From assembly GCF_900114265.1 (NCBI RefSeq), contig NZ_FPKV01000003.1, positions 124,001-188,000 of the forward strand: a DNA stretch of 64,000 nucleotides, in the 5' to 3' direction. The DNA comes from Flaviramulus basaltis (GTDB lineage Bacteria; Bacteroidota; Bacteroidia; Flavobacteriales; Flavobacteriaceae). This document shows, piece by piece, positions 1 to 64,000 of the stretch; positions within the stretch are counted from its first letter, which is position 1, and every line of letters begins with the position of its first letter. The translations under genes were made by a program, and so were the position numbers. The notes under the pieces were generated by a model, which saw nothing but the letters and a program-made list of their open reading frames with translations, made no database searches and was not told where the DNA came from.

Positions 1-107
1 CAATCAGGTGTGCACTTTCTCACCAGAATTGTCGTAAATTTAATGAGCATTTAAAAGCAATTTGACTTTCGTTTTTACAAAAAAATGTCAAACTAAAGCG
101 ATTTAAA

Positions 108-1365
108 ATGCAGACAAACAGCACCTTTTCAATTATTTTCTATACAAGAAAATCAAGAAGTACTGCGAACGAGTTATCGATCTATGTACGCATTACCGTA
201 TCTGGACAACGTTCAGAAATTAGTCTAAAACGAACGATTCTGTTTAAAGAATGGGACAGTTCCAAAAACAGAGGACGTGGAAGCACTTATAAAATAAGAG
301 TTTTGAACACCTATCTAGACCAAGTTTATAGCCAATTATTGGATTGCCACAAACAACTGTTGGAAGAATCCAAGATCATTACAGCCAATGCCATAAAAGC
401 AAGGTACTTGGGCGAGGATGATAACCATAAGACCTTAAAGGAATTAATAGCCTATCATAATACCAATATGGTCAGTGTTTTGAAACATGGTACAATGAAA
501 AACGATGCTACCACAGAAAAATACTTGGATAAATTCCTGAACCAAAAACTAAAAGCAAGCGACATTCATTTAAAACAATTAAATTATCGCTTTATCATTG
601 ACTTTGAACAGTATTTGAGACACTATAAGAACAATAAAAAGAAATTGTCCTTATCTAACAATGGTGTCATGAAACATTTGGAACGCTTCAAGAAAATGAT
701 AAACCTAGCGGTAAAACTGGAATGGATATTGAAAAACCCATTTGCACAATTCCAAATGAAGTTTGATAAATATGATAGGGCATAACCTAACGGAAAGAGA
801 ACTGGAGCAAATTGAAAACACCTATTACAACAACGATAGGTTAGAGCGAATAAAAGACTGTTTCATATTTTCTTGTTATACGGGACTGTCCTATGTCGAT
901 GTCAAGGAACTGACATTAAACCAAATCACCATAGGAATAGATGCGACCCATTGGATATTCACCAAACGGGAGAAAACGAACGGAAGGGTAAACATACCCA
1001 TCCTGCCCCAAGCCATGGCTATTATCGATAAATACAGGGATGCCAGTGAAAAGAAAGAAAACAGCCTACTGTTGCCTCTTTGCTCAAACCAAAAGGCAAA
1101 CAGTTACCTAAAGGAAATATCCAAGGACTGTGGCATACACAAGAACGTTACTTTCCACGTTGCTAGACATACTTTTGCCACTACGGTGATGCTATCCAAC
1201 GGCGTTCCCATCGAAACAGTGTCCAAACTGCTGGGACATACTAAACTATCCACCACTCAGCTCTATGCGCGGGTAGTGGAGACCAAGATAAGTGAGGATA
1301 TACAAAATCTTCTCATAAGGTTTGAAACAAAAAAGAAAAAAGCAATGGAAGTTTTAGAGGGCTGA
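108..1365 (+). pseudogene. Frameshifted tyrosine recombinase/integrase
   Basis: Two reading frames join into one phage-integrase-like protein. Codons from 108 to 785 give the N-terminal arm-binding and SAM-like core-binding part, ending in NPFAQFQMKFDKYDRA. The frame continuing from about 780 to 1365 gives the catalytic domain, starting HNLTERELEQIE. Removing one G from the GGG at 778-780 joins them as ...KYDRHNLTEREL, so one extra base explains the break. In the catalytic half the motif HVARH, LLGHTK and YARV supply the usual His, Arg, His and Tyr. The position of the first catalytic Arg holds Ser (CYTGLSYVDV), as known for the IntDOT group. A separate start for the second half at ATG 772 is possible but would give a headless catalytic domain. 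A sequencing error is the main alternative to a true pseudogene. Confidence 0.85.
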
Positions 1366-1371
1366 AAACCG

Positions 1372-1462
1372 TTTTTAAAGGGATGGATTCAGAGGCTGGG
1401 TATTTAAAAATGGTTTTTGTAACAGTTCAGAAGTGTGCGCGGTGAATCCATGGCTTTAAAAA
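1372..1462. repeat. 20-bp imperfect inverted repeat behind the integrase
   Basis: The left arm 1372-1391 reads TTTTTAAAGGGATGGATTCA; the reverse complement of the right arm 1443-1462 reads TTTTTAAAGCCATGGATTCA, so 18 of 20 positions match. The spacer is 51 bp. A 10-bp direct repeat TTTAAAAATG (1403-1412 and 1455-1464) overlaps it. The left arm starts 6 bp after the integrase stop. It could be a recombinase-binding or attachment site, or a stem at the transcript end; the sequence alone does not decide. Confidence 0.6.
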
Positions 1463-1470
1463 TGAAGCAA

Positions 1471-1487
1471 GCTCGCCCGAAGCGAGC
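1471..1487. repeat. Short GC-rich hairpin
   Basis: GCTCGC at 1471-1476 and GCGAGC at 1482-1487 form a 6-bp stem with a 5-nt loop. It stands out from the AT-rich surroundings, lies between the converging integrase and mobilization genes, and has no T-run on either side, so it is not a classical intrinsic terminator. Confidence 0.5.
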
Positions 1488-1495
1488 GCGGTAGG

Positions 1496-2038
1496 TCAAA
1501 GCGCATCTTCTTCTAATTTTTCATTTATGGTGTTGTATTGTTCAACGGTCAATTTTAAGGAATAATGATTGGCACTAAAAGTATTTTTGACTAACCTCAT
1601 ATTTTTAAGGATATCGCCAAGTCTGTACCTAATTTGTGTCAATTTCTCATTGTTTTTCGAATCGGCATCGCGATAGTACGCTAGTTCCTCATTTTCAGTT
1701 ATAATGTTTGGTTCTCCAAATTCATTTTCTGCTACACTTGGATTTTGAACAGTTTCCATTTCATCAAATAGCGATTCTAATAGTTTCTTTGTGGATTTTA
1801 GTTGTGTTTCTTCAACATTTCTTAAAATAGATACAATGGCATCCATGCGTTTATTTAATGTATTTGTAAAAGATATATTGTTCGGACCCAAAGTGTCATA
1901 GGGAGATAAATTGTTATCCTCAAAAAAGGCAATCATAAAATCCAGAGTTTCAGAATAGCTTGGGCTTGTTTTTTTAGAATATTTCTTGAATTTATCAATG
2001 GTTTTTTTCTTTAACAGAATGGTATTAAAATCATCCAT
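1496..2038 (-). CDS. BfmA/BtgA-family mobilization protein
   Basis: A 180-aa protein without signal peptide. The N-terminus resembles the BfmA/BtgA mobilization proteins of Bacteroidetes: a basic KKKTIDKFKKYSKK stretch, then a segment like SYSETLDFMIAFFEDNNLSP and a middle region MDAIVSILRNVEETQLKSTKKLLESLF that looks helical. These accessory proteins help a relaxase act at oriT during plasmid or transposon transfer. Here the gene is alone: no relaxase gene follows, and it converges on the frameshifted integrase. The family call is from recalled sequence pattern and is moderately sure. The C-terminal third has no motif I can name. Confidence 0.7.
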   Translation of the reverse strand: MDDFNTILLKKKTIDKFKKYSKKTSPSYSETLDFMIAFFEDNNLSPYDTLGPNNISFTNTLNKRMDAIVSILRNVEETQLKSTKKLLESLFDEMETVQNPSVAENEFGEPNIITENEELAYYRDADSKNNEKLTQIRYRLGDILKNMRLVKNTFSANHYSLKLTVEQYNTINEKLEEDAL

Positions 2039-2406
2039 AATATATTAAATTGTTACAATGAAACGTTGAATTTACTGGGGTTAAAATCAAATTTAGGGCA
2101 AATTTGAAAAACAACAAAATCCTTAATGAATTTAATCAATTGAAAATCAGCAAAGTACAAATAAGTAACATCGCGCAGCGTGTTACCCTCTTGCTATTTC
2201 CCCCTTAGTTTTACAAACACGCTTTATTTAGGGATTATTTATATGTTAGTGAGTTTCTTTAATTGTTAACTTTCTATCGGGGAATACTCTTAAAAATTGA
2301 ATCCAAAAACTAAATTAATATATAATATATAAGTAACAATTTAGATTTTTCATGTGCAAAATTGATGTTTAAATCAACAGGAACTATTTTTATGATAAAA
2401 ACAAAG
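2039..2406. other. Gene-free stretch with a GC-rich hairpin
   Basis: No convincing open frame in 368 bp. At 2165-2186 GTAACA/TGTTAC and CGC/GCG form a 9-bp stem with a 3-nt loop and one bulged T (2171). It is followed by a C-rich pocket at about 2187-2212. This is more GC-rich than the surroundings. It could hold the promoter of the mobilization gene, the element boundary, or part of an oriT; none of these is proven. Confidence 0.4.
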
Positions 2407-3243
2407 TTAAATTCCACTCCTGCCCAAATAGGTACGCACATACGAATGTTCACCTGTTAAAAAACTCCTTGGACTATCACCAATTAATTTTTTAAAATCA
2501 TTAATAAAATGCGCTTGGTCGTAGTAACCACAATCTAAAGCTAGATGATGTAGTTTTTCAGTATCTGATGAGTTTAACATTTCAAACACTGTATTAAGCT
2601 GTATAACTTTACAAAAATACTTAGGTGATACACCTATAACTTCCTTAAATTTTCTTCTAAAATGACGGAGACTAATTCCAAGTTTTTCTGCAAGAGTTTC
2701 CTGTGCTATTATTCCATTAAGTTGATAAATATGTATTAAAGCCTCTTCTAACCATTCAATTTTTGGTAAACTATTAGCGGAAAGATCTTTTAAAAATTCA
2801 AGCATAAAAGACACACGATTAATTGGCAATTTACATTTAGTTAAGTTTTTATAGAGGTTTTGTGTATTGTTAGGTGAAACCTTATTGAAGCTACGCCATT
2901 GGTTTAAAAAATAATCACCATTTTTATGAAATAAGTAATAAGGAGCTGAAGGATATAGTATAAAACCAATTTGTCCAAATTCACCATCTATTTTAATTTG
3001 AATATCAGTATTATATACTTGGCCAGCAACATTCAATCTTGAATCAGGTTTTATAATTTGATTATTTATATGAAGTAAAGGAATATCACGGTATATATTA
3101 ATTAACAATGGAAAACCATTTGGGTGAACAGGATATGTTGTAGTAATTACAGATTTTGATTCACCTTGAATTACTGCTACAATATAAGGTTGCAGTTCTT
3201 GAGGGATATTATAATCTAACTTTTTAACAAAAGAATCTATCAT
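2407..3243 (-). CDS. AraC-family transcriptional regulator (DUF6597-like N-terminus)
   Basis: A 278-aa cytoplasmic DNA-binding protein. The C-terminal ~100 residues form the double helix-turn-helix of AraC/XylS proteins: first HTH in QETLAEKLGISLRHFRRKFKEVIG, second in LHHLALDCGYYDQAHFINDFKKLIGDSPRSF. The N-terminal ~160 residues (around FPLLINIYRDIPLLHI) fit the beta-rich sensing domain often labelled DUF6597 in Bacteroidetes regulators. The effector is unknown. It is divergent to the hybrid two-component regulator with 119 bp between the starts, so the two may share a control region. No operator could be identified by eye. Confidence 0.85.
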   Translation of the reverse strand: MIDSFVKKLDYNIPQELQPYIVAVIQGESKSVITTTYPVHPNGFPLLINIYRDIPLLHINNQIIKPDSRLNVAGQVYNTDIQIKIDGEFGQIGFILYPSAPYYLFHKNGDYFLNQWRSFNKVSPNNTQNLYKNLTKCKLPINRVSFMLEFLKDLSANSLPKIEWLEEALIHIYQLNGIIAQETLAEKLGISLRHFRRKFKEVIGVSPKYFCKVIQLNTVFEMLNSSDTEKLHHLALDCGYYDQAHFINDFKKLIGDSPRSFLTGEHSYVRTYLGRSGI

Positions 3244-3362
3244 TTATTAAATTATCTTTTAATCTTTACATCAATAAGGATGTCCGAATTTTACAATAAA
3301 GCATAATTCAAAAAAGCTATTTTCTAATATAGAATAATTAAAAGAAAAATAGATAATTAATT

Positions 3363-6300
3363 ATGCATAAAATAGCGCTTAAATCGTTTTTTTTAAGAAT
3401 CATAATCCTTTTATGTTATATAGTTTTCTTTTCAGAAGGTATTGCTCAGAATCAAATTACTTTTAGGCAACTTTCTGTAAAAGACGGACTTTCTCAAAAT
3501 AGTGCGGTATCCATTTCTCAAGATAGTATCGGTTTTTTATGGATAGCAACTCAAGATGGATTAAACAAATATGATGGAAAAAAGTTCACTACCTACCCCT
3601 TCAGCTTTATAGATATTACAAAACCTAATTATAGTAATCTTGGAAAAGTATATACTGATAGAAAAGGGGAAGTATGGATTATACCTATTAGTAAAATACC
3701 TCATAAATTAAATAGAGAATTTAATGTATTTGAGCCTATCTCAACAATCGATGATGCAAGTGTAATTTATCAAGACACAAATTTTAATTACTGGATTGGT
3801 ACGTATTCAAGCGGTCTTTATTTAATAAACCCATACACTTACAAATCAAAAAAAATAGTATCTACGCAACAACTCAAAGGCACTGTTTTTCAAATAGCCG
3901 AAAACAAAAACTCAGACCTTATATTAACCAGTGAAAAACAAATTATAGAGTTAAACTTAAGTTCTAATATTGCTAATTATATTAAACCACAAACTATATA
4001 TGGGGATAGCATTAAACAAAACTTTAGTACTATTGTTTTTGATAAAAATGAAAGACAATGGATTGGAACTTATGGCGACGGACTTTATTTTAGAGACAAA
4101 AAAGATGAAATATTTAATAGAATTTCTAAGCTTTCTTTTACAGATCCTTTACCGATAGATCTTAATATTTTAGCATTATATATAGATTCAAAAGGCCGAC
4201 TTTGGATTGCGAGTTATGGTAGAGGATTATATATGATAGATTTTGAAAATACCAAAATATCTCATTTTAAGGTTGAAAAACAAAATCCTAAAGCACTTCA
4301 TTACAATGATATTTTAAATATTTATGAAGATTATTCTGGTACTTTATGGTTTGGTTCAGATGGTGCTGGAGTTAGTTATTATGATGAGTATCTAGAAAAG
4401 TTTAATTCATTCATTAATTTTCAAACACCCGAAAATATAAGTATTGATGTAATTAGAGCAATTACAACAGATGCCAATAATAATATATGGTTGGGTACTT
4501 CAGGTAAAGGATTAACTCAATACAAGCCAGCAACAAATAGCTGGAGAACATTTAATACAAATATAGACGCTAAAAACACTATTTCTTCTAATAGAATTAT
4601 GAGCCTTTTTGTAGATGATGATAATGTATTGTGGATTGGTACACAAGCTGGAGGGTTAAATTTACTAGATACCAGTAATTATATAAAAAAGTACACAACT
4701 ACATCTAATCCTTTTTTGTCTGCAATAACAATTTGGGATATTTTTAAAGATAACCAAAACAGATTTTGGTTAGGGACTAGAGATAATGGTTTGATTCAAT
4801 TTAATAAAACTAAGGGTGAAATTAAAAAATATACGATAATAGATTCCTTACCTAGCAATAATATAAGAGTAATTGAACAAAGTAATTCTAATAGTTTATG
4901 GTTAGGCACAGAAGAAAATGGTGTGGTTTTATTTGATATGAAAAAAGAAACATTTAAACAATATAAATTTCAGTCTAATAAAAACTCTTTGTCAAATAAT
5001 AAAATTAAAACACTGTATTATGACTCTAAAGATATTTTATGGATAGGGACAAATGGTGGTGGTTTAAATGCCTTTGATACTAAAAAGGAATATTTTTATC
5101 ATTTTACAACTAAAGATGGTCTTGCTAATAATGTTATTTATGCTGTATTGCCCGATAAAAATGGGAATCTTTGGTTAAGTTCTAATAAAGGGATTACTAA
5201 ATTTACCCAAGGCAAATCATTAGAAGATCCTCCCAAAGTTATAAATTATGATAATTATGCTGGTTTAGCAACAGAGTTCAATACTGGAGCCTATTATATA
5301 GATTCAAAGTTTAATCTTTACTTTGGAGGATTAGATGGGTTTTATTGGTTTAATCCTAACAATATTGAGGAAAATAGGATACTTCCTAAAACAACAATTA
5401 CGGGCTTTGAAGTACTTGATGAGCCTCAATTATTAAAACAAGGCACAAAACTAAAACATAACCAAAATACATTATCTTTTACTTTTTCGAGTTTGCAATA
5501 TTCACTACCCGAAAAGAACATGTATCAATATCAATTATTAAATTATGATAAAGATTGGGTACAGGCAGGTAATAATAATTTTGTTCGTTATCCACAAATA
5601 CCTCCTGGAGATTATGAATTTAGAGTAAAGTCTAGTAATTATGATGGCGTTTGGAACGAAATCCCCGAAACATTTAAATTCTCAATAGCAACGCCTTGGT
5701 ATTTAACCACTTTGGCAAGGACTATTTATGTCCTTTTACTACTAATTACAATTTTTGGAATATATTCATATTTAAAATGGCGCTGGAGGATACAATTAGA
5801 CTTGCAATTGAAAGAAAAAGAAGCCGAACGATTTAAAAAACTCAATGATTTTAAATCAAAATTGTATACAGATATATCTCATGAATTTAGAACACCCTTA
5901 ACACTTATATCAGGTCCTATAGATGCAAAACTAGGGGAAGGTAAAATATCAGACTCTGACTTTGCTAATTTCTCTATGATTAAACGCAATACAAATAGAT
6001 TATTATCCCTTGTAGATCAATTATTGGATTTAGCTAAACTAGATAAGGGTAATTTAAAATTAAAGATCTTTCAAGGTAAAATCGACTTGTTTCTTAATAA
6101 TATTGCGGCTTCTTTTGATTATAAATCGGAAACAAAAAAAATAAATTACACAATAAATATAGAGTCTATAAAAAATGCTTGGTACGATGAAGATATACTA
6201 GAAAAAATAGTAACAAATTTACTTTCAAATGCATTTAAATACAGTCCTGAAAATGGTATTTGTATGTTTATAGTCAAAAGAGACATAAGTAATATAGAGA

Positions 6301-7382
6301 TTCATGTAAAAAACACAACCGAGAATCTTTCAGAAGTTCAATTAGAAGATCTTTTTACCCGATTTTATCAAAAAGATGAATATGCTGAAGGTGCTGGAAT
6401 AGGACTCTCATTAGTAAGAGAGCTAATTCAGTTATATAATGGTGAAATATCTGTTAATCTTGAAAAGGATAATGTGATTGATTTTATGGTGATTCTCCCT
6501 ATTTATAAAAAATCATTTAACAAAGAGGATATTTTAAAAGAATCTCTAAAAAAGGAAACACCTAATACAGTTATTTTAGATACTATAGATGTTGAACAAG
6601 ATTTTGTAATAGAAGGCAATGAAAATGAAATACCTATTTTGTTAGTAGTAGATGATCATACTGAAGTTCGTCAATTCATAAAATCAATATTAAAACATAA
6701 ATATCAAGTATTTGAAGCCGAAAATGGAAAACAAGGAATAAAAAAAGCCATGCAATTGGTGCCAGACATTATTATTTCAGATGTTCGAATGCCAATTTGC
6801 GACGGGATTGAGTTGTGTAACTCACTTAAGGCTGATGAACTAACCAGTCATATTCCTATTGTGTTATTAACAGCTGGAACTGGAGAAGAAAAGGAATTAA
6901 AAGGGTTACAATCAGGGGCTGATGATTTTATAACAAAGCCTTTCAAATTAAGAATACTTGAAACAAAAATAGCAAACCTTATTGAAATTCGGAAATCATT
7001 AAGGAGTCGATATAGTCAAGAATTTATATTAAAGCCTAAAGAAATATCCATTACTTCAACAGATGAAGCATTTTTGAATAAAATACAGCAAATATTAGAT
7101 AAACATTTGTCTAATCCAGATTTTAATGCAGTTTCCTTTAGTAAAGAATTAGCCATGAGCAGAATGCAATTACATAGAAAATTATTGGCTTATACAGGTA
7201 TATCAACTTCAGCATTTATAAGATCTCAAAGGTTAAAACAGGCATTACATATTTTAAAAACTTCTGATGCAACAATAAATGAAGTAGCTTATATGGTTGG
7301 CTTCAATACCCCTTCTTATTTTATAAAATGTTTTAAGGAAGCATACAAAAAAACACCTTCTGAATATTTTGAATCCCTTTAA
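3363..7382 (+). CDS. Hybrid two-component system regulator (HTCS)
   Basis: A 1339-aa one-protein signalling system. After a signal peptide (about residues 1-28) come repeated propeller units with D..G.LW.GT patterns (about 30-690), a Y_Y_Y domain (about 700-775), one membrane helix (about 786-806), a histidine kinase with H-box SHEFRTPL (His840) and N-box VTNLLSNAFKYSP, a receiver domain from about 1092 with phospho-acceptor Asp1140 in ISDVRMP, and an AraC-type HTH at the C-terminus (about 1243-1339). The sensor is periplasmic and the output is cytoplasmic DNA binding. HTCS proteins usually sense oligosaccharides and control an adjacent locus. The adjacent genes here are the ten-gene exported-protein unit and not a SusCD locus, which is unusual. 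Confidence 0.95.
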   Translation: MHKIALKSFFLRIIILLCYIVFFSEGIAQNQITFRQLSVKDGLSQNSAVSISQDSIGFLWIATQDGLNKYDGKKFTTYPFSFIDITKPNYSNLGKVYTDRKGEVWIIPISKIPHKLNREFNVFEPISTIDDASVIYQDTNFNYWIGTYSSGLYLINPYTYKSKKIVSTQQLKGTVFQIAENKNSDLILTSEKQIIELNLSSNIANYIKPQTIYGDSIKQNFSTIVFDKNERQWIGTYGDGLYFRDKKDEIFNRISKLSFTDPLPIDLNILALYIDSKGRLWIASYGRGLYMIDFENTKISHFKVEKQNPKALHYNDILNIYEDYSGTLWFGSDGAGVSYYDEYLEKFNSFINFQTPENISIDVIRAITTDANNNIWLGTSGKGLTQYKPATNSWRTFNTNIDAKNTISSNRIMSLFVDDDNVLWIGTQAGGLNLLDTSNYIKKYTTTSNPFLSAITIWDIFKDNQNRFWLGTRDNGLIQFNKTKGEIKKYTIIDSLPSNNIRVIEQSNSNSLWLGTEENGVVLFDMKKETFKQYKFQSNKNSLSNNKIKTLYYDSKDILWIGTNGGGLNAFDTKKEYFYHFTTKDGLANNVIYAVLPDKNGNLWLSSNKGITKFTQGKSLEDPPKVINYDNYAGLATEFNTGAYYIDSKFNLYFGGLDGFYWFNPNNIEENRILPKTTITGFEVLDEPQLLKQGTKLKHNQNTLSFTFSSLQYSLPEKNMYQYQLLNYDKDWVQAGNNNFVRYPQIPPGDYEFRVKSSNYDGVWNEIPETFKFSIATPWYLTTLARTIYVLLLLITIFGIYSYLKWRWRIQLDLQLKEKEAERFKKLNDFKSKLYTDISHEFRTPLTLISGPIDAKLGEGKISDSDFANFSMIKRNTNRLLSLVDQLLDLAKLDKGNLKLKIFQGKIDLFLNNIAASFDYKSETKKINYTINIESIKNAWYDEDILEKIVTNLLSNAFKYSPENGICMFIVKRDISNIEIHVKNTTENLSEVQLEDLFTRFYQKDEYAEGAGIGLSLVRELIQLYNGEISVNLEKDNVIDFMVILPIYKKSFNKEDILKESLKKETPNTVILDTIDVEQDFVIEGNENEIPILLVVDDHTEVRQFIKSILKHKYQVFEAENGKQGIKKAMQLVPDIIISDVRMPICDGIELCNSLKADELTSHIPIVLLTAGTGEEKELKGLQSGADDFITKPFKLRILETKIANLIEIRKSLRSRYSQEFILKPKEISITSTDEAFLNKIQQILDKHLSNPDFNAVSFSKELAMSRMQLHRKLLAYTGISTSAFIRSQRLKQALHILKTSDATINEVAYMVGFNTPSYFIKCFKEAYKKTPSEYFESL

Positions 7383-7402
7383 TAGCAAGATTTTTCAAAG
7401 CC

Positions 7403-7431
7403 TGTTACATTTCTTCTATCATTTGTTACAT
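7403..7431 (+). promoter_or_regulatory. Direct repeat TGTTACAT, candidate HTCS operator
   Basis: TGTTACAT occurs at 7403-7410 and again at 7424-7431, 21 bp apart start to start, which places both copies on the same DNA face. It sits between the HTCS stop and the next gene, with its end 30 bp upstream of a TAnnTTTG promoter box. This arrangement fits an AraC-type activator site. Binding by the neighbouring HTCS is inference. Confidence 0.5.
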
Positions 7432-7460
7432 ACGTAGTATTCGTTTCATGGTAATGCGTT

Positions 7461-7468
7461 TAGTTTTG
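7461..7468 (+). promoter_or_regulatory. Bacteroidota -7 promoter element TAGTTTTG
   Basis: TAGTTTTG matches the TAnnTTTG consensus and ends 25 bp before the start of the OmpA-like gene. No clear TTG -33 box lies at the usual distance, in keeping with an activator-dependent promoter. Confidence 0.5.
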
Positions 7469-7493
7469 GTTTAGAATTTTAAATCAAATTAAG

Positions 7494-8600
7494 ATGAAAC
7501 TGAAATACATAATGTGCCTAATCACATTTTTAATATTTGGTTTACACCTAAAGGCACAAAATTCTCAAACCGAATCAAGCGAAGAATCTTCAACAAACCA
7601 ATCTGAAGTAAAAGTATGGTCAAAGTACAACTTTGTACCTGGTGACGAAATTATTTTTCAAGATGATTTACTTGTGGAAGAAAATGGCGAGTTTCCTTCA
7701 CGTTGGGATTTATTAAAAGGAAATGCTGAAAATGCCGTTTTTGAAAATGAGAATGCTATCAATTTTGAAAATAGAAGTATTGTAACGCCACTTATAGATA
7801 AGCAAAACTACTTACCTGAAATTTTCACCATTGAGTTTGATGCCTATTTTAATGATGTTTACTACAGTTGGCAGAGTTATAATATCCGTTTTTGGAAAGG
7901 AACAAAAGAGTATATAAAACTAAACAGCGAGAATGACGACATTTTTAAGACACTAAAAATCCATAATAATGGCGCTTATGCTGAAACACGCATCGAAAAA
8001 TTTACCAAAAAATTTGAAGGTTATGATGATAATATAAAAGGACAGCTACCTGGTTGGAAACATATTGCTATTTCTTTTAACAAGCGAACATTAAAAGTAT
8101 TTGTAGATCAATACAGAGCTTTAAATATTCCAAATTTAAAAATTAAGCCAGAAATAGTAAGCATCGAATCATATACTAATAATAAGGATGGGCTTATTAT
8201 GGCTATTAAAAATGTTCGAATTGCTGAAGGCGGTAAAAAGTTATACGACAGGGTAATGTCTGATGGTAAGTTTGTTACCACAGGTATTTTATTTGATGTA
8301 AACAAAGCTACTTTAAAACCTGAATCTATGGGTATCATAAACGAAGTAGCTAAAATGATGCAAGAACATCCCGATTTAAATTTTAGTATTGAAGGCCATA
8401 CAGATAGTGATGGTGCCGATGACTACAATCAACAACTTTCCGAACAAAGAGCCAACACTGTAAAAGGAACTTTAATAGAGTTGGGTATAGATGAAACAAG
8501 GTTACAAACAAAAGGGTTAGGCGAAAGTGTACTACTTAATGATAATAATACTGCCGAAAACAAGGCGAACAACAGAAGAGTAGAATTTATAAAAATTTAA
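7494..8600 (+). CDS. OmpA-family protein with lectin-like N-terminal domain
   Basis: A 368-aa exported protein, first gene of the ten-gene unit. Residues 1-21 are a signal peptide ending HLKAQ. The middle (about 60-245) has a beta-rich, LamG-like pattern such as FTIEFDAYFNDVYYSW and GWKHIAISFN. The C-terminus (about 255-368) is an OmpA/MotB peptidoglycan-binding domain: ILFDVNKATLKPESM, IEGHTDSDG, LSEQRANTVK, NRRVEF. It therefore probably sits in the outer membrane or periplasm anchored to peptidoglycan. The ligand of the middle domain is unknown. The next gene starts 4 bp after its stop. Confidence 0.85.
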   Translation: MKLKYIMCLITFLIFGLHLKAQNSQTESSEESSTNQSEVKVWSKYNFVPGDEIIFQDDLLVEENGEFPSRWDLLKGNAENAVFENENAINFENRSIVTPLIDKQNYLPEIFTIEFDAYFNDVYYSWQSYNIRFWKGTKEYIKLNSENDDIFKTLKIHNNGAYAETRIEKFTKKFEGYDDNIKGQLPGWKHIAISFNKRTLKVFVDQYRALNIPNLKIKPEIVSIESYTNNKDGLIMAIKNVRIAEGGKKLYDRVMSDGKFVTTGILFDVNKATLKPESMGIINEVAKMMQEHPDLNFSIEGHTDSDGADDYNQQLSEQRANTVKGTLIELGIDETRLQTKGLGESVLLNDNNTAENKANNRRVEFIKI

Positions 8601-8604
8601 AACT

Positions 8605-9477
8605 ATGAAGACAATAATAACACGGTGTTTAATCCTATTTCTATTATGTGGAACAACTACACATGCACAATTTTTTAAAAAATTAAAAGAGCGCGCTAAA
8701 GATGCAGCAGAAGAAACGGTTCTGCGTAAATCAGAAGAAAAGGTTGCGCAAAAAACCGATCAAACTATGGAGAAAATCTTCAATATTAATTTCGGTAAGG
8801 GAAAAGCTATAGATCCATCACTTTTATCATCAAGCTACAACTTCAATTGGAGGTACACCTTAGAGATGATCACTAAAGAAGGTAATTTAAAAATGCACTA
8901 CTATCTAAACGAAGATGCAGACTATTTTGGAAATCAACCAGAAATGCCCAATGGTAAAGGTTCAGGCTCTATGGGTAATATGTTTATGGTCTATGATTTG
9001 AAGAATGAGTTAATGGCAATTTTTATGGCAAACGGTACTAAAAAAACTGGAATGGCCATGAGTATACCTAAAATGGACGAAATAGTTGAAGATCAGGATT
9101 TTTCTGAAACCTCTTTTAAAGAAATCGGTACCAAGGAAATTTTAGGTTACACCTGTCAAGGTTTTGAAATGGATAGTAAAGAATACCATATTGTAATGTA
9201 TGTCGCTTTTAATACACCAGTAAGTTTTAATAATTACAAAGAAAGCATGTCTAAAAACCTACCTAAGGGATTTAATAAAAAATGGCTGGAAAAATTAGAA
9301 GACAATAGTCTTATGATGGAAATGACCTATACCAACAAAAAGAAAAGTAAACTTTCTGGCACCATGACATGTGTGGCTTTAGTAAATGAAACCAAGAGCA
9401 TTCAAGTTTCCGATTACTCCTTTGATTTTCAAAAAGGTACAGAAAAAGCCACTGAAGAAAGTAAAAATGATTATTAA
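8605..9477 (+). CDS. DUF4412-like exported protein
   Basis: A 290-aa protein with a signal peptide (cleavage near THAQ, residue 22) followed by a charged helix FFKKLKERAKDAAEE. The central and C-terminal parts resemble DUF4412 proteins of Bacteroidetes: a beta-rich region with GTKEILGYTCQGFEM and MYVAFNTPVSF. Met and Gly are frequent between residues 105 and 165. The function of this family is not known. It lies second in the unit, 4 bp after the OmpA-like gene and 16 bp before the next start, so co-expression is likely. Confidence 0.7.
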   Translation: MKTIITRCLILFLLCGTTTHAQFFKKLKERAKDAAEETVLRKSEEKVAQKTDQTMEKIFNINFGKGKAIDPSLLSSSYNFNWRYTLEMITKEGNLKMHYYLNEDADYFGNQPEMPNGKGSGSMGNMFMVYDLKNELMAIFMANGTKKTGMAMSIPKMDEIVEDQDFSETSFKEIGTKEILGYTCQGFEMDSKEYHIVMYVAFNTPVSFNNYKESMSKNLPKGFNKKWLEKLEDNSLMMEMTYTNKKKSKLSGTMTCVALVNETKSIQVSDYSFDFQKGTEKATEESKNDY

Positions 9478-9493
9478 TTTAAAACAAGAAGTT

Positions 9494-9907
9494 ATGAAAG
9501 CAAAAATTTTAATTCCTATTCTTTTTTTAACGCTGAGCTTATTTAAGGTTCAATCTCAAAAATTGACCATTCAAAAAGAGACAAAAGTTGTCCTTATAGT
9601 TGATAAAAAAACGAACATAGCAACCAATTTGGCTGATTATTCGGAAATACAGGATCTAATGAACTCAAGAAAACTATTAGCTAAATACCCAAACAGCATG
9701 TTTTTTCCAGGTATAATTAAAGGAAGTTATGTTAGTAGTAAAACACTATTAGGATTGCCGATAGATACCATGTTAACTATTTATAATGATAAACCACTTT
9801 TCTCTGGTGATCATTTTTTTCTAGGAGATCACTTCAAAATTACTAGCAGGGAAGTATCTATAATGTCGAGCCAAAAGGGAGAATTAGAGTTAAAAATTAT
9901 TCGTTAA
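9494..9907 (+). CDS. Small exported protein, paralog of the 12172 gene
   Basis: 137 aa from ATG 9494, chosen because it gives a clean signal peptide (ILIPILFLTLSLFKVQSQ) and clears the previous gene. An in-frame start upstream at 9386 would overlap that gene by 92 bp. The mature part shares a pattern with the gene at 12172: KETKVVLIVDKKT, a KYP box with G.I.G.Y after it, GDHF and QKGELELKI. No known domain was recognised. Probably a small periplasmic or surface beta-sandwich protein; function unknown. Confidence 0.7.
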   Translation: MKAKILIPILFLTLSLFKVQSQKLTIQKETKVVLIVDKKTNIATNLADYSEIQDLMNSRKLLAKYPNSMFFPGIIKGSYVSSKTLLGLPIDTMLTIYNDKPLFSGDHFFLGDHFKITSREVSIMSSQKGELELKIIR

Positions 9908-9951
9908 CAAAATACAGAATAACTGTTCTTATAATCAAAAAAAAGAAAATC

Positions 9952-11214
9952 ATGAAAAAAATATTAATAATTACGTTGTTAGTAATTATTTGTTTGGTGT
10001 TTGCAGCAGCTAACAAAGTAGATATTTATAAAGATGAGAATAGTGTAAACACTATAATAGAAAACAACGATATAGAGTTAATGAATGCTGCTTTGGTGGC
10101 GCCAAATGGCAATGCTTATTTTTTTAAAGGCATTTGGTGTCATCAATATAATATTAAAACAGACAAACTTATTGCAGTTCGCAAACTAAAAACAGATGCC
10201 TTTAAGGGGGTGGAAACCAATGTTGATGCGGCTTTAATGCATCCTACAAATAGCTATGGCTATATTTTTAAAGGGAATACCTATTACCGGTTCGACTTTA
10301 AAAAAGGGCAGAGGGATAAGATGGGAATTATTGGAAAGAATGGTTGGTCTGGACTCCAAGGGCCTTTTGATGCGGCACTTGTTCACCCAATTAATAAAAA
10401 TGCCTATTTCTTTAAAGGAAGAAATTATTATCGCTATAATTTGTCTTCAGATAAAGTTACAAAAGTAGGCACAATTGGTGTAGATGGGTGGAAAGGAGTA
10501 CCTCTAGATACAGATATGGCGGTAATACACTCCAATGGTAAAGCGTACTTTTTTAAGGACGATTATTACTACCGTTTTGATTTCCAAAAAGATAGAATGG
10601 ATAAAAGAGGATTTATAGGTAGAGATGGATGGCCAGAACTTTTTAATAAAATTGATGCAGTAGTATATTCATCAATTTCAAATCAACGTTATTATTTTAA
10701 AGGACAAAATTGTTTTATACCTGATTATAAAGCAACAAGTGGTAAAGTTTCTAGTGAACGAGATGTTGTTCATACGCCTTATAAAATAGGATATGCTATT
10801 TTTCCTGGAATAACCTCAAATATAGACGCAGCTTTGGAGCATCCTAAGAGTAAAAAATTATACTTTTTTAAAGGTAAAAAATACTACATCTATGATAAAT
10901 CATTGGACAAAGTAATTGATATTAAAACAATTGGAGTTTATGACTGGAAGGGAGTACCAGCTGATGTAGATGCTGCAACGGTTTATAAAAATGGATATGC
11001 CTATTTTTTTAAGGGGCAACACTATTATAGATATGATTTTATCAAAAAAAAAGCTGATAACCCAAGAACTATTGGATTAGATGGTTGGAAGGGAATACCA
11101 TATTATATTGATGCTGCTGACGCCAATGCTTTCTATAAAAAATCTATTGAATATCAGTATTCCAGTGAAAAATTAACTATTAAGTATCCTATACCCAATT
11201 CTATTTTCAAATAA
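9952..11214 (+). CDS. Hemopexin-like repeat protein
   Basis: A 420-aa exported protein with an N-terminal hydrophobic signal (residues 1-20). It holds seven clear repeats and a partial eighth, starting near residues 44, 91, 139, 187, 234, 291, 339 and 387. Each follows the hemopexin pattern: DAAL.HP...AYFFKG..YYRYD...K followed by G.DGWKG. Repeat 5 is degenerate (CFIPD in place of YYRYD). Eight blades would make two four-bladed propellers. In animals hemopexin domains bind haem or matrix proteins; the bacterial forms are poorly understood, and the ligand here is unknown. There is no sorting domain or lipobox. It is central in the ten-gene unit. Confidence 0.85.
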   Translation: MKKILIITLLVIICLVFAAANKVDIYKDENSVNTIIENNDIELMNAALVAPNGNAYFFKGIWCHQYNIKTDKLIAVRKLKTDAFKGVETNVDAALMHPTNSYGYIFKGNTYYRFDFKKGQRDKMGIIGKNGWSGLQGPFDAALVHPINKNAYFFKGRNYYRYNLSSDKVTKVGTIGVDGWKGVPLDTDMAVIHSNGKAYFFKDDYYYRFDFQKDRMDKRGFIGRDGWPELFNKIDAVVYSSISNQRYYFKGQNCFIPDYKATSGKVSSERDVVHTPYKIGYAIFPGITSNIDAALEHPKSKKLYFFKGKKYYIYDKSLDKVIDIKTIGVYDWKGVPADVDAATVYKNGYAYFFKGQHYYRYDFIKKKADNPRTIGLDGWKGIPYYIDAADANAFYKKSIEYQYSSEKLTIKYPIPNSIFK

Positions 11215-11220
11215 CTAAAT

Positions 11221-11745
11221 ATGAAAGTATTAATCACATTACTTGTAATTATCGTTTTACTTATTAGCTGTAAAGAGAGCAAAAAACATGAAGAAAAAAC
11301 CATCTTAAAAACTGAAAAGGTTGAGGTAGAAAACGCATCTAAAGGAACTTTGAAACTCACTTTAAACGGCAAAACCTATGTATATAATAATATAGACTGG
11401 GAAAAGAGCCGTGTAAAATACGATGATAACATTAGGCTTTCGATTGTTCAAGAAAGAATGCCCCAGCTTAAATTTTGGTTTCCCGATGTGAAGGAATCCT
11501 TAACAGCACAAAACAACTTTAAACTGCCTGATATACATAGAGGGAAACTTCCCATCTCAATCAATTTCATTCTCTATTCAGAAGAGGGAGGAAAAAGCAG
11601 AGAGGCATGGATTTTTAGAACGGGTGAACTCAGAGCAAGTCTGGAAAATGATCGATTTCAAATGACCTTTAAAGGTGAAGGTGGCCCCTCGTTAGATTCC
11701 TCAAAAAGATACCCTATAAGTGGGGAGTTAAATATTAAAATGTAG
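11221..11745 (+). CDS. Lipoprotein of unknown function
   Basis: A 174-aa protein with a short hydrophobic leader and lipobox LLISC (Cys at residue 17), then a charged linker KESKKHEEKT. The mature part (about 45-174) looks beta-rich, with LKLTLNGKTYVYNN and PISGELNIKM. No known domain was recognised. It starts 6 bp after the hemopexin-repeat gene and ends 4 bp before the broken gene that follows, so it belongs to the same transcript. It could be a membrane-anchored partner of the exported proteins around it, but that rests only on position. Confidence 0.7.
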   Translation: MKVLITLLVIIVLLISCKESKKHEEKTILKTEKVEVENASKGTLKLTLNGKTYVYNNIDWEKSRVKYDDNIRLSIVQERMPQLKFWFPDVKESLTAQNNFKLPDIHRGKLPISINFILYSEEGGKSREAWIFRTGELRASLENDRFQMTFKGEGGPSLDSSKRYPISGELNIKM

Positions 11746-11749
11746 AGGT

Positions 11750-12168
11750 ATGAAAAATCTAATATTAATTTCTTTTTTGCTTGTAGTTTATATAACCAAT
11801 GCCCAAAGCAAATTTACTATTCTAAATAAAAATTCCAGAACGACAGGGATTATAAAAATGCAATTTGAAGTATATAGTTCTGATAGGGTATATGTACGAA
11901 TTTGGGCAAAATGCAATTCTAACGATTGCTTCTAGGGTAATTTTTTAACCAAAAAAGATATAAGTTATCCTGAGTATTTGCAGCGACTTAAAGGTGACTG
12001 GATTCCGTATTACAATCCTATTAAATAAAAGAATCGTTTGTAGAGCGTCATATAACTATTTACCAACATCGTAGTGACCATAAATACTATAAAGTAAAAG
12101 TTAATAATAACTATAAAGGCCCAAAAAAGGAAGACACCAACTATAGCTATACATTAAAAGAACAATAA
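11750..12168 (+). pseudogene. Broken exported-protein gene (stop plus frameshift)
   Basis: The gene starts with a good signal peptide (NLILISFLLVVYITNAQS) but stops after 61 codons at TAG 11933-11935. The same frame continues open for 30 codons, giving GNFLTKKDISYPEYLQRLKG and on to NPIK before TAA 12026-12028. A frame shifted by one base at the A-run near 12023-12030 then runs as KESFVERHITIYQ to TAA 12166-12168, three bases before the next gene. Together they would make a protein of about 139 residues that exactly fills the space in the operon. This is best read as a decayed gene with one nonsense and one frameshift mutation. No family was recognised. Confidence 0.7.
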
Positions 12169-12171
12169 TCG

Positions 12172-12600
12172 ATGAAACTAAAATTATATATAATACTGAT
12201 TTTCAGCATGCTTTCAATGGGTTTTGTTAAAGCTCAAACTTTATCTACCAAAGAAACCAAGATAGTACTTGTAGTTAATGAAAAAACCGATGAGGTTAAG
12301 CATATAGAACTTTTCAGCAATTTCAAAAAAATAACTCAAAAAGAGATGTTAAGTAAGTACCCAGATTATAAATTTTATATAGGAATACTACAAGGCAAGT
12401 ATAGCCTAGATCAAAACAGAGTTATACTTCATAAAGATGCTACCATAACCTTATATACAAATAAACGCTATTTACCCAATGAAGATCTATTTCCTAGTGA
12501 TGGTCTATCAGCTGGCGATAATTTTACTTTAGGCAAAACTACAACTGAGGTTATATCGAATAAAAAAGGAGAGCTTATTCTAAAAACAATAGAAAAATGA
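12172..12600 (+). CDS. Small exported protein, paralog of the 9494 gene
   Basis: 142 aa with a signal peptide ending VKAQ (residue 22). It aligns with the 9494 product over its whole length: KETKIVLVVNEKT, a SKYPDYKFYIGILQGKY segment, then GDNFTLG and NKKGELILKT. The pair points to an old duplication inside the operon. No known domain was recognised and the function is unknown. Its stop overlaps the start of the next gene in ATGA (12597-12600), so translation of the two is probably coupled. Confidence 0.7.
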   Translation: MKLKLYIILIFSMLSMGFVKAQTLSTKETKIVLVVNEKTDEVKHIELFSNFKKITQKEMLSKYPDYKFYIGILQGKYSLDQNRVILHKDATITLYTNKRYLPNEDLFPSDGLSAGDNFTLGKTTTEVISNKKGELILKTIEK

Positions 12601-13382
12601 AAAAGAAAGGAATACTACTGCTATTGTTCACCTTAATACTAGTTATACCAAACGTAGAGGCGCAATTATTAAAAAAATTAAAACAAAAGGTATTAGGGAA
12701 AGATAGTAAAGAAGGCTTACTAACAGGCATGTTTGTGAGTGAAACCAATCAGGTTTTTAAAGACTGGGATATGGGTGAAGCCGATATTGTATTGTCTTTT
12801 CATCCTGCAGATAGTACCCAAAAAGGAACACAAAAAATAGGTAAGATATTGGATGATGGTAGTTTTAGCTATCAACTACCAGATTCCATACTTACCTCAG
12901 TACCTGTTCGTTCATTTATTTCAGAATGCACCAATAAAGAGGAAACCATTGTGAAAAATGATTCAGTAACCATTTCACCAGCTTTTATTAGAGTTGGTCA
13001 AAATAATAAGTTTATTGGCTATATAGTTCCTGCAAGCTCAATAAAAACATCTTATAACACCATAAGTGGAGGACTCATAAACAACGGGCATTTAGGGCAT
13101 TATTATTTACCAATTTATGCCAATGGTGAAGCAACAATTGAGCTAAACTGTGTTAAAAAAGTGAAAATGGAAGATGGTAAAGGCTTTGCATTTAAAACCA
13201 AAGTACCAGTTGACGAATATTTTAATTATGAATTTAAAAAAGGATGGAATCTTGTTGATGTACATGTTATTGACAATCTTTTAGTTGGCGAATCTTATCA
13301 TTATATCGAACGAAGTTGGTCTGTCATAGAAAAATTACCCAATAACTCTGTATGGGTGTTTATCCCTGTTATTAATAAATAA
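12597..13382 (+). CDS. Exported protein, paralog of the 13394 gene
   Basis: 261 aa with a signal peptide ending NVEAQ (residue 23) followed by LLKKLKQKV, which echoes the start of the DUF4412-like protein. The rest is beta-rich with no known domain. It shares with the next gene product FKDWDMGEADIVLSF (FKDWQYGDAVIFLVT in the paralog), a G.YIVPASS-type middle and an end of the form FKKGWNLVDVHV...VGE.....WSVIE......WVF. Two such neighbours suggest tandem duplication. Function unknown; periplasmic or surface location is likely. Confidence 0.7.
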   Translation: MKKKGILLLLFTLILVIPNVEAQLLKKLKQKVLGKDSKEGLLTGMFVSETNQVFKDWDMGEADIVLSFHPADSTQKGTQKIGKILDDGSFSYQLPDSILTSVPVRSFISECTNKEETIVKNDSVTISPAFIRVGQNNKFIGYIVPASSIKTSYNTISGGLINNGHLGHYYLPIYANGEATIELNCVKKVKMEDGKGFAFKTKVPVDEYFNYEFKKGWNLVDVHVIDNLLVGESYHYIERSWSVIEKLPNNSVWVFIPVINK

Positions 13383-13393
13383 AACTATATAAA

Positions 13394-14308
13394 ATGAAAA
13401 CATACATTAAAACTTTAGGAATTATAATTCTCTTCTTCGGAAATGTAGCATTTGCACAAATAAAAAATGAAGAAAAGGAGTATATAGAAGAAGTTCAAAA
13501 AATATCACAGCTTATGGCGAAACATCCTGAGAAAATGGACAGTCTAATGAAAGTAATGGATGTGATGGATAAAAAATTCAGAGCCAATAAAACAAAAACA
13601 GAAGTAGCTAAAAAGCAAAACAAAAATTCAACAAATAAAAAATCAACCAGTCATCTAGACAGGTTTATAATCAGCGAAACAAAGGCTAGATATTTTAAAG
13701 ATTGGCAATATGGTGATGCTGTAATATTTTTAGTGACCCAACCCTACAAGCCTGAAAATAAACGAGAACTTAAAGTAGGCGATATTAATGCTCAAGGAGA
13801 ATTTAAATTAAATGAACCTGAATCTGTATTATTTGATAGAAAAGTCAGCGATTTTTTTAAATGTCAAGGTGCTAGTTCACAAATAGAAACTACGTATTCA
13901 TCACCTGAAATAGGAATAATACCAGCATTTTTTAGTATAAAGAAAAATGGTGAAGAGATTGGTGTATTAAGTTTAGCAACATCAAAACAACAAGCCTATA
14001 ACAATTCACCAATTGGGCAATATACAGGAGATGCAGGGTATAGGGTAGTGTTGTTTTATGTTGAAGAATCTGTAACTGTTCAAACAGAATGTGCAAGAAA
14101 TATTCAAGGTACTGATTATGGTGAGAATCAAAAACAATTGGAGATTGTGGATTCGTATAATTTGTCTTTTCAACCTGGTTGGAATTATGTAAAAGTAGCT
14201 ATTAATGGAAGTCAAAATGTTGGAGAAGTAAGCTATTACAAAAGAAAAGAATATTCAGTTATTGAAAATAGAGGGGAAGATGTAAAATGGGTTTTTGCTA
14301 AAAATTAA
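13394..14308 (+). CDS. Exported protein, paralog of the 12597 gene
   Basis: 304 aa with a signal peptide ending NVAFAQ (residue 22). It adds a charged, probably helical insert of about 70 residues (KNEEKEYIEEVQKISQLMAK and a Lys/Asn-rich linker) before the domain shared with its upstream neighbour, which starts at FKDWQYGDAVIFLVT and ends GWNYVKVAINGS...EYSVIE......WVFAKN. The insert may serve in binding or spacing. No known domain was recognised. It lies 11 bp after its paralog and 21 bp before the large propeller gene. Confidence 0.7.
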   Translation: MKTYIKTLGIIILFFGNVAFAQIKNEEKEYIEEVQKISQLMAKHPEKMDSLMKVMDVMDKKFRANKTKTEVAKKQNKNSTNKKSTSHLDRFIISETKARYFKDWQYGDAVIFLVTQPYKPENKRELKVGDINAQGEFKLNEPESVLFDRKVSDFFKCQGASSQIETTYSSPEIGIIPAFFSIKKNGEEIGVLSLATSKQQAYNNSPIGQYTGDAGYRVVLFYVEESVTVQTECARNIQGTDYGENQKQLEIVDSYNLSFQPGWNYVKVAINGSQNVGEVSYYKRKEYSVIENRGEDVKWVFAKN

Positions 14309-14329
14309 AAATAATTAAAAAAAATAGTT

Positions 14330-16720
14330 ATGAAAACAAAACTACTAATCTTGCTTACAAGTATATCGTCACTTTTAAGTTACGCACAATTAACAAAAGC
14401 TGAAACGTACATAATAGGTACAAAAATAGGTTTCTACCCCAACCAATGTGGTAATATTATACCTGAAGCAACAGGTAAACTATCATTTTGTGACAGCAAC
14501 AATAACCTTGCGGTTGTTGAAAAAAGCTTCGGTTTAAATGATAGAGGTGTAGAACGCATGCTACCAAATTATTTTAATGAAGATGAAGTATATGTAACAG
14601 GTAAAGGCTTATCTATTAGAAATACAGATGGAACTTGGGAAAATGTGCCCAATATTGCAATGCCAGAATCTAGCACACAATACGAACGTAATACGCCAAT
14701 AAGAAATGGGCTGGTTTTGCCTGATGGAAAAATTATAATTCAAGCAACTAATACAGGTGTTAATTTTCAAGTATATGATAGAGTATTAAAAACTTTGACT
14801 CCAGTTAATTTTCCAGATAATAAATATCCTTATCTATTTGCATACGATTCTGTTAGAGGGCTTACTTGGATTTTAACCCAAAATGGAAGTAATCGTTATT
14901 TATTTACTTACGATGGATCTTCGTTGAGCGAAATTGCAAACGTGACTTCTGGCATAGCGACCAACATCGCTGTGCTTTCCGTTAATTTTGTATATCATGA
15001 CAATAGCCTGTATGTGGGAAGTAGCAATGGTTTATATAAAATAGATGTCAATACGCTTATAATAACGCAATATAATTCGAGTACAACGCCAAGCTTACCA
15101 TTTGATTCAGTGGGAGATTTAAAGTTTGATAGCAATGAAAATTTATGGTTGGCACATTACGGTGGAAGTGCTGATGGTGGGATTGTAAAATTTGACGTGA
15201 TCAATGAAACATACGAATTATATCAATTGGAAACCGAAAACAATCCTAATATTAATCATACGTTTGAAAATTTGGCTATAGATGAAAGCGGAATGATTTG
15301 GGCTACAGCAATCAATTATTTAGGTCTGATAAAACTAACATTCCCAGGTGATGTCGCAACGTTTGAAACAATTCCAAGATTAGATTTTAATACTTTGGGT
15401 GTACCTTGGATTTACGTTCCAAATAATATTTATTATCGCAATAACAAGTTCTATTTTACAACAGTTGATATTTTATCAAGTCCAAATTTTAATTATGAAG
15501 TGTTAATTAATGAAAACGGCTCTTGGTCCGGTAGAAACGACGACGAACTTGGTAATATCTCAACCAGCATGAATTGGGGATTTAATGAAGCTTTACCAGA
15601 TGATAATGGTAATGTATGGTGGTTTGGAACAACTGATATTATTATAAAAAGAGATGAAAATGATAATCATCAAACGCTAGTTTTAGAGAATTTAGGTCAA
15701 AACGCAGCTATAGATTCTGATCAAAACGCTGTTGTAAAAGGAGGCAATCCTAACGAATTAAGAAAGGTGAATTTTCCAAATGCAACTTCCATACAAGGGG
15801 CGCCAAATAGTGCTGTACAAATACAGCAATATAAAGATGAAATATGGGTGTACGATAATAATTTAAAAAAAATAGATGTATATAAAAATGATGCGCTTGT
15901 AGATACATACAATCTTGATGAAAATGACTATCAGAATATTACCAAAATGGCAATTGATGATACTGGAGACGCTTGGTTTTCAAGGTATATTGGCACAAAT
16001 GATCTTGTTATTAAAAAGTTCAATACCGTTTTAGGTACTACTACGACTTTTAATAGATTAGAAAATATAAGCACCATTAAAAAAGTTATTGTAGCTCCTA
16101 ATAATGGCGTTTGGTTTATAGGACAATTGGGAGCTATTTATTATAACGGAACAAATTTTTACCCATTTTTGGCAGCTGATTATAATGAAATTTACAATCT
16201 TGTTAATGCGGTTGTTGATATTAATGGTAAAATTTATTTATTAAATAACGATAGTGCTTCTATCACAACTATAGAAAATCCAGAAAGTGTTACTCCAATT
16301 CTAACCGAAACAAAGCTCGAAAATACGAATGCCATTTTACCAGCTTTAGATCAATATAAACCTAGCACTATTGTTATTGATAATAATGGAAGTGTTTGGA
16401 CGCATGCTTCATTAAACACTTTTAAACTTATTGATAATGATTTTGCTACCCAATATAAAGTCCAAGAAACGCTAAGTGTTAACCAACTTGATTATTTACA
16501 AGCTAACATTAATGTTTACCCTAATCCTACTTTAGAAACCATATATATAAAATCTTCAATTCCGATAAGTGAATTATCGATTTTTGATTTATTAGGTAAA
16601 GAAATGGTGAAAAATAAAAATAGCCAACAAATAAACCTATCTGGATTATCAAGAGGAATTTATATTCTACAAGTAAAGGCAAATAATAAGGTAACAAGTA
16701 AAAAAATTATTTTGCAGTAA
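14330..16720 (+). CDS. Secreted propeller protein with T9SS type A sorting domain
   Basis: A 796-aa protein, last gene of the ten-gene unit. A signal peptide (ending SYAQ, residue 20) is followed by about 680 residues with two-component-propeller-like repeats, for example NLWLAHYGG, GMIWATAINY, NVWWFGTTD, GDAWFSRY and NGVWFIGQLG. The last ~80 residues are a type IX secretion signal: INVYPNPTLETIYIKS, LSIFDLLGKE, GLSRGIYILQVKANN, KKIILQ. It is therefore exported across the outer membrane and attached or released. The propeller resembles the sensor part of HTCS proteins but no kinase follows, so it may bind the same sort of ligand. A bidirectional terminator closes the unit. Confidence 0.85.
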   Translation: MKTKLLILLTSISSLLSYAQLTKAETYIIGTKIGFYPNQCGNIIPEATGKLSFCDSNNNLAVVEKSFGLNDRGVERMLPNYFNEDEVYVTGKGLSIRNTDGTWENVPNIAMPESSTQYERNTPIRNGLVLPDGKIIIQATNTGVNFQVYDRVLKTLTPVNFPDNKYPYLFAYDSVRGLTWILTQNGSNRYLFTYDGSSLSEIANVTSGIATNIAVLSVNFVYHDNSLYVGSSNGLYKIDVNTLIITQYNSSTTPSLPFDSVGDLKFDSNENLWLAHYGGSADGGIVKFDVINETYELYQLETENNPNINHTFENLAIDESGMIWATAINYLGLIKLTFPGDVATFETIPRLDFNTLGVPWIYVPNNIYYRNNKFYFTTVDILSSPNFNYEVLINENGSWSGRNDDELGNISTSMNWGFNEALPDDNGNVWWFGTTDIIIKRDENDNHQTLVLENLGQNAAIDSDQNAVVKGGNPNELRKVNFPNATSIQGAPNSAVQIQQYKDEIWVYDNNLKKIDVYKNDALVDTYNLDENDYQNITKMAIDDTGDAWFSRYIGTNDLVIKKFNTVLGTTTTFNRLENISTIKKVIVAPNNGVWFIGQLGAIYYNGTNFYPFLAADYNEIYNLVNAVVDINGKIYLLNNDSASITTIENPESVTPILTETKLENTNAILPALDQYKPSTIVIDNNGSVWTHASLNTFKLIDNDFATQYKVQETLSVNQLDYLQANINVYPNPTLETIYIKSSIPISELSIFDLLGKEMVKNKNSQQINLSGLSRGIYILQVKANNKVTSKKIILQ

Positions 16721-16873
16721 GGTTAAAGATAAATATTATTTGCCTTTAAATAGTTCTTTTTGACTTTAGTGTACAATTCGGTGAACCATACTAAATTAAA
16801 AGCGTTTAAAATACTGATATAAAAGGTGTTGTGGATTATTGATTAATCCTTGCCTCCCCGACTTTTAAAATTT

Positions 16874-16910
16874 AAAAAAGCCTGAAAATTATAATTTTCA
16901 GGCTTTTTTT
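16874..16910. terminator. Bidirectional intrinsic terminator
   Basis: A perfect 24-nt palindrome at 16880-16903 (arms GCCTGAAAATTA/TAATTTTCAGGC) is flanked by an A-run on the left and a T-run on the right. It lies between the plus-strand T9SS gene and the minus-strand GH27 gene, which converge, so it can stop transcription from both sides. Confidence 0.9.
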
Positions 16911-16948
16911 TATGATGTTAATTTAAATGAGTAATTTTTAAATATTAT

Positions 16949-18154
16949 CTATTCTTTTTCTAATTTAATCATTAAAACATCATGTGTGCCAATTTCGGCT
17001 TTCAAATTACTTTTGGTATTTCCCAAATTTTTATGATTAAATAAATCTCTTATTCTAAAGACACTATTTTTTAAGTCTAAACTTTTTCCATTTATATCAT
17101 CTCCAATGTCATGTTTTTTCCAATCAAAATTGATAGTAGTTGATGTGTCTTTCATATTTATGAATACGATTGCCCAAGCATCATTATCAAGCGGTTTTAA
17201 CCATATTTCTAAATCGTTTTCATTTGAAAATCGAAATCCTTGAATACCTAATTTATCTTGATTTATAGCTATTACTTCTTTGCTAGATAATGTTTTGATT
17301 GTTTCTTTTGAAGCAGTTCTTAAATCATTTCCCATAATTAATGGTGATGCTAACATGGTCCACATGGCAAAATGACTTCTGTCTTCTGCATCAGTCATAC
17401 CATTTCCAACTTCCATCATATCAAAATCATTCCAATGACCTGGACCTGCAACTTTACGAATATCTTTTCGCATATTAATAATTTTCCAAACTCCCCACGA
17501 TGACCATGAGCCATGTCCAACTTCACAATCCCAGCAATTAATAATATCTCCACTTACTCTCCATAAATGTCCAACATCTTGTGCCCATTTCCAAGGTTCA
17601 TTGTCTCCCCATTCGCAAATACTAAACACAATAGGTCTATTTGCTGCTTTTAATGCGTCTCGCATGGTCATATAAGCACCTTCTGCATTAAGTTTACTTG
17701 TATTGCACCAATCGTATTTTAAATAATCTACATCCCACGATGCATATGAACGTGCATCTTGATATTCGTAACCACGACTTCCAGGGTAACCAGCACATGT
17801 TTTAGAGCCAGCACAATTGTACAGTCCAAATTTTAATCCTTTAGAATGTATATATTCTGCTAATGCTTTCATACCACTTGGAAATTTTATTGGATCTGCA
17901 ATTAAATTACCATTTGCATCTCGTTCTTTTGACATCCAGCCATCATCTAGCACTATGTACTCGTAACCAGCATCTTTTAAACCTAATTCTACAAACTTAT
18001 CAGCAATGTCTTTTACTAATTGTTCGTTTATATCTGTTGCAAAAGTATTCCAGCTATTCCAGCCTAAAGGTGGGGTTTTTGCTAATCCTTCAAATTTTTG
18101 TGCATTAACATTAAAATTGGAGATTAGTAATAATAGTATTATTGCCTTTTTCAT
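16949..18154 (-). CDS. GH27 alpha-galactosidase
   Basis: A 401-aa exported glycosidase that removes alpha-galactosyl side groups, here most likely from galactomannan or galactoglucomannan. Signal peptide residues 1-18 (ends NVNAQ). The TIM barrel begins TPPLGWNSWN and shows the family motifs LDDGW (70-73), GLKFGLYNCAG, YLKYDWC with nucleophile Asp148, and WRVSGDI with acid/base Asp203. The C-terminal ~100 residues form the usual beta domain. Length is normal for GH27. It is the last gene of the SusCD operon, placed directly after a terminator-like hairpin, so it may be made in smaller amounts than the genes before it. Confidence 0.93.
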   Translation of the reverse strand: MKKAIILLLLISNFNVNAQKFEGLAKTPPLGWNSWNTFATDINEQLVKDIADKFVELGLKDAGYEYIVLDDGWMSKERDANGNLIADPIKFPSGMKALAEYIHSKGLKFGLYNCAGSKTCAGYPGSRGYEYQDARSYASWDVDYLKYDWCNTSKLNAEGAYMTMRDALKAANRPIVFSICEWGDNEPWKWAQDVGHLWRVSGDIINCWDCEVGHGSWSSWGVWKIINMRKDIRKVAGPGHWNDFDMMEVGNGMTDAEDRSHFAMWTMLASPLIMGNDLRTASKETIKTLSSKEVIAINQDKLGIQGFRFSNENDLEIWLKPLDNDAWAIVFINMKDTSTTINFDWKKHDIGDDINGKSLDLKNSVFRIRDLFNHKNLGNTKSNLKAEIGTHDVLMIKLEKE

Positions 18155-18162
18155 TTTTGATG

Positions 18163-18204
18163 TTTAAAAAATAATCCCTGAAAAATTACTAACAGGGATT
18201 ATTT
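18163..18204 (-). terminator. Terminator-like hairpin inside the SusCD operon
   Basis: AAATAATCCCTG (18169-18180) and CAGGGATTATTT (18193-18204) are a perfect 12-bp inverted repeat with a 12-nt loop. Read on the minus strand the stem is followed by a T-run, giving the shape of an intrinsic terminator. It lies between the FAS1 gene stop and the GH27 start, whose codon is only about 15 bp further on. It may attenuate GH27 or mark an RNA-processing site. Confidence 0.75.
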
Positions 18205-18256
18205 ATAAGATTTAATTGTTTAGTGGATTGATTAAATCTAAGATTTATTATTCATT

Positions 18257-20755
18257 TTAATTTGCCTCAAAGCGAACATTGTCAATAGCAAAGTTTAATA
18301 AAACGTCAGCGCCTTCAAAAGCCATTCCAAACTCTTGGTTTACAGCTGCGTAATCTGTTTGAGCCATTACAGATAATGGGATTTCTACTGTAATCCACCC
18401 GCCTTCAGTATCTAAAGGTTCTCCTGTGTCATTCCACGGAGCCCAATCATAAAAAGAATCGATTGCGTCACTATGGAACCTAATCCTAAATTGTCCTGCA
18501 GTTAAAGGGGTTATTGTTTTTATATCAAACTTCAATACATAATCATTAATGTTAGTACCTACAATATCTTGTCCATTCATTGTAGAACCATTTCTCCAGA
18601 ATAAATCTTGCCATCCAGTTCCTCCTGTTGAGAAATTTGCTCTGCCATAATTAGATCCATCTAAAGTATGTGCAGGATCATTTTCGATAGTTAGATTACC
18701 CCAATATTGATCTTTACCATCCCAATCAAAGAATACTAAATCTGTGTTATCAACTGGGTCTGGACCACCACAACTGTATCCTGGTGCATCAAAACGTACA
18801 TTGTCAATAGCAAAGTTTAGTAATACATCTGCACCTTCAAAAGCCATTCCAAACTCTTGATTTACAGCTGCGTAATCTGTTTGAGCCATAACTGATAATG
18901 GTATTTCAACTGAAATCCATCCTCCTTCAGTATCTAAAGGTTCTCCTGTATCATTCCACGGAGCCCAATCATAAAAAGAATCTATAGCATCGCTATGGAA
19001 TCTAATTCTAAATTGTCCTGCTGTTAAAGGGGTTATTGTTTTTATATCGAATTTTAATACATAGTCATTAATATTAGTACCAACAATATCCTGTCCATTC
19101 ATAGTTGAACCGTTTCTCCAGAATAAATCTTGCCATCCGGTTCCTCCTGTTTGGAAGTTAGCTCTAGCATAATTAGATCCATCAAGACTATGTGCTGGAT
19201 CATTTTCGGTAGTTAAATTACCCCAATATTGATCTTTGCCATCCCAATCAAAGAATACTAAATCTGTATCGCCTACAGGATGCGGGCCATCACAACCACC
19301 AGTGTCTATTCCTAAATTGCTTAGTAAAGCATCAGGAATCATTACTCTATTAATTTCGTGCACAATACCGTTAGTAGCGCCAATATTGCCATTAACTAAA
19401 CCTGAAGGAATTGCATCTGCAAAAGAAGGCTTTAACCTAGGGTTATCTCCAGTTAAATCTACAGTAAAGGTGTCTCCATATATTGTAGTAATAGAGCTAT
19501 CATTTACTAAATCACCTACCATTAATTGACCATTATATAAATGATAATTAAGTAAATCGGTTAATAATTGAATGTCTTCTGGAGTATCAAAATCATCTAA
19601 ACTTTCAAAATTGTTAGTTAATAAGAATAATGCTATAAAAGCATCATTATTTGGTGCGAATAATGTTAAATCTTCAGTTGTTGCTAATATATCTGTCATA
19701 CCTGCTTTTTCAACAGCAGCTAAAAAAGAAGTAAACCCTCTGTCATCACATCTTTCCACAATATTTAATGTTGCTCCTAATATATCTTGAAAAATTGTAT
19801 TTGGTAATAATACTTTGTCGGTACCATGAACAATACCATTTACACCTTGTACATCTGTTAAAATAATATTTCCATTATTATAACTTGCATCATCAATCAC
19901 TGTTCCTGAAATAGAAAATGATTCACCTTGCATTGAAGTTTGAGATGTGCCATCAACATCTTCAGCTAAAGTATTGGCACCAGCTATAACATGATACTGT
20001 ATTATTTCTTGAAGTACATCAACAGGAATATCTGCTAGGGTAGAGTACCCAAATGCTCCATTTAATTGAGTCATTAAATATTCCATTGCTGCATTATTTG
20101 GTGCGAACAATGTGAATGGATAGTTGTCACTATCTGGGTCTGAATCTGATAAAACATCAGTTAGACCAGCTAATTCTATAGCTTGTGCAAAAGAATTGTA
20201 ATCTGGATTTGCTAAAGCATGATCTACTATTGTTGGAGGCATTAAAACACCATCAACAACATGTAAAATACCATTTGTTGCTCCAAAATCTGAAGAATTA
20301 TCTACAACAGCGCCCATGCCATTTAGTGTTACGCCCGCAGATGTATTTGTGTAAAAACTTAAGTTAGTTTCGCCAGGTCCTGCAGCCATAGATGTTAAAT
20401 AGCCTGTAGACATTGTTGATATGAAATCTGGAGTAACTGTACTTAAAACATGGTTTAACAACACGTTGGTAAGTTGTTCTTCAGTTAAAGCTGAAACATC
20501 TACTCCAGAAAAAGAATCATTGTTTGGAGCAAATACAGTATAAGTTGTTGTAGTACTTAAAATACTATCTAAACCAACTTGTACTAATGCGGATGATAAT
20601 GTGGATAATTCCGAATTTCCAGCAATAATTTCAGATATATTTTGCGGATTTTCGCTTAGCTGTTGACTTAATACATCGTCATCATCATTACATGATGTAA
20701 TAAGAAGTACCAACACTATAGATAAAAACCTATATAAATTTTTGGTTGTTTTCAT
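18257..20755 (-). CDS. Lipoprotein with three FAS1 domains and two C-terminal repeat modules
   Basis: An 832-aa surface lipoprotein (lipobox ITSC, Cys22, then an acidic DDDD stretch typical of export to the surface). Three fasciclin domains cover about residues 40-170, 175-325 and 327-475; each has the YTVFAPNNDSF/FTLFAPNNAA/LTLFAPNNDAF box and the NGI(L/V)H box. Two modules follow at 493-655 and 667-829 that differ in only 7 of 163 residues. Each starts TDLVFFDWDG, has GQFRIRFHSD, and ends FAIDNVRF, resembling the C-terminal region of the neighbouring glycan-binding lipoprotein. FAS1 domains mediate adhesion; glycan binding by the tail modules is inferred from position. It lies 34 bp after the SGBP gene in the SusCD operon. 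Confidence 0.85.
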   Translation of the reverse strand: MKTTKNLYRFLSIVLVLLITSCNDDDDVLSQQLSENPQNISEIIAGNSELSTLSSALVQVGLDSILSTTTTYTVFAPNNDSFSGVDVSALTEEQLTNVLLNHVLSTVTPDFISTMSTGYLTSMAAGPGETNLSFYTNTSAGVTLNGMGAVVDNSSDFGATNGILHVVDGVLMPPTIVDHALANPDYNSFAQAIELAGLTDVLSDSDPDSDNYPFTLFAPNNAAMEYLMTQLNGAFGYSTLADIPVDVLQEIIQYHVIAGANTLAEDVDGTSQTSMQGESFSISGTVIDDASYNNGNIILTDVQGVNGIVHGTDKVLLPNTIFQDILGATLNIVERCDDRGFTSFLAAVEKAGMTDILATTEDLTLFAPNNDAFIALFLLTNNFESLDDFDTPEDIQLLTDLLNYHLYNGQLMVGDLVNDSSITTIYGDTFTVDLTGDNPRLKPSFADAIPSGLVNGNIGATNGIVHEINRVMIPDALLSNLGIDTGGCDGPHPVGDTDLVFFDWDGKDQYWGNLTTENDPAHSLDGSNYARANFQTGGTGWQDLFWRNGSTMNGQDIVGTNINDYVLKFDIKTITPLTAGQFRIRFHSDAIDSFYDWAPWNDTGEPLDTEGGWISVEIPLSVMAQTDYAAVNQEFGMAFEGADVLLNFAIDNVRFDAPGYSCGGPDPVDNTDLVFFDWDGKDQYWGNLTIENDPAHTLDGSNYGRANFSTGGTGWQDLFWRNGSTMNGQDIVGTNINDYVLKFDIKTITPLTAGQFRIRFHSDAIDSFYDWAPWNDTGEPLDTEGGWITVEIPLSVMAQTDYAAVNQEFGMAFEGADVLLNFAIDNVRFEAN
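18269..18757 (-). repeat. Intragenic tandem repeat, copy B
   Basis: 489 bp encoding the second C-terminal module of the FAS1 lipoprotein. It pairs with the copy at 18791-19279, offset 522 bp. The encoded proteins differ at 7 residues while the DNA shows many silent differences. Confidence 0.9.
18791..19279 (-). repeat. Intragenic tandem repeat, copy A
   Basis: 489 bp encoding the first C-terminal module of the FAS1 lipoprotein; partner of the copy at 18269-18757. The two are separated by an 11-residue linker rich in Gly and Pro with one Cys. Confidence 0.9.
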
Positions 20756-20789
20756 TATAATTTTTTTTAGTTTATCTTTTTAGTTTAAA

Positions 20790-21902
20790 TTATTGTACAA
20801 ATCCAAATTGATCTATATAATATACTGCAGTTCCTTCTACGGCACTTTGAAAATCTATTCTTGTAATTTCATCTGGATAATCTCCATTTGGATAAAATGA
20901 ATTCATATCTAAAATTATTTTATTCCATTCTCCTGGTACAAGGTCTATCTTGTAATAATCAGTTTCTGAGTTATTTGATCCTAAATCAACATCATTCATT
21001 CTAATTTTAAGTCGAGTAACTCCGGCTTCTGGATAAATTGAGATAACCATTGTAGAATAATCTTCAAAAACAAGTGAGTTTACACCTGTAAAATTAAAAG
21101 TTAATCCTTCCCATTGTAAGCTTGTTTTTTTAATTGAAGTTGAGCCTAAAGCTACTTCGGAAGATTCTTCTTGAGGTTCTCCCCAACCACCAAAATCCCA
21201 ATCATAGAATTGATCTGTATAGATGATATAATTGAATCCATAAGAATCAGATTGTGCTGAAGCTCCTCTTGTGGTGTTTACAAAAATAAATGCTTGTTGA
21301 ATTCCTGAAGGGACTTCTACAGCTATTTGTGATGCTGTTTTATAAATAATATTTGTTACTGGAATTTCAACTAAATTACCATCTTCTTCAGATCCACTAA
21401 CAAATACTACACCATCATCAGCTACATCAGTAAAATCACCTCCATTAATAACAACAGCATTTACACCATCAATTAACTCTTCTGTAAAGTCTGTAATAGT
21501 TAATAATGAAAAGTTATATTCAGCAAAACCTGCTGGATTATCAATTCTTAAAACATCGGATTGATCTAAGTATGGTGTGTCTTCTGAAACTTTAATAAAA
21601 ATTAGATTATCGGTTCCAAGAGCAGGTGATATTGATGCAGGGTAGCCATTAATAGTTATAGAAGTAAATGATCCTAAATTTTCACCACGTACTATATATA
21701 CACCTTCTAATACACCTTGAGTAACAGATTTATCTTCTCTAGCTTCGCTCACACTAGTGATTACAGGAGGAAGGCTTTTAGAGTTATAAGGGTTCTTATC
21801 GCTATCAAATTCATTTTCACATGAAGTAAATGATAGTAATGTCATTAGTATTAAAAAGAACCTTGAAGTATTCTTTTTAATGGAATTAATATTATTTTTC
21901 AT
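20790..21902 (-). CDS. Surface glycan-binding lipoprotein with IPT/TIG-like domains (SGBP)
   Basis: 370 aa from ATG 21902, chosen because it gives the leader MKNNINSIKKNTSRFFLILM and lipobox SFTSC. ATG 21911 is a close alternative; longer versions run into the SusD gene. Residues about 45-240 show tandem IPT/TIG-like folds (PPVITSVSEARED, VYIVRGENLGSFTSITING). The C-terminal ~140 residues (WDFGGWGEPQEES to IDQFGF) form a beta-sandwich resembling the end of known mannan or xylan SGBPs. It follows susD by 16 bp. The likely role is to capture polysaccharide on the cell surface for the SusCD transporter. Confidence 0.85.
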   Translation of the reverse strand: MKNNINSIKKNTSRFFLILMTLLSFTSCENEFDSDKNPYNSKSLPPVITSVSEAREDKSVTQGVLEGVYIVRGENLGSFTSITINGYPASISPALGTDNLIFIKVSEDTPYLDQSDVLRIDNPAGFAEYNFSLLTITDFTEELIDGVNAVVINGGDFTDVADDGVVFVSGSEEDGNLVEIPVTNIIYKTASQIAVEVPSGIQQAFIFVNTTRGASAQSDSYGFNYIIYTDQFYDWDFGGWGEPQEESSEVALGSTSIKKTSLQWEGLTFNFTGVNSLVFEDYSTMVISIYPEAGVTRLKIRMNDVDLGSNNSETDYYKIDLVPGEWNKIILDMNSFYPNGDYPDEITRIDFQSAVEGTAVYYIDQFGFVQ

Positions 21903-21918
21903 ATCAAACATTTTTTTA

Positions 21919-23496
21919 TTAATTAAAATCATAAGGAACAGGTGCTTGTAACAAAGCAGGGTTGTTTTGTGTTTCCGTTGTTGGATAAGGAAACAACAAG
22001 TCATCAGCTGTAGCATCAAAATATTCTGAATTTAAAACGGCAGGTGTAACACTGCTATCAAAAGTTCCTCTATCAGTATTGCTTAAGTAATCTAATGCAA
22101 AACTTGGACCTCTTCGAACAATATCGTACCAAAATTCAAATTCGAATGCTAGTTCAATCCTTCTTTCTTGAAATACATCATCTAATGTTGGGGCAGCAAT
22201 TTCATCTAAACCGGCTCTTCTCCTAATTTTATTAAATGATTCTATACCACTTGAAGTTGATCCACCTCCTTTTAAAGCGGCTTCTGCATGTATTAATAAT
22301 AAATCACCGTATCTTAAAATATAGGTGTTATTTGATGATGTGGTTTGCCCGCTACCATCATCTCTAGATACTGCCGCAGCACTACCAACTACATATTTTT
22401 TTAATCCATGACCAGTTCCTTGAAAATCAACATTATCAGGTACAGTGTAACCGCCATTTAAATTAGGATATACAGCTCCTGGTTCTGTAATTGTGGCATA
22501 ATATCTTACATCTCCATCTTCATAAGCTTCTAATAAGTCTGGTGAAGGTCCAACAGCAGACCATCCATCGCTACCTCCAGTGAAACCACCGCCTGGACCG
22601 AATAAAGATTGTATGCCATTACCTTCTGCATATCTGCTAGAGCTTGTCCATTGTAATGCGAAAATTGATTCTGGGTTATTGTCGTTTTCAGGAGTGAAAA
22701 GATCGTAATAACTTCCTGATGGATCACCATCTTCAGCATCACCTCCAAATAATTTAAATTCACCAGAGCTAATTACTTCATCTGCCATTTGATATGCCAT
22801 TGGATAATTTTCTTCATAAAGATATATTTTTGCAAGTAAAGCTTTAGCTGAACCGCTTGATACTTTTGCGTTTTCATCATAATTAGCTCCTCTAATTTTT
22901 TCGTAACAATTAGCAATTGCATATTCTAAATCTAATTCTATAAACTTGTATACATCTTCAACTGGATTACGCGGTACTATAGGTTCTAATACATAATCAT
23001 TATTATCTGCTATAATTGGAATAGATCCAAAAACCCTTACTAAATAGAAATAAGCTGTAGCTCTAATAAAACGAGCTTCTCCAACAGCGTTGTTTACAAC
23101 TTCTTGTGGAATATCAGGATTAGCGAACTCAGGTAAAGTATTAATTACAAAGTTTGCTTGCGCTATTACTGCATATAATGATTCCCATGCTTGAGTTAAA
23201 GTACTGTGGTTTCCATTAATAGCAAAGTTTGTGAAATCTGCATTTCTAGGATCCCAAGTACGCCCATTACCAGAACTTAGTTCTCCTATACACCAAATAG
23301 TATTGGTGTTAAAGTTAAACCATGGTGCAGCATATAAAGCATTTGTTGCTACTTGAACTTGTTCTATTGTTTGATAAAATTCATCAACATTATAAGAATC
23401 CTCAGGAGGTCTATTTAAAAAGTCTTCGCTACAAGAAGCCAATGTTAGCATTAATACTAACACAAATATTAATTTTCGTTTAAATAATTTTTTCAT
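21919..23496 (-). CDS. SusD/RagB-family outer-membrane lipoprotein
   Basis: 525 aa, lipobox TLASC (Cys22) and SEDFLNRPPEDSY, the usual SusD N-terminus. The helical TPR scaffold is seen in AWESLYAVIAQANFVINTLPE and GEARFIRATAYFYLVRVFGSIPII. The C-terminus has RRAGLDEIAAPTLDDVFQER, then ELAFEFEFWYDIVRRG and LLFPYPTTETQNNPAL, all typical. SusD caps the SusC barrel and binds oligosaccharide. It starts 20 bp after susC in the same operon. The substrate is inferred from the mannan enzymes around it. Confidence 0.95.
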   Translation of the reverse strand: MKKLFKRKLIFVLVLMLTLASCSEDFLNRPPEDSYNVDEFYQTIEQVQVATNALYAAPWFNFNTNTIWCIGELSSGNGRTWDPRNADFTNFAINGNHSTLTQAWESLYAVIAQANFVINTLPEFANPDIPQEVVNNAVGEARFIRATAYFYLVRVFGSIPIIADNNDYVLEPIVPRNPVEDVYKFIELDLEYAIANCYEKIRGANYDENAKVSSGSAKALLAKIYLYEENYPMAYQMADEVISSGEFKLFGGDAEDGDPSGSYYDLFTPENDNNPESIFALQWTSSSRYAEGNGIQSLFGPGGGFTGGSDGWSAVGPSPDLLEAYEDGDVRYYATITEPGAVYPNLNGGYTVPDNVDFQGTGHGLKKYVVGSAAAVSRDDGSGQTTSSNNTYILRYGDLLLIHAEAALKGGGSTSSGIESFNKIRRRAGLDEIAAPTLDDVFQERRIELAFEFEFWYDIVRRGPSFALDYLSNTDRGTFDSSVTPAVLNSEYFDATADDLLFPYPTTETQNNPALLQAPVPYDFN

Positions 23497-23516
23497 TATT
23501 TCTTTTTTTTTAATTT

Positions 23517-26500
23517 CTAAAATTCAATATTTACCCCTAAAGTATATGTTCTAGGTGATGGGTAACGACCAGCATCAATACCTGTTAACAATGTGTTTTG
23601 GTTGTATGATCCAATTTCTGGATCGTATCCTGAATAGTTTGTGAAAGTATACAGGTTTTGAATACTTCCATATAGTTTTAATTTGCTTAACCCTATTTTA
23701 TCGGTTAATTTAGAATCTAGTGTGTAACCTAGTGTTACATTTTGAATTCTTAAGTAAGAACCGTCTTCTATATATCTGTCTGAAACTTCAATATTACGAG
23801 TGTCGTTTCTTGCTAATCTAGGAGCATTACCATCTGGATTCTCAACAGACCAATAATCTAACACTGATGATAACTGGTTTGTATAAGTTCTGTTACCAGC
23901 TGTTAGCAATCTGCCAATTCCGTTAAACACATCATTTCCATAAGAACCTTGTAAAAATAATGATAAGTCAAAGTTTTTATACGCAAACGAGTTTTGAAAA
24001 CCAAAAGTAAAATCTGGATGAGGACTACCTATTACAACTCTATCATTATCATCAATCACACCATCATTATTTTGATCTTTAAATTTAATGTCACCTAACC
24101 ATGTAGTTGCAAAAAGAGCATCTTCAAAAGGTCTGCCATATTGGATTGCTGCACCTTCAAAATCATCAACAGATCTAAACAATCCTTCAACTTCTAAGCC
24201 ATAAAATAAACCTAATGGTTGTCCTGGTTTAGTTATAGTTATATTTTGTTCACCATCGTAGTTAATGTTCATTGTTCCATTAATCTGAGCAACATTATCT
24301 AAACTTTTTACTTTGTTTTTATAATGAGAAACTGTAATTGACGAATTCCAAGAAAAATCTTTGCTTGAAGTGTTGTAGCTTAATGTTACATCAATTCCTT
24401 TGTTTACCATTTCTCCTAAATTTACCCAAGGTGCTTGAATAGCTCCAAAAGCACTACCTCCTGTAATAAAATCTGTAGCTGCGTATTGGTATAAGAAGTC
24501 TTTTGAAACTTTGTTATATAATTCTATTGTTGCATTTAAGCTTGAATCAAATAAAGAAAAGTTTAAACCCAAATTTGTTTGTGTAGAGGATTCCCATGTT
24601 AAATCTGGGTTTGCAAAGTTATATTGTAGAAAACCTGTCCCTAATCCTGTGTTTACAGTTGATAATCTTGAACCATAAGCAAAATTTGGAATATTTTGAT
24701 TTCCTACTTCACCATATCCTCCGTAAACTTTAATGTTTTGTATAGCATTAAAATCACTCATGAAATCTTCATTAGATAACTTCCAAGCTGCGGAAACTGA
24801 AGGGAAGTAACCCCATTTTTTACCTTGGGCAAATTTAGAAGATCCATCAGCTCTCATAGAAGCTGTAAGACTATATTTGTTGTTTAAAGAGTAAATTACC
24901 CTTCCGAAATAAGATTCTAATGCTTGACTACCTTTGTATTGTGTATTGTTATCATCAGCATTACCTGTTCCTAAAATAGGTACTTGGTTTCCAACAAAAT
25001 CACCATCAGTAGAGGTTGTTCCTCCATAGCTTGCTTCTTGAGATTCTGCACCTAATAAAACGGTTAAATCATGTATTTCATTAAATTTATTATGATACGT
25101 TAAAAAGTTTTTTATAATCCAGAAATCATTGTGTTGGTTTGTTACGCTTAACGTGTTTGCTCCTGCAGGAACACCACCATAGCTATAACTTGGTGTAAAT
25201 CTATCTTGTAAGTTATTACCAAAAGATCCACCAAATTCTGTTCTGTGAGTAAGATTTTCTGAAATTTTAAACTCGGCATAAATATTACCTAGAATAGAAT
25301 TTTTTCTTAATTTATTTCTAAGACTTAATGCTTCAGCTATTGGGTTTCTTAAACCAAATGCAATTTCATCTGGAGTCACAGGGCCAGCAAAAGATCCATC
25401 TGGATTATAAACAGGTATAGCAGGATTGTTTAATAATGATAAACCAATAACACCGTCACTTCTTCCGTTTAAAGTTAGTTTTTCGTCTGTTCTGCTTGCA
25501 GTTATATTTACGCCAACATTAACTCTTTCGCTTAATTTAGAGTTAATATTTGCTCTTATTGTCGCTCTATTAAAGCCAGAACCTATTACAGTACCATCTT
25601 GATCAACATAACCTGCAGATATAAAATAATTTGTACCTTCTTTACCACCTGAGAAAGATATTTGATGACTTTCCATTATGGCGTTTTCGAAAATTTCCTC
25701 TTGCCAATTAGTACCTTTACCTAATAACTCTGGTCTAATGTATTCTATGGTTTCATTTAAGCCATAAATGTCGTTAATAGCATTTTGAAGTTTAGCATAG
25801 CCTTGTAAATCTAAAACATCAATCTTATTAGTAGGTTCTTGAATGGCAACAAAAGAATTATATGAAATAACACCTTTATTATCCTTACCTCTTTTTGTTG
25901 TAATAATCACAACACCATTAGCTCCTCTAGAACCATAAATAGCTGTAGCAGATGCATCTTTTAGAATGTCAACAGATTGGATATCATTTGGATTTAATGA
26001 GGCTAGCGGACTTGTTCCTCCATCATCAGAATCACCAGAAAGGGGAACACCATCAATAATGTATAATGGTTCACTAGATCCTGAAATTGAGTTAACTCCA
26101 CGTATTCTAACAGATACAGAGCTCCCTGGTTGACCAGAGTTTGTAGTTATACTTACCCCTGCAGCACGACCTTGCATCATTTGGTCAATACTAACCTGAG
26201 GAATTGATTCTAAGGCTTCAGTATCAACTGAGGATACAGAACCACTTATGTCCTCTTTAAGTTGAGAGCCATAGCCAATTACAATTACTTCATCGAGGCC
26301 TTGAATATCTTCCTCTAAAATTATGTTGATACTAGATTTGTTAACTAGGATTTCTTGAGTTTTAAATCCTAAAAAACTAAAAATTAGGGTGGCGTTATCA
26401 TTAACTGTAATAGCGTATATGCCATCAAAGTCTGTAATTACTCCATTGTTAGTTCCTTTTTCGAGGACAGTTACTCCTGGAAGAGTTAAACCATTTGCAT

Positions 26501-26621
26501 CAGTCACAGTTCCTTTTACCTGTGTTTGCGCTAAGGTGACTTGAGTAACCAGAAAAAACAAAATCAGCATATAGTAATACTTTCTACCGCCAATTTTATT
26601 TTTAAAAATTGTTTTTTGCAT
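23517..26621 (-). CDS. SusC/RagA-family TonB-dependent transporter
   Basis: 1034 aa, an outer-membrane barrel importing oligosaccharides with energy from TonB. After the signal peptide (ends TLAQ, residue 32) come a CarboxypepD_reg-like domain (QVKGTVTDANGLTLPGVTV), a TonB-box-like DEVIVIGYG, the plug domain (QMMQGRAAGVSI, VRIRGVNSISG, PLYIIDGVP, DILKDASATAIYGSRGANGV) and the barrel ending RTYTLGVNIEF. Length and motifs are complete. It leads the operon susC-susD-SGBP-FAS1-GH27 and has a candidate -7 box about 89 bp upstream. Mannooligosaccharide uptake is inferred from context. Confidence 0.95.
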   Translation of the reverse strand: MQKTIFKNKIGGRKYYYMLILFFLVTQVTLAQTQVKGTVTDANGLTLPGVTVLEKGTNNGVITDFDGIYAITVNDNATLIFSFLGFKTQEILVNKSSINIILEEDIQGLDEVIVIGYGSQLKEDISGSVSSVDTEALESIPQVSIDQMMQGRAAGVSITTNSGQPGSSVSVRIRGVNSISGSSEPLYIIDGVPLSGDSDDGGTSPLASLNPNDIQSVDILKDASATAIYGSRGANGVVIITTKRGKDNKGVISYNSFVAIQEPTNKIDVLDLQGYAKLQNAINDIYGLNETIEYIRPELLGKGTNWQEEIFENAIMESHQISFSGGKEGTNYFISAGYVDQDGTVIGSGFNRATIRANINSKLSERVNVGVNITASRTDEKLTLNGRSDGVIGLSLLNNPAIPVYNPDGSFAGPVTPDEIAFGLRNPIAEALSLRNKLRKNSILGNIYAEFKISENLTHRTEFGGSFGNNLQDRFTPSYSYGGVPAGANTLSVTNQHNDFWIIKNFLTYHNKFNEIHDLTVLLGAESQEASYGGTTSTDGDFVGNQVPILGTGNADDNNTQYKGSQALESYFGRVIYSLNNKYSLTASMRADGSSKFAQGKKWGYFPSVSAAWKLSNEDFMSDFNAIQNIKVYGGYGEVGNQNIPNFAYGSRLSTVNTGLGTGFLQYNFANPDLTWESSTQTNLGLNFSLFDSSLNATIELYNKVSKDFLYQYAATDFITGGSAFGAIQAPWVNLGEMVNKGIDVTLSYNTSSKDFSWNSSITVSHYKNKVKSLDNVAQINGTMNINYDGEQNITITKPGQPLGLFYGLEVEGLFRSVDDFEGAAIQYGRPFEDALFATTWLGDIKFKDQNNDGVIDDNDRVVIGSPHPDFTFGFQNSFAYKNFDLSLFLQGSYGNDVFNGIGRLLTAGNRTYTNQLSSVLDYWSVENPDGNAPRLARNDTRNIEVSDRYIEDGSYLRIQNVTLGYTLDSKLTDKIGLSKLKLYGSIQNLYTFTNYSGYDPEIGSYNQNTLLTGIDAGRYPSPRTYTLGVNIEF

Positions 26622-26697
26622 GTCTTTTAGTGTTAGTAGTGTTAATTGATAATTTTCGATTAATTATTTTATTATATTTATAATTAAACAAGTAGTT

Positions 26698-26714
26698 TTT
26701 TGATAATATCAAAA
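26698..26714. promoter_or_regulatory. Palindrome TTTTGATA-a-TATCAAAA at the susC promoter
   Basis: A perfect 17-nt odd palindrome with 8-bp arms (26698-26705 and 26707-26714). It overlaps the candidate minus-strand -7 box and the likely start of transcription. A related core TGATA...TATCA occurs before two other mannan operons. Confidence 0.45.
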
Positions 26715-26717
26715 TTA
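26710..26717 (-). promoter_or_regulatory. -7 promoter element TAATTTTG for the susC operon
   Basis: On the minus strand TAATTTTG matches TAnnTTTG and lies 88 bp before the susC start. The same octamer precedes the GH26 operon and the second susC at a similar distance (78 and 79 bp). No clear -33 TTG was seen. Confidence 0.45.
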
Positions 26718-26873
26718 AAGTAATTGTTAAATTAAGGTTAATATTATTTTGTCATTTGCTAATGAAATTTTTTCGATTAACTGAAGAGTTGCTGTAAATA
26801 TTAGAGAAATAGGTTGGGAAATGAGAAGTTTTAGATGTGGTATTATAAAAAAGTAGTTTTGTTATATAGTGTC

Positions 26874-27752
26874 TTAAAGTATTCTTTTAATGCCAGAAAA
26901 GTCATTTTTGTATTGGCTAGGTGTGCATTTTTTTGACTTTTTAAAAACCCTGTTAAAATTGGCTATATTATTAAATCCACAATTAAATGCAATTTCAGAG
27001 ATTGTAATATCTTTTTCAATTAATCTAATAGCTGCATGGCCTATTCTTACGTCATTTACGTAGTCTACAAAGGTTTTTCCTGTTCTTTTTTTCATAAACC
27101 TATTGAATGATACTTGACTCATATTTACGAGTTCAGAAGCTTCTGCAAGTGTTATTTTTTTGTCAAAATTCTCTTGAACATACTCATAAATCTTCTTTAT
27201 TTTGTCGCTATTTTCAAAGCTGTCTCTGTTAATTGTGTAGCTTGAAAGTAGTCTCTGACTTCTTGAGTTTGCTAAATCATGTAATATAGAAACCAATTCC
27301 AAGAAATAGTCCATACTGTCTAATTTTGAAACTTGAGAAAGGCGCTCGTACAAGTCTGTGCTTACTTTTTTAGAGAATAGAATACCATGTGCGGATCTTT
27401 CAAACATTTCTTTAATAGGCTTCATGATCTTTCTCGATAATAATTCATTGTTAAATAAATTTTCATCAAACTGAATCGTGATTTCTCGCATTTTATTGCT
27501 TTTGCAATTATTGTTCAACCAAGCATGGTGTAAATTTGGTCCTATCAAAACAAGTTCAATATTATCTATCTCTTCAATACTGTCTCCAACAACTCGATTA
27601 ATGCCTTTTCCATTGTGAATAAAGTTTAATTCATATTCAGGATGAAAATGTACAGGGAAATCAAACTCTTCTTTAATTCTGTCAAAAACTAAAAAACTAT
27701 CTTCAGGAGATAAAGGGGTTATTTCTCTATGTACTTTGTTTAATATATTCAT
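26874..27752 (-). CDS. AraC-family regulator with cupin sensor (first of two paralogs)
   Basis: 292 aa, cytoplasmic. The N-terminal cupin-type domain holds FPVHFHPEYELNFI and the C-terminal double HTH has LAEASELVNMSQVSFNRFMKKRTG and ISEIAFNCGFNNIANFNRVFKK. It is closely similar to the product at 51361-52236 across the whole length. It lies between the leftward susC operon and the rightward GH26 operon and is divergent from the latter, so it is the obvious local regulator, probably sensing a mannose-containing sugar. That ligand is inference. Confidence 0.9.
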   Translation of the reverse strand: MNILNKVHREITPLSPEDSFLVFDRIKEEFDFPVHFHPEYELNFIHNGKGINRVVGDSIEEIDNIELVLIGPNLHHAWLNNNCKSNKMREITIQFDENLFNNELLSRKIMKPIKEMFERSAHGILFSKKVSTDLYERLSQVSKLDSMDYFLELVSILHDLANSRSQRLLSSYTINRDSFENSDKIKKIYEYVQENFDKKITLAEASELVNMSQVSFNRFMKKRTGKTFVDYVNDVRIGHAAIRLIEKDITISEIAFNCGFNNIANFNRVFKKSKKCTPSQYKNDFSGIKRIL

Positions 27753-27778
27753 CTTAGATGTAATTATAGTTTGTAAAA

Positions 27779-27796
27779 ATGATAAAATAATATCAT
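27779..27796. promoter_or_regulatory. Inverted repeat ATGATA-N6-TATCAT between AraC and GH26
   Basis: Arms at 27779-27784 and 27791-27796. It lies 27 bp upstream of the AraC start and 22 bp upstream of the GH26 -7 box, a suitable place for an operator controlling both directions. A related site ATGATA-N3-TATCAT lies before the GH5 gene at 53287. Confidence 0.4.
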
Positions 27797-27817
27797 GTTT
27801 GTGGTAGGTATAATTAT

Positions 27818-27825
27818 TAATTTTG
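27818..27825 (+). promoter_or_regulatory. -7 promoter element TAATTTTG for the GH26 operon
   Basis: TAATTTTG lies 78 bp before the GH26 start. A TTTG at 27798-27801 could serve as -33 box, with 16 bp between the two, slightly shorter than usual. Confidence 0.5.
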
Positions 27826-27903
27826 AATTTAATAAAATTGTAAAGACAAAATTATATATTTTGTAAATTAAATAGTGTAAAATTATCAAAAAAGTACAAA
27901 TTA

Positions 27904-29055
27904 ATGCATAAAGGTCAAAAAACATTCAATTTTAATAAACATTTTGTCACTATAGTAATAGTTCTTTTTTTTGCTTTTTTAAATTCGTGTAAGCCTTTTT
28001 ATAATTCTGTTTACAAAAAACCACAGTTAGTTGATAGTAAACCGTCAAAAAGTATAAAACAGCTCCATAAAAAATTGTTCTACATTTCAAAAGAAGGTTT
28101 TGCAATAGGACATCAAGATGCTACATCTTATGGGATAGGATGGAAGGAGTCAGATTTTCCAAATACTATTAAGAGTGATGTAAATGATATTATAGGAGAC
28201 TTTCCAGCGGTTTATGGATTTGATATTGGAAGAATAGAGCATGGTTATGACAAAAATTTGGATGGAGTTCCTTTTGAGACTATGCGTAAATTAATGATTG
28301 ATGCACACAAAAATGGCGGAATAATCACAGTTAGTTGGCATGCAGACAACCCCAGTACTGGTGGAGATTCTTGGGATAAAACGGCTGCAGTAAAAGATGT
28401 TATTAATAATGGACAATATAAAGATAAGTATTTATTGTGGTTAGATAAAGTTGCAGACTTTTTAAATTCTATAAAGTATAATGGAGTAAAAGTTCCGATT
28501 ATTTTTAGACCATTTCATGAAATGAATGGTGCTTGGTTTTGGTGGGGTGATCCAAACTGTACTACTGCAGAATATGTACAATTATGGAAGGAAACAGTTG
28601 ATTATTTGAAGAATAAACATAAATTGCATAACTTAATTTATGCTTATTCGCCAAATAAATTAAATCCAAATGATGATTACATGAAATATTATCCAGGTGA
28701 TGATTATGTAGATTTTTTTGGAATTGATATTTATGATTTTAATAACTCAGAGGATTATAAAAAATCAGTTGTCAACGATTTAAAAATTGTAAAAGATGTA
28801 GCAACATCAAAGAATAAGCTATATGCCTTTACAGAAACAGGAATAGAAGCTATACCTACTAATAAATGGTTTACAGAAGTTGTATACCCAAGTATAGAAA
28901 ACACAGGAATAGCATATATTTTATTTTGGAGAAATTACACTAAAAAGCATCATTATATGCCTTATAAAACACATTCTAGTGAAGAGGATTTTAAGGTGTT
29001 TGAAAAGCTTCCAAAAACATTATTTTTAAAAGATATTAATAACATAAAATACTAA
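27904..29055 (+). CDS. GH26 beta-mannanase (lipoprotein)
   Basis: 383 aa. The leader ends in lipobox LNSC (Cys29), so the enzyme is lipid-anchored. The GH26 barrel shows GHQDATSYG, SWHADNP, acid/base Glu206 in FRPFHEMNG with the WFWWGDP segment, and nucleophile Glu311 in FTETG. It cleaves beta-1,4-mannan, probably to mannobiose or other short oligosaccharides. It leads the plus-strand operon whose next genes import and process mannobiose. The second GH26 of the operon differs in domain layout. Endo- versus mannobiohydrolase activity cannot be told from the sequence. Confidence 0.93.
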   Translation: MHKGQKTFNFNKHFVTIVIVLFFAFLNSCKPFYNSVYKKPQLVDSKPSKSIKQLHKKLFYISKEGFAIGHQDATSYGIGWKESDFPNTIKSDVNDIIGDFPAVYGFDIGRIEHGYDKNLDGVPFETMRKLMIDAHKNGGIITVSWHADNPSTGGDSWDKTAAVKDVINNGQYKDKYLLWLDKVADFLNSIKYNGVKVPIIFRPFHEMNGAWFWWGDPNCTTAEYVQLWKETVDYLKNKHKLHNLIYAYSPNKLNPNDDYMKYYPGDDYVDFFGIDIYDFNNSEDYKKSVVNDLKIVKDVATSKNKLYAFTETGIEAIPTNKWFTEVVYPSIENTGIAYILFWRNYTKKHHYMPYKTHSSEEDFKVFEKLPKTLFLKDINNIKY

Positions 29056-29075
29056 TTAAACTAACTAAACCACCC

Positions 29076-30911
29076 ATGAAATTATTGCATACAGTTGACA
29101 TTTTAATCATTGCGCTCTATTTAATATCTATAATAGTTATAGGGTTGGTGCTTAGAAAAAAGGCCCAGCGAAGTAAAGACGATTATTTATTAGGAGGGAA
29201 ATCTATTCCTTGGTATATGTTAGGATTGTCAAATGCTTCTGGGATGTTTGATATTTCTGGTACTATATGGTTGGTAACATTAATGTTTGTTTATGGTATT
29301 AAAAGTGCTTGGATACCATGGTTGTGGCCAGTATTTAATCAAATTTTCTTAATGGTTTACTTATCTAAATGGCTAAGAAGATCTAACGCTACAACAGGTG
29401 CGGAGTGGATTGGTACAAGATTTGGATTTGGAAAAGGTGCTAGAATGTCACATATTATTGTGGTAGTTTTTGCATTAGTTGTTTGCTTAGGATATTTAGC
29501 TTATGGTTTTATAGGTTTAGGGAAATTTGTTGAAATATTTGTGCCTTGGGAATTTGTTAGTAACTATGTCCCTTTTGATATATCTGCTGAATATGTCCCT
29601 CATTTTTATGGTACTATTTTTACACTATTTGCTGTATTTTATTCTTTATTAGGAGGTATGTCTGGAATTGTTTGGGCAGATGTTGTTCAATTTACAATAA
29701 TGACGATTGCAGCTTTAGTTATTGGTTATTTAGGTTGGCAAGCAGTAGGTGATTCAAATTTAAATGTACCTAATGGTTGGATGAATCCATTTTTAGGAGA
29801 ATTAAGTATGGATTGGTCGCAAATTATACCTGAAGTCAACCAAAAAATAAAAGATGATGGTTTTGGTGTTTTTAGCATATTCTTATTTATGATGTTATTT
29901 AAAGGCGTGCTAGTAAGTGTAGCTGGTCCTGCACCAACATACGATATGCAAAAAATACTTTCTACCAAATCACCAGCTGAAGCTTCAAAAATGAGTGGTT
30001 TTGTTTCTGTTGTATTGATGCCAATTCGTTATTTAATGATTGCTGGTTTTGCAGCATTAGCCTTGATTTATTATGAAAAATTAGACTTATTAAATGCTGC
30101 AGGAAATATAGATTTTGAACTTATTTTACCAACAGCTATAAAAACATTTGTACCAGTTGGATTATTAGGGTTATTGTTAGCGGGATTAATCGCTGCTTTC
30201 ATGTCAACTTTTGCTGGTACATTAAATGCTGCTCAAGCATATTTGGTTAATGATATTTATTTAAAATATACAAAGCCAGACGCAACTACTAGTCAGATTA
30301 AAAATATGAATTACTTAACAGGTGTAGTTGTAGTAATTGTTAGTATTATTTTGGGCTTTTTTGCAGAAGATGTTAACTCGGTTTTAAATATTATAGTATC
30401 TGTTCTTTATGGAAGTTATGTAGGAGCAAATATTTTAAAATGGCATTGGTGGCGTTTTAACGGAGAAGGATTTTTCTGGGGAATGGTAGCAGGTTTATTA
30501 GCAGCTTATATTGCTCCAATGTTATTTCCTGATGTAAATGAATTGTATTTATTTCCAATCCTATTAGTAGTCTCGTTAATTGGAAGTATTATAGGTACAT
30601 ACTCTGCACCACCAACTGAAGAAGAAGTGTTAAAAGCTTTTTATAAAAATGTAAGACCATGGGGTTTTTGGAAACCAATAAATGATAAGTTGGTTGCAGA
30701 AGATTCTAGTTTTGAGAAGAATAAAGATTTTGTTAAAGATATGTTTAATGTAGTTATTGGTATTATAGCACAAACTACATTAGTAATCTTACCAATGTAC
30801 ATCATATTTAGACAAAGTATGCCAATATATATATCGCTTGCTATTTTAGTAGCTTGTTTATTTCTTTTGAAAAAGTATTGGTGGAATAAATTGAACGAAG
30901 AATTAAATTAA
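29076..30911 (+). CDS. Sodium:solute symporter (SSS family), probably sugar uptake
   Basis: 611 aa inner-membrane transporter with more than a dozen hydrophobic segments. The start VDILIIALYLISIIVIGLVL, the segment DDYLLGGKSIPWYMLGLSNA and the GTLNAAQAYLVNDIY segment are typical of the SSS/SGLT family. It adds a hydrophilic stretch before the last two helices (about residues 515-560). It starts 20 bp after the GH26 gene and 17 bp before the GH130 gene, so it probably carries mannobiose or mannose into the cell for the phosphorylase pathway. The substrate is inferred from position only. Confidence 0.88.
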   Translation: MKLLHTVDILIIALYLISIIVIGLVLRKKAQRSKDDYLLGGKSIPWYMLGLSNASGMFDISGTIWLVTLMFVYGIKSAWIPWLWPVFNQIFLMVYLSKWLRRSNATTGAEWIGTRFGFGKGARMSHIIVVVFALVVCLGYLAYGFIGLGKFVEIFVPWEFVSNYVPFDISAEYVPHFYGTIFTLFAVFYSLLGGMSGIVWADVVQFTIMTIAALVIGYLGWQAVGDSNLNVPNGWMNPFLGELSMDWSQIIPEVNQKIKDDGFGVFSIFLFMMLFKGVLVSVAGPAPTYDMQKILSTKSPAEASKMSGFVSVVLMPIRYLMIAGFAALALIYYEKLDLLNAAGNIDFELILPTAIKTFVPVGLLGLLLAGLIAAFMSTFAGTLNAAQAYLVNDIYLKYTKPDATTSQIKNMNYLTGVVVVIVSIILGFFAEDVNSVLNIIVSVLYGSYVGANILKWHWWRFNGEGFFWGMVAGLLAAYIAPMLFPDVNELYLFPILLVVSLIGSIIGTYSAPPTEEEVLKAFYKNVRPWGFWKPINDKLVAEDSSFEKNKDFVKDMFNVVIGIIAQTTLVILPMYIIFRQSMPIYISLAILVACLFLLKKYWWNKLNEELN

Positions 30912-30928
30912 CCAAAAATTAAAATAAA

Positions 30929-32104
30929 TTGTATAAAATCGATTCACACATAGATCAGGTAAAGAAACAATATTCCAAATTAATTAATAAAGGAAATGAG
31001 CAAGTTTCTAAATCAAACGGAGTTTACAATAGGTATAAAAATCCAGTTGTAACTTCAGCACATATTCCAATACATTGGAGATATGATTTAAATCCAAAAA
31101 CAAATCCTAATGGTTTAGAACGTATTGGATTTAATGCAGCATTTAATGCAGGTGCCATGAAATGGAATGGAGCTTATGTCATATGTGTTCGTGTTGAAGG
31201 AAATGATAGAAAATCATTTTTTGCCATGGCAGAAAGCCCTAATGGTATAGACAATTTTGAGTTTTGGGATAAACCATGTGTTATTCCTCAAATTGAAGGT
31301 AATCCAGATATCAATGCATATGATATGCGTTTAATAGAACATGAAGATGGTTGGATATATGGTATTTTCTGTACAGAGAGAAAAGACCCGAATGTACCTG
31401 TTGAAGATACAAGCAGCGCTATAGCAAATGCAGGTATATTAAGAACAAAAGACTTAATTAATTGGGAACGCTTACCAGATTTAATTTCAGGCTCAGCACA
31501 ACAACGTAATGTGGTACTTCACCCTGAATTTGTAAATGGAAAATATGCAGTTTATACAAGACCTCAAGATGGTTTTATTAGTGTAGGTTCTGGTGGAGGT
31601 ATTGGATTAGGCTACATTGATGATATGACTAATCCAGTTGTTGAAGAGGAAAAAATCATTTATAGTAAAGTGTATCATACTATTTACGAACTTAAAAATG
31701 GTTTAGGGCCAGCTCCAATAAAAACAGAAAAAGGATGGTTGCATCTTGCTCACGGAGCTAGAAATACTGCTGCAGGATTACGTTATACCATTTATATGTT
31801 TATGACAGATTTGGATGATATTTCAAAAGTAATATACAGACCAGGAGGTCATTTTATGGGGCCTATTAACGGAGAGCGTATAGGTGATGTATCTAATGTG
31901 TTATTTTCAAATGGATGGATAGCTGAAGATGACGGAACAGTTTATATTTATTACGCGTCATCAGATACTAAAATGCATGTTGCAACTTCAACAATAGATA
32001 AATTAGTTGATTATTGCATGAATACACCTCAAGATAAGTATACTTCAGCAGGTTCTGTGGAAACGATTATTAATCTTATAGACAAAAATAAAGGTCTTTA
32101 TTAA
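30929..32104 (+). CDS. GH130 4-O-beta-D-mannosyl-D-glucose phosphorylase (TTG start)
   Basis: 391 aa, no signal peptide, cytoplasmic. It phosphorolyses mannosyl-beta-1,4-glucose to mannose-1-phosphate and glucose. The sequence follows the GH130 subfamily 1 enzymes closely: FNAAFNAGAMKWNG, VRVEGNDRKSFFA, NAYDMRLIEHEDGWIYGIF with the catalytic Asp132, QQRNVVLHPEF, YTRPQDGF, GSGGGIG, LAHGARN, GDVSNVLFSNGW and YYASSDTRMH-like end. The start must be TTG at 30929: the next in-frame ATG is deep in the conserved domain. Its stop overlaps the next start in TAATG. Together with the epimerase it forms the known mannobiose catabolic route. Confidence 0.93.
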   Translation: MYKIDSHIDQVKKQYSKLINKGNEQVSKSNGVYNRYKNPVVTSAHIPIHWRYDLNPKTNPNGLERIGFNAAFNAGAMKWNGAYVICVRVEGNDRKSFFAMAESPNGIDNFEFWDKPCVIPQIEGNPDINAYDMRLIEHEDGWIYGIFCTERKDPNVPVEDTSSAIANAGILRTKDLINWERLPDLISGSAQQRNVVLHPEFVNGKYAVYTRPQDGFISVGSGGGIGLGYIDDMTNPVVEEEKIIYSKVYHTIYELKNGLGPAPIKTEKGWLHLAHGARNTAAGLRYTIYMFMTDLDDISKVIYRPGGHFMGPINGERIGDVSNVLFSNGWIAEDDGTVYIYYASSDTKMHVATSTIDKLVDYCMNTPQDKYTSAGSVETIINLIDKNKGLY

Positions 32105-33285
32105 TGACTAATGCTTATAAACAGCTACAATCAGAGTTAAGTTCTGAATTAAAAAATATATTAAGTTACTGGACTCAAAACACATTAGATAATGAATATG
32201 GAGGTTTTGTTGGAAAAATAGATCACTATAACAAAGTTGTTCCAAATTCATCAAAAGGTATAATTTTAAATTCACGTATACTTTGGTCCTTTTCAGCAGC
32301 TTCAAATCACTTGCAAACCAATGATTATGAATTGGTTTGCGATAGAGCTTTTGATTATTTAAAAACCTTTTTCAACGATAAAGAAGATAAAGGTGTTTTT
32401 TGGGAACTTGATTATCAAGGAAAACCAATAAATAAGCGTAAACAAGTTTATGCCCAGGCTTTTACAATTTATGCATTGTCTGAATATTATATTTTTTCAA
32501 AAAATGAAAATGCTAAAAATTGGGCAATAGAAATTTTTGAACTTGTAGAAAAGCACGCAAAGGACGAGTTGAATATTGGCTATTTTGAAGCCTTTAATAA
32601 AGATTGGACTCCTATTGAAGACATGCGTTTAAGTGATAAAGACATGAATGCTTCAAAAACCATGAACACTCATCTTCATGTTTTAGAAGCTTACACCACT
32701 TTACTTAAAATTTATGATAATGAACAATTAAGAACCTCCTTAAAAATGCTTGTTGAAGTGTTTTTGGAAAAATTCTTAAACGATAAAAATCATTATGAAT
32801 TGTTTTTCGATGATGAATGGAATTTGTTAAGTAATTCTGTGTCTTATGGGCACGATATTGAGGCAGCTTGGTTAATAATTGAAGCTTCAAAATTACTTAA
32901 AGACGATGATTTGTTAGAAAAAGTAAATGAGTTAGCAGTAAAAGTAGCCGATACATTTTTAAAAGAAGGAATAGATCAAGATGGCTCTGTTTTAAATGAG
33001 AAAAATTTAACCACAAACCATATTGATACTGATAGGCATTGGTGGCCACAAGTTGAAGCTTTAATAGGTTTAAAATATGCACATAATCTAAAGCCTAATG
33101 AAAAGTATATTAATGCTTCGCTTAAAATATGGGATTACACTAAAAAGCATTTGATAGATTACGAAAATGGAGAATGGTTTTTTAGAGTGTCTAAAGAAGG
33201 AAAAGTTTACACTGAAGAAGATAAAGTAAGTATGTGGAAAGCGCCTTATCATACCTCTAGAGCATTTATATTATTAAATGAATGA
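32104..33285 (+). CDS. Cellobiose/mannobiose 2-epimerase (AGE superfamily)
   Basis: 393 aa, no signal peptide, cytoplasmic. It converts the reducing-end mannose of beta-1,4-mannobiose to glucose, giving the substrate of the upstream GH130 enzyme. The (alpha/alpha)6-barrel family signatures are GGFVGKID, LNSRILWSFSAA (Arg58), QAFTIYALSEYY, MNTHLHVLEAYTTL with its His pair, SYGHDIEAAWLI and RHWWPQVEALIGL. The start overlaps the GH130 stop by one base (TAATG), which suggests coupled translation. N-acylglucosamine 2-epimerase is the alternative family label, but the neighbours favour cellobiose 2-epimerase. Confidence 0.92.
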   Translation: MTNAYKQLQSELSSELKNILSYWTQNTLDNEYGGFVGKIDHYNKVVPNSSKGIILNSRILWSFSAASNHLQTNDYELVCDRAFDYLKTFFNDKEDKGVFWELDYQGKPINKRKQVYAQAFTIYALSEYYIFSKNENAKNWAIEIFELVEKHAKDELNIGYFEAFNKDWTPIEDMRLSDKDMNASKTMNTHLHVLEAYTTLLKIYDNEQLRTSLKMLVEVFLEKFLNDKNHYELFFDDEWNLLSNSVSYGHDIEAAWLIIEASKLLKDDDLLEKVNELAVKVADTFLKEGIDQDGSVLNEKNLTTNHIDTDRHWWPQVEALIGLKYAHNLKPNEKYINASLKIWDYTKKHLIDYENGEWFFRVSKEGKVYTEEDKVSMWKAPYHTSRAFILLNE

Positions 33286-34849
33286 TGAAATGAAGAATTT
33301 TAAATTAATATTTAGTGTTTTATTAATAGCTATTTTTTTTAATAGTTGTTCAAAGGATTCTCCAGAAGAAAATCCAGAACCTGCAACAAATGCAATAAAA
33401 GTTAGTATCTCAACAGCAACAAATATTGTTGTTGAACCTTCACTAAATGGAGCGTTTACTGTTACGTTGTCAGAGGGAATCAGTAAAGCCACAAAAGTTA
33501 GTTATACAGTAAGTGGAACTGCAACAAATGGTGAAGATTTTGAAACAATTAGTAATAGTTTAACCATACCTGCAAATACTTTGTCCTCAGTAATAGCAAT
33601 TAATGTTTTAGATGATAATATTTCAGAAGACAACGAAACTATTATAATCACACTTACAAGTACAGACAATGCCAACGTTGTATTAAATTCATCAAAAACG
33701 GCTACAATTACCATTTCAAGCAATGCAGAATCATTTTCGTTAAATCCAGAAGACACATCAACTTACATGGTGAATCCTAATGCTACACCAGAAACTATTG
33801 CTTTGTTTTATAATTTAAAAAACGTTTCTAGAACCAATTTTATAATAGGTCAGCAAGATGCATTTAATAGCTTTTATAATAATAATGTAGGTGATTCAGA
33901 TATCAAAAAAACGACAGGTAACGACCCAGGTCTATTGGGGTCTGATTTTATGTTTATAGCTGATGATAATAATGATGGAACCGCTTCTAATTGGTGGTAT
34001 CAACAAGAACAGAAAATAAAAGCAGATGCTATTGAAGCATATAATAAAGGCATGGTAAATGTTTTTATGTGGCATTTAAGAGAGCCTTATGAGGGAGAGC
34101 ATTTTTACACTTCAGACATGACAGTTTTTCAAAAAAACAATGCTTTTAAAAGTATTTTACCAGGTGGTGATAATCATGAATATTACAAAGAAAAACTTCA
34201 AATAGTAGCAGATGTGGCTAATAATTTGGTTGGAAACGATGGGAAATTAATACCATTTATTTTTAGACCATTTCATGAGTTTGATGGCGATTGGTTTTGG
34301 TGGGGGGCTTCTTATTGTACGCCTCAAGAATATATAACTCTTTGGCAATTTACCGTTGAGTATTTAAGAGATACTTTAAATGTAAATAACATGCTTTTCG
34401 CATTTTCACCTGATAGAAATTTTAATTCTGAAAGTGAATATTTAAATCGATATCCTGGAGATAATTATGTAGATATATTAGGGATGGATAATTATGGGGA
34501 TTTAAATAACATGGGTCAATCTGGAATAGATACAGCAAACGAAAAACTTCAAATTATTGATAAACTAGCCAAAGAAAAGGTTAAAATAGCAGCCTTTACA
34601 GAAACAGGTTATTTTGTAACACCAGGACAAAATAATCCAATTTCAGGGTTTTATGCTAATAATTTATATCAAGTAATTACTAATAATAGTATAGAAATTG
34701 CTTTTATGATGTTTTGGAATAACACTGAAGATACTTATGTGACACCTGTGCCTGGGATGTCTAGCGCATCAGATTTTATTGGGTTTACAAACAAACCAAA
34801 ATCTTTGCTTCAAAATGAATTGCCTAATATGTATGTTTTACCAAATTAA
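33278..34849 (+). CDS. GH26 beta-mannanase with Calx-beta-like module (lipoprotein)
   Basis: 523 aa. Lipobox FNSC (Cys24) follows the leader. Residues about 37-147 form a Calx-beta-like module (VSYTVSGTATNGEDFETIS, EDNETIIITLTS), which often acts as spacer or binding unit. The GH26 barrel (about 155-520) has GQQDAF, MWHLREP, acid/base Glu334 in FRPFHEFDGDWFWWG and nucleophile Glu442 in FTETG. The start at 33278 overlaps the epimerase stop; ATG 33290 (MKNFKLIF) is an equally good start and gives a shorter leader. The added module and the anchor suggest action at the cell surface on polymeric mannan. Confidence 0.92.
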   Translation: MNDEMKNFKLIFSVLLIAIFFNSCSKDSPEENPEPATNAIKVSISTATNIVVEPSLNGAFTVTLSEGISKATKVSYTVSGTATNGEDFETISNSLTIPANTLSSVIAINVLDDNISEDNETIIITLTSTDNANVVLNSSKTATITISSNAESFSLNPEDTSTYMVNPNATPETIALFYNLKNVSRTNFIIGQQDAFNSFYNNNVGDSDIKKTTGNDPGLLGSDFMFIADDNNDGTASNWWYQQEQKIKADAIEAYNKGMVNVFMWHLREPYEGEHFYTSDMTVFQKNNAFKSILPGGDNHEYYKEKLQIVADVANNLVGNDGKLIPFIFRPFHEFDGDWFWWGASYCTPQEYITLWQFTVEYLRDTLNVNNMLFAFSPDRNFNSESEYLNRYPGDNYVDILGMDNYGDLNNMGQSGIDTANEKLQIIDKLAKEKVKIAAFTETGYFVTPGQNNPISGFYANNLYQVITNNSIEIAFMMFWNNTEDTYVTPVPGMSSASDFIGFTNKPKSLLQNELPNMYVLPN

Positions 34850-34857
34850 TTTTTAAA

Positions 34858-36177
34858 ATGAAAATCAATAAATACTTATATTTTATATTATTAGTTACGC
34901 TTTTTTCTGCATGTAAAAGTGCAAAAAATATTAAAACCGTTAAAACGTTAGATGTTAAACAAATAACTGTTCAAGATTCTAAGTTTATGAAAGATGGTAA
35001 ACCATACTATTTTGTAGGAGCAAACTATTGGTATGGGCCATTAATAGGGGCTAAGAACATAGGAGATAGAGCGCGATTAATTAAAGAATTAGACCTAATG
35101 AAAGAAGTAGGTATCGACAATTTGCGCATTTTGGTTGGAGGTGAAGGAGATGGAGGAGATTCTAGAGTTCACCCAGCTTTACAGCCAGAGCAAGGTGTTT
35201 ATAATGAAGATTTATTAGATGGTTTAGACTTTATGATGGCAGAAATGCGTAAACGTAATATGTATGCCGTTTTGTATTTAAATAATAACTGGATTTGGTC
35301 TGGAGGTATGTCTGAATATTTAAAGTGGAATGGCTATGGCGAAGTTCCAAACCCATTTTTAGAGCAATATTCTTGGAATGAATATATGACTTATACCAGT
35401 CAATTTCATAGCTGTGAGCCTTGTAAAGAAGCCTATTATAACCATTTAAGATTTATTATTGGAAGAACAAATAAGTATTCAGGATTAAAGTATACCGATG
35501 ATCATACAGTAATGTCTTGGCAAGTGGCAAACGAACCTAGAGTTTTAATGACACCAGATCATGAAGAAGCTTTTGCAGGTTGGTTAAATGAAACAGTTAA
35601 GTTAATCAAAGAATTAGATCCTAATCATTTAGTATCAACAGGAACTGAAGGTAAGCATGGTTTTCTTGAAGATATCAATATGTTTGAAAGATTGCATAAC
35701 AATAAAAATATTGATTATTTAGCGATGCACATGTGGCCTAAAAATTGGGGTTGGTATGATATTAATGATGAAAAGGAAAGTACACAAGTGTCTATTAAAA
35801 ATGCATACGAATACATGGATGAACATATTGTTGTAGCCAAAAGGTTGAAAAAACCAATTGTAATGTCAGAATTTGGATTTCCACGTGAAAAGGAAAGCTT
35901 ATCACCTGAAGCTTCAGTAGAAAATAGAAATGTATTTTACAAAGCTATTTTCGACAGAATTGTAGAGAGTTCTAAAGATAAAGGTATTCTTGCGGGATTA
36001 AATTTTTGGGGATTTGCAGGCTATGCTATAACAAATCCTGAAAATGGTAAATGGAAACATGGCGATGATTTTAGTGCAGATCCACCACAAGAACCACAAG
36101 GTTTAAATTCAGTTTTTTCTAGTGATATATCAACATTAGATTTAATTAAAGAAGCTAATAGTAAATTATTAGATTAA
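34858..36177 (+). CDS. GH5 (subfamily 7-like) beta-mannanase (lipoprotein)
   Basis: 439 aa, lipobox FSAC (Cys19). The barrel matches GH5_7 mannanases: KPYYFVGANYWYG, DNLRILVGG, AVLYLNNNWIWSGGM, acid/base Glu226 in WQVANEPR, LAMHMWPKNWGWY, and nucleophile Glu338 in VMSEFGFPRE. It hydrolyses internal beta-1,4-mannosidic bonds. It is the last gene of the operon, 8 bp after the second GH26, and is followed by a strong bidirectional terminator. Three mannanases of two folds in one operon argue that beta-mannan is the main target. Confidence 0.93.
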   Translation: MKINKYLYFILLVTLFSACKSAKNIKTVKTLDVKQITVQDSKFMKDGKPYYFVGANYWYGPLIGAKNIGDRARLIKELDLMKEVGIDNLRILVGGEGDGGDSRVHPALQPEQGVYNEDLLDGLDFMMAEMRKRNMYAVLYLNNNWIWSGGMSEYLKWNGYGEVPNPFLEQYSWNEYMTYTSQFHSCEPCKEAYYNHLRFIIGRTNKYSGLKYTDDHTVMSWQVANEPRVLMTPDHEEAFAGWLNETVKLIKELDPNHLVSTGTEGKHGFLEDINMFERLHNNKNIDYLAMHMWPKNWGWYDINDEKESTQVSIKNAYEYMDEHIVVAKRLKKPIVMSEFGFPREKESLSPEASVENRNVFYKAIFDRIVESSKDKGILAGLNFWGFAGYAITNPENGKWKHGDDFSADPPQEPQGLNSVFSSDISTLDLIKEANSKLLD

Positions 36178-36196
36178 ATTTAAGACTAGTCTAAAT

Positions 36197-36230
36197 AAAA
36201 AAAGCCTCAGAATTAATCTGAGGCTTTTTT
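36197..36230. terminator. Bidirectional intrinsic terminator
   Basis: GCCTCAGA (36204-36211) and TCTGAGGC (36217-36224) form an 8-bp stem with a 5-nt loop, with an A-run before and a T-run after. It separates the converging GH5 and GH3 genes. Confidence 0.92.
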
Positions 36231-36252
36231 GTTTCTTATATGTTTAGAATTT

Positions 36253-38502
36253 CTAGTTTAACTCAAACTCCATTTCTTTATCTGCAATCATAACTTTAAA
36301 GGTTCCATCTTGGCTAACCCAATCAAGATTGTTATCAACAAAACTCATGCTTTCTTCTGTTATTTTAAGAGTTACAGTTTTAGTTTCATTAGGATTTAAA
36401 GAGATTTTTTCAAAGCCTACAAGTTTTTTAACTTCAGGTGTAATAGACGCAAATAAATCATTTAAATACAATTGAACAACTTCTTTACCTTCACGAGATC
36501 CTGTATTTGTTACATCTATTGAAACATCAATAGTATCACCTTTTTTAATTTCTGTGGAAGATAGTTTTAAGTTACTATATTCAAAAGTTGTGTAAGATAA
36601 ACCATGACCAAATTCCCATTGCGGATTATAAGCATTATGCCCAGTTACGCCTTCACGACTTTCTGTGTATTTTCTATTGTATTTGGTTAATGCATTGGTG
36701 TATCTTGGATAGTTAAAAGGAATTTTACCACTTGGATTTACATCGCCAGTAATAATATCAACTAAAGCTCTTCCACCTTCGTTTCCTGGGTAATATGCAT
36801 GAACTACGGCATCCATTTCGCTTTCAAATTTGCTTATTATTCTAGGGCGTCCTTCTGCTAAAACAAGAATAATTGGTTTGTTTAATTTTGATAATGCTTT
36901 TGCAAGTGCTATTTGTGGTTCTGTGATTTCTAAATCACTAATGTCTCCTGGTGTTTCTGTATAATTTTGTTCACCTAAACACAGTAAAATATAATCAGCA
37001 TTTTTAGCAAGACTAACTGTTTTTTCAATATTAATTTCTTCCGTTAACGATACGCCTTCAGAGTATAAAACATTGTTTGTTCCTAATTTATCTTGAAAAG
37101 CTTCTAAAATGGTCATTTTATCGGCTGCAAATTTATCGGCATTTTCACCTTGCCAATTATAAGTCCACCCACTATTTAAAGATTTCATGGTGTTTGCGGT
37201 TGGTCCTGTTACTAATATTTTGGCGTCTTTTAAAATTGGTAAAAGACCATCATTGTTTTTCAATAAAGTAATTGATTCTGCTGCGGTATTATAAGCTTCT
37301 TGAATAAATTCATCTGAACCAAATTTGCTGTAATCATTAGTATTCCAAGTTGGTTTTTCAAATAAACCTACCTCAAGTTTTACCTTTAAAATTCTTGAAA
37401 CGGCATCGTCAATTCTAGACATTGGTACTTCACCTTCATTAACAAGCTCAACTAAATAATTAAAAAAAGAAAAATCATTTGGAACCATACTCATATCAAT
37501 TCCAGCCATAACACCTATTTTCACAGCTTCTTTTGGAGTTGCAGCAACTTTATGACGATTGTGTAAGTAAATAATATCTTCCCAATCTGAAACAACAAAA
37601 CCTTCAAAACCAAGCTCGCCTTTTAAAACATCTGTTAATAATTTTTTGCTGGCATGAACAGGCGTTCCGTTAATTTCACCAGAACTAATCATAAATGTTT
37701 TTGCACCAGCTTTTGCTCCTGCTGCGTGAATTGGTAAATCATATTGACGTAAAACACGCTCAGGAATAATACTTGGTGTTCTATCTTTTCCTGTAGTTGT
37801 GCTACCATATCCTAAAAAATGCTTAACGCAAGCAGCAACATTGTTTGGGGCTGAAATATCGTCTCCTTGAAATCCCTCAACCATAGCTGTTGCCATTTGA
37901 GATGATAAATAAGTGTCTTCACCAAAAGTTTCCCAAAAACGAGACCAAGTTGGATTACGAGGTAAATCTAAATCTGGAGAAAAAACCCAAGGTATGTTAG
38001 ATGCACGCGTTTCGTAGGCGGAAATTTGGGCGCCTCTTTTAATTAATTCAGGATTCCAAGTTGCTGCCATTCCAATTTGTTGTGGAAATAAGGTTGCGCC
38101 TTGAGTATAACTTGACCCATGTATAGCATCAATTCCAAAAAGTACTGGAATTTTTAAATTAGATTTATTTGTTTCTGTTTGAATTTCTTCTAATATTTCT
38201 TGCCATCTTTCACGGGTTGGTGCTGTCCCTTCTGGAACATTTAAAATTGAACCTATATGGTATTTTTGAATGGCTTCTTTTAGTTTGTCTTTGTCTAAAG
38301 CGCCTTTTGCGTTTTGTTTTTCAACTACCATGTAAGTGATTTGGGTCATTTGCCCAACCTTTTCTTCTAAGGTCATTACAGATAAAAGAGAGTCAACTTT
38401 TTGCTCAATTTCTTGATTTGCATTATTTGAAGTTTGACTTTCTGTGCGTTGGCAGCTAGTAAGTAATAAAGGGATGAAAATTAATAAAATTGCTTTTTTC
38501 AT
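36253..38502 (-). CDS. GH3 beta-glycosidase, BglX-like (lipoprotein)
   Basis: 749 aa, lipobox LLTSC (Cys17), so periplasmic and lipid-anchored. Domains in order: GH3 N-terminal barrel (FGIDAIHGSSY, KHFLGYG, nucleophile Asp306 in FVVSDWEDI), GH3 C-terminal domain (ESITLLKNNDGLLPI, ILLCLGEQNYTE), and a fibronectin-III-like end (NTGSREGKEVVQLYLND). The family removes glucose or related sugars from the non-reducing end of oligosaccharides; in this locus it could trim glucomannan fragments. It is the last gene of a four-gene minus-strand operon, 38 bp after the GH1 gene. Confidence 0.92.
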   Translation of the reverse strand: MKKAILLIFIPLLLTSCQRTESQTSNNANQEIEQKVDSLLSVMTLEEKVGQMTQITYMVVEKQNAKGALDKDKLKEAIQKYHIGSILNVPEGTAPTRERWQEILEEIQTETNKSNLKIPVLFGIDAIHGSSYTQGATLFPQQIGMAATWNPELIKRGAQISAYETRASNIPWVFSPDLDLPRNPTWSRFWETFGEDTYLSSQMATAMVEGFQGDDISAPNNVAACVKHFLGYGSTTTGKDRTPSIIPERVLRQYDLPIHAAGAKAGAKTFMISSGEINGTPVHASKKLLTDVLKGELGFEGFVVSDWEDIIYLHNRHKVAATPKEAVKIGVMAGIDMSMVPNDFSFFNYLVELVNEGEVPMSRIDDAVSRILKVKLEVGLFEKPTWNTNDYSKFGSDEFIQEAYNTAAESITLLKNNDGLLPILKDAKILVTGPTANTMKSLNSGWTYNWQGENADKFAADKMTILEAFQDKLGTNNVLYSEGVSLTEEINIEKTVSLAKNADYILLCLGEQNYTETPGDISDLEITEPQIALAKALSKLNKPIILVLAEGRPRIISKFESEMDAVVHAYYPGNEGGRALVDIITGDVNPSGKIPFNYPRYTNALTKYNRKYTESREGVTGHNAYNPQWEFGHGLSYTTFEYSNLKLSSTEIKKGDTIDVSIDVTNTGSREGKEVVQLYLNDLFASITPEVKKLVGFEKISLNPNETKTVTLKITEESMSFVDNNLDWVSQDGTFKVMIADKEMEFELN

Positions 38503-38540
38503 TATATAGTATTAGTTGTTTTATAAGCTGTTTTTAAATA

Positions 38541-39917
38541 TTACCAGCCGTTATTTTTAATGATTTTTTTAAACCATAAAGCTGAGGCTTTAGGAGTTCT
38601 TTTAAGAGTTTTGTAGTCGATATAGTTTATTCCAAATCGAACAGAATAGCCAGAAGCCCATTCAAAATTATCAAAAAGACTCCATGCAAAATAGCCTTTT
38701 AATTTTATTCCATTTTCAATGGCTTCATTACAAGCTTCTAAATATTGTCTGTAATAATCTAGTCTTTCTAAGTCATTAACTTCTCCATTTTCTAGAGTAT
38801 CATTGCAAGCAAAACCATTTTCGGTAATATAAATATCAGGATTGTTGTATCGTTTGCTAATCCATTCAAGTAATTTATAACATCCCCAAGGGACAACGGA
38901 CCAATTAAACGCTGTTAAAGGCCAAGCTTCATCTTGAGTTAAAATGACATCTTGATCTTCAGAAATCCCTCCATTTCCATAAACACTACTTTTTATTCCT
39001 GAGTGATCATCTTCTGCAGCATACATGGTTGTGTAATGATTTAGTCCAAAAAAGTCTGAAGAATTTTTAATTAATTCTTTTTCGTCTTCAGTGAATTTGG
39101 GCAATCTATCTCCAAGTCTATCTTTCATTACTTGTGGGTAATCTCCAAAATAAATAGGATCTGCAAACCAGCCTAAAAAGAATAATAAAGCGCGTTCTGC
39201 TGCTTCAATATCAGCAGGTTTGTCGGTAAGAGGTTCTCTCCAATCACAATTATTTGTAATTCCAATAGTGCCTTTTTGATGTGTGAAGCTTGTTTTATAA
39301 AGTTTAACTGCTTTAGCGTGAGCTAATATTAAATGATGTGCTGCCAAATATGGTTCTGAATTTGAACTTCTTCCAGGAGCAAAAACACCTTGTCCATAAC
39401 CTAAAATGGCAACAACCCACGGTTCGTTTAAAGTAATCCAGTTTTTAACACGATCTCCAAATCTTTCAAAACAAATTTTTACGTAATCTTCAAAATAACT
39501 AGCGATATTAGGGTTTAACCAACCATCATTCTCCATTTCAAGAGCCAAAGGTAAATCCCAATGGTATAAAGTTACCCATGGAACAATATCGTTTTTTATT
39601 AACTCATCTATAAGATTTGAGTAAAACGCAATACCTTCTTCATTTACTTTGCCTTTTCCTTCTGGCATAATTCTAGCCCAAGAAATTGAAAAACGATACG
39701 CTTTAAAACCTTGCGATTTTAATAAAGCAACATCCTCTTTATAGCGGTGGTAATGATCTATCCCAACATTACCGTTTTCATTGTTTTTTATTCGATTAGG
39801 AATGGTACAAAAACTATCCCAGATAGAAGGTCCTTTTCCATCAGCATTATGAGCGCCTTCAATTTGGTAAGCCGAAGTTGCTGTACCCCATATAAAATCA
39901 GTTGAAAATTTAATCAT
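38541..39917 (-). CDS. GH1 beta-glycosidase
   Basis: 458 aa from ATG 39917; an in-frame TTG at 39935 would add six residues but the ATG gives the normal N-terminus IKFSTDFIWGTATSAYQIEGA. No signal peptide, so cytoplasmic. GH1 signatures: acid/base Glu165 in LNEPW and nucleophile Glu366 in YITENGF, plus SISWARIMP and WSLFDNFEWASGY. It releases beta-linked glucose (or mannose in some members) from imported disaccharides. It sits between the esterase and GH3 genes, 26 bp after the esterase stop. Confidence 0.93.
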   Translation of the reverse strand: MIKFSTDFIWGTATSAYQIEGAHNADGKGPSIWDSFCTIPNRIKNNENGNVGIDHYHRYKEDVALLKSQGFKAYRFSISWARIMPEGKGKVNEEGIAFYSNLIDELIKNDIVPWVTLYHWDLPLALEMENDGWLNPNIASYFEDYVKICFERFGDRVKNWITLNEPWVVAILGYGQGVFAPGRSSNSEPYLAAHHLILAHAKAVKLYKTSFTHQKGTIGITNNCDWREPLTDKPADIEAAERALLFFLGWFADPIYFGDYPQVMKDRLGDRLPKFTEDEKELIKNSSDFFGLNHYTTMYAAEDDHSGIKSSVYGNGGISEDQDVILTQDEAWPLTAFNWSVVPWGCYKLLEWISKRYNNPDIYITENGFACNDTLENGEVNDLERLDYYRQYLEACNEAIENGIKLKGYFAWSLFDNFEWASGYSVRFGINYIDYKTLKRTPKASALWFKKIIKNNGW

Positions 39918-39943
39918 TCGGTGGTGGTTAGTCAATTAGTTAT

Positions 39944-41320
39944 TTAATGTTCAGTTGTAAATGTTGATGCAGGTAAATTAGCTTCATTAAAAACATTTGA
40001 TTGAGTAGTGTTTTTCCATGCAAAACGAACATATTTAGGTTTTTTTACTTTTTTTGATGTAAGTATTATATAGTCATTTTTAATTTTTGATTTAGCATCA
40101 TAAAATATTTTGTCTTCTCCTGCAATTTCAAAAAGTGAGTTATCTCCTTTAGTATTAAGCCCTTTTGAATTATCAAAAAAGACTTTGGTTTTTCCTTTTT
40201 CAAAAGAAATATTTTTAAAAAGAGGGCCATTAACAATACCATCAAAATTTTTATAATGATTTTTCAAAGCAAGATTGGCTAATCTAATTCCAACTGTTTT
40301 TTTGTCTTTTGGATGAATATCGTCAGCCGTTGAAACATCATCAATAACAACCATGCCTGTGTTTTCTGAGAGATTTAAAACTTTACGTTGAGCGTTTCTA
40401 ATTTCTACACCACCAAAATGGTCTTCACCATATTCATAAGGAGCAATTTGAACATAGTAAAACGGGAATTTTTTATGCCATAAATATCTCCAAGAATTAA
40501 TTAATGTATTAAGAGTTTTGTCATAAACAGGTGAGCCAACATTTGCTTCTCCTTGGTACCATAATGCGCCAGCAATATTATATCCGACTAAAGGGTTTAT
40601 CATAGCATTAAAGGCTCTCGCAGGTTCTGTAGGACCCCATTCTACGGGTTTTAAATTATTTGCTGCTTCGTTGAGAATTGAATCTTTTCTTATGGTTTCT
40701 TCTGGCATCCAAATTTCAGCAGGAGTTCCTCCCCAAGCTGAAACTATTAGTCCTACTGGTATATCTTTTAAGTTTTCTTGCAGTCGTTTTGCAAAAAAGT
40801 AGGCAGCAGCACTTGATTTTTTCATTGTTTCAGGAGTACAGATATCCCAATTTGCTGTAAGGTTATCTTGAGGGTATTTTGAAGCGCTTTTTGGTATAGT
40901 AAAAAATCTGATTGTAGGATTGTTTGCTTTTCCAACTTCATCCATATTTTTGATTCCGCCACCCCAGTTTGCAGACATTTCCATGTTAGATTGCCCTGAG
41001 CATAACCAAACTTCACCTATTAAAATATCATTTAAAACAATTTCATTATATCCTTTTATTGAGATTGTAAAAGGACCACCATAACTTGGTGTTTTTATAA
41101 TTAGGTCCCATTTAGCTTGGTTGCTGGCTTTAGTTTTATAAAGCTCACCATTCCAAGAGGTTTGGATTGTGACTTCTTCATTTGGATTTGCCCAACCCCA
41201 AAATTTAACTTCATCATTTTGCTGTAAAACCATGTGGTTTGAAAACAATGAAGGTAAAATAACGTTGGCAAATGATGTTTTTGCAATAAACAGAAATATT
41301 ATAATTGATAAAAACCTCAT
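39944..41320 (-). CDS. Sialate O-acetylesterase-type carbohydrate esterase
   Basis: 458 aa with signal peptide (ends SFAN, residue 19), periplasmic. The SGNH/SASA fold shows nucleophile Ser111 in LCSGQSNM, the ALWYQGEAN block, and His336 in ADDIHPKD. It is named for sialate esterases, but in plant-polysaccharide loci this type removes acetyl groups from xylan or mannan, which fits here. Its start overlaps the stop of the upstream esterase gene in TAATG, so the two esterases are probably co-translated. Confidence 0.88.
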   Translation of the reverse strand: MRFLSIIIFLFIAKTSFANVILPSLFSNHMVLQQNDEVKFWGWANPNEEVTIQTSWNGELYKTKASNQAKWDLIIKTPSYGGPFTISIKGYNEIVLNDILIGEVWLCSGQSNMEMSANWGGGIKNMDEVGKANNPTIRFFTIPKSASKYPQDNLTANWDICTPETMKKSSAAAYFFAKRLQENLKDIPVGLIVSAWGGTPAEIWMPEETIRKDSILNEAANNLKPVEWGPTEPARAFNAMINPLVGYNIAGALWYQGEANVGSPVYDKTLNTLINSWRYLWHKKFPFYYVQIAPYEYGEDHFGGVEIRNAQRKVLNLSENTGMVVIDDVSTADDIHPKDKKTVGIRLANLALKNHYKNFDGIVNGPLFKNISFEKGKTKVFFDNSKGLNTKGDNSLFEIAGEDKIFYDAKSKIKNDYIILTSKKVKKPKYVRFAWKNTTQSNVFNEANLPASTFTTEH

Positions 41321-42405
41321 TATTTGTTACTTAATATGTTTTTGAAAAAAGGCGTTAATTGATCTGCTAAAACTTTATGATCTTCTACACTAGGATGGTA
41401 ATTGCATCCATTAACAAAGAGTTTATCAAATTGAAAAATTGCAATATTTTTATCTTTAAAATGATTTTGTACCTTTTTTAAACACGACACTAAAGTATCA
41501 TTTCTTTCTTTTGAAACCATAGGGCTGTTCAATAAAGCTACTTTAGTGTTTGGGTATCTGTTGTAAACCTTTTCAACAAATTGAATATAATTAGAGGTAT
41601 ATTTTTCAGAATTAAAAGGAAGTCGATTTTTTATGCCATCACCATCAGACATATCATTAGTTCCTAAACAAATACTAACTATATCTGGTTTAAAAATGAT
41701 TTTGTATGGTTTTGATACATCAGTATTTAAATATAAGTTATTGTAAACTTGTGGCATAATAGGTTCTTGAATATTTTCATCATTCCAATTTCTATACATT
41801 CCCATTCCAGAAACTGAGCTTAAAACATATTTAGCATTTAAAGTTCTCGCCAATCTTGGTCCGTAAGCTAAATAAGCATTGTGTTGATCTAAATACTCAC
41901 CTTCGTTACAATCAATATCGCTATTATCTGCCAAAGCACCACAAGTAATAGAATCACCAATAAATTCTATTGAAATAGAATTATTTTCATTCAAGGGAAC
42001 TAATTCTTCGGTTTCAATTTTATGAATAATAATAGTTCCACTTGCAGCTTCAGTTGCTTTATGAATTCCTATTTTATTAATTTCGTTTTTTGGTAACTGC
42101 AACGTTATTTTGTTGATAGTATCACCTTTAATCTGATAACGTTTTTGGTATTCATCATTAATTGTTAAAACAACATAATTGCGTGGTTTAACTTCTGATT
42201 GAAGAAATAAAGAAACTGAATCGCCTTTTGTGTTAAATTCTGAAGATGCAGCAGAACCAATTAATGCTGTTGTACTGTCTGTTAATTGTTCAGTTCTTCC
42301 AGTATATTTTAATAGTTTATCTGTGGAGTTATACATTTTGGGAATGTTTTCTTTACATGAAACTATAATTAAAAAGATTGAAAGTGTTAAACAGAATCTA
42401 AGCAT
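41320..42405 (-). CDS. CE2-like acetyl esterase (lipoprotein)
   Basis: 361 aa, lipobox IIVSC (Cys17). An N-terminal beta-sandwich (about 25-140, jelly-roll of CE2 enzymes) precedes an SGNH domain with nucleophile Ser152 in FIGDSITCG, the CLGTNDM block and His337 in NYHPSVEDH. CE2 enzymes deacetylate xylan and glucomannan. As the first gene of the operon with the second esterase, GH1 and GH3, it supports acetylated (gluco)mannan as substrate. A 695-bp gap separates it from the divergent second susC. Confidence 0.85.
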   Translation of the reverse strand: MLRFCLTLSIFLIIVSCKENIPKMYNSTDKLLKYTGRTEQLTDSTTALIGSAASSEFNTKGDSVSLFLQSEVKPRNYVVLTINDEYQKRYQIKGDTINKITLQLPKNEINKIGIHKATEAASGTIIIHKIETEELVPLNENNSISIEFIGDSITCGALADNSDIDCNEGEYLDQHNAYLAYGPRLARTLNAKYVLSSVSGMGMYRNWNDENIQEPIMPQVYNNLYLNTDVSKPYKIIFKPDIVSICLGTNDMSDGDGIKNRLPFNSEKYTSNYIQFVEKVYNRYPNTKVALLNSPMVSKERNDTLVSCLKKVQNHFKDKNIAIFQFDKLFVNGCNYHPSVEDHKVLADQLTPFFKNILSNK

Positions 42406-42827
42406 TTGCTGAGTTTTTTAAGTGTGTAAAATTAAGCTATTTTTCTTTTTAATGTTTAGATAAAAACTTCAAATCCTGATATTATTTATACACTTAAAAG
42501 CAAATGTTTACTGAATAAAAGCATTAAAATTAAATTCATATTCTGGATGAAAATTAATTATAAACAAGGCATCAACAGGTTTTAAATATGTGATTTTTTT
42601 TATTCATTTTATATTTTCAAATTGACTTTAATCGTATTTATAAGAACTTATATTTTTCATGTATTTCATTGTTATGTTGTCTTTTAGTCTTTATTTTCTT
42701 TAAAAGAATCTTTAAATGCATTCTGTGAAAACAATAAAGAATTATTAAAGCAACATTGCTTCTGAAAATAATTTTTTAAAAATAATTTAAAAATAAGTTG
42801 CTTGATTTTACCTAATTCATCAAAAGC

Positions 42828-42991
42828 TAATACTATTTATTCTTTTTTGACAAAATAGTATTATAGTATTATTCTTTCTTTTTTATGTATACTAACCGCT
42901 TAACACCTGTTAATAAAGGGGGTTTTGTTGATTGGTTGTTGTTTTTTTGTTATAAAGAATAATTTGTGTCAATAAGTGATGAAATACTATT
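42828..42991. repeat. Cluster of AATACTATT/AATAGTATT repeats
   Basis: TAATACTATTT (42828-42838) and AAATAGTATTA (42853-42863) form a perfect 11-bp inverted repeat with a 14-nt loop. TAGTATTA is repeated in tandem at 42856-42863 and 42864-42871. AATACTATT recurs at 42983-42991, 22 bp before the -7 box of the second susC. This looks like a multi-site operator. Confidence 0.5.
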
Positions 42992-43013
42992 AATATTTTA
43001 AGGGTTTAGCTAT

Positions 43014-43021
43014 TAATTTTG
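43014..43021 (+). promoter_or_regulatory. -7 promoter element TAATTTTG for the second susC
   Basis: TAATTTTG matches TAnnTTTG and ends 79 bp before the start codon. No TTG -33 box is seen, in keeping with activation by a regulator. Confidence 0.5.
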
Positions 43022-43024
43022 TAC

Positions 43025-43065
43025 ATGATGTGGTTAATATAGCATATGTTGCTTATGCACATCAT
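43025..43065 (+). promoter_or_regulatory. Inverted repeat in the susC leader
   Basis: ATGATGTG (43025-43032) and CACATCAT (43058-43065) are a perfect 8-bp inverted repeat, with an inner CATA/TATG pair. It starts just after the -7 box, so it may fold in the 5' leader or bind a protein at the transcript start. Confidence 0.45.
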
Positions 43066-43100
43066 CTAAGCTATTAAATATTAATAAAAACCAACTATTT

Positions 43101-46100
43101 ATGAAAACAAAAATACGTAACATCCTTACCTTGTTCGTAACTCTTTTAATGTTTGCTTTTTCGCAGGCACAATCGATTTCTGGAACAGTTTCAGATGAAA
43201 ATGGTCCTTTACCAGGGGCGAGTATCATCGTGAAGGGAACATCTAATGGTACAGCCACAGATTTTGATGGTAAGTACACATTAAATAATATATCTGCAGA
43301 TGCTATTATTGTTGTTAGTTTTATTGGATACGTTACCCAAGAAATTAATGTAGCAGGAAGAGCAATTGTTGATATCAATTTAGTTCAAGATGCAAATGTT
43401 TTGAATGAAATTGTAGTAACAGGTTATACAGCACAAAATACTAGAAATATTACTGGTTCTGTAGCTGTAATCGATTCTGAAGTGTTGGCTGAAACAACAC
43501 CATCAAGCCTTGAACAAGCATTGCAAGGTCAAGTGTCTGGTGTTACCGTTGGTTCAGAAGGTGGTCCTGGTGGTAAAGCTGCAGTACGTATTAGAGGTTT
43601 TGGTACCGTAAATGGTAATGATCCTTTATATGTAATTGATGGTGTGCAAACGGGACAAGGATTAAATGAAATTAATCCAAACGATATTGCTTCTATACAA
43701 GTATTAAAAGATGCTGCTGCGGCATCTATTTATGGTATTGGGGCTGCAAATGGTGTGATAATAATTACAACTAAAAGCGGTAAGAGAAATCAAAAAGCTA
43801 AATTTACTTATGATGGTTTAATTGGTAATGATTTTGTTCCTAATAGTGCTTTCCCTGAAATGGCGACACCACAACAATTGGCAGATGCTTACTGGAAAGC
43901 TTTAGCAAATGATGGAAGTGCATTAAGTCATCCACAATATGGAACAGGAACAACACCAGTTTTACCAGAATTTATTAACGATGGTGGTGGAAATCCTTAT
44001 AGTTTCCCAGATAATAGAATTACAAGAGCAAATCAAGCTGGAACAAATTGGTTTGATGAATTTTTTAATTCTGCAATAGTGCAACAACACAATATTGGTA
44101 TTCAAGGTGGTTCTGAAACTTCAAAATTCTTTGTAAGTTTAGGATTGTTAGATCAAGAAGGTGTTGCGGTAAATACATCTTATGATCGTTACAGCATTAG
44201 AGCGAATTCAGAATTTGATATTACTGATAACTTTAGAATTGGTGAAACATTAAGTTTTTCTTATTCTGAATTAATAGGAGTAAATGATCCATTAGGTTCA
44301 AATTCAAATCAAAATAATGAAAGCCAAATAGCATCGTTATATAGAATGCACCCAATTATTCCAGTTTATGATGAAGGTGGTAATTTTGCAGGAACAGCTG
44401 GTATATCAGGAGTTGGTAATGGGTATAATCCTGTTGCAGTTGCAGATAGAAATAAAAACAATGTAAATAAAGTGCTTAGAACTTTAGGTTCTGTATATGC
44501 TGAAGTAGATCTCTTTGAAGATTTAAAATTTAGAACAACCTTTACAGCAGATTTAAATACATCAAATTTTGGTTTTTTTCAACCAATAGATTATGAGAAT
44601 TCTACTGCAAGAACAGTAAATCAATTAAGAGAAACTACAGCAACAGGAATTAATACAAACTGGTATAATATTCTTCAGTACACAAAAACTTTTAACGAAG
44701 TACATAATGTAGATGCTTTTGTTGGTACTGAATTCAAGAAAAACACTTACAAAAACTATTATGCTCAAATTACGAATTTCTTATTTACAGAGCCAGATGC
44801 AACGTATTTAAGTGCAGGTACTGGTAGTCAAACAGTAGGTGGTAATCAAAATAAATCGACTTCATTTTCAACTTTTGGGAAAGTAGATTATGATTATAGT
44901 GGGAAATATTTGTTTAGCGCAACTATAAGACGTGACCAATCTTCACTTTTTGAAGGAGGAAATCAAGTAGGTGTTTTTCCAGCTTTTAGTGCGGGTTGGA
45001 GACTTTCAGATGATTTCTTTGCAGGTTCTGTAGATGTGAATAATTTATTATTAAAAGTAAGTTGGGGTCAAGTTGGTAACAACTCTATTCCAGCAGGTAA
45101 TGCCATTACATCATACGGTTCAAACTTGGCTTATAATGATTACGCAGGACAAACAGGATATTATTTAACTAATATTGGAGATCCAAACTTAACTTGGGAA
45201 ACAACCACCACTACAAATTTTGGTATTTCAGGTTCGTTTTTTGATAATAGTATAACTTTAGATTTAGATATTTATAAAGCAGAAACTGAAGATATGCTTC
45301 TAGCAGTTCCTGTTGATCCATCTATTTATGGTAACACAGTAAGTTCTCTTTATAAAAATGTTGGTCAAATGACTAATAAAGGTTTCGATTTAGGTATTAG
45401 TTATAATAATAATGTATCGGAAGATTTTAGTTATTCTATAGGAGCAAATATTTCTCATTATAAAAATAATGTAGACTATTTAGTGAGTGGTGATGAATCT
45501 ATTGTTGTCCCTAATCCTAATTTAGGAGCGCAAACAGGTTTTGAAACAACAAATACTGTTGCGGGTTACCCAATATCTTCATTTGTAGGGTATAATTATG
45601 ATGCAACAACTAGATCTGTAGATACAAGTGGAGATGCCAGAAATGTAATAGGTAATCCACATCCAGATTTTACTTATGGTATAAACTTTAACGCTGATTA
45701 TAAAAATCTAGATTTCTCTTTATTCTTTCAAGGATCTCAAGGAAACGAGATTTATAATTTAACAAAATTCTGGACAGATTTCTCTGGTTTTGAAGGCGGT
45801 AAAAGTTTAGATTACGTAAATGAAACTAGACATGATTTAACTTTAAGTGCTGCAGATGCAACGGGTTCTTCTTATTATATAGAAGACGGTTCTTATATAA
45901 GACTTAAAAACATCTCATTAGGATACACTTTAAATGATGCTGTAACATCTAAATTAGGTTTAGATAAAATTAGAATCTTTTTACAAGGTAAAAACTTAAT
46001 TACCATCACAGATTATAGTGGTTTAGATCCAGAGATTAATTTGTCAAACTATACAAATCAGCAACAAGCCAACTTAGAAATTGGTGTTGACAGAGGTGCT

Positions 46101-46148
46101 TATCCTATTTCAAGATCTCTTAATTTAGGTTTAAATATCACATTTTAA
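43101..46148 (+). CDS. SusC/RagA-family TonB-dependent transporter (second copy)
   Basis: 1015 aa. Signal peptide ends SQAQ (residue 24), then the CarboxypepD_reg-like domain (SISGTVSDENGPLPGASIIV), TonB-box-like LNEIVVTGYT, plug (LEQALQGQVSGVTV, VRIRGFGTVNG, PLYVIDGVQ, QVLKDAAAASIYGIGAANGV) and barrel ending ISRSLNLGLNITF. Complete length. It is clearly diverged from the first SusC of the window, so the two systems probably take up different oligosaccharides. It pairs with the SusD gene 12 bp downstream. Confidence 0.95.
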   Translation: MKTKIRNILTLFVTLLMFAFSQAQSISGTVSDENGPLPGASIIVKGTSNGTATDFDGKYTLNNISADAIIVVSFIGYVTQEINVAGRAIVDINLVQDANVLNEIVVTGYTAQNTRNITGSVAVIDSEVLAETTPSSLEQALQGQVSGVTVGSEGGPGGKAAVRIRGFGTVNGNDPLYVIDGVQTGQGLNEINPNDIASIQVLKDAAAASIYGIGAANGVIIITTKSGKRNQKAKFTYDGLIGNDFVPNSAFPEMATPQQLADAYWKALANDGSALSHPQYGTGTTPVLPEFINDGGGNPYSFPDNRITRANQAGTNWFDEFFNSAIVQQHNIGIQGGSETSKFFVSLGLLDQEGVAVNTSYDRYSIRANSEFDITDNFRIGETLSFSYSELIGVNDPLGSNSNQNNESQIASLYRMHPIIPVYDEGGNFAGTAGISGVGNGYNPVAVADRNKNNVNKVLRTLGSVYAEVDLFEDLKFRTTFTADLNTSNFGFFQPIDYENSTARTVNQLRETTATGINTNWYNILQYTKTFNEVHNVDAFVGTEFKKNTYKNYYAQITNFLFTEPDATYLSAGTGSQTVGGNQNKSTSFSTFGKVDYDYSGKYLFSATIRRDQSSLFEGGNQVGVFPAFSAGWRLSDDFFAGSVDVNNLLLKVSWGQVGNNSIPAGNAITSYGSNLAYNDYAGQTGYYLTNIGDPNLTWETTTTTNFGISGSFFDNSITLDLDIYKAETEDMLLAVPVDPSIYGNTVSSLYKNVGQMTNKGFDLGISYNNNVSEDFSYSIGANISHYKNNVDYLVSGDESIVVPNPNLGAQTGFETTNTVAGYPISSFVGYNYDATTRSVDTSGDARNVIGNPHPDFTYGINFNADYKNLDFSLFFQGSQGNEIYNLTKFWTDFSGFEGGKSLDYVNETRHDLTLSAADATGSSYYIEDGSYIRLKNISLGYTLNDAVTSKLGLDKIRIFLQGKNLITITDYSGLDPEINLSNYTNQQQANLEIGVDRGAYPISRSLNLGLNITF

Positions 46149-46160
46149 AAAATATAGAAT

Positions 46161-47927
46161 ATGAAAAAAATAATTTATAATAAAAACATGAAAAAGACAT
46201 TCTTGTCTGTGTTAGCTGCAGCAGCCTTAATTGTAGCGACTTTTCAATCGTGTAATTCTGATTTAGAAGTGCCTTTACAAGGAACTTTTAGTGCAGATGT
46301 AATTCCTTATGATGTAGATTGGGTAACTTCTCAAGTAACAACAGCTTATGGAATGTTAGATGGTAACTTAGATCAGTCAGATCCATGGAGATCAGCTGCA
46401 TCAAACTGGATTTATGGTGAGGTTTCTTCAGATAATGCATACAAAGGAAGTACACTTGGTGATCAACCAGTAATGAATGGTGCGGAGTGGTATCAAGCAA
46501 CGGCTAATGAAAATAATTTTTATGGCTATAAATGGAATGCAATTTATGAAGGTGTAGCAAGAGCAAACGAAGCTATAAGAGGTGTTGCGTTAGGAGTTGA
46601 AAAAGGAAATTTGACTGCTGGAGAAGCGGCATCTTTAGAGGCGGAAGCTCGTTTTTTAAGAGCACATTATCATTTTGAAGCTAAAAAAATGTGGGAAAAT
46701 ATTCCTTATGTTTTTGAAACAGATACAGAGTCTAAACCAAATACTCTTGACTCATGGACACCAATGGAAGATGATTTCCAATATGCTATAGACAATCTTC
46801 CTCCTTCTTCAAGATTTACTGGAGGAGCTAATAGTTGGTCTGCAAAAGCATATTTAGCAAAAGTACATATGTATCAATTGGATTATGCAGCTGCTAAACC
46901 AATATTAAATGATGTAATTACATCTGGGCCTTATTCATTAGCTCCTAAATATTCAGACAATTTTAATGCATTAACAAACAATAGTTCTGAGTCTATATTT
47001 GCAGTTCAAAATACTGTTGGTGATGGACCGTCAAATGATGAAAATGGAAACTGGGGAGATGCATTAAATTTACCTAATGATACGCCAGTTGGTGGAGGAG
47101 GTTCATGTTGTGGATTCTATCAACCATCACAAAATTTAGTTAACGCCTACAAAACTGATGCTAGCGGTTTACCATTATTAGATACTTTTAATAATACTGA
47201 TGTAACAAATGACGATGGTCTTGCAGATTCTGCTCCTTTTACACCTTATACAGGTGAGTTAGATCCTCGTTTAGATTGGAAAGTTGGTCGCAGAGGTTTA
47301 GATATTAATGGTTGGGGCATTATGCCTGGTGCTTCATGGATTAGAGATCCAGCCAATGGAGGACCATACATACAAAAAGTAACAGTTTGGAGAGCAGATC
47401 AAATGGGTGATTCTGGAATTGATGCGCCTAATGCTTGGGCTGGTGGTGTAAGTTCTATGAACACTAATATAATTAGATATGCAGAAGTGTTATTGTGGAG
47501 AGCAGAAATCATGGCAGCTGAAGCTGAAGGTGATATGGGGGCATCTCTAGTAGATGAAGTTCGTTCTCGTGCAGCTAACCCTGCTGATTTTTATCCTGAA
47601 GTTGATGCTAATGGTGATGCAACTGGTGATCCTGCTGCAAACTATGTAATTAGTACTTATGGTAGTTTTGCTTCTCAAGCAGAAGCTATTAAAGCGGTTG
47701 CTTATGAGTACAGAATTGAAACAGCATTAGAAGGACATCGTTTCTTTGACTTAGTAAGAAGAGGAGATGCAGCTACGGTTTTAAGCGCATACTTAACTGT
47801 TGAAAAAACTAAAAGAGATCACTTAAGTTCAGCGTCTTTTACACCTGGAAAAAGTGAAAGATATCCTATACCAAACCAAACCATTGCAGTAAGTAATGGA
47901 CAGATTGTACAAAATACAGGATATTAA
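46161..47927 (+). CDS. SusD/RagB-family outer-membrane lipoprotein (second copy)
   Basis: 588 aa from ATG 46161; the in-frame ATG 46188 gives a cleaner leader (MKKTFLSVLAAAALIVATF) and may be the true start. Lipobox FQSC. SusD features: YEGVARANEAIRGV, EARFLRAHYHFEAKKMWENIPYV, ILNDVITSGPYSLAP, and the end LEGHRFFDLVRRGDAAT with RYPIPNQTIAVSNG. It binds sugar at the mouth of the second SusC. A strong terminator follows its stop, so this SusCD pair is a two-gene unit. Confidence 0.95.
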   Translation: MKKIIYNKNMKKTFLSVLAAAALIVATFQSCNSDLEVPLQGTFSADVIPYDVDWVTSQVTTAYGMLDGNLDQSDPWRSAASNWIYGEVSSDNAYKGSTLGDQPVMNGAEWYQATANENNFYGYKWNAIYEGVARANEAIRGVALGVEKGNLTAGEAASLEAEARFLRAHYHFEAKKMWENIPYVFETDTESKPNTLDSWTPMEDDFQYAIDNLPPSSRFTGGANSWSAKAYLAKVHMYQLDYAAAKPILNDVITSGPYSLAPKYSDNFNALTNNSSESIFAVQNTVGDGPSNDENGNWGDALNLPNDTPVGGGGSCCGFYQPSQNLVNAYKTDASGLPLLDTFNNTDVTNDDGLADSAPFTPYTGELDPRLDWKVGRRGLDINGWGIMPGASWIRDPANGGPYIQKVTVWRADQMGDSGIDAPNAWAGGVSSMNTNIIRYAEVLLWRAEIMAAEAEGDMGASLVDEVRSRAANPADFYPEVDANGDATGDPAANYVISTYGSFASQAEAIKAVAYEYRIETALEGHRFFDLVRRGDAATVLSAYLTVEKTKRDHLSSASFTPGKSERYPIPNQTIAVSNGQIVQNTGY

Positions 47928-47949
47928 TATTGTTTTTTGAGTTAGTTTA

Positions 47950-47982
47950 AAAGCAGCGTAAAAAAAAATACGCTGCTTTTTT
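47950..47982 (+). terminator. Intrinsic terminator after the second susD
   Basis: AAAGCAGCGTA (47950-47960) and TACGCTGCTTT (47969-47979) form a perfect 11-bp stem with an all-A 8-nt loop, followed by a T-run. Confidence 0.9.
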
Positions 47983-48020
47983 TATCATAAATTCTAATTT
48001 TTTAAAAAAATGCTTAATTT

Positions 48021-48028
48021 TAATTTTG
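48021..48028 (+). promoter_or_regulatory. -7 promoter element TAATTTTG for the FG-GAP gene
   Basis: The same octamer as before the other mannan operons, 43 bp before the start and after the susD terminator, so the FG-GAP gene probably has its own promoter. Confidence 0.45.
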
Positions 48029-48071
48029 TCGAAATCTAAGCAAAGAATTATATAAATATTAAATAATCAAA

Positions 48072-51000
48072 ATGTTAAAAAACATCAGTTTTCTTATACT
48101 TTCTGCAACAATAATATTAAGTTGCTCTAAAAAAGAAGAAGAATTAACTCATAAGGTTTTTTCATCTTTAAAATCATCAGGAATTGATTTTCAAAATATC
48201 TTAACGGAAAACGATTCTTTAAATTATTTCACATATAGCTATATATATATGGGTGGAGGAGTTGCTACTGGCGATATTAATAATGATGGTTTAATAGATG
48301 TGTATTTTACAGGAAACCAGGTTGAAAATAAATTATATCTAAATAAAGGAAATCTTCAATTTGAAGATATTACTAAAAGTGCAAATGTTGCAGGTGATGC
48401 TCGTTGGTATACTGGTGTAACAATGGCTGATGTTAATAATGATGGATTTTTAGATATTTATTGTTCTGTAGCAGGAAAATTTCAGCCAAAGGAAAATCAA
48501 TTATTTATTAATAATGGAGACAATACATTCACAGAAAAAGCAAGTGAATATGGTATAGCAGATGCAGGCAATATTATTCAGGCAACTTTTTTCGATTACG
48601 ATAATGATGGTGATTTAGATTTATATAATGCCAATTATCCAATAACTAATTTTAAAGCTCCTAATGGGTATTATCAATTTAAAATGACTCATAGTAAAGA
48701 TTTAGAAACCGATCATTTGTATAGAAATGATGGCAATACATTTACAAATGTTACTGATGAGGCTGGAATTAGAAATTTTGGATTGTCGTTAAGTGCTACT
48801 GCGGGAGATTTAAATAATGATGGATGGCAAGATTTATACATTTCAAATGATTTTAGTAGTCCAGATTATATGTATATCAATAATCAAGACGGTACATTTA
48901 AAGAAGTTATTAAAAAGGCAACCTCACAAACTGCTTTTTATGGCATGGGTGTAGATATTGCAGATATTAACAATGATGGCAATTTAGATATCTTTCAAGT
49001 AGATATGGATGCTAATACAAATCGTCGTCAAAAAGCCAACATGGCAAGTATGAATCCAAGTCTTTTTTGGGGTGCTGTAAATGCAGGTTTTCATTATCAA
49101 TATATGCATAATATAATGCAAATAAATTCTGGAGTTATAACAGATTCTATTCCACATTTTTCAAATGTATCAAGATTAACAGGAACATCATCAACAGATT
49201 GGAGTTGGGGCCCCCTATTTGCGGATTTTGATAATGATGGAAATAAAGATTTATTTGTTTCGAATGGAACAAGAAGAGAAATAAATAATAGAGATTTTTT
49301 TAATGAAATCGAAAAAAAGCAAAACAATAAAGACAGTTTATTAGATTGGGTACTTCGAATTCCTTCTGAGAAAATAGATAATTTCATATTTAAAAATAAA
49401 GGGAATTTAGATTTCGAAAAAGTAAATAAAGAATGGGGAATTGAGTTCGAAGGATGGTCTAACGGTGTATCTTATGCCGATTTAGATAATGATGGAGATT
49501 TGGAAATTATAACCAATAATATTGATGATATTGCTTCAGTTTTTGAAAATCATAGTTCTGAAAACAATAATTATTTAACTGTAAAATTTAATTCTGAAAC
49601 TAAAAATAAATTTGGTTTAGGTAATCGTGTGTATGTTACTTCAGGTAAAAATACTCAAATGCAAGAACTTACACTATCACGTGGGTTTCAATCATCCGTT
49701 GCGCCAGAATTACATTTTGGATTAGGTAAATCAGAAAAAATTGAGGAATTAAAAGTAGTTTGGACAGATGGTAAAATAGAAAAACTTAAAAATGTTAAGG
49801 TAAATCAGTCATTGGTTTTAAAACATGAAAATGCAGTAAGCCCTAGTGAGATTTCTGAGGAAAATACAGCTATTTTTCAAACAGTTACCTCTAATATCTT
49901 TCCAAAACATAAACACCAAGAAAATATTTATGATGACTTTGATACTCAAGTATTATTACCACATAAAATGTCTTCATTTGGACCAGCCATAGCCGTAGGA
50001 GATTTGAATGGTGATAATAGAGATGATTATTTTATTGGAGCCTCATCTAATTACCAAGGAAGTTTATATTTTCAAACTGAAACCGGATTCGAAAAACAGC
50101 AAACAACAGTTTTTGAAGAAGATAAGATGAGTGAAGATGTTGGTGCGCTTATTTTTGATGCTGAAAATGATGGTGATAGTGATTTATATGTTGTAAGTGG
50201 TGGTTATGAATTTAGTTTAGATTCAAAAAGGTTACAAGACAGGCTATATCTTAACGATGGTAAAGGGAATTTTACCAAAGCAAATTTTAATACGTTACCT
50301 AAAATGATTACTAGTGGATCTAGAGCATATTCTGCAGATTTTAATAATGATGGAAAACTAGATGTTTTAACTCTTGGAAGGCAAATTCCAGAAAATTATC
50401 CTACTCCAGCAGATAGCTATGTGTTATTAAATAAAAGTGATGAAAACTCGGTGAAATTTGAAATATCATCTGCTGATGTTTTTAAAGATTTAGGAATGGC
50501 AACAAGTGCTATTATTACCGATATTGATAATGATAATTGGCAAGATATTATTATTGTTGGCGAATGGATGCCAATTAGAGTTTTTAAAAATACCCAAACA
50601 GGTTTTAAAGAAATTTCTAAAGAGAAAGGGCTAAATAAAGATACTACAGGTTGGTGGTGGAGTATCAATGAAGGAGATTTTGATAATGATGGAGATATAG
50701 ATTACATTGTTGGTAACAATGGTTTAAATTATAAGTACAAAGCAACTGAAGACGAGACATTTGATATTTTTGTAAACGATTTTGATAGAAACAATAAAAG
50801 TGATATAGTACTAAGTTATTATAATGAAGGAGAGCAATATCCTGTTCGCGGACGTTCTTGTTCATCACAACAAATTCCAGCTATAAAAAGCAAATTTAAA
50901 AATTATGAAGAATTTTCAACAGCAACTTTAGTAGATGTTTATACTAAAAAAGACCTTGAAAACTCATTGCATTATCAAGTAAAATCCTTTGCAAGTATAT

Positions 51001-51353
51001 ATCTAGAAAATAAAGACGGTAAATTTATTGTACATCAGTTACCTATCGAAGCTCAAATGTCATCCATTAATCAAATTTTAGTTGACGATTATAATAAAGA
51101 TGGAAATTTAGATGTGCTTATTGCAGGGAACCTATATGTTTCAGAAATTGAAACACCAAGAAATGATGGTAGTTATGGTCTATATTTAAAAGGGAATGGA
51201 GATGGAACTTTTAAGTCTGTTCCGCCAAATAAAAGTGGTTTCTTTACTCCTGGAGATGTGAAAGATATGGCTACTATAAAAGTTAAGGATGATACTTATA
51301 TAATTTCTGTGAAAAATGATGACTATTTACAATTTACAAAATTGACTAACTAA
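48072..51353 (+). CDS. FG-GAP/VCBS-repeat lipoprotein with UnbV/ASPIC domain
   Basis: 1093 aa. Lipobox LSC at residue 17 (ILSCSKKEEE). Fourteen calcium-loop motifs of the form D.(N/D).DG..D can be counted, among them GDINNDGLIDVY, ADVNNDGFLDIY, FDYDNDGDLDLY, GDLNNDGWQDLY, ADFDNDGNKDLF, GDFDNDGDIDYI and DDYNKDGNLDVL, forming two propeller-like halves. Between them lies an UnbV/ASPIC domain (about 510-585, with RGFQSSVAPELHFGLG and VVWTDGKIEKL). Such lipoproteins often accompany SusCD pairs in Flavobacteria; their role, perhaps glycan binding at the surface, is not established. It converges with the AraC gene, with only 7 bp between. Confidence 0.85.
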   Translation: MLKNISFLILSATIILSCSKKEEELTHKVFSSLKSSGIDFQNILTENDSLNYFTYSYIYMGGGVATGDINNDGLIDVYFTGNQVENKLYLNKGNLQFEDITKSANVAGDARWYTGVTMADVNNDGFLDIYCSVAGKFQPKENQLFINNGDNTFTEKASEYGIADAGNIIQATFFDYDNDGDLDLYNANYPITNFKAPNGYYQFKMTHSKDLETDHLYRNDGNTFTNVTDEAGIRNFGLSLSATAGDLNNDGWQDLYISNDFSSPDYMYINNQDGTFKEVIKKATSQTAFYGMGVDIADINNDGNLDIFQVDMDANTNRRQKANMASMNPSLFWGAVNAGFHYQYMHNIMQINSGVITDSIPHFSNVSRLTGTSSTDWSWGPLFADFDNDGNKDLFVSNGTRREINNRDFFNEIEKKQNNKDSLLDWVLRIPSEKIDNFIFKNKGNLDFEKVNKEWGIEFEGWSNGVSYADLDNDGDLEIITNNIDDIASVFENHSSENNNYLTVKFNSETKNKFGLGNRVYVTSGKNTQMQELTLSRGFQSSVAPELHFGLGKSEKIEELKVVWTDGKIEKLKNVKVNQSLVLKHENAVSPSEISEENTAIFQTVTSNIFPKHKHQENIYDDFDTQVLLPHKMSSFGPAIAVGDLNGDNRDDYFIGASSNYQGSLYFQTETGFEKQQTTVFEEDKMSEDVGALIFDAENDGDSDLYVVSGGYEFSLDSKRLQDRLYLNDGKGNFTKANFNTLPKMITSGSRAYSADFNNDGKLDVLTLGRQIPENYPTPADSYVLLNKSDENSVKFEISSADVFKDLGMATSAIITDIDNDNWQDIIIVGEWMPIRVFKNTQTGFKEISKEKGLNKDTTGWWWSINEGDFDNDGDIDYIVGNNGLNYKYKATEDETFDIFVNDFDRNNKSDIVLSYYNEGEQYPVRGRSCSSQQIPAIKSKFKNYEEFSTATLVDVYTKKDLENSLHYQVKSFASIYLENKDGKFIVHQLPIEAQMSSINQILVDDYNKDGNLDVLIAGNLYVSEIETPRNDGSYGLYLKGNGDGTFKSVPPNKSGFFTPGDVKDMATIKVKDDTYIISVKNDDYLQFTKLTN

Positions 51354-51360
51354 TATTTTG

Positions 51361-52236
51361 TTACTGCTTTGCGTCTGTTCTTTCAAATTTTTCTCTAAAT
51401 TCTGAAGGTGTTGATTTTTTAGCTTTTTTAAATTGTCTATTAAAATGAGTAATATTATTATAACCACATTTAAAACTAATTTCGCCAATACTCATGTCTG
51501 TCTCAATTAGCCACCTTGAGGCAAAACTTAAACGCGTGTCATTTACGTATTCTACAAATGTTTTTCCTGTGCGTTTTTTTATAAACCGGTTAAAGGAAAC
51601 AGGGCTCATGTTTATTAACTCAGAAATTTCTGAAAGCGAGATTTTTCGTGTAAAATTTTCTTGAATAAATTCGTATACTTTTTTAATTCTAATACTGTTT
51701 TCATATTCACCATCAACATTAGAACTACTAGAGGAAAGTAGCCTTTGGCTTTTTGAAACTGCCATTTCTTGCAGAATATTTAAAAACTTAATAAATTCAT
51801 CAACAGTGTCTATTTTAGTTAATGTTATAATTTTAGGCATTAGTTTTTTTGATGTTTCTTTCGAGAATTTTATGCCATGATTAGCTCGCTTAAACATGTC
51901 ATTAATCTCATTAAACATTCTAAGTGAAAGTAGTTTTTCATCAAAAATACTATCATTAAACTGAAAAGTCATTTCATAAATTGGAGTGTTCTTGCAATTA
52001 TGATTTTCCCAACCATGTTTTACATAAGAGCCAACTAGCACAAGATCTATATTACTTAATTCTTCAACACTATCTCCTACAACTCTGAGTACACCTTTTC
52101 CGTTTAAAATGAAATTTAGTTCATATTCAGGGTGAAAGTGTATAGGGAAATCAAATTTCTCCTTTACCCTATTAATTACCAAAAAACCATTGTCAGGCTC
52201 TAATAGTGTTATTTCTCTATTTATTGTCCTACTCAT
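51361..52236 (-). CDS. AraC-family regulator with cupin sensor (second paralog)
   Basis: 291 aa, cytoplasmic. N-terminal cupin-like FPIHFHPEYELNFILNGKG and C-terminal double HTH (LSEISELINMSPVSFNRFIKKRTG, IGEISFKCGYNNITHFNRQFKK). It is a close paralog of the regulator at 26874-27752 from end to end. It follows the GH5 gene by 37 bp on the same strand, so the two are probably one transcript. The pair of regulators may divide control of the two SusCD systems. Confidence 0.9.
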   Translation of the reverse strand: MSRTINREITLLEPDNGFLVINRVKEKFDFPIHFHPEYELNFILNGKGVLRVVGDSVEELSNIDLVLVGSYVKHGWENHNCKNTPIYEMTFQFNDSIFDEKLLSLRMFNEINDMFKRANHGIKFSKETSKKLMPKIITLTKIDTVDEFIKFLNILQEMAVSKSQRLLSSSSSNVDGEYENSIRIKKVYEFIQENFTRKISLSEISELINMSPVSFNRFIKKRTGKTFVEYVNDTRLSFASRWLIETDMSIGEISFKCGYNNITHFNRQFKKAKKSTPSEFREKFERTDAKQ

Positions 52237-52273
52237 AAACTTTTATGTTTACTATAGTTATTTTTTAAAGAGT

Positions 52274-53287
52274 TTAATCGTATTTGTATGAGTTTATTTT
52301 CTTTTTGAAATATTTTCCGTGTCTTGATGGTTTATAAGTTTTCCAATCTTCAAATAATCTTGGAGCCCATTCTCCATCAAAAACCCATACAACATAAGAG
52401 ATTTCTTTATCGTCACAATAATTTGTTATGGCATCACCATAAGATTCATCGCTAATTACAGGTATATGTGCACCTGGGTCCTCTGGTCCGCAAAAACCAA
52501 TTTCAGTAAGTATTAAAGGGTATTTATCTTTAACAAAACCCCAATCTTTTGTCCATTTGTCTTTCCAAGGTTTTTCTCTTTTTTGTGGATAAGGATGATC
52601 TACATATGCAATTCCTTCTGCATTAATTGGGTTTTCTCTAACGGGTGTTAAATCGTATGCCCAATTAAAACCAGCTACTAACGGAATACCTTCACCTCCA
52701 TTTGCTCTAATAATAGTTATTAACTCTTCATTTATTTTTTTCCATTCTTCCCAAGTTGCAGTACCCAAGGTATTATTGAAGGTTGTAGGTTCATTAAATA
52801 ATTCATAAAAAGCAACTGTGGTATTTTTACCATATTTGGCAGCAATAGTTCTCCAAAAATCATAGGTTTCCTTTAAAGTTGTATCATACATGTCGTTTTG
52901 GTACATTTCTGTTTGTAAGTTACCTATGCTGTGCCAATCTATGATAACATATAAATTGAGTTCAGTGGCCCATTTTATACCATCGTCTAGTAGTTTAAAA
53001 TAGTTTTCTTTTCCTCTTTTTACCCAGGCTGTTGGGTGTACGGGAAAGCGAACAATATTAGCGCCCCAATTTTTTATTTCTTTAAAGTAAGATTTGTCCC
53101 AATGTCCTTGTGTTTCTAATTTATCTGGGTCACTAGTATTGTAACCTCTAAATACAATTGTCTTTCCGTTTTCAAAAACAAAATCATTTTCATTAACTAA
53201 AATTTTTTCTAATTTGCTTTGAGAAAATGCTGTAGTTAAAAACAAACCACAAATCACTAATGTGAATTTTACTTTAAAATTTTTCAT
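52274..53287 (-). CDS. GH5 endo-glycanase (cellulase-type)
   Basis: 337 aa with a signal peptide (ends TTAFSQ, residue 23). The GH5 barrel has FRGYNTSD, IVRFPVHPTAWV, YVIIDWHS, acid/base Glu166 in YELFNEPT and nucleophile Glu262 in LILTEIGF. It is compact, without extra modules, and differs from the GH5_7 enzyme of the GH26 operon. It may cut beta-glucan or glucomannan. An ATGATA-N3-TATCAT site lies at 53309-53323, about 22 bp before its start. Confidence 0.9.
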   Translation of the reverse strand: MKNFKVKFTLVICGLFLTTAFSQSKLEKILVNENDFVFENGKTIVFRGYNTSDPDKLETQGHWDKSYFKEIKNWGANIVRFPVHPTAWVKRGKENYFKLLDDGIKWATELNLYVIIDWHSIGNLQTEMYQNDMYDTTLKETYDFWRTIAAKYGKNTTVAFYELFNEPTTFNNTLGTATWEEWKKINEELITIIRANGGEGIPLVAGFNWAYDLTPVRENPINAEGIAYVDHPYPQKREKPWKDKWTKDWGFVKDKYPLILTEIGFCGPEDPGAHIPVISDESYGDAITNYCDDKEISYVVWVFDGEWAPRLFEDWKTYKPSRHGKYFKKKINSYKYD

Positions 53288-53308
53288 AATTTACTGAAAC
53301 TTAATTTT

Positions 53309-53323
53309 ATGATAATGTATCAT
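53309..53323. promoter_or_regulatory. Inverted repeat ATGATA-N3-TATCAT before the GH5 gene
   Basis: Arms 53309-53314 and 53318-53323. It shares its core with the sites at 26698-26714 and 27779-27796. All three lie beside mannan-locus promoters, which suggests a common regulator, though such AT-rich motifs can occur by chance. Confidence 0.35.
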
Positions 53324-53526
53324 TTATAGCAAGTTATTTCATTATAAATTAATCTAAAAATAAAACGTAAGAATTGATTAAATTTCAAGTGAAAATGACA
53401 AAATTGTATATGAATTCTTGTTTTTTGTACTCTATGATTTACATGAAAATGTAGTTTAAGAGGTTTTATGTAGATTTTAATTTCCTAATTAATTATTAGT
53501 TTGTATTAAACGAAACTTTTAAAAAA

Positions 53527-54765
53527 TTAATAATATAATTCACCTTTTATATACACATCCTCAATTAAATTTGATCCAAACGCATAAGGAAGATAGGCAT
53601 ATGAATTAATAGGTTTAGTTAATATTAAATTGGCAACTTTTCCTGTTGATATTGATCCCATTTCTTTTTCTAATCCCATAGCATAGGCACCATTAATTGT
53701 GGCAGCATTAATAGCTTCTTTAGGGGTCATTTTCATTTTTATACAAGCTGTTGAAACTACAAAATTCATATTGCCAGATGGTGTAGATCCTGGGTTATAA
53801 TCTGTAGCTAAAGCTAAAGGTAAACCAGCGTCAATCATTTTTCGCGCTGGTGTGTAAGGAATACTTAAAAAATAAGAACAACTAGGTAATGCTACTGGCA
53901 TGGTTAAAGTTCCTTTTAAAGCCATAATATCTTCTTCTCTCATTTCTTCAAGATGATCTACAGATAATGCATCAAACTTTATTCCTGCTTGTACGCCACC
54001 TATTGAATTAAATTGATTGACATGTATTTTTGGGATAAGTCCATATTTTTTACCGGCTTCTAAAATGAGTTCGGTATCATCAACTGAAAAGTATCCTGTT
54101 TCACAAAAGACATCAACATATTCAGCTAGATTTTCTTTATCCACTTTTGGTATTAACTCATCAATAACTAGCTGTAAAAAATCAGCTTTATTGTTTTTAT
54201 ACTCTTCTGGTAAAGCATGTGCTGCTAGAAGTGTAGATTTAATTCTAATCGGGTAATTTTCTTTTAACCGTTTTATTACTCGAAGCATTTTTAATTCGGC
54301 TTCTACAGTTAGACCGTAGCCAGATTTTATTTCAATAGCTCCTGTGCCTAATTTTATTACTTCTTCTAAACGAGTTTTGCTTTGTTGGTATAAGTCTTGT
54401 TCTGAAGTTTCTTGTAATTTTTTCGCTGAATTTAATATACCTCCACCATTGTTGGCTATTTCTTTATAGGTTAATCCATTTATTCTGTCTACAAATTCAC
54501 CTTCACGATTTCCTGCATAAACAATATGTGTATGAGAATCACACCACGCAGGTAATATAAGCTTACCTGTTGCATCAATTACATTTTCAAACTTAGAAGT
54601 TGGGCAATTAGCCATGGAGCCGAAATCTGAAATTAGTCCATTTTTAACAACCAAAAAAGCGTTTTTGATAGTTGGTAGCTCTTTCATGTTAGAACCTGAA
54701 ACAAATGAAATAGGTTCTGTTCGAACTTGAACTAATTCTTTAATGTTTTTAAAAAGTGTGGTCAT
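53527..54765 (-). CDS. hutI: Imidazolonepropionase
   Basis: 412 aa, cytoplasmic amidohydrolase; third step of histidine breakdown, opening imidazolonepropionate to N-formimino-glutamate. Metal ligands lie in WCDSHTHIVYAG (His78, His80). Further family marks are GGGILNSAKKL, IEIKSGYGLT, THAL-type HALPEEY, CETGYF, VDHLEEM, and ATDYNPGSTPSGNM. Length is normal. Its start overlaps the hutU stop in TAATG. No formiminoglutamase gene follows in this window. Confidence 0.96.
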   Translation of the reverse strand: MTTLFKNIKELVQVRTEPISFVSGSNMKELPTIKNAFLVVKNGLISDFGSMANCPTSKFENVIDATGKLILPAWCDSHTHIVYAGNREGEFVDRINGLTYKEIANNGGGILNSAKKLQETSEQDLYQQSKTRLEEVIKLGTGAIEIKSGYGLTVEAELKMLRVIKRLKENYPIRIKSTLLAAHALPEEYKNNKADFLQLVIDELIPKVDKENLAEYVDVFCETGYFSVDDTELILEAGKKYGLIPKIHVNQFNSIGGVQAGIKFDALSVDHLEEMREEDIMALKGTLTMPVALPSCSYFLSIPYTPARKMIDAGLPLALATDYNPGSTPSGNMNFVVSTACIKMKMTPKEAINAATINGAYAMGLEKEMGSISTGKVANLILTKPINSYAYLPYAFGSNLIEDVYIKGELYY

Positions 54766-56762
54766 TAAAAAAGGTCTTTTAATAATTCATCTGCAACTAA
54801 GTTAGGCAAAGTAACTTTAAGATTAGGTGAGCGTTTCATTTCTCTTTTTATAGCGAATATGGCTTCATCATTTCTTGCCCAACTTCTACGAGCAATACCA
54901 TTATTTACATCATAAAAAAGCATATTTTTTAAACGGGCTTCTGCTTCTTTTGTTCCGTCTAGTAGCATGCCAAAACCACCATTTATAACTTCACCCCAGC
55001 CAACACCACCACCATTATGGATGGATACCCAAGTGGCGCCTCTAAAGCTATCGCCAATAACATTATGAATAGCCATGTCTGCTGTAAATTTACTTCCGTC
55101 GTAAATGTTAGATGTTTCTCTGTATGGAGAATCTGTTCCGCTAACATCATGATGATCTCTACCTAATACGATAGGTCCAATCTTTCCTTTTGAAACAGCA
55201 TTGTTAAAAGCTTGAGCAATTTTGACTCTTCCTTCTGCATCTGCATATAAAATACGGGCTTGCGAGCCGACAACCATTTTATTCTTTTTAGCATCCTTTA
55301 TCCAAGTGATGTTGTCTTGCATTTGCAGTTGAATTTCTTCTGGTGAATTTTCCATAATTTCCTGTAAAACAACTGCAGCAATTTCGTCGGTTTTATCTAA
55401 ATCTTCAGGTTTTCCAGAAGTACAAACCCAACGAAAAGGACCAAAACCATAATCGAAACACATGGGCCCTAAAATATCCTGAACATAAGATGGGTATTTA
55501 AAATCGATATTATTTTCAGCCATAACATCTGCTCCAGCTCTTGAGGCTTCTAATAAAAAGGCGTTTCCATAATCGAAAAAATACGTTCCTTTTGCTGTGT
55601 GGTTATTTATTGCAGTAGCATGTCGCCTTAGTGTTTCTTGTACTTTTTGTTTGAAAACTTCAGGTTTCTCACGAATTAATTGGTTAGATTCTTCGTAGGA
55701 AATATCAACCGGATAATAGCCTCCTGTCCAAGGAATGTGCAGAGAAGTTTGATCTGAACCTACGTGAATAAAAATGTTTTCTTCATCAAAACGTTCCCAA
55801 ACATCAACTATGTTTCCAATAAAAGCTATTGAAACGACTTCGTTATTTTTTTGAGCTTGTTTTACTCTAGAAATTAACTCCTCCATAGAATCAATTAAAA
55901 CATCAACCCAACCTTGTTCGTAACGTTTTGTGGCAGCTTTAGGATTAATTTCTGCAGCAATGGTAATACAACTAGCAATATTTCCTGCTTTTGGTTGTGC
56001 GCCACTCATACCTCCTAAACCCGCAGTTAAAAATATTTTCCCGTTAGGTGATTCATTTTTTTGTAAAATCTTTCTGAAAGCATTCATTACAGTAATGGTT
56101 GTACCGTGAACAATACCTTGCGGGCCAATGTACATAAACGAACCGGCAGTCATTTGACCATATTGTGTAACACCGAGTGCATTAAATTTTTCCCAATCAT
56201 CGGGCTGAGAATAGTTAGGAATCATCATGCCATTAGTAACAACAACTCGCGGAGCATTTTTTGACGAAGGAAATAAACCCATAGGATGACCAGAATACAT
56301 ATGTAATGTTTGCTCATCTGTCATGATTGCTAAATATTGCATGGTAATTAAATACTGTGCCCAATTTTGAAATACAGCACCATTACCGCCATAAGTAATG
56401 AGTTCTTCTGGATGTTGTGCCACAGCAGGATTCAAATTGTTTTGAATCATTAGCATAATTGCTGCGGCTTGATTAGATTTTGAAGGATATTGGTCTATTG
56501 GTCTTGCATAAATATCATAAACCGGTTTAAATCTGTACATATAGATCCTACCGTAATCTTTTAATTCTTGTGCAAACTCTATAGCCAATGCTTCATGCCA
56601 TTCTTTAGGGAAATAACGAAGTGCATTTCTAATAGCTAGCTGTTTTTCTTCAATAGATAAAATATCCTTTCTTTTAGGTGCTCTATTTGCTTTATTAGGA
56701 TATTCTTTTTTAAGTGGTAATTCTGAAGGAATTCCTAGTAATATTTGCTCTTGAAATGTCAT
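54765..56762 (-). CDS. hutU: Urocanate hydratase
   Basis: 665 aa, cytoplasmic, NAD-dependent; second step of histidine breakdown, turning urocanate into imidazolonepropionate. Marks include THYGGNGAVFQNWAQY-like ITYGGNGAVFQNWAQY, MYSGHPMGLFPS, GGMSGAQPKA, FDYGFGPFRWVCTSGKPEDL and GDSFRGATWVSIHNGGGVGWG. It is of the long form common in Bacteroidetes, about 100 residues longer than the proteobacterial enzyme. It starts 10 bp after hutH. Confidence 0.96.
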   Translation of the reverse strand: MTFQEQILLGIPSELPLKKEYPNKANRAPKRKDILSIEEKQLAIRNALRYFPKEWHEALAIEFAQELKDYGRIYMYRFKPVYDIYARPIDQYPSKSNQAAAIMLMIQNNLNPAVAQHPEELITYGGNGAVFQNWAQYLITMQYLAIMTDEQTLHMYSGHPMGLFPSSKNAPRVVVTNGMMIPNYSQPDDWEKFNALGVTQYGQMTAGSFMYIGPQGIVHGTTITVMNAFRKILQKNESPNGKIFLTAGLGGMSGAQPKAGNIASCITIAAEINPKAATKRYEQGWVDVLIDSMEELISRVKQAQKNNEVVSIAFIGNIVDVWERFDEENIFIHVGSDQTSLHIPWTGGYYPVDISYEESNQLIREKPEVFKQKVQETLRRHATAINNHTAKGTYFFDYGNAFLLEASRAGADVMAENNIDFKYPSYVQDILGPMCFDYGFGPFRWVCTSGKPEDLDKTDEIAAVVLQEIMENSPEEIQLQMQDNITWIKDAKKNKMVVGSQARILYADAEGRVKIAQAFNNAVSKGKIGPIVLGRDHHDVSGTDSPYRETSNIYDGSKFTADMAIHNVIGDSFRGATWVSIHNGGGVGWGEVINGGFGMLLDGTKEAEARLKNMLFYDVNNGIARRSWARNDEAIFAIKREMKRSPNLKVTLPNLVADELLKDLF

Positions 56763-56771
56763 TCTTAAATT

Positions 56772-58265
56772 TTATTTAACTACAAAAGATTGATTGATTA
56801 CCAAGTTAATCATATTATCAATATCAGGTTTTAAAACTCTGTCGTCTTCAAGTTTTTTGACTTTATTTCTTATGATTTTGAAATTTTCTTCTACTATTTT
56901 TGAAAAGGTGTGAGGCCTTCTGAATTCTAAAGCTTGAGCAGCATACATAAGTTCAATAGCTAGTATTTTATCTAAATTACCTAATATTTGGTTGAATTTT
57001 CTACCCGAAATACTTCCCATCGACACATGATCTTCTTGCCCTAATGATGTAGGAATACTATCTGCAGAAGGAGGGAAGCATAAAGATTTATTTTCGGTTA
57101 CTAAAGCTGCTGTTGTGTACTGCGGAATCATAAAACCAGAATTTAAGCCACCACCAGTTGTTAATAACCGAGGTAAACCATACTTGCCTTCTATGAGTAA
57201 ATAGCATCTTCTGTCTGCAATATTACCTAATTCTGATGCGGCAATTGAAGCATAATCTAAAGCCATAGCTAAAGGTTGACCATGAAAGTTTCCGCCAGAA
57301 ATAGCTACAGTATCACTTAAAACGATAGGATTATCTGTAACCGAGTTCATTTCTATTTCAGCCAATTCTTTTAAATGATAAAACGCATTTCTTGAAGCGC
57401 CATGAACTTGCGGAATACAGCGCATAGAGTATGGGTCTTGAACACGTTCGCAATTTTCATGAGACATAATATTCTCAGAATCTTTAAAAAGCATACGCAT
57501 GCGTTTAGCTACTTTTAAATTTCCTTTAAAAGGTCTAATAGTATGTAATGCTTCTTTAAATGGTGAAGCACTTCCTTTATAACCTTCTATGCTCATGGCG
57601 CCAGCTAAGTCAGCTAAATCGAGTAAATAATTCATTTTATTTAGACCTAAAATAGCATGCGCTAAAATAAATTGAGTACCGTTTATTAATGCTAATCCTT
57701 CTTTTGCTTGTAATTTAATGGCTTTTAAGTTATGCTTTTTAAGAACGTTTTTTGCATTTACTATTTTGTTTTCAATCCAAAATTCGCCTTCACCAATTAA
57801 TGGTAAAAATAAATGTGATAAAGGTGCTAAGTCTCCTGAAGCTCCAACCGATCCTTGCTCGGGAACAACCGGAAGTAAATCATTTTCAATAAAATAAAGA
57901 ATACGTTTTATAACTTCTAAACGAATACCAGAAAAACCTAAGCATAAAGCGTGAACTTTGCATATCATCATAATTTTTGATAAACGCTTATCAATTGGGT
58001 TTCCAACGCCTACAGCATGTGTTATTAGTAAATTTTCTTGAAGTTTATTGGTTTCCTCTGGTGTTATTTGGACATCACATAAAGGTCCAAACCCTGTATT
58101 TATACCATAAATAGCCTTGTTAGACTTCGCCATTTTTTCAACTCTATTTCTGCTTTCGTTTACTTTTAAAACAGCACTTTCATTAAGTTCAGTTTTTAGT
58201 TTTCCATTAGAAATATTAATGACCTTGTTAACAGTAAGTTTATCTATTCCATATTTAAACATCAA
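56772..58265 (-). CDS. hutH: Histidine ammonia-lyase
   Basis: 497 aa, cytoplasmic; first step of histidine breakdown, releasing ammonia to give urocanate. The Ala142-Ser143-Gly144 triad in GSVGASGDLAPLSH forms the MIO cofactor. Other marks: YGINTGFGPL, NGTQ, QDPYSMRCIPQVHGASR, SVTDNPIV and GNFHGQPLA. First gene of the hutH-hutU-hutI operon; a candidate -7 box lies 28 bp upstream. Confidence 0.96.
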   Translation of the reverse strand: MMFKYGIDKLTVNKVINISNGKLKTELNESAVLKVNESRNRVEKMAKSNKAIYGINTGFGPLCDVQITPEETNKLQENLLITHAVGVGNPIDKRLSKIMMICKVHALCLGFSGIRLEVIKRILYFIENDLLPVVPEQGSVGASGDLAPLSHLFLPLIGEGEFWIENKIVNAKNVLKKHNLKAIKLQAKEGLALINGTQFILAHAILGLNKMNYLLDLADLAGAMSIEGYKGSASPFKEALHTIRPFKGNLKVAKRMRMLFKDSENIMSHENCERVQDPYSMRCIPQVHGASRNAFYHLKELAEIEMNSVTDNPIVLSDTVAISGGNFHGQPLAMALDYASIAASELGNIADRRCYLLIEGKYGLPRLLTTGGGLNSGFMIPQYTTAALVTENKSLCFPPSADSIPTSLGQEDHVSMGSISGRKFNQILGNLDKILAIELMYAAQALEFRRPHTFSKIVEENFKIIRNKVKKLEDDRVLKPDIDNMINLVINQSFVVK

Positions 58266-58292
58266 TAATCAATGTATTAATTATTATAAATA

Positions 58293-58300
58293 CAAAGTTA
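58293..58300 (-). promoter_or_regulatory. -7 promoter element TAACTTTG for the hut operon
   Basis: On the minus strand TAACTTTG matches TAnnTTTG, 27 bp before the hutH start. No -33 TTG is seen at the usual distance. Confidence 0.45.
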
Positions 58301-58448
58301 TGTTTATTTTTAATGACTTTTGTTTTAATCCGAAAGCCTATGCGATTAAAGTGTTTCTGATTTGTTTAGAAATAAATACAGAAATGTCTAGGAAAGCTTT
58401 TATTTGAGGAGGGTAATTGCTTAATAATTAAGTTAAAGAACCCAATTT

Positions 58449-59354
58449 TTATAAAACCATTTCCTTGTAAGAAATAATAGTTTCAAAACCTTTTTCTTTA
58501 AAATAATTGGCTGGATTTATTTTGGAAGTAACTAATATAAAATCGCCACCCCAAGCACCAAGACTTTTGATGCAGCCTTCAAAATCATCAAACAAAAGAT
58601 TTTTTACAGGAGTTTGTTTTGTGATTTTAGAAATGATGGTTTCATGCGTGTTTATTAAGTTATCAAAATCTTCTAAAGTTTTACAAATAATCATTTTTTT
58701 TGTAATGTCTTCAATTTCTTTAATAGCAGATTTTGAATCTTGTTTATTTGCATGATAATGTTTAATACCCTCTCGACTATTTTGTTTTTTATTTAAATGA
58801 ATAAAATATAAATGGTCTTTAAAAGTGGGATTGAAATCAATTTCTTTAGCTATTGGCTTATCATTTTTAATTTGATAAGTAATAGGATGGTTATGCTTTG
58901 CACATGCAATGTCATAACCACTTCCTCCAAAAGTTTTTTCTAAAAGTTGGTAAGCATCAACATTTGCCCATTGTGCTATATTATTTATTAATGTTGATGA
59001 GGTGCCTAGGCCCCAATTATTAGGAAAATCTAATTTGGTAGTAACTTTAAAACCTGTTTTCGTATTTAAAAAATTTGAGTTTAATTGTTTCGCTGCATTT
59101 AAAATTTGAATAAGTCTTTCTGCAATGTCACTGTTAGGAGTGTGCGATGTAGTAATCTCATCAATTTTGAATATTTCCTCAAACCATACATCTCCCTTTT
59201 CATCTAAACTTTTCCAAATAATTTTGGGTTCAGCTATATTTTCAACAATTAAAGATTGGCCATGTTTTGTTGGAACAGCAAATGACAATGCACCATCAAG
59301 TACAACATATTCTCCTGTCAATAATAATTTCCCGTTGCTGTAAAATGTACTCAC
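58449..59354 (-). CDS. GYDIA-family GHMP kinase
   Basis: 301 aa, cytoplasmic. A GHMP-superfamily small-molecule kinase with YSNGKLLLTGEYVVLDGA at the start, the phosphate loop GLGTSST (115-121) and the eponymous GSGYDIACA (GYDIA at 146-150). The family occurs in Bacteroidota next to mevalonate-pathway genes and probably phosphorylates mevalonate or phosphomevalonate. Here it starts 2 bp after the HMG-CoA reductase stop, which supports that role. Which step it performs cannot be told from the sequence. Confidence 0.9.
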   Translation of the reverse strand: MSTFYSNGKLLLTGEYVVLDGALSFAVPTKHGQSLIVENIAEPKIIWKSLDEKGDVWFEEIFKIDEITTSHTPNSDIAERLIQILNAAKQLNSNFLNTKTGFKVTTKLDFPNNWGLGTSSTLINNIAQWANVDAYQLLEKTFGGSGYDIACAKHNHPITYQIKNDKPIAKEIDFNPTFKDHLYFIHLNKKQNSREGIKHYHANKQDSKSAIKEIEDITKKMIICKTLEDFDNLINTHETIISKITKQTPVKNLLFDDFEGCIKSLGAWGGDFILVTSKINPANYFKEKGFETIISYKEMVL

Positions 59355-59356
59355 TA

Positions 59357-60679
59357 TTAATTTTTTACTCTTAAGTTATTAATAGCTTCGGTTACAGCGC
59401 TATGCGTAACCGTGTTGTTTTTAAAGTACTCAGTTAAAGTTTGTTTTTCAAAATCACTAGCTTCAAACTGGTTTAAAATATTCATTAAATGCATTTTCAT
59501 ATGGCCTTCTTGAATACCAGTTGTTGTTAACGAACGAAGTGCGGCAAAATTTTGTGCTAAACCTGCTACTGCTACAATTTGCATGAGTTCTTTAGCCGAA
59601 GGTTTATGTAATAATTCTAACGATAATTTCACTAAAGGGTGTAAGCCTGTTAATCCACCAACAGTTCCTAGTGCTAATGGGATTTCCATCCAAAAAGTGA
59701 AAATGCCATTTTCAACTTTAGCATGTGATAAACTACTATATTTTCCACGTCTTGATGCATATGCGTGTACTCCAGCTTCAACGGCTCTAAAATCGTTTCC
59801 TGTAGCTAAAATAACAGCATCAATACCATTCATAATACCTTTATTGTGAGTTACTGCGCGATAAGGTTCAACTTCAGCAATATTTACAGCTTGCACAAAT
59901 TTATTAGCAAAAGTTTCACCCAAAATAGAGCCATTTTCGCTTAAATCCTCAACTTTACAACTAACTTCGGCACGCACTAAACAATTAGGAACATAGTTAG
60001 ATAGAATACTCATTATAATATCAATTTGTTTTTCTTCATCAGAAAACAAACCAAATACTAATGCTTCACTTTTAAAAGTTTTAGCAAACTGCTCTAAACA
60101 TGAGTTTATAAAATTAGCGCCCATAGCATCAAGCGTTTCAAATGATGCATGAAGTTGGTAATAATTTTCTATATCTTCTGTTTTGTCTCGTAATTTTATA
60201 TCAATAATACCACCACCACGTTTTTTCATGTTTTTGGTGATAGTTTCTGTGTCTTTAAAAAGTTTAGATTTTACACTAATAAAAAACTGTTTTAATTTTT
60301 CAAAATCACCTTTATAAGTAAAATGAACCTGACCAATTTTTGTAGTAGAAATTACTGTTGTTTTAAATCCGCCTCTATCTAACCAAAACTTTGCAGATTT
60401 ACTGGCTGCAGCAACTACAGAGCTTTCTTCAATAGCCATTGGTATGGTATATAATTTTCCGTTTATTGAAAAATTGGGTGCTACACCAAATGGTAAATAA
60501 TAGTTTGTTATGGTGTTTTCAATAAACTCATCATGAAGTTGTTGCAGTTTTTCGCTACTATTCCAATATTGTTTCAAAATGCGTGTAGCATCTTCAGCAT
60601 TAGAAAAATAGGTGTCAACAATCCAATCAATTTTTTTTGATTTAGACAGTTTGGAAAAACCAGAAATAGATTTACTCAT
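59357..60679 (-). CDS. mvaA: Class II hydroxymethylglutaryl-CoA reductase
   Basis: 440 aa, cytoplasmic, no membrane domain. Converts HMG-CoA to mevalonate (or the reverse). The marks of the bacterial class II enzyme are ENTITNYYLPFGVAPNF, IPMAIEESSVVAAASKSAKF, DAMGANFINSC, HNKGIMNGIDAVILATGNDFRAVEAGVHAYA, PLALGTVGGLTG and the catalytic His region QEGHMKMH. Length is normal. With the GYDIA kinase it forms a two-gene mevalonate-pathway operon; a TATCTTTG -7 box lies upstream. Confidence 0.95.
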   Translation of the reverse strand: MSKSISGFSKLSKSKKIDWIVDTYFSNAEDATRILKQYWNSSEKLQQLHDEFIENTITNYYLPFGVAPNFSINGKLYTIPMAIEESSVVAAASKSAKFWLDRGGFKTTVISTTKIGQVHFTYKGDFEKLKQFFISVKSKLFKDTETITKNMKKRGGGIIDIKLRDKTEDIENYYQLHASFETLDAMGANFINSCLEQFAKTFKSEALVFGLFSDEEKQIDIIMSILSNYVPNCLVRAEVSCKVEDLSENGSILGETFANKFVQAVNIAEVEPYRAVTHNKGIMNGIDAVILATGNDFRAVEAGVHAYASRRGKYSSLSHAKVENGIFTFWMEIPLALGTVGGLTGLHPLVKLSLELLHKPSAKELMQIVAVAGLAQNFAALRSLTTTGIQEGHMKMHLMNILNQFEASDFEKQTLTEYFKNNTVTHSAVTEAINNLRVKN

Positions 60680-60698
60680 AACATGTTAATTTGCAGAG

Positions 60699-60706
60699 CA
60701 AAGATA
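60699..60706 (-). promoter_or_regulatory. -7 promoter element TATCTTTG for the HMG-CoA reductase operon
   Basis: On the minus strand TATCTTTG matches TAnnTTTG, 19 bp before the start codon at 60679. Confidence 0.45.
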
Positions 60707-60831
60707 CTATTCTTGGTGTGAATAATAAATATCTTAATTCTAAACTGAATTATTTAAGTGTTAATGTTGGTGGTTTTTTACATAATTTTTAGTAAACTTG
60801 ACACCCTTTTAAGAATTAAATAGTTTTTTTA

Positions 60832-63069
60832 ATGAAATACCTAAAAATCTCTTTTTGCGTTTGCCTTTTTTTATCTACAATTTTAACGGCTCAAACAAAA
60901 AAGATCACACTTGAAGACATTTGGAGCAACGGCACTTTTAGAACAGAAGGCATGGATGTTTTGCATTCTATGGCTAATGGACAACAGTATTCTGTTTTAA
61001 ATTTTGATAGAGCTACAAGAAGCACTTCTATAGATATTTATGATTATAAAACCTTGAAAAAGGTTGAAACTTTGGTAAGTTCTACTAATCTTGATGATGT
61101 ACCATACTTTACAGATTATACTTTTAGTACCGATGAGAATAAAGTGATTTTGGCAACAAATGAAAAATCAATTTATCGTCGTTCTTCTTTAGGAAATTAT
61201 TATGTGTATAATGTTAACACGCAATCTTTATCCTTAATTTCAGAAGAAAAAATTCAAGAGCCAACATTTTCGCCAAACGGAAAATATGTTGCTTATGGTT
61301 TTGATAATAATTTATATGTTAAAGATTTAGACGCTGATAAAATTTCACAAATAACATTTGATGGAAAGAAAAATGAAATTATTAATGGCATTACCGATTG
61401 GGTTTATGAAGAAGAATTCGCATTTGTTCGTGCTTTTGATTGGAATGTAGATAGTGATAAAATAGCCTTTATTCGTTTTGATGAAACCAATGTGCCAGAA
61501 TTTTCTATGGATGTTTATGGTGAAGGTCTTTACCAAACCCAACAAGTTTTTAAATACCCAAAGGCAGGTGAAGCTAATTCTGTAGTATCTCTTCATATAT
61601 ATGATTTGAAATCTAAAAAGGCAGACGAAGTAAAAGTTGATAAGGCATACAACGATTTTTATATTCCGCGTATTGAATGGACTAATAATCCTGATGTTTT
61701 AAGTGCTCAATACATGAATAGACATCAAAGTGAATTGGATTTGTGGATGATAAATGCTAAAAACAATACGTCTAATTTAGTTTTAGCTGAAAAAGATAAA
61801 GCCTATATAGATGTAACAGATAACTTAACTTTTTTAAAGGACAATAGCTTTATTTGGACCAGTGAAAAAGATGGGTTTAATCATATTTACCATTATAATA
61901 AAGATGGAAAGCTGATTAATCAAATTACAAAAGGAAATTGGGAAGTGACTAATTATTATGGTTATGATGAGAAAAATAATACTATTTTCTATCAATCTGT
62001 TGAAAACGGTTCTATAAATAGAGATGTATATTCCATAAAATTAAATGGTCGCAACAAAACCAGACTCACAAAAAGTGAAGGAACAAACAATGCTGCTTTT
62101 AGTGCCGATTTTTCATATTTTATTAATACATTTTCAAGTGCTACAACCCCACCAGAATATACTTTAAATAGTGCGTCTTCTGGGAATTTAATTAAAAGTA
62201 TAAAAGATAACGATGTGTTATCGCAAAGTCTTTCAGATTATAAAACATCAAAAAAAGAATTTAGTACCATTCATGTTAATGGTAACGATTTAAATATGTG
62301 GATGATTAAACCTGCTGATTTTGATGAGAGCAAACAGTATCCACTATTCATGTACCAATATTCAGGTCCAGGCTCTCAGCAAGTAGCCAATCAATGGAAT
62401 AGTGCTAACGATTATTGGTTTCAGTATTTAGCGCAACAAGGTTATATTATTGCATGTGTTGATGGAAGAGGAACAGGGTTTAAAGGAGCAGAATTTAAAA
62501 AAGTAACCCAAAATGAATTAGGTAAGTATGAGGTTGAAGACCAAATTCAAGCCGGAAAACAATTAGGAGAATTACCTTATATTGATGCAAGTAGAATAGG
62601 TATTTGGGGTTGGAGTTATGGTGGTTTTATGAGTAGTAATGTTTTATTTAAGGGTAATGATGTTTTTAAAATGGCTATTGCAGTAGCACCAGTAAGTAGC
62701 TGGCGTTTTTATGATAGTATTTATACAGAGCGTTACATGGCTACGCCACAAGAAAACGCGAGTGGTTATGATGATAATTCACCAATAAACCATGTAGATA
62801 AATTAAAGGGCGATTTTCTTTTGGTACACGGATCTGCTGATGATAACGTACATTTGCAAAATACCATGCGTTTGGCAGAAGCTTTAATTCAAGCCGATAA
62901 GCAGTTTGATTGGGCAATTTATCCAGACAAGAATCATGGTATTTATGGAGGGAATACAAGACTTCATTTATACAAAAAAATGACTCATTTTATCAATGAA
63001 AAACTAGGTGATAAAATAGAGAAACAAGAAGAAAGCAAACAAAAAGAAGAAGTTAAAATTAAAGGGTGA
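60832..63069 (+). CDS. Dipeptidyl peptidase IV-type S9 peptidase
   Basis: 745 aa with a signal peptide (ends LTAQ, residue 21), periplasmic. The N-terminal eight-bladed propeller (about 40-470, including WVYEEEF with the substrate-amino-binding Glu pair) precedes the alpha/beta hydrolase: catalytic Ser595 in GWSYGGFMS, Asp670 in HGSADDNVH and His702 in KNHGIYGG. It removes X-Pro or X-Ala dipeptides from peptide N-termini. The C-terminus has a charged tail (KIEKQEESKQKEEVK). The peptide transporter gene follows 30 bp later, so the two probably form a peptide uptake and processing unit. Confidence 0.94.
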   Translation: MKYLKISFCVCLFLSTILTAQTKKITLEDIWSNGTFRTEGMDVLHSMANGQQYSVLNFDRATRSTSIDIYDYKTLKKVETLVSSTNLDDVPYFTDYTFSTDENKVILATNEKSIYRRSSLGNYYVYNVNTQSLSLISEEKIQEPTFSPNGKYVAYGFDNNLYVKDLDADKISQITFDGKKNEIINGITDWVYEEEFAFVRAFDWNVDSDKIAFIRFDETNVPEFSMDVYGEGLYQTQQVFKYPKAGEANSVVSLHIYDLKSKKADEVKVDKAYNDFYIPRIEWTNNPDVLSAQYMNRHQSELDLWMINAKNNTSNLVLAEKDKAYIDVTDNLTFLKDNSFIWTSEKDGFNHIYHYNKDGKLINQITKGNWEVTNYYGYDEKNNTIFYQSVENGSINRDVYSIKLNGRNKTRLTKSEGTNNAAFSADFSYFINTFSSATTPPEYTLNSASSGNLIKSIKDNDVLSQSLSDYKTSKKEFSTIHVNGNDLNMWMIKPADFDESKQYPLFMYQYSGPGSQQVANQWNSANDYWFQYLAQQGYIIACVDGRGTGFKGAEFKKVTQNELGKYEVEDQIQAGKQLGELPYIDASRIGIWGWSYGGFMSSNVLFKGNDVFKMAIAVAPVSSWRFYDSIYTERYMATPQENASGYDDNSPINHVDKLKGDFLLVHGSADDNVHLQNTMRLAEALIQADKQFDWAIYPDKNHGIYGGNTRLHLYKKMTHFINEKLGDKIEKQEESKQKEEVKIKG

Positions 63070-63099
63070 ACTAAATTACTAACTAAATAATAATTATAT

Positions 63100-64000
63100 A
63101 TGGCAGCTACTACTGTATTAAAACCACATCAAAAAGAACTTTTTGGACAACCAATAGGACTATATATTTTATTTTTAACCGAAATGTGGGAGCGTTTTTC
63201 TTACTATGGCATGCGTGCATTATTGGTTTTATACATGACAACTTCAACACTTGGAGACGATGCTAGAGGAGCTGGTTTAGGATGGACTAGTAAAGAGGCA
63301 TTAGCGCTTTACGGTTGGTATACTATGCTAGTTTATGTAATGTCTATTCCAGGAGGTATGATAGCTGATAAATTAATTGGACAAAAAAAGGCTGTTCTTT
63401 TTGGAGCAATAATATTGTGTATAGGTCACGGGGTTTTAGTAATGACAGATATTTGGGCGTTTTATACAGGTTTAGGTTTGGTTATTTTAGGTGTAGGTTT
63501 ATTAAAGCCTAATATATCTACAATGGTTGGAGGTTTATACAAACAAGGAGATATAAGAAGAGATAAAGGATTTAGTATTTTTTATATAGGTATTAACTTA
63601 GGGTCTTTACTTGCAACTATGATTGTTGGAGGTGTTGTAGCAAAATGGGGTTGGCATGCAGGATTTGGTCTTGCAGGTATTGTTATGCTTTTAGGCTTGA
63701 TTAATTATATTGCTGGCCAAAAATATTTAACTCAAGTTGGCAATTTTGTTCCAAGCACTAATGATGAAAATGATGTGTCCTATGGTAAATTATATTCAAG
63801 ATTATTTACTTCACCTAAACAATTATTATATGCGGGGGCTTTATTAATAGCTTCTATTGTTGGATGGTATTTTATGGATTGGGGTTATGGTATGTTATTT
63901 CTTTTCTTAACAGCAATTGCAGCTTTATTAATGATGATTTATAAAGAATTAGAAACTCAAGTTTATAAAGATCGATTTATGGTATTATTATTATCATTTA
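63100..64000 (+). CDS. POT-family peptide transporter (runs off the window)
   Basis: The first 300 codons of a proton-coupled oligopeptide transporter, inner membrane. Start ATG 63100. Family marks: FGQPIGLYILFLTEMWERFSYYGMRALL, the PTR2 signature GGMIADKLIGQKKAV and the segment GLGLVILGVGLLKPNISTMV. It has several clear membrane helices. The gene is open to the last base, so the 3' end is missing. It most likely imports the di- and tripeptides produced by the S9 peptidase upstream. Confidence 0.93.
   Translation, partial: MAATTVLKPHQKELFGQPIGLYILFLTEMWERFSYYGMRALLVLYMTTSTLGDDARGAGLGWTSKEALALYGWYTMLVYVMSIPGGMIADKLIGQKKAVLFGAIILCIGHGVLVMTDIWAFYTGLGLVILGVGLLKPNISTMVGGLYKQGDIRRDKGFSIFYIGINLGSLLATMIVGGVVAKWGWHAGFGLAGIVMLLGLINYIAGQKYLTQVGNFVPSTNDENDVSYGKLYSRLFTSPKQLLYAGALLIASIVGWYFMDWGYGMLFLFLTAIAALLMMIYKELETQVYKDRFMVLLLSF

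Follow-up and report, generated by a model that had tools for sequence, protein, structure and literature searches.

Genes and features of the locus

The window, by which we mean the whole 64,000-nucleotide stretch of the Flaviramulus basaltis genome that was analysed, contains a gene for a hybrid two-component (HTCS) regulator followed by a run of ten genes, named A to J here, with these features:

3363-7382, + strand: HTCS; Pfam matches to Reg_prop, Y_Y_Y, HisKA, HATPase_c, Response_reg and HTH_18, signal peptide by eye
7403-7431, + strand: predicted HTCS operator TGTTACAT-N13-TGTTACAT, a 21-bp direct repeat, conserved behind HTCSs of this lineage
7461-7468, + strand: possible -7 box TAGTTTTG, a candidate read from the sequence
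7494-8600, + strand: A, exported, with a predicted all-beta (LamG-like) part and an OmpA peptidoglycan-binding domain (Pfam OmpA, 6e-23)
8605-9477, + strand: B, exported DUF4412 protein (Pfam, 1.4e-8) with an N-terminal QFFKKLKERA helix motif (counted)
9494-9907, + strand: C, small exported protein, paralog of G (34% identity)
9952-11214, + strand: D, exported hemopexin-repeat protein (PF00045, five stretches, 1.8e-39)
11221-11745, + strand: E, lipoprotein (LLISC, by eye)
11750-12168, + strand: F, broken gene for an exported protein (in-frame stop, then a frame change)
12172-12600, + strand: G, small exported protein, paralog of C
12597-13382, + strand: H, exported paralog of I with QLLKKLKQK right after the signal peptide; a sub-threshold dUTPase match (18.4 bits, cut-off 22) was also seen
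13394-14308, + strand: I, exported, with a helical N-terminus followed by beta domains (30% identity to H)
14330-16720, + strand: J, propeller-like protein with a T9SS sorting domain (Por_Secre_tail, 9.7e-14)
16874-16909, + strand: intrinsic terminator hairpin between convergent genes

The original prediction had described a tight gene run at 7494-16720 behind the HTCS gene, one gene being broken, and both order and gaps were as described: 111 bp separate the HTCS gene from A, and the intervals that follow measure 4 bp (A-B), 16 bp (B-C), 44 bp (C-D), 6 bp (D-E), 4 bp (E-F) and 3 bp (F-G), then an ATGA overlap (G/H), 11 bp (H-I) and 21 bp (I-J). The terminator that it had placed behind the run folds at -18.5 kcal/mol (z -5.65) and is absent from the listing of a consensus scanner; Rfam at gathering threshold returned no match in 3000-17500. 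The -7 consensus of Bacteroidota is TAnnTTTG, and a promoter scan found 83 sites versus 86.8 in shuffled sequence. From the gene spacing, we infer that the stretch from 7494 to the terminator is one transcript.

Signal peptides and the lipobox of E were judged by eye, and by this reading the products are probably exported, as had been proposed. The DUF4412 and hemopexin-repeat assignments of B and D and both paralog pairs (C/G and H/I) also held, as did the claim that the run encodes no enzyme, no operon product scoring above a Pfam enzyme-family cut-off. Two labels stood in part. Of "OmpA/LamG-like" for A, the OmpA half is backed by Pfam and the LamG-like half is weaker, with no Pfam match at E<=1; of "T9SS-sorted propeller" for J, the only product with a C-terminal T9SS sorting domain, the sorting domain is secure and the propeller weaker, as it falls below Pfam cut-offs yet aligns to the HTCS propeller (pairwise comparison, E 1e-6).

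The AlphaFold2 (AF2) model of A (pLDDT 88.6) includes an all-beta domain, predicted with confidence, from about residue 52 to 245, and the PDB matches listed fall mostly within residues 246-368. Its OmpA part resembles Capnocytophaga OmpA (5wtl_C; Z 20.0, rmsd 1.9 over 117 aligned residues), from which A differs by the added all-beta domain, which has no Pfam family. Residues D304 and R319 do not vary among 57 sequences and are presumably the peptidoglycan-binding pair, after A. baumannii OmpA; fold and conserved pair together mark an OmpA C-terminal domain, and A is expected on peptidoglycan in the periplasm, not at the surface. For the remaining products the searches were largely negative: C has no family in Pfam or NCBIfam, relatives of F gave no convincing match, and the best E values in PDB profile searches were 0.54 for H/I and 0.84 for C/G. 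The medium-confidence AF2 model of I (pLDDT 76.1, built from 4 sequences) matched nothing in the PDB at Foldseek E <=0.001 or VIA Z >=8, and I had no relative in the plasmid collection.

The regulator lineage and its predicted operator

The HTCS unites a periplasmic sensor, HisKA, HATPase_c, a receiver and an AraC-type HTH in one protein (Pfam). Its class comprises 51 matches across 50 of 249 family genomes, all scoring at least 1011 bits versus at most 757 bits for all remaining matches (among the matches listed), and the window HTCS is 41-61% identical to the others. In a tree limited by a coverage filter to 49 of the 51 lineage sequences and 19 control sequences, quickly built without bootstrap and containing some long branches, a 99% branch separates the lineage output module from the control HTCSs, and its relatives on the same side carry TPR or 7TMR-DISM sensors in place of the propeller. 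Conservation of the sensor nearly equals that of the kinase in the lineage (0.47 versus 0.50, mean pairwise identity of 45 proteins); the corresponding values were 0.40 and 0.51 for 20 control HTCSs, which are the next-best matches of the same search and not a random sample (the L258 ORF, not an HTCS, was excluded). A link to integrases, raised by fragments at 108-1365 and an integrase-like N-terminus on one HTCS ORF (L066), was ruled out, since it applies to 1 of 51 lineage loci.

The exact repeat TGTTACAT-N13-TGTTACAT occurs once in the 4.19 Mb genome, between the HTCS gene and A, near the promoter of the presumptive target. Within 300 bp behind the HTCS gene, two copies of TGNNACAT (>=11/12 letters) stand at 21-bp spacing in 42 of 51 lineage loci, compared to 0-1 loci at each of the 14 remaining spacings in the range 15-29. 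Similarly, two copies of TGTTACAT at >=14/16 letters were found within 450 bp at 33 of the 51 loci versus 0-1 at other spacings, and the repeat was beside none of 23 control HTCS ORFs (300 bp, both sides). Across the 249 genomes there are 56 exact sites versus 2 for the backwards-read pattern, 6 with a spacer of 14 and 2 with a spacer of 12. Counting every genome once irrespective of relatedness, 26 have site and lineage, 18 the site only, 24 the lineage only and 181 neither. The half-site letters track the regulator: in a sub-clade picked from the tree after the sites were seen, whose half-site form is TGNAACAT, NA occupies the diverging position in 16 of 20 half-sites, versus TT in 59 of 64 elsewhere. 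Scans allowing 3 mismatches were uninformative, both in the window (2 sites, 1.9 expected) and genome-wide (172 versus 105 for the backwards-read pattern).

Several observations count against a strict pairing of site and regulator. First, 9 of 51 HTCS loci lack an 11/12 site within 450 bp, including the close relatives L200, where an exact site sits 532 bp behind the HTCS gene, and L204. Second, 18 of the 44 site-bearing genomes have the exact site without an HTCS of the lineage class. Of 21 inspected sites away from a lineage HTCS, 9 lie behind and 4 in front of a gene with the related output module and the other 8 are in neither position, and at 6 of the 21 the first gene within 250 bp encodes no exported protein. 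HTCS motifs of B. thetaiotaomicron are direct repeats with a mean of 21 bp, according to PMC3878776. The HTCSs of its polysaccharide-utilisation loci (PULs) and the window HTCS are alike in domain order and in a 21-bp direct-repeat operator, predicted for the latter. On the sequence comparisons, the AraC domain of the lineage HTCS is predicted, with strong support, to bind TGTTACAT-N13-TGTTACAT at 7403-7431.

Gene neighbourhoods and the variable cargo

HTCS regulators of Bacteroidota normally control sugar-digestion genes and are commonly taken to mark sugar-degradation loci. As originally claimed, 7494-16720 contains neither a SusC/SusD pair nor a carbohydrate-active enzyme, and in lacking such a target the window HTCS departs from its PUL counterparts. 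A SusC gene is nearby at 4 of 51 lineage loci versus 16 of 20 control HTCS loci and a SusD gene at 1 of 51 versus 15 of 20, with query genes confirmed by Pfam and with loci cut mostly downstream of the gene for the lineage and centred on it for the controls. Judged from these neighbourhoods, the lineage of the HTCS at 3363-7382 is no longer tied to PULs.

It could nevertheless be that the HTCS senses an oligosaccharide, possibly from the galactomannan-type PUL at 16949-30911, and that the operon helps in glycan capture. Genes for GH27, SGBP_B, SusD, SusC and GH26 do come after the operon (Pfam), and we take the HTCS propeller to be of the COG3292 sensor type. HTCSs with this sensor are reported to bind oligosaccharides (PMC3878776). 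However, the gene for GH27 (16949) runs towards the operon from beyond its terminator, the adjoining PUL has an AraC gene of its own (26874-27752), and the scarcity of SusC near the lineage, the absence of CAZymes from the operon and the lack of a second exact operator in the genome also speak against such an accessory role, which we deem quite improbable.

In a number of genomes, homologs of the operon genes adjoin one another and HTCS genes of this lineage, and are in that sense not scattered. The order HTCS-A-B is found in the window and in L025 and HTCS-A in L061, L063, L066 and L212; families C/G, E and H/I recur within the same loci (E relatives in L024, L061, L202, L227 and L229), and D relatives adjoin those of A and B in L094 and L097. 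That unrelated transcripts merely happen to follow the HTCS gene would fit the differences in cargo between genomes, but hardly these recurrences, the gaps of 3-44 bp or the single operator and single terminator, which make a chance neighbourhood extremely improbable. At the same time, a member of the A, B, C/G, E or H/I families was found in the run behind the HTCS at 26 of 51 lineage loci (15 of 40 among those found through the HTCS search alone); because the families are common to only these 26, a shared function is unproven. Some counts leave out L022 (same place as L061) and L092, L099, L120, L141 and L152 (genomes already represented).

Under an ad hoc rule based on hydrophobicity and lipobox, 132 of 141 lineage cargo proteins are exported versus 141 of 312 other genes in the same loci, and the association of this HTCS lineage with genes for exported proteins is found again in further genera. 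Since the downstream genes vary yet are mostly exported, we interpret the locus as a regulated non-PUL HTCS unit and not as one fixed assembly; the ten-part surface assembly of the original prediction is not upheld, as gene content changes between genomes, its families also occur under other regulators and A is expected at the peptidoglycan. By these comparisons, the regulator and its predicted DNA site are the conserved part and the cargo is modular.

Pfam was run on 136 of the 141 cargo proteins (size excluded the other five, of which four are regulators and one is probably a ribonucleotide reductase chain) and matched 68 families, of which the 25 most frequent were read. They include two matches to papain-type proteases and two to chagasin-type inhibitors, which, with the variability of the cargo and the hemopexin repeats of D, could point to secreted effectors or to defence against competitors, predators or phages. 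On the other hand, the PADLOC matches were confined to MotB-type models and to the OmpA domain of A, and Pfam and NCBIfam recognised no toxin domain or immunity pair in the operon, so that we give this explanation very little credence.

The same cargo families lie under other regulators, including within this genome (L089), and A genes are also found behind LytTR and LuxR-type regulators; L100, a sugar-side HTCS near an A gene, counts against a clean division. The TPR kinase and LytTR systems at L071, L076 and L077 likewise directly precede an A relative and exported neighbours, but have a separate kinase and response regulator where the window has a single HTCS. This diversity bears on an envelope-stress response, in which the HTCS would sense damaged or misfolded envelope parts and the exported proteins would strengthen the attachment of the outer membrane to peptidoglycan. 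The invariant D304/R319 pair of A suits such a role, as do the several regulator types preceding A: Response_reg was matched in 20 of 86 upstream genes versus 2 of 87 control genes, the upstream gene, not always the direct neighbour of A, being the first same-strand ORF of >=100 residues among the five before A (86 of 103 loci; 17 had none). A divergent sigma-70-like gene beside related cassettes (above the Pfam cut-off at L089, below it at L090 and L097) points the same way; the divergent gene at L028 had no sigma-70 match at E 0.001. Against it, Pfam and NCBIfam recognised nothing in the operon that belongs to a chaperone, protease or lipoprotein-sorting family, and fibre-type, collagen-like and T9SS proteins abound in the cargo of relatives (same 25 families). 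We consider an envelope-stress response unlikely, though less so than the other alternatives.

A non-PUL HTCS and its proposed exported targets

The explanation that we favour is that of a non-PUL HTCS with its own operator driving an exported-protein operon for envelope and surface remodelling. The periplasmic propeller would bind a conserved signal, phosphotransfer within the HTCS would activate its AraC domain, and the latter would bind the direct repeat at 7403-7431 and switch on a single transcript spanning 7494 to the terminator (16874-16909). The products, exported to judge from their N-termini, would take up different positions: the OmpA domain of A would hold it to peptidoglycan, the lipoprotein E would lie in a membrane, T9SS would deliver J to the exterior, and the rest would be in the periplasm or outer membrane. 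The regulatory half of this explanation appears highly probable on what the sequences offer; remodelling such as adhesion or protection, the likeliest role of the operon, is a tentative assignment that may well prove wrong, and the explanation as a whole we rate as reasonably probable.

A literature search that left most subscription papers outside yielded nothing on orphan or non-PUL HTCSs, on DUF4412 or on hybrid two-component systems with biofilm, and, by listing, hemopexin terms with Flavobacter/Bacteroidetes returned only a T9SS review and a ciliate genome; the notion that the unit is undescribed thus stands within the literature searched. In B. thetaiotaomicron, 10 of 36 HTCSs have no assigned role according to PMC3878776. 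The lineage could belong to a signalling class parallel to PULs, in which one output module reads TGTTACAT-N13-TGTTACAT and is combined with exchangeable sensors (propeller, TPR, 7TMR-DISM) and modular exported envelope or surface sets, a proposal for and against which we see an even balance. Such a class might be Flavobacteriaceae-wide and possibly extend to further Bacteroidota, with sites that sometimes lie at a great distance from the gene for the regulator.

An HTCS lineage that has an operator of its own and acts on genes for exported proteins would offer a sequence-level way to tell it from sugar-linked HTCSs, and it calls for caution with PUL predictions that rest on the presence of an HTCS alone. 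The unannotated exported families C/G and H/I, and DUF4412, would thereby gain a testable regulon.

Operon layout and the predicted operator

Starting 111 bp past the HTCS (hybrid two-component regulator) gene, ten + strand genes, nine of them intact and one broken, are spaced by 3-44 bp with a single ATGA overlap and form an operon that is probably transcribed as one transcript.

3363-7382, + strand: HTCS gene
7403-7431: predicted operator TGTTACATTTCTTCTATCATTTGTTACAT, between HTCS and A, the first (LamG-like/OmpA) gene of the operon
16874-16909: hairpin terminator that closes the operon

Past the terminator lies a convergent polysaccharide-utilisation locus (PUL) with GH27, fasciclin/SGBP_B, SusD and SusC, then GH26. 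This PUL (16949-30911), whose galactomannan-type substrate is a guess, also encodes an AraC regulator and a sodium symporter, and its GH27 is an alpha-galactosidase. A tyrosine integrase at 108-1365 occupies two frames, with its Arm/SAM part at 108-785 and its catalytic part at 772-1365, and is likely frameshifted; its nearest relative among the loci compared is in L240.

TGTTACATTTCTTCTATCATTTGTTACAT has a single exact match in the 4.19 Mb genome, where no one-mismatch copies were found. We analysed 51 lineage loci (those with close relatives of the window HTCS), gathered by searches with the paralog I, A and HTCS. Within 300 bp behind the HTCS genes, two copies of TGNNACAT at a spacing of 21 (at least 11 of 12 letters) are present at 42 of the 51 loci, versus 0 or 1 locus for each of 14 other spacings (15-29). 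Among sites scoring at least 13 of 16 letters for TGTTACAT, 31 of 35 start 6-43 bp behind the HTCS ORF. No control HTCS, drawn from the next-best, lower-scoring class, carries such a site in the 300 bp to either side of its ORF (23 ORFs). In a 13-locus sub-clade, where ten loci pass the threshold, the middle letters are NA in 16 of 20 half-sites, versus TT in 59 of 64 half-sites outside it, a shift with sub-clade that would be expected of a site read by this HTCS. PMC3878776 gives published HTCS motifs as direct repeats averaging 21 bp, and the window operator is of like form, a direct repeat. We propose that HTCS binds this predicted operator directly and activates the operon.

Of 13 other regulators with a related output module, 11 are likewise followed by a site at 14 of 16 letters (8 of the 9 with 938-987 residues, 3 of the 4 with 1274-1314 residues), and at L065 a site at 15 of 16 letters lies upstream of A, behind a 7TMR-DISM regulator. 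A gene-blind scan of 249 genomes returned the exact repeat at 56 sites in 44 genomes, compared to 2 sites for the pattern read backwards, 6 sites in 5 genomes for a spacer of 14 and 2 sites for a spacer of 12. Sixteen of the 56 exact sites are found behind a lineage HTCS at a distance of at most 800 bp, five further ones follow related hybrid regulators (L230, L234, L264, L266 and L269) and three precede DUF4412 operons (L021, L026 and L027). Since the lineage HTCS sits on a different contig from the site in the L021 and L026 genomes, control at a distance is likely there. Inspection of 21 further exact sites in 20 stretches placed 18 outside ORFs; at 15 the first gene within 250 bp encodes a predicted exported protein and six misfit. 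These 15 first genes include A (L343) and ones whose products look T9SS-type, collagen-like or fibre-type on visual inspection. A gene carrying the related output module precedes nine of the 21 sites and follows four; the other eight have one on neither side.

The HTCS lineage and PUL regulators

When HTCS was used to query the 249 genomes, the matches fell into two classes, an upper one of 51 matches in 50 genomes (at least 1011 bits, 41-61% identical to the window HTCS, 3 of 51 partial in length) and the remainder, which among the matches listed reach at most 757 bits. On stretches of up to 20 kb, a SusC relative is near 4 of 51 lineage loci versus 16 of 20 second-class loci, and a SusD relative near 1 of 51 versus 15 of 20. 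In a tree built from the kinase-receiver-AraC part, the lineage (49 rows) lies together with 21 other hybrid regulators on one side of a 99%-supported branch, and the 19 control HTCSs lie on the other side with two distant rows. One distant row, L100, is an HTCS near B (DUF4412) and A relatives in an Ignavibacterium, and A is thus not bound to the lineage. Scanned members of the 21 related hybrids carry TPR sensors (L230, L262, L263, L264 and L160; marginally under cut-off in L234) or a 7TMR-DISM sensor (L065), and an A relative occurs in 6 of the 9 loci with hybrids of 938-987 residues (L260-L263, L266 and L267 among L260-L268). In the lineage, conservation of the sensor comes close to that of the kinase (0.47 versus 0.50), and the gap is wider in 20 control HTCSs (0.40 versus 0.51), which suggests a single widespread signal rather than genome-specific polysaccharides.

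Cargo families and their neighbourhoods

Searching 149 genomes with I as sole query gave relatives in 10, F. basaltis included, and the nine non-self loci (L021-L029) were probed by tblastn with all ten proteins. The original prediction treats the set as one HTCS-linked system, and several loci show homologs as neighbours of each other and of an HTCS: L022 holds HTCS, A, E (lipoprotein), C/G (small paralogs) and H/I (larger paralogs), L025 HTCS, A and B, and L027 HTCS, B and H/I; L021, L024, L026 and L028 join H/I to B, E or A, and L023 and L029 hold H/I alone among the ten queried proteins. A 15-sequence profile placed H/I in 27 of 249 genomes, and at least 14 of 30 H/I places scoring above 100 bits have a listed A match or a lineage HTCS no more than 20 kb away (lists compared by eye).

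Among the first four genes behind HTCS at 50 loci (window excluded, ORFs of 90-1400 residues), 132 of 141 cargo genes are predicted exported versus 141 of 312 other genes at the same loci. The commonest Pfam families in 136 cargo proteins are Por_Secre_tail (11), Peptidase_S74 (10) and DUF4412 (8), followed by YadA_head and OmpA (6 each), Collagen (5) and Lipocalin_4 (4). Members of one or more of the A, B, C/G, E and H/I families occur in the HTCS-trailing run at 26 of 51 loci (B 16, C/G 13, LamG-like 10, E 5, H/I 5), and 15 of 40 loci found by the HTCS search alone share a window cargo family. This varied content argues for a regulon with modular cargo, not the one surface assembly first envisaged.

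HTCS-trailing runs also encode a papain-family protease (Pfam; L062:6710-7831) and its equal-length relative (L063:12237-13358), and a chagasin-type inhibitor has two matches in the cargo set. Behind HTCS or operator are big fibre-type exported proteins with a mature start like VGIGNTNPNATLDIS (L214, L230, L330 and L331; Peptidase_S74 end confirmed for L214 and L230) and collagen-like Gly-x-y lipoproteins, frequently tandem (L206, L208, L235, L334 and L342; Pfam Collagen checked in one). A charged helix motif, AQFFKKLKxRAExA..., directly follows the signal peptide in 58 of 674 cargo proteins versus 16 of 1759 others; it is shared by A, B, H/I and one further family, with family relatives counted singly.

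Relatives of A extend to Bacteroidales and Ignavibacteria. Domains in 86 genes upstream of A include Response_reg (20, versus 2 of 87 control genes from A loci), LytTR (13), GerE (13) and HTH_18 (7). L089, a second cassette in the F. basaltis genome (contig C27), holds A, C/G and H/I relatives, with a divergent sigma-70-like gene and an unassigned 242-residue partner alongside; it also encodes a pair of long exported proteins (369 and 948 residues). In L075:5308-6522, L083:5326-6486 and L087:12303-13469 a LamG-like domain is joined to a C/G domain and to extended tracts of repeated hexapeptides, (F/Y)(L/I)PGDQ in form, of which window C and G retain traces.

Proposed role of the operon

The OmpA part of A resembles solved peptidoglycan-binding domains, and D304 and R319 are invariant, which we take to be the peptidoglycan-binding pair after A. 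baumannii OmpA. The cargo of the lineage would comprise peptidoglycan-anchored, lipoprotein, T9SS and fibre-type proteins, and because it is of these kinds our first guess at the operon's role is envelope and surface remodelling; envelope stress comes second and glycan capture third, both likewise guesses. Sequence comparison shows one HTCS lineage, one predicted operator, cargo mostly predicted to be exported and no PUL. No published description of such a non-PUL HTCS unit was found in the literature searched, which does not imply absence from print. The regulator is an HTCS by its domains and operator type and lies outside any PUL.
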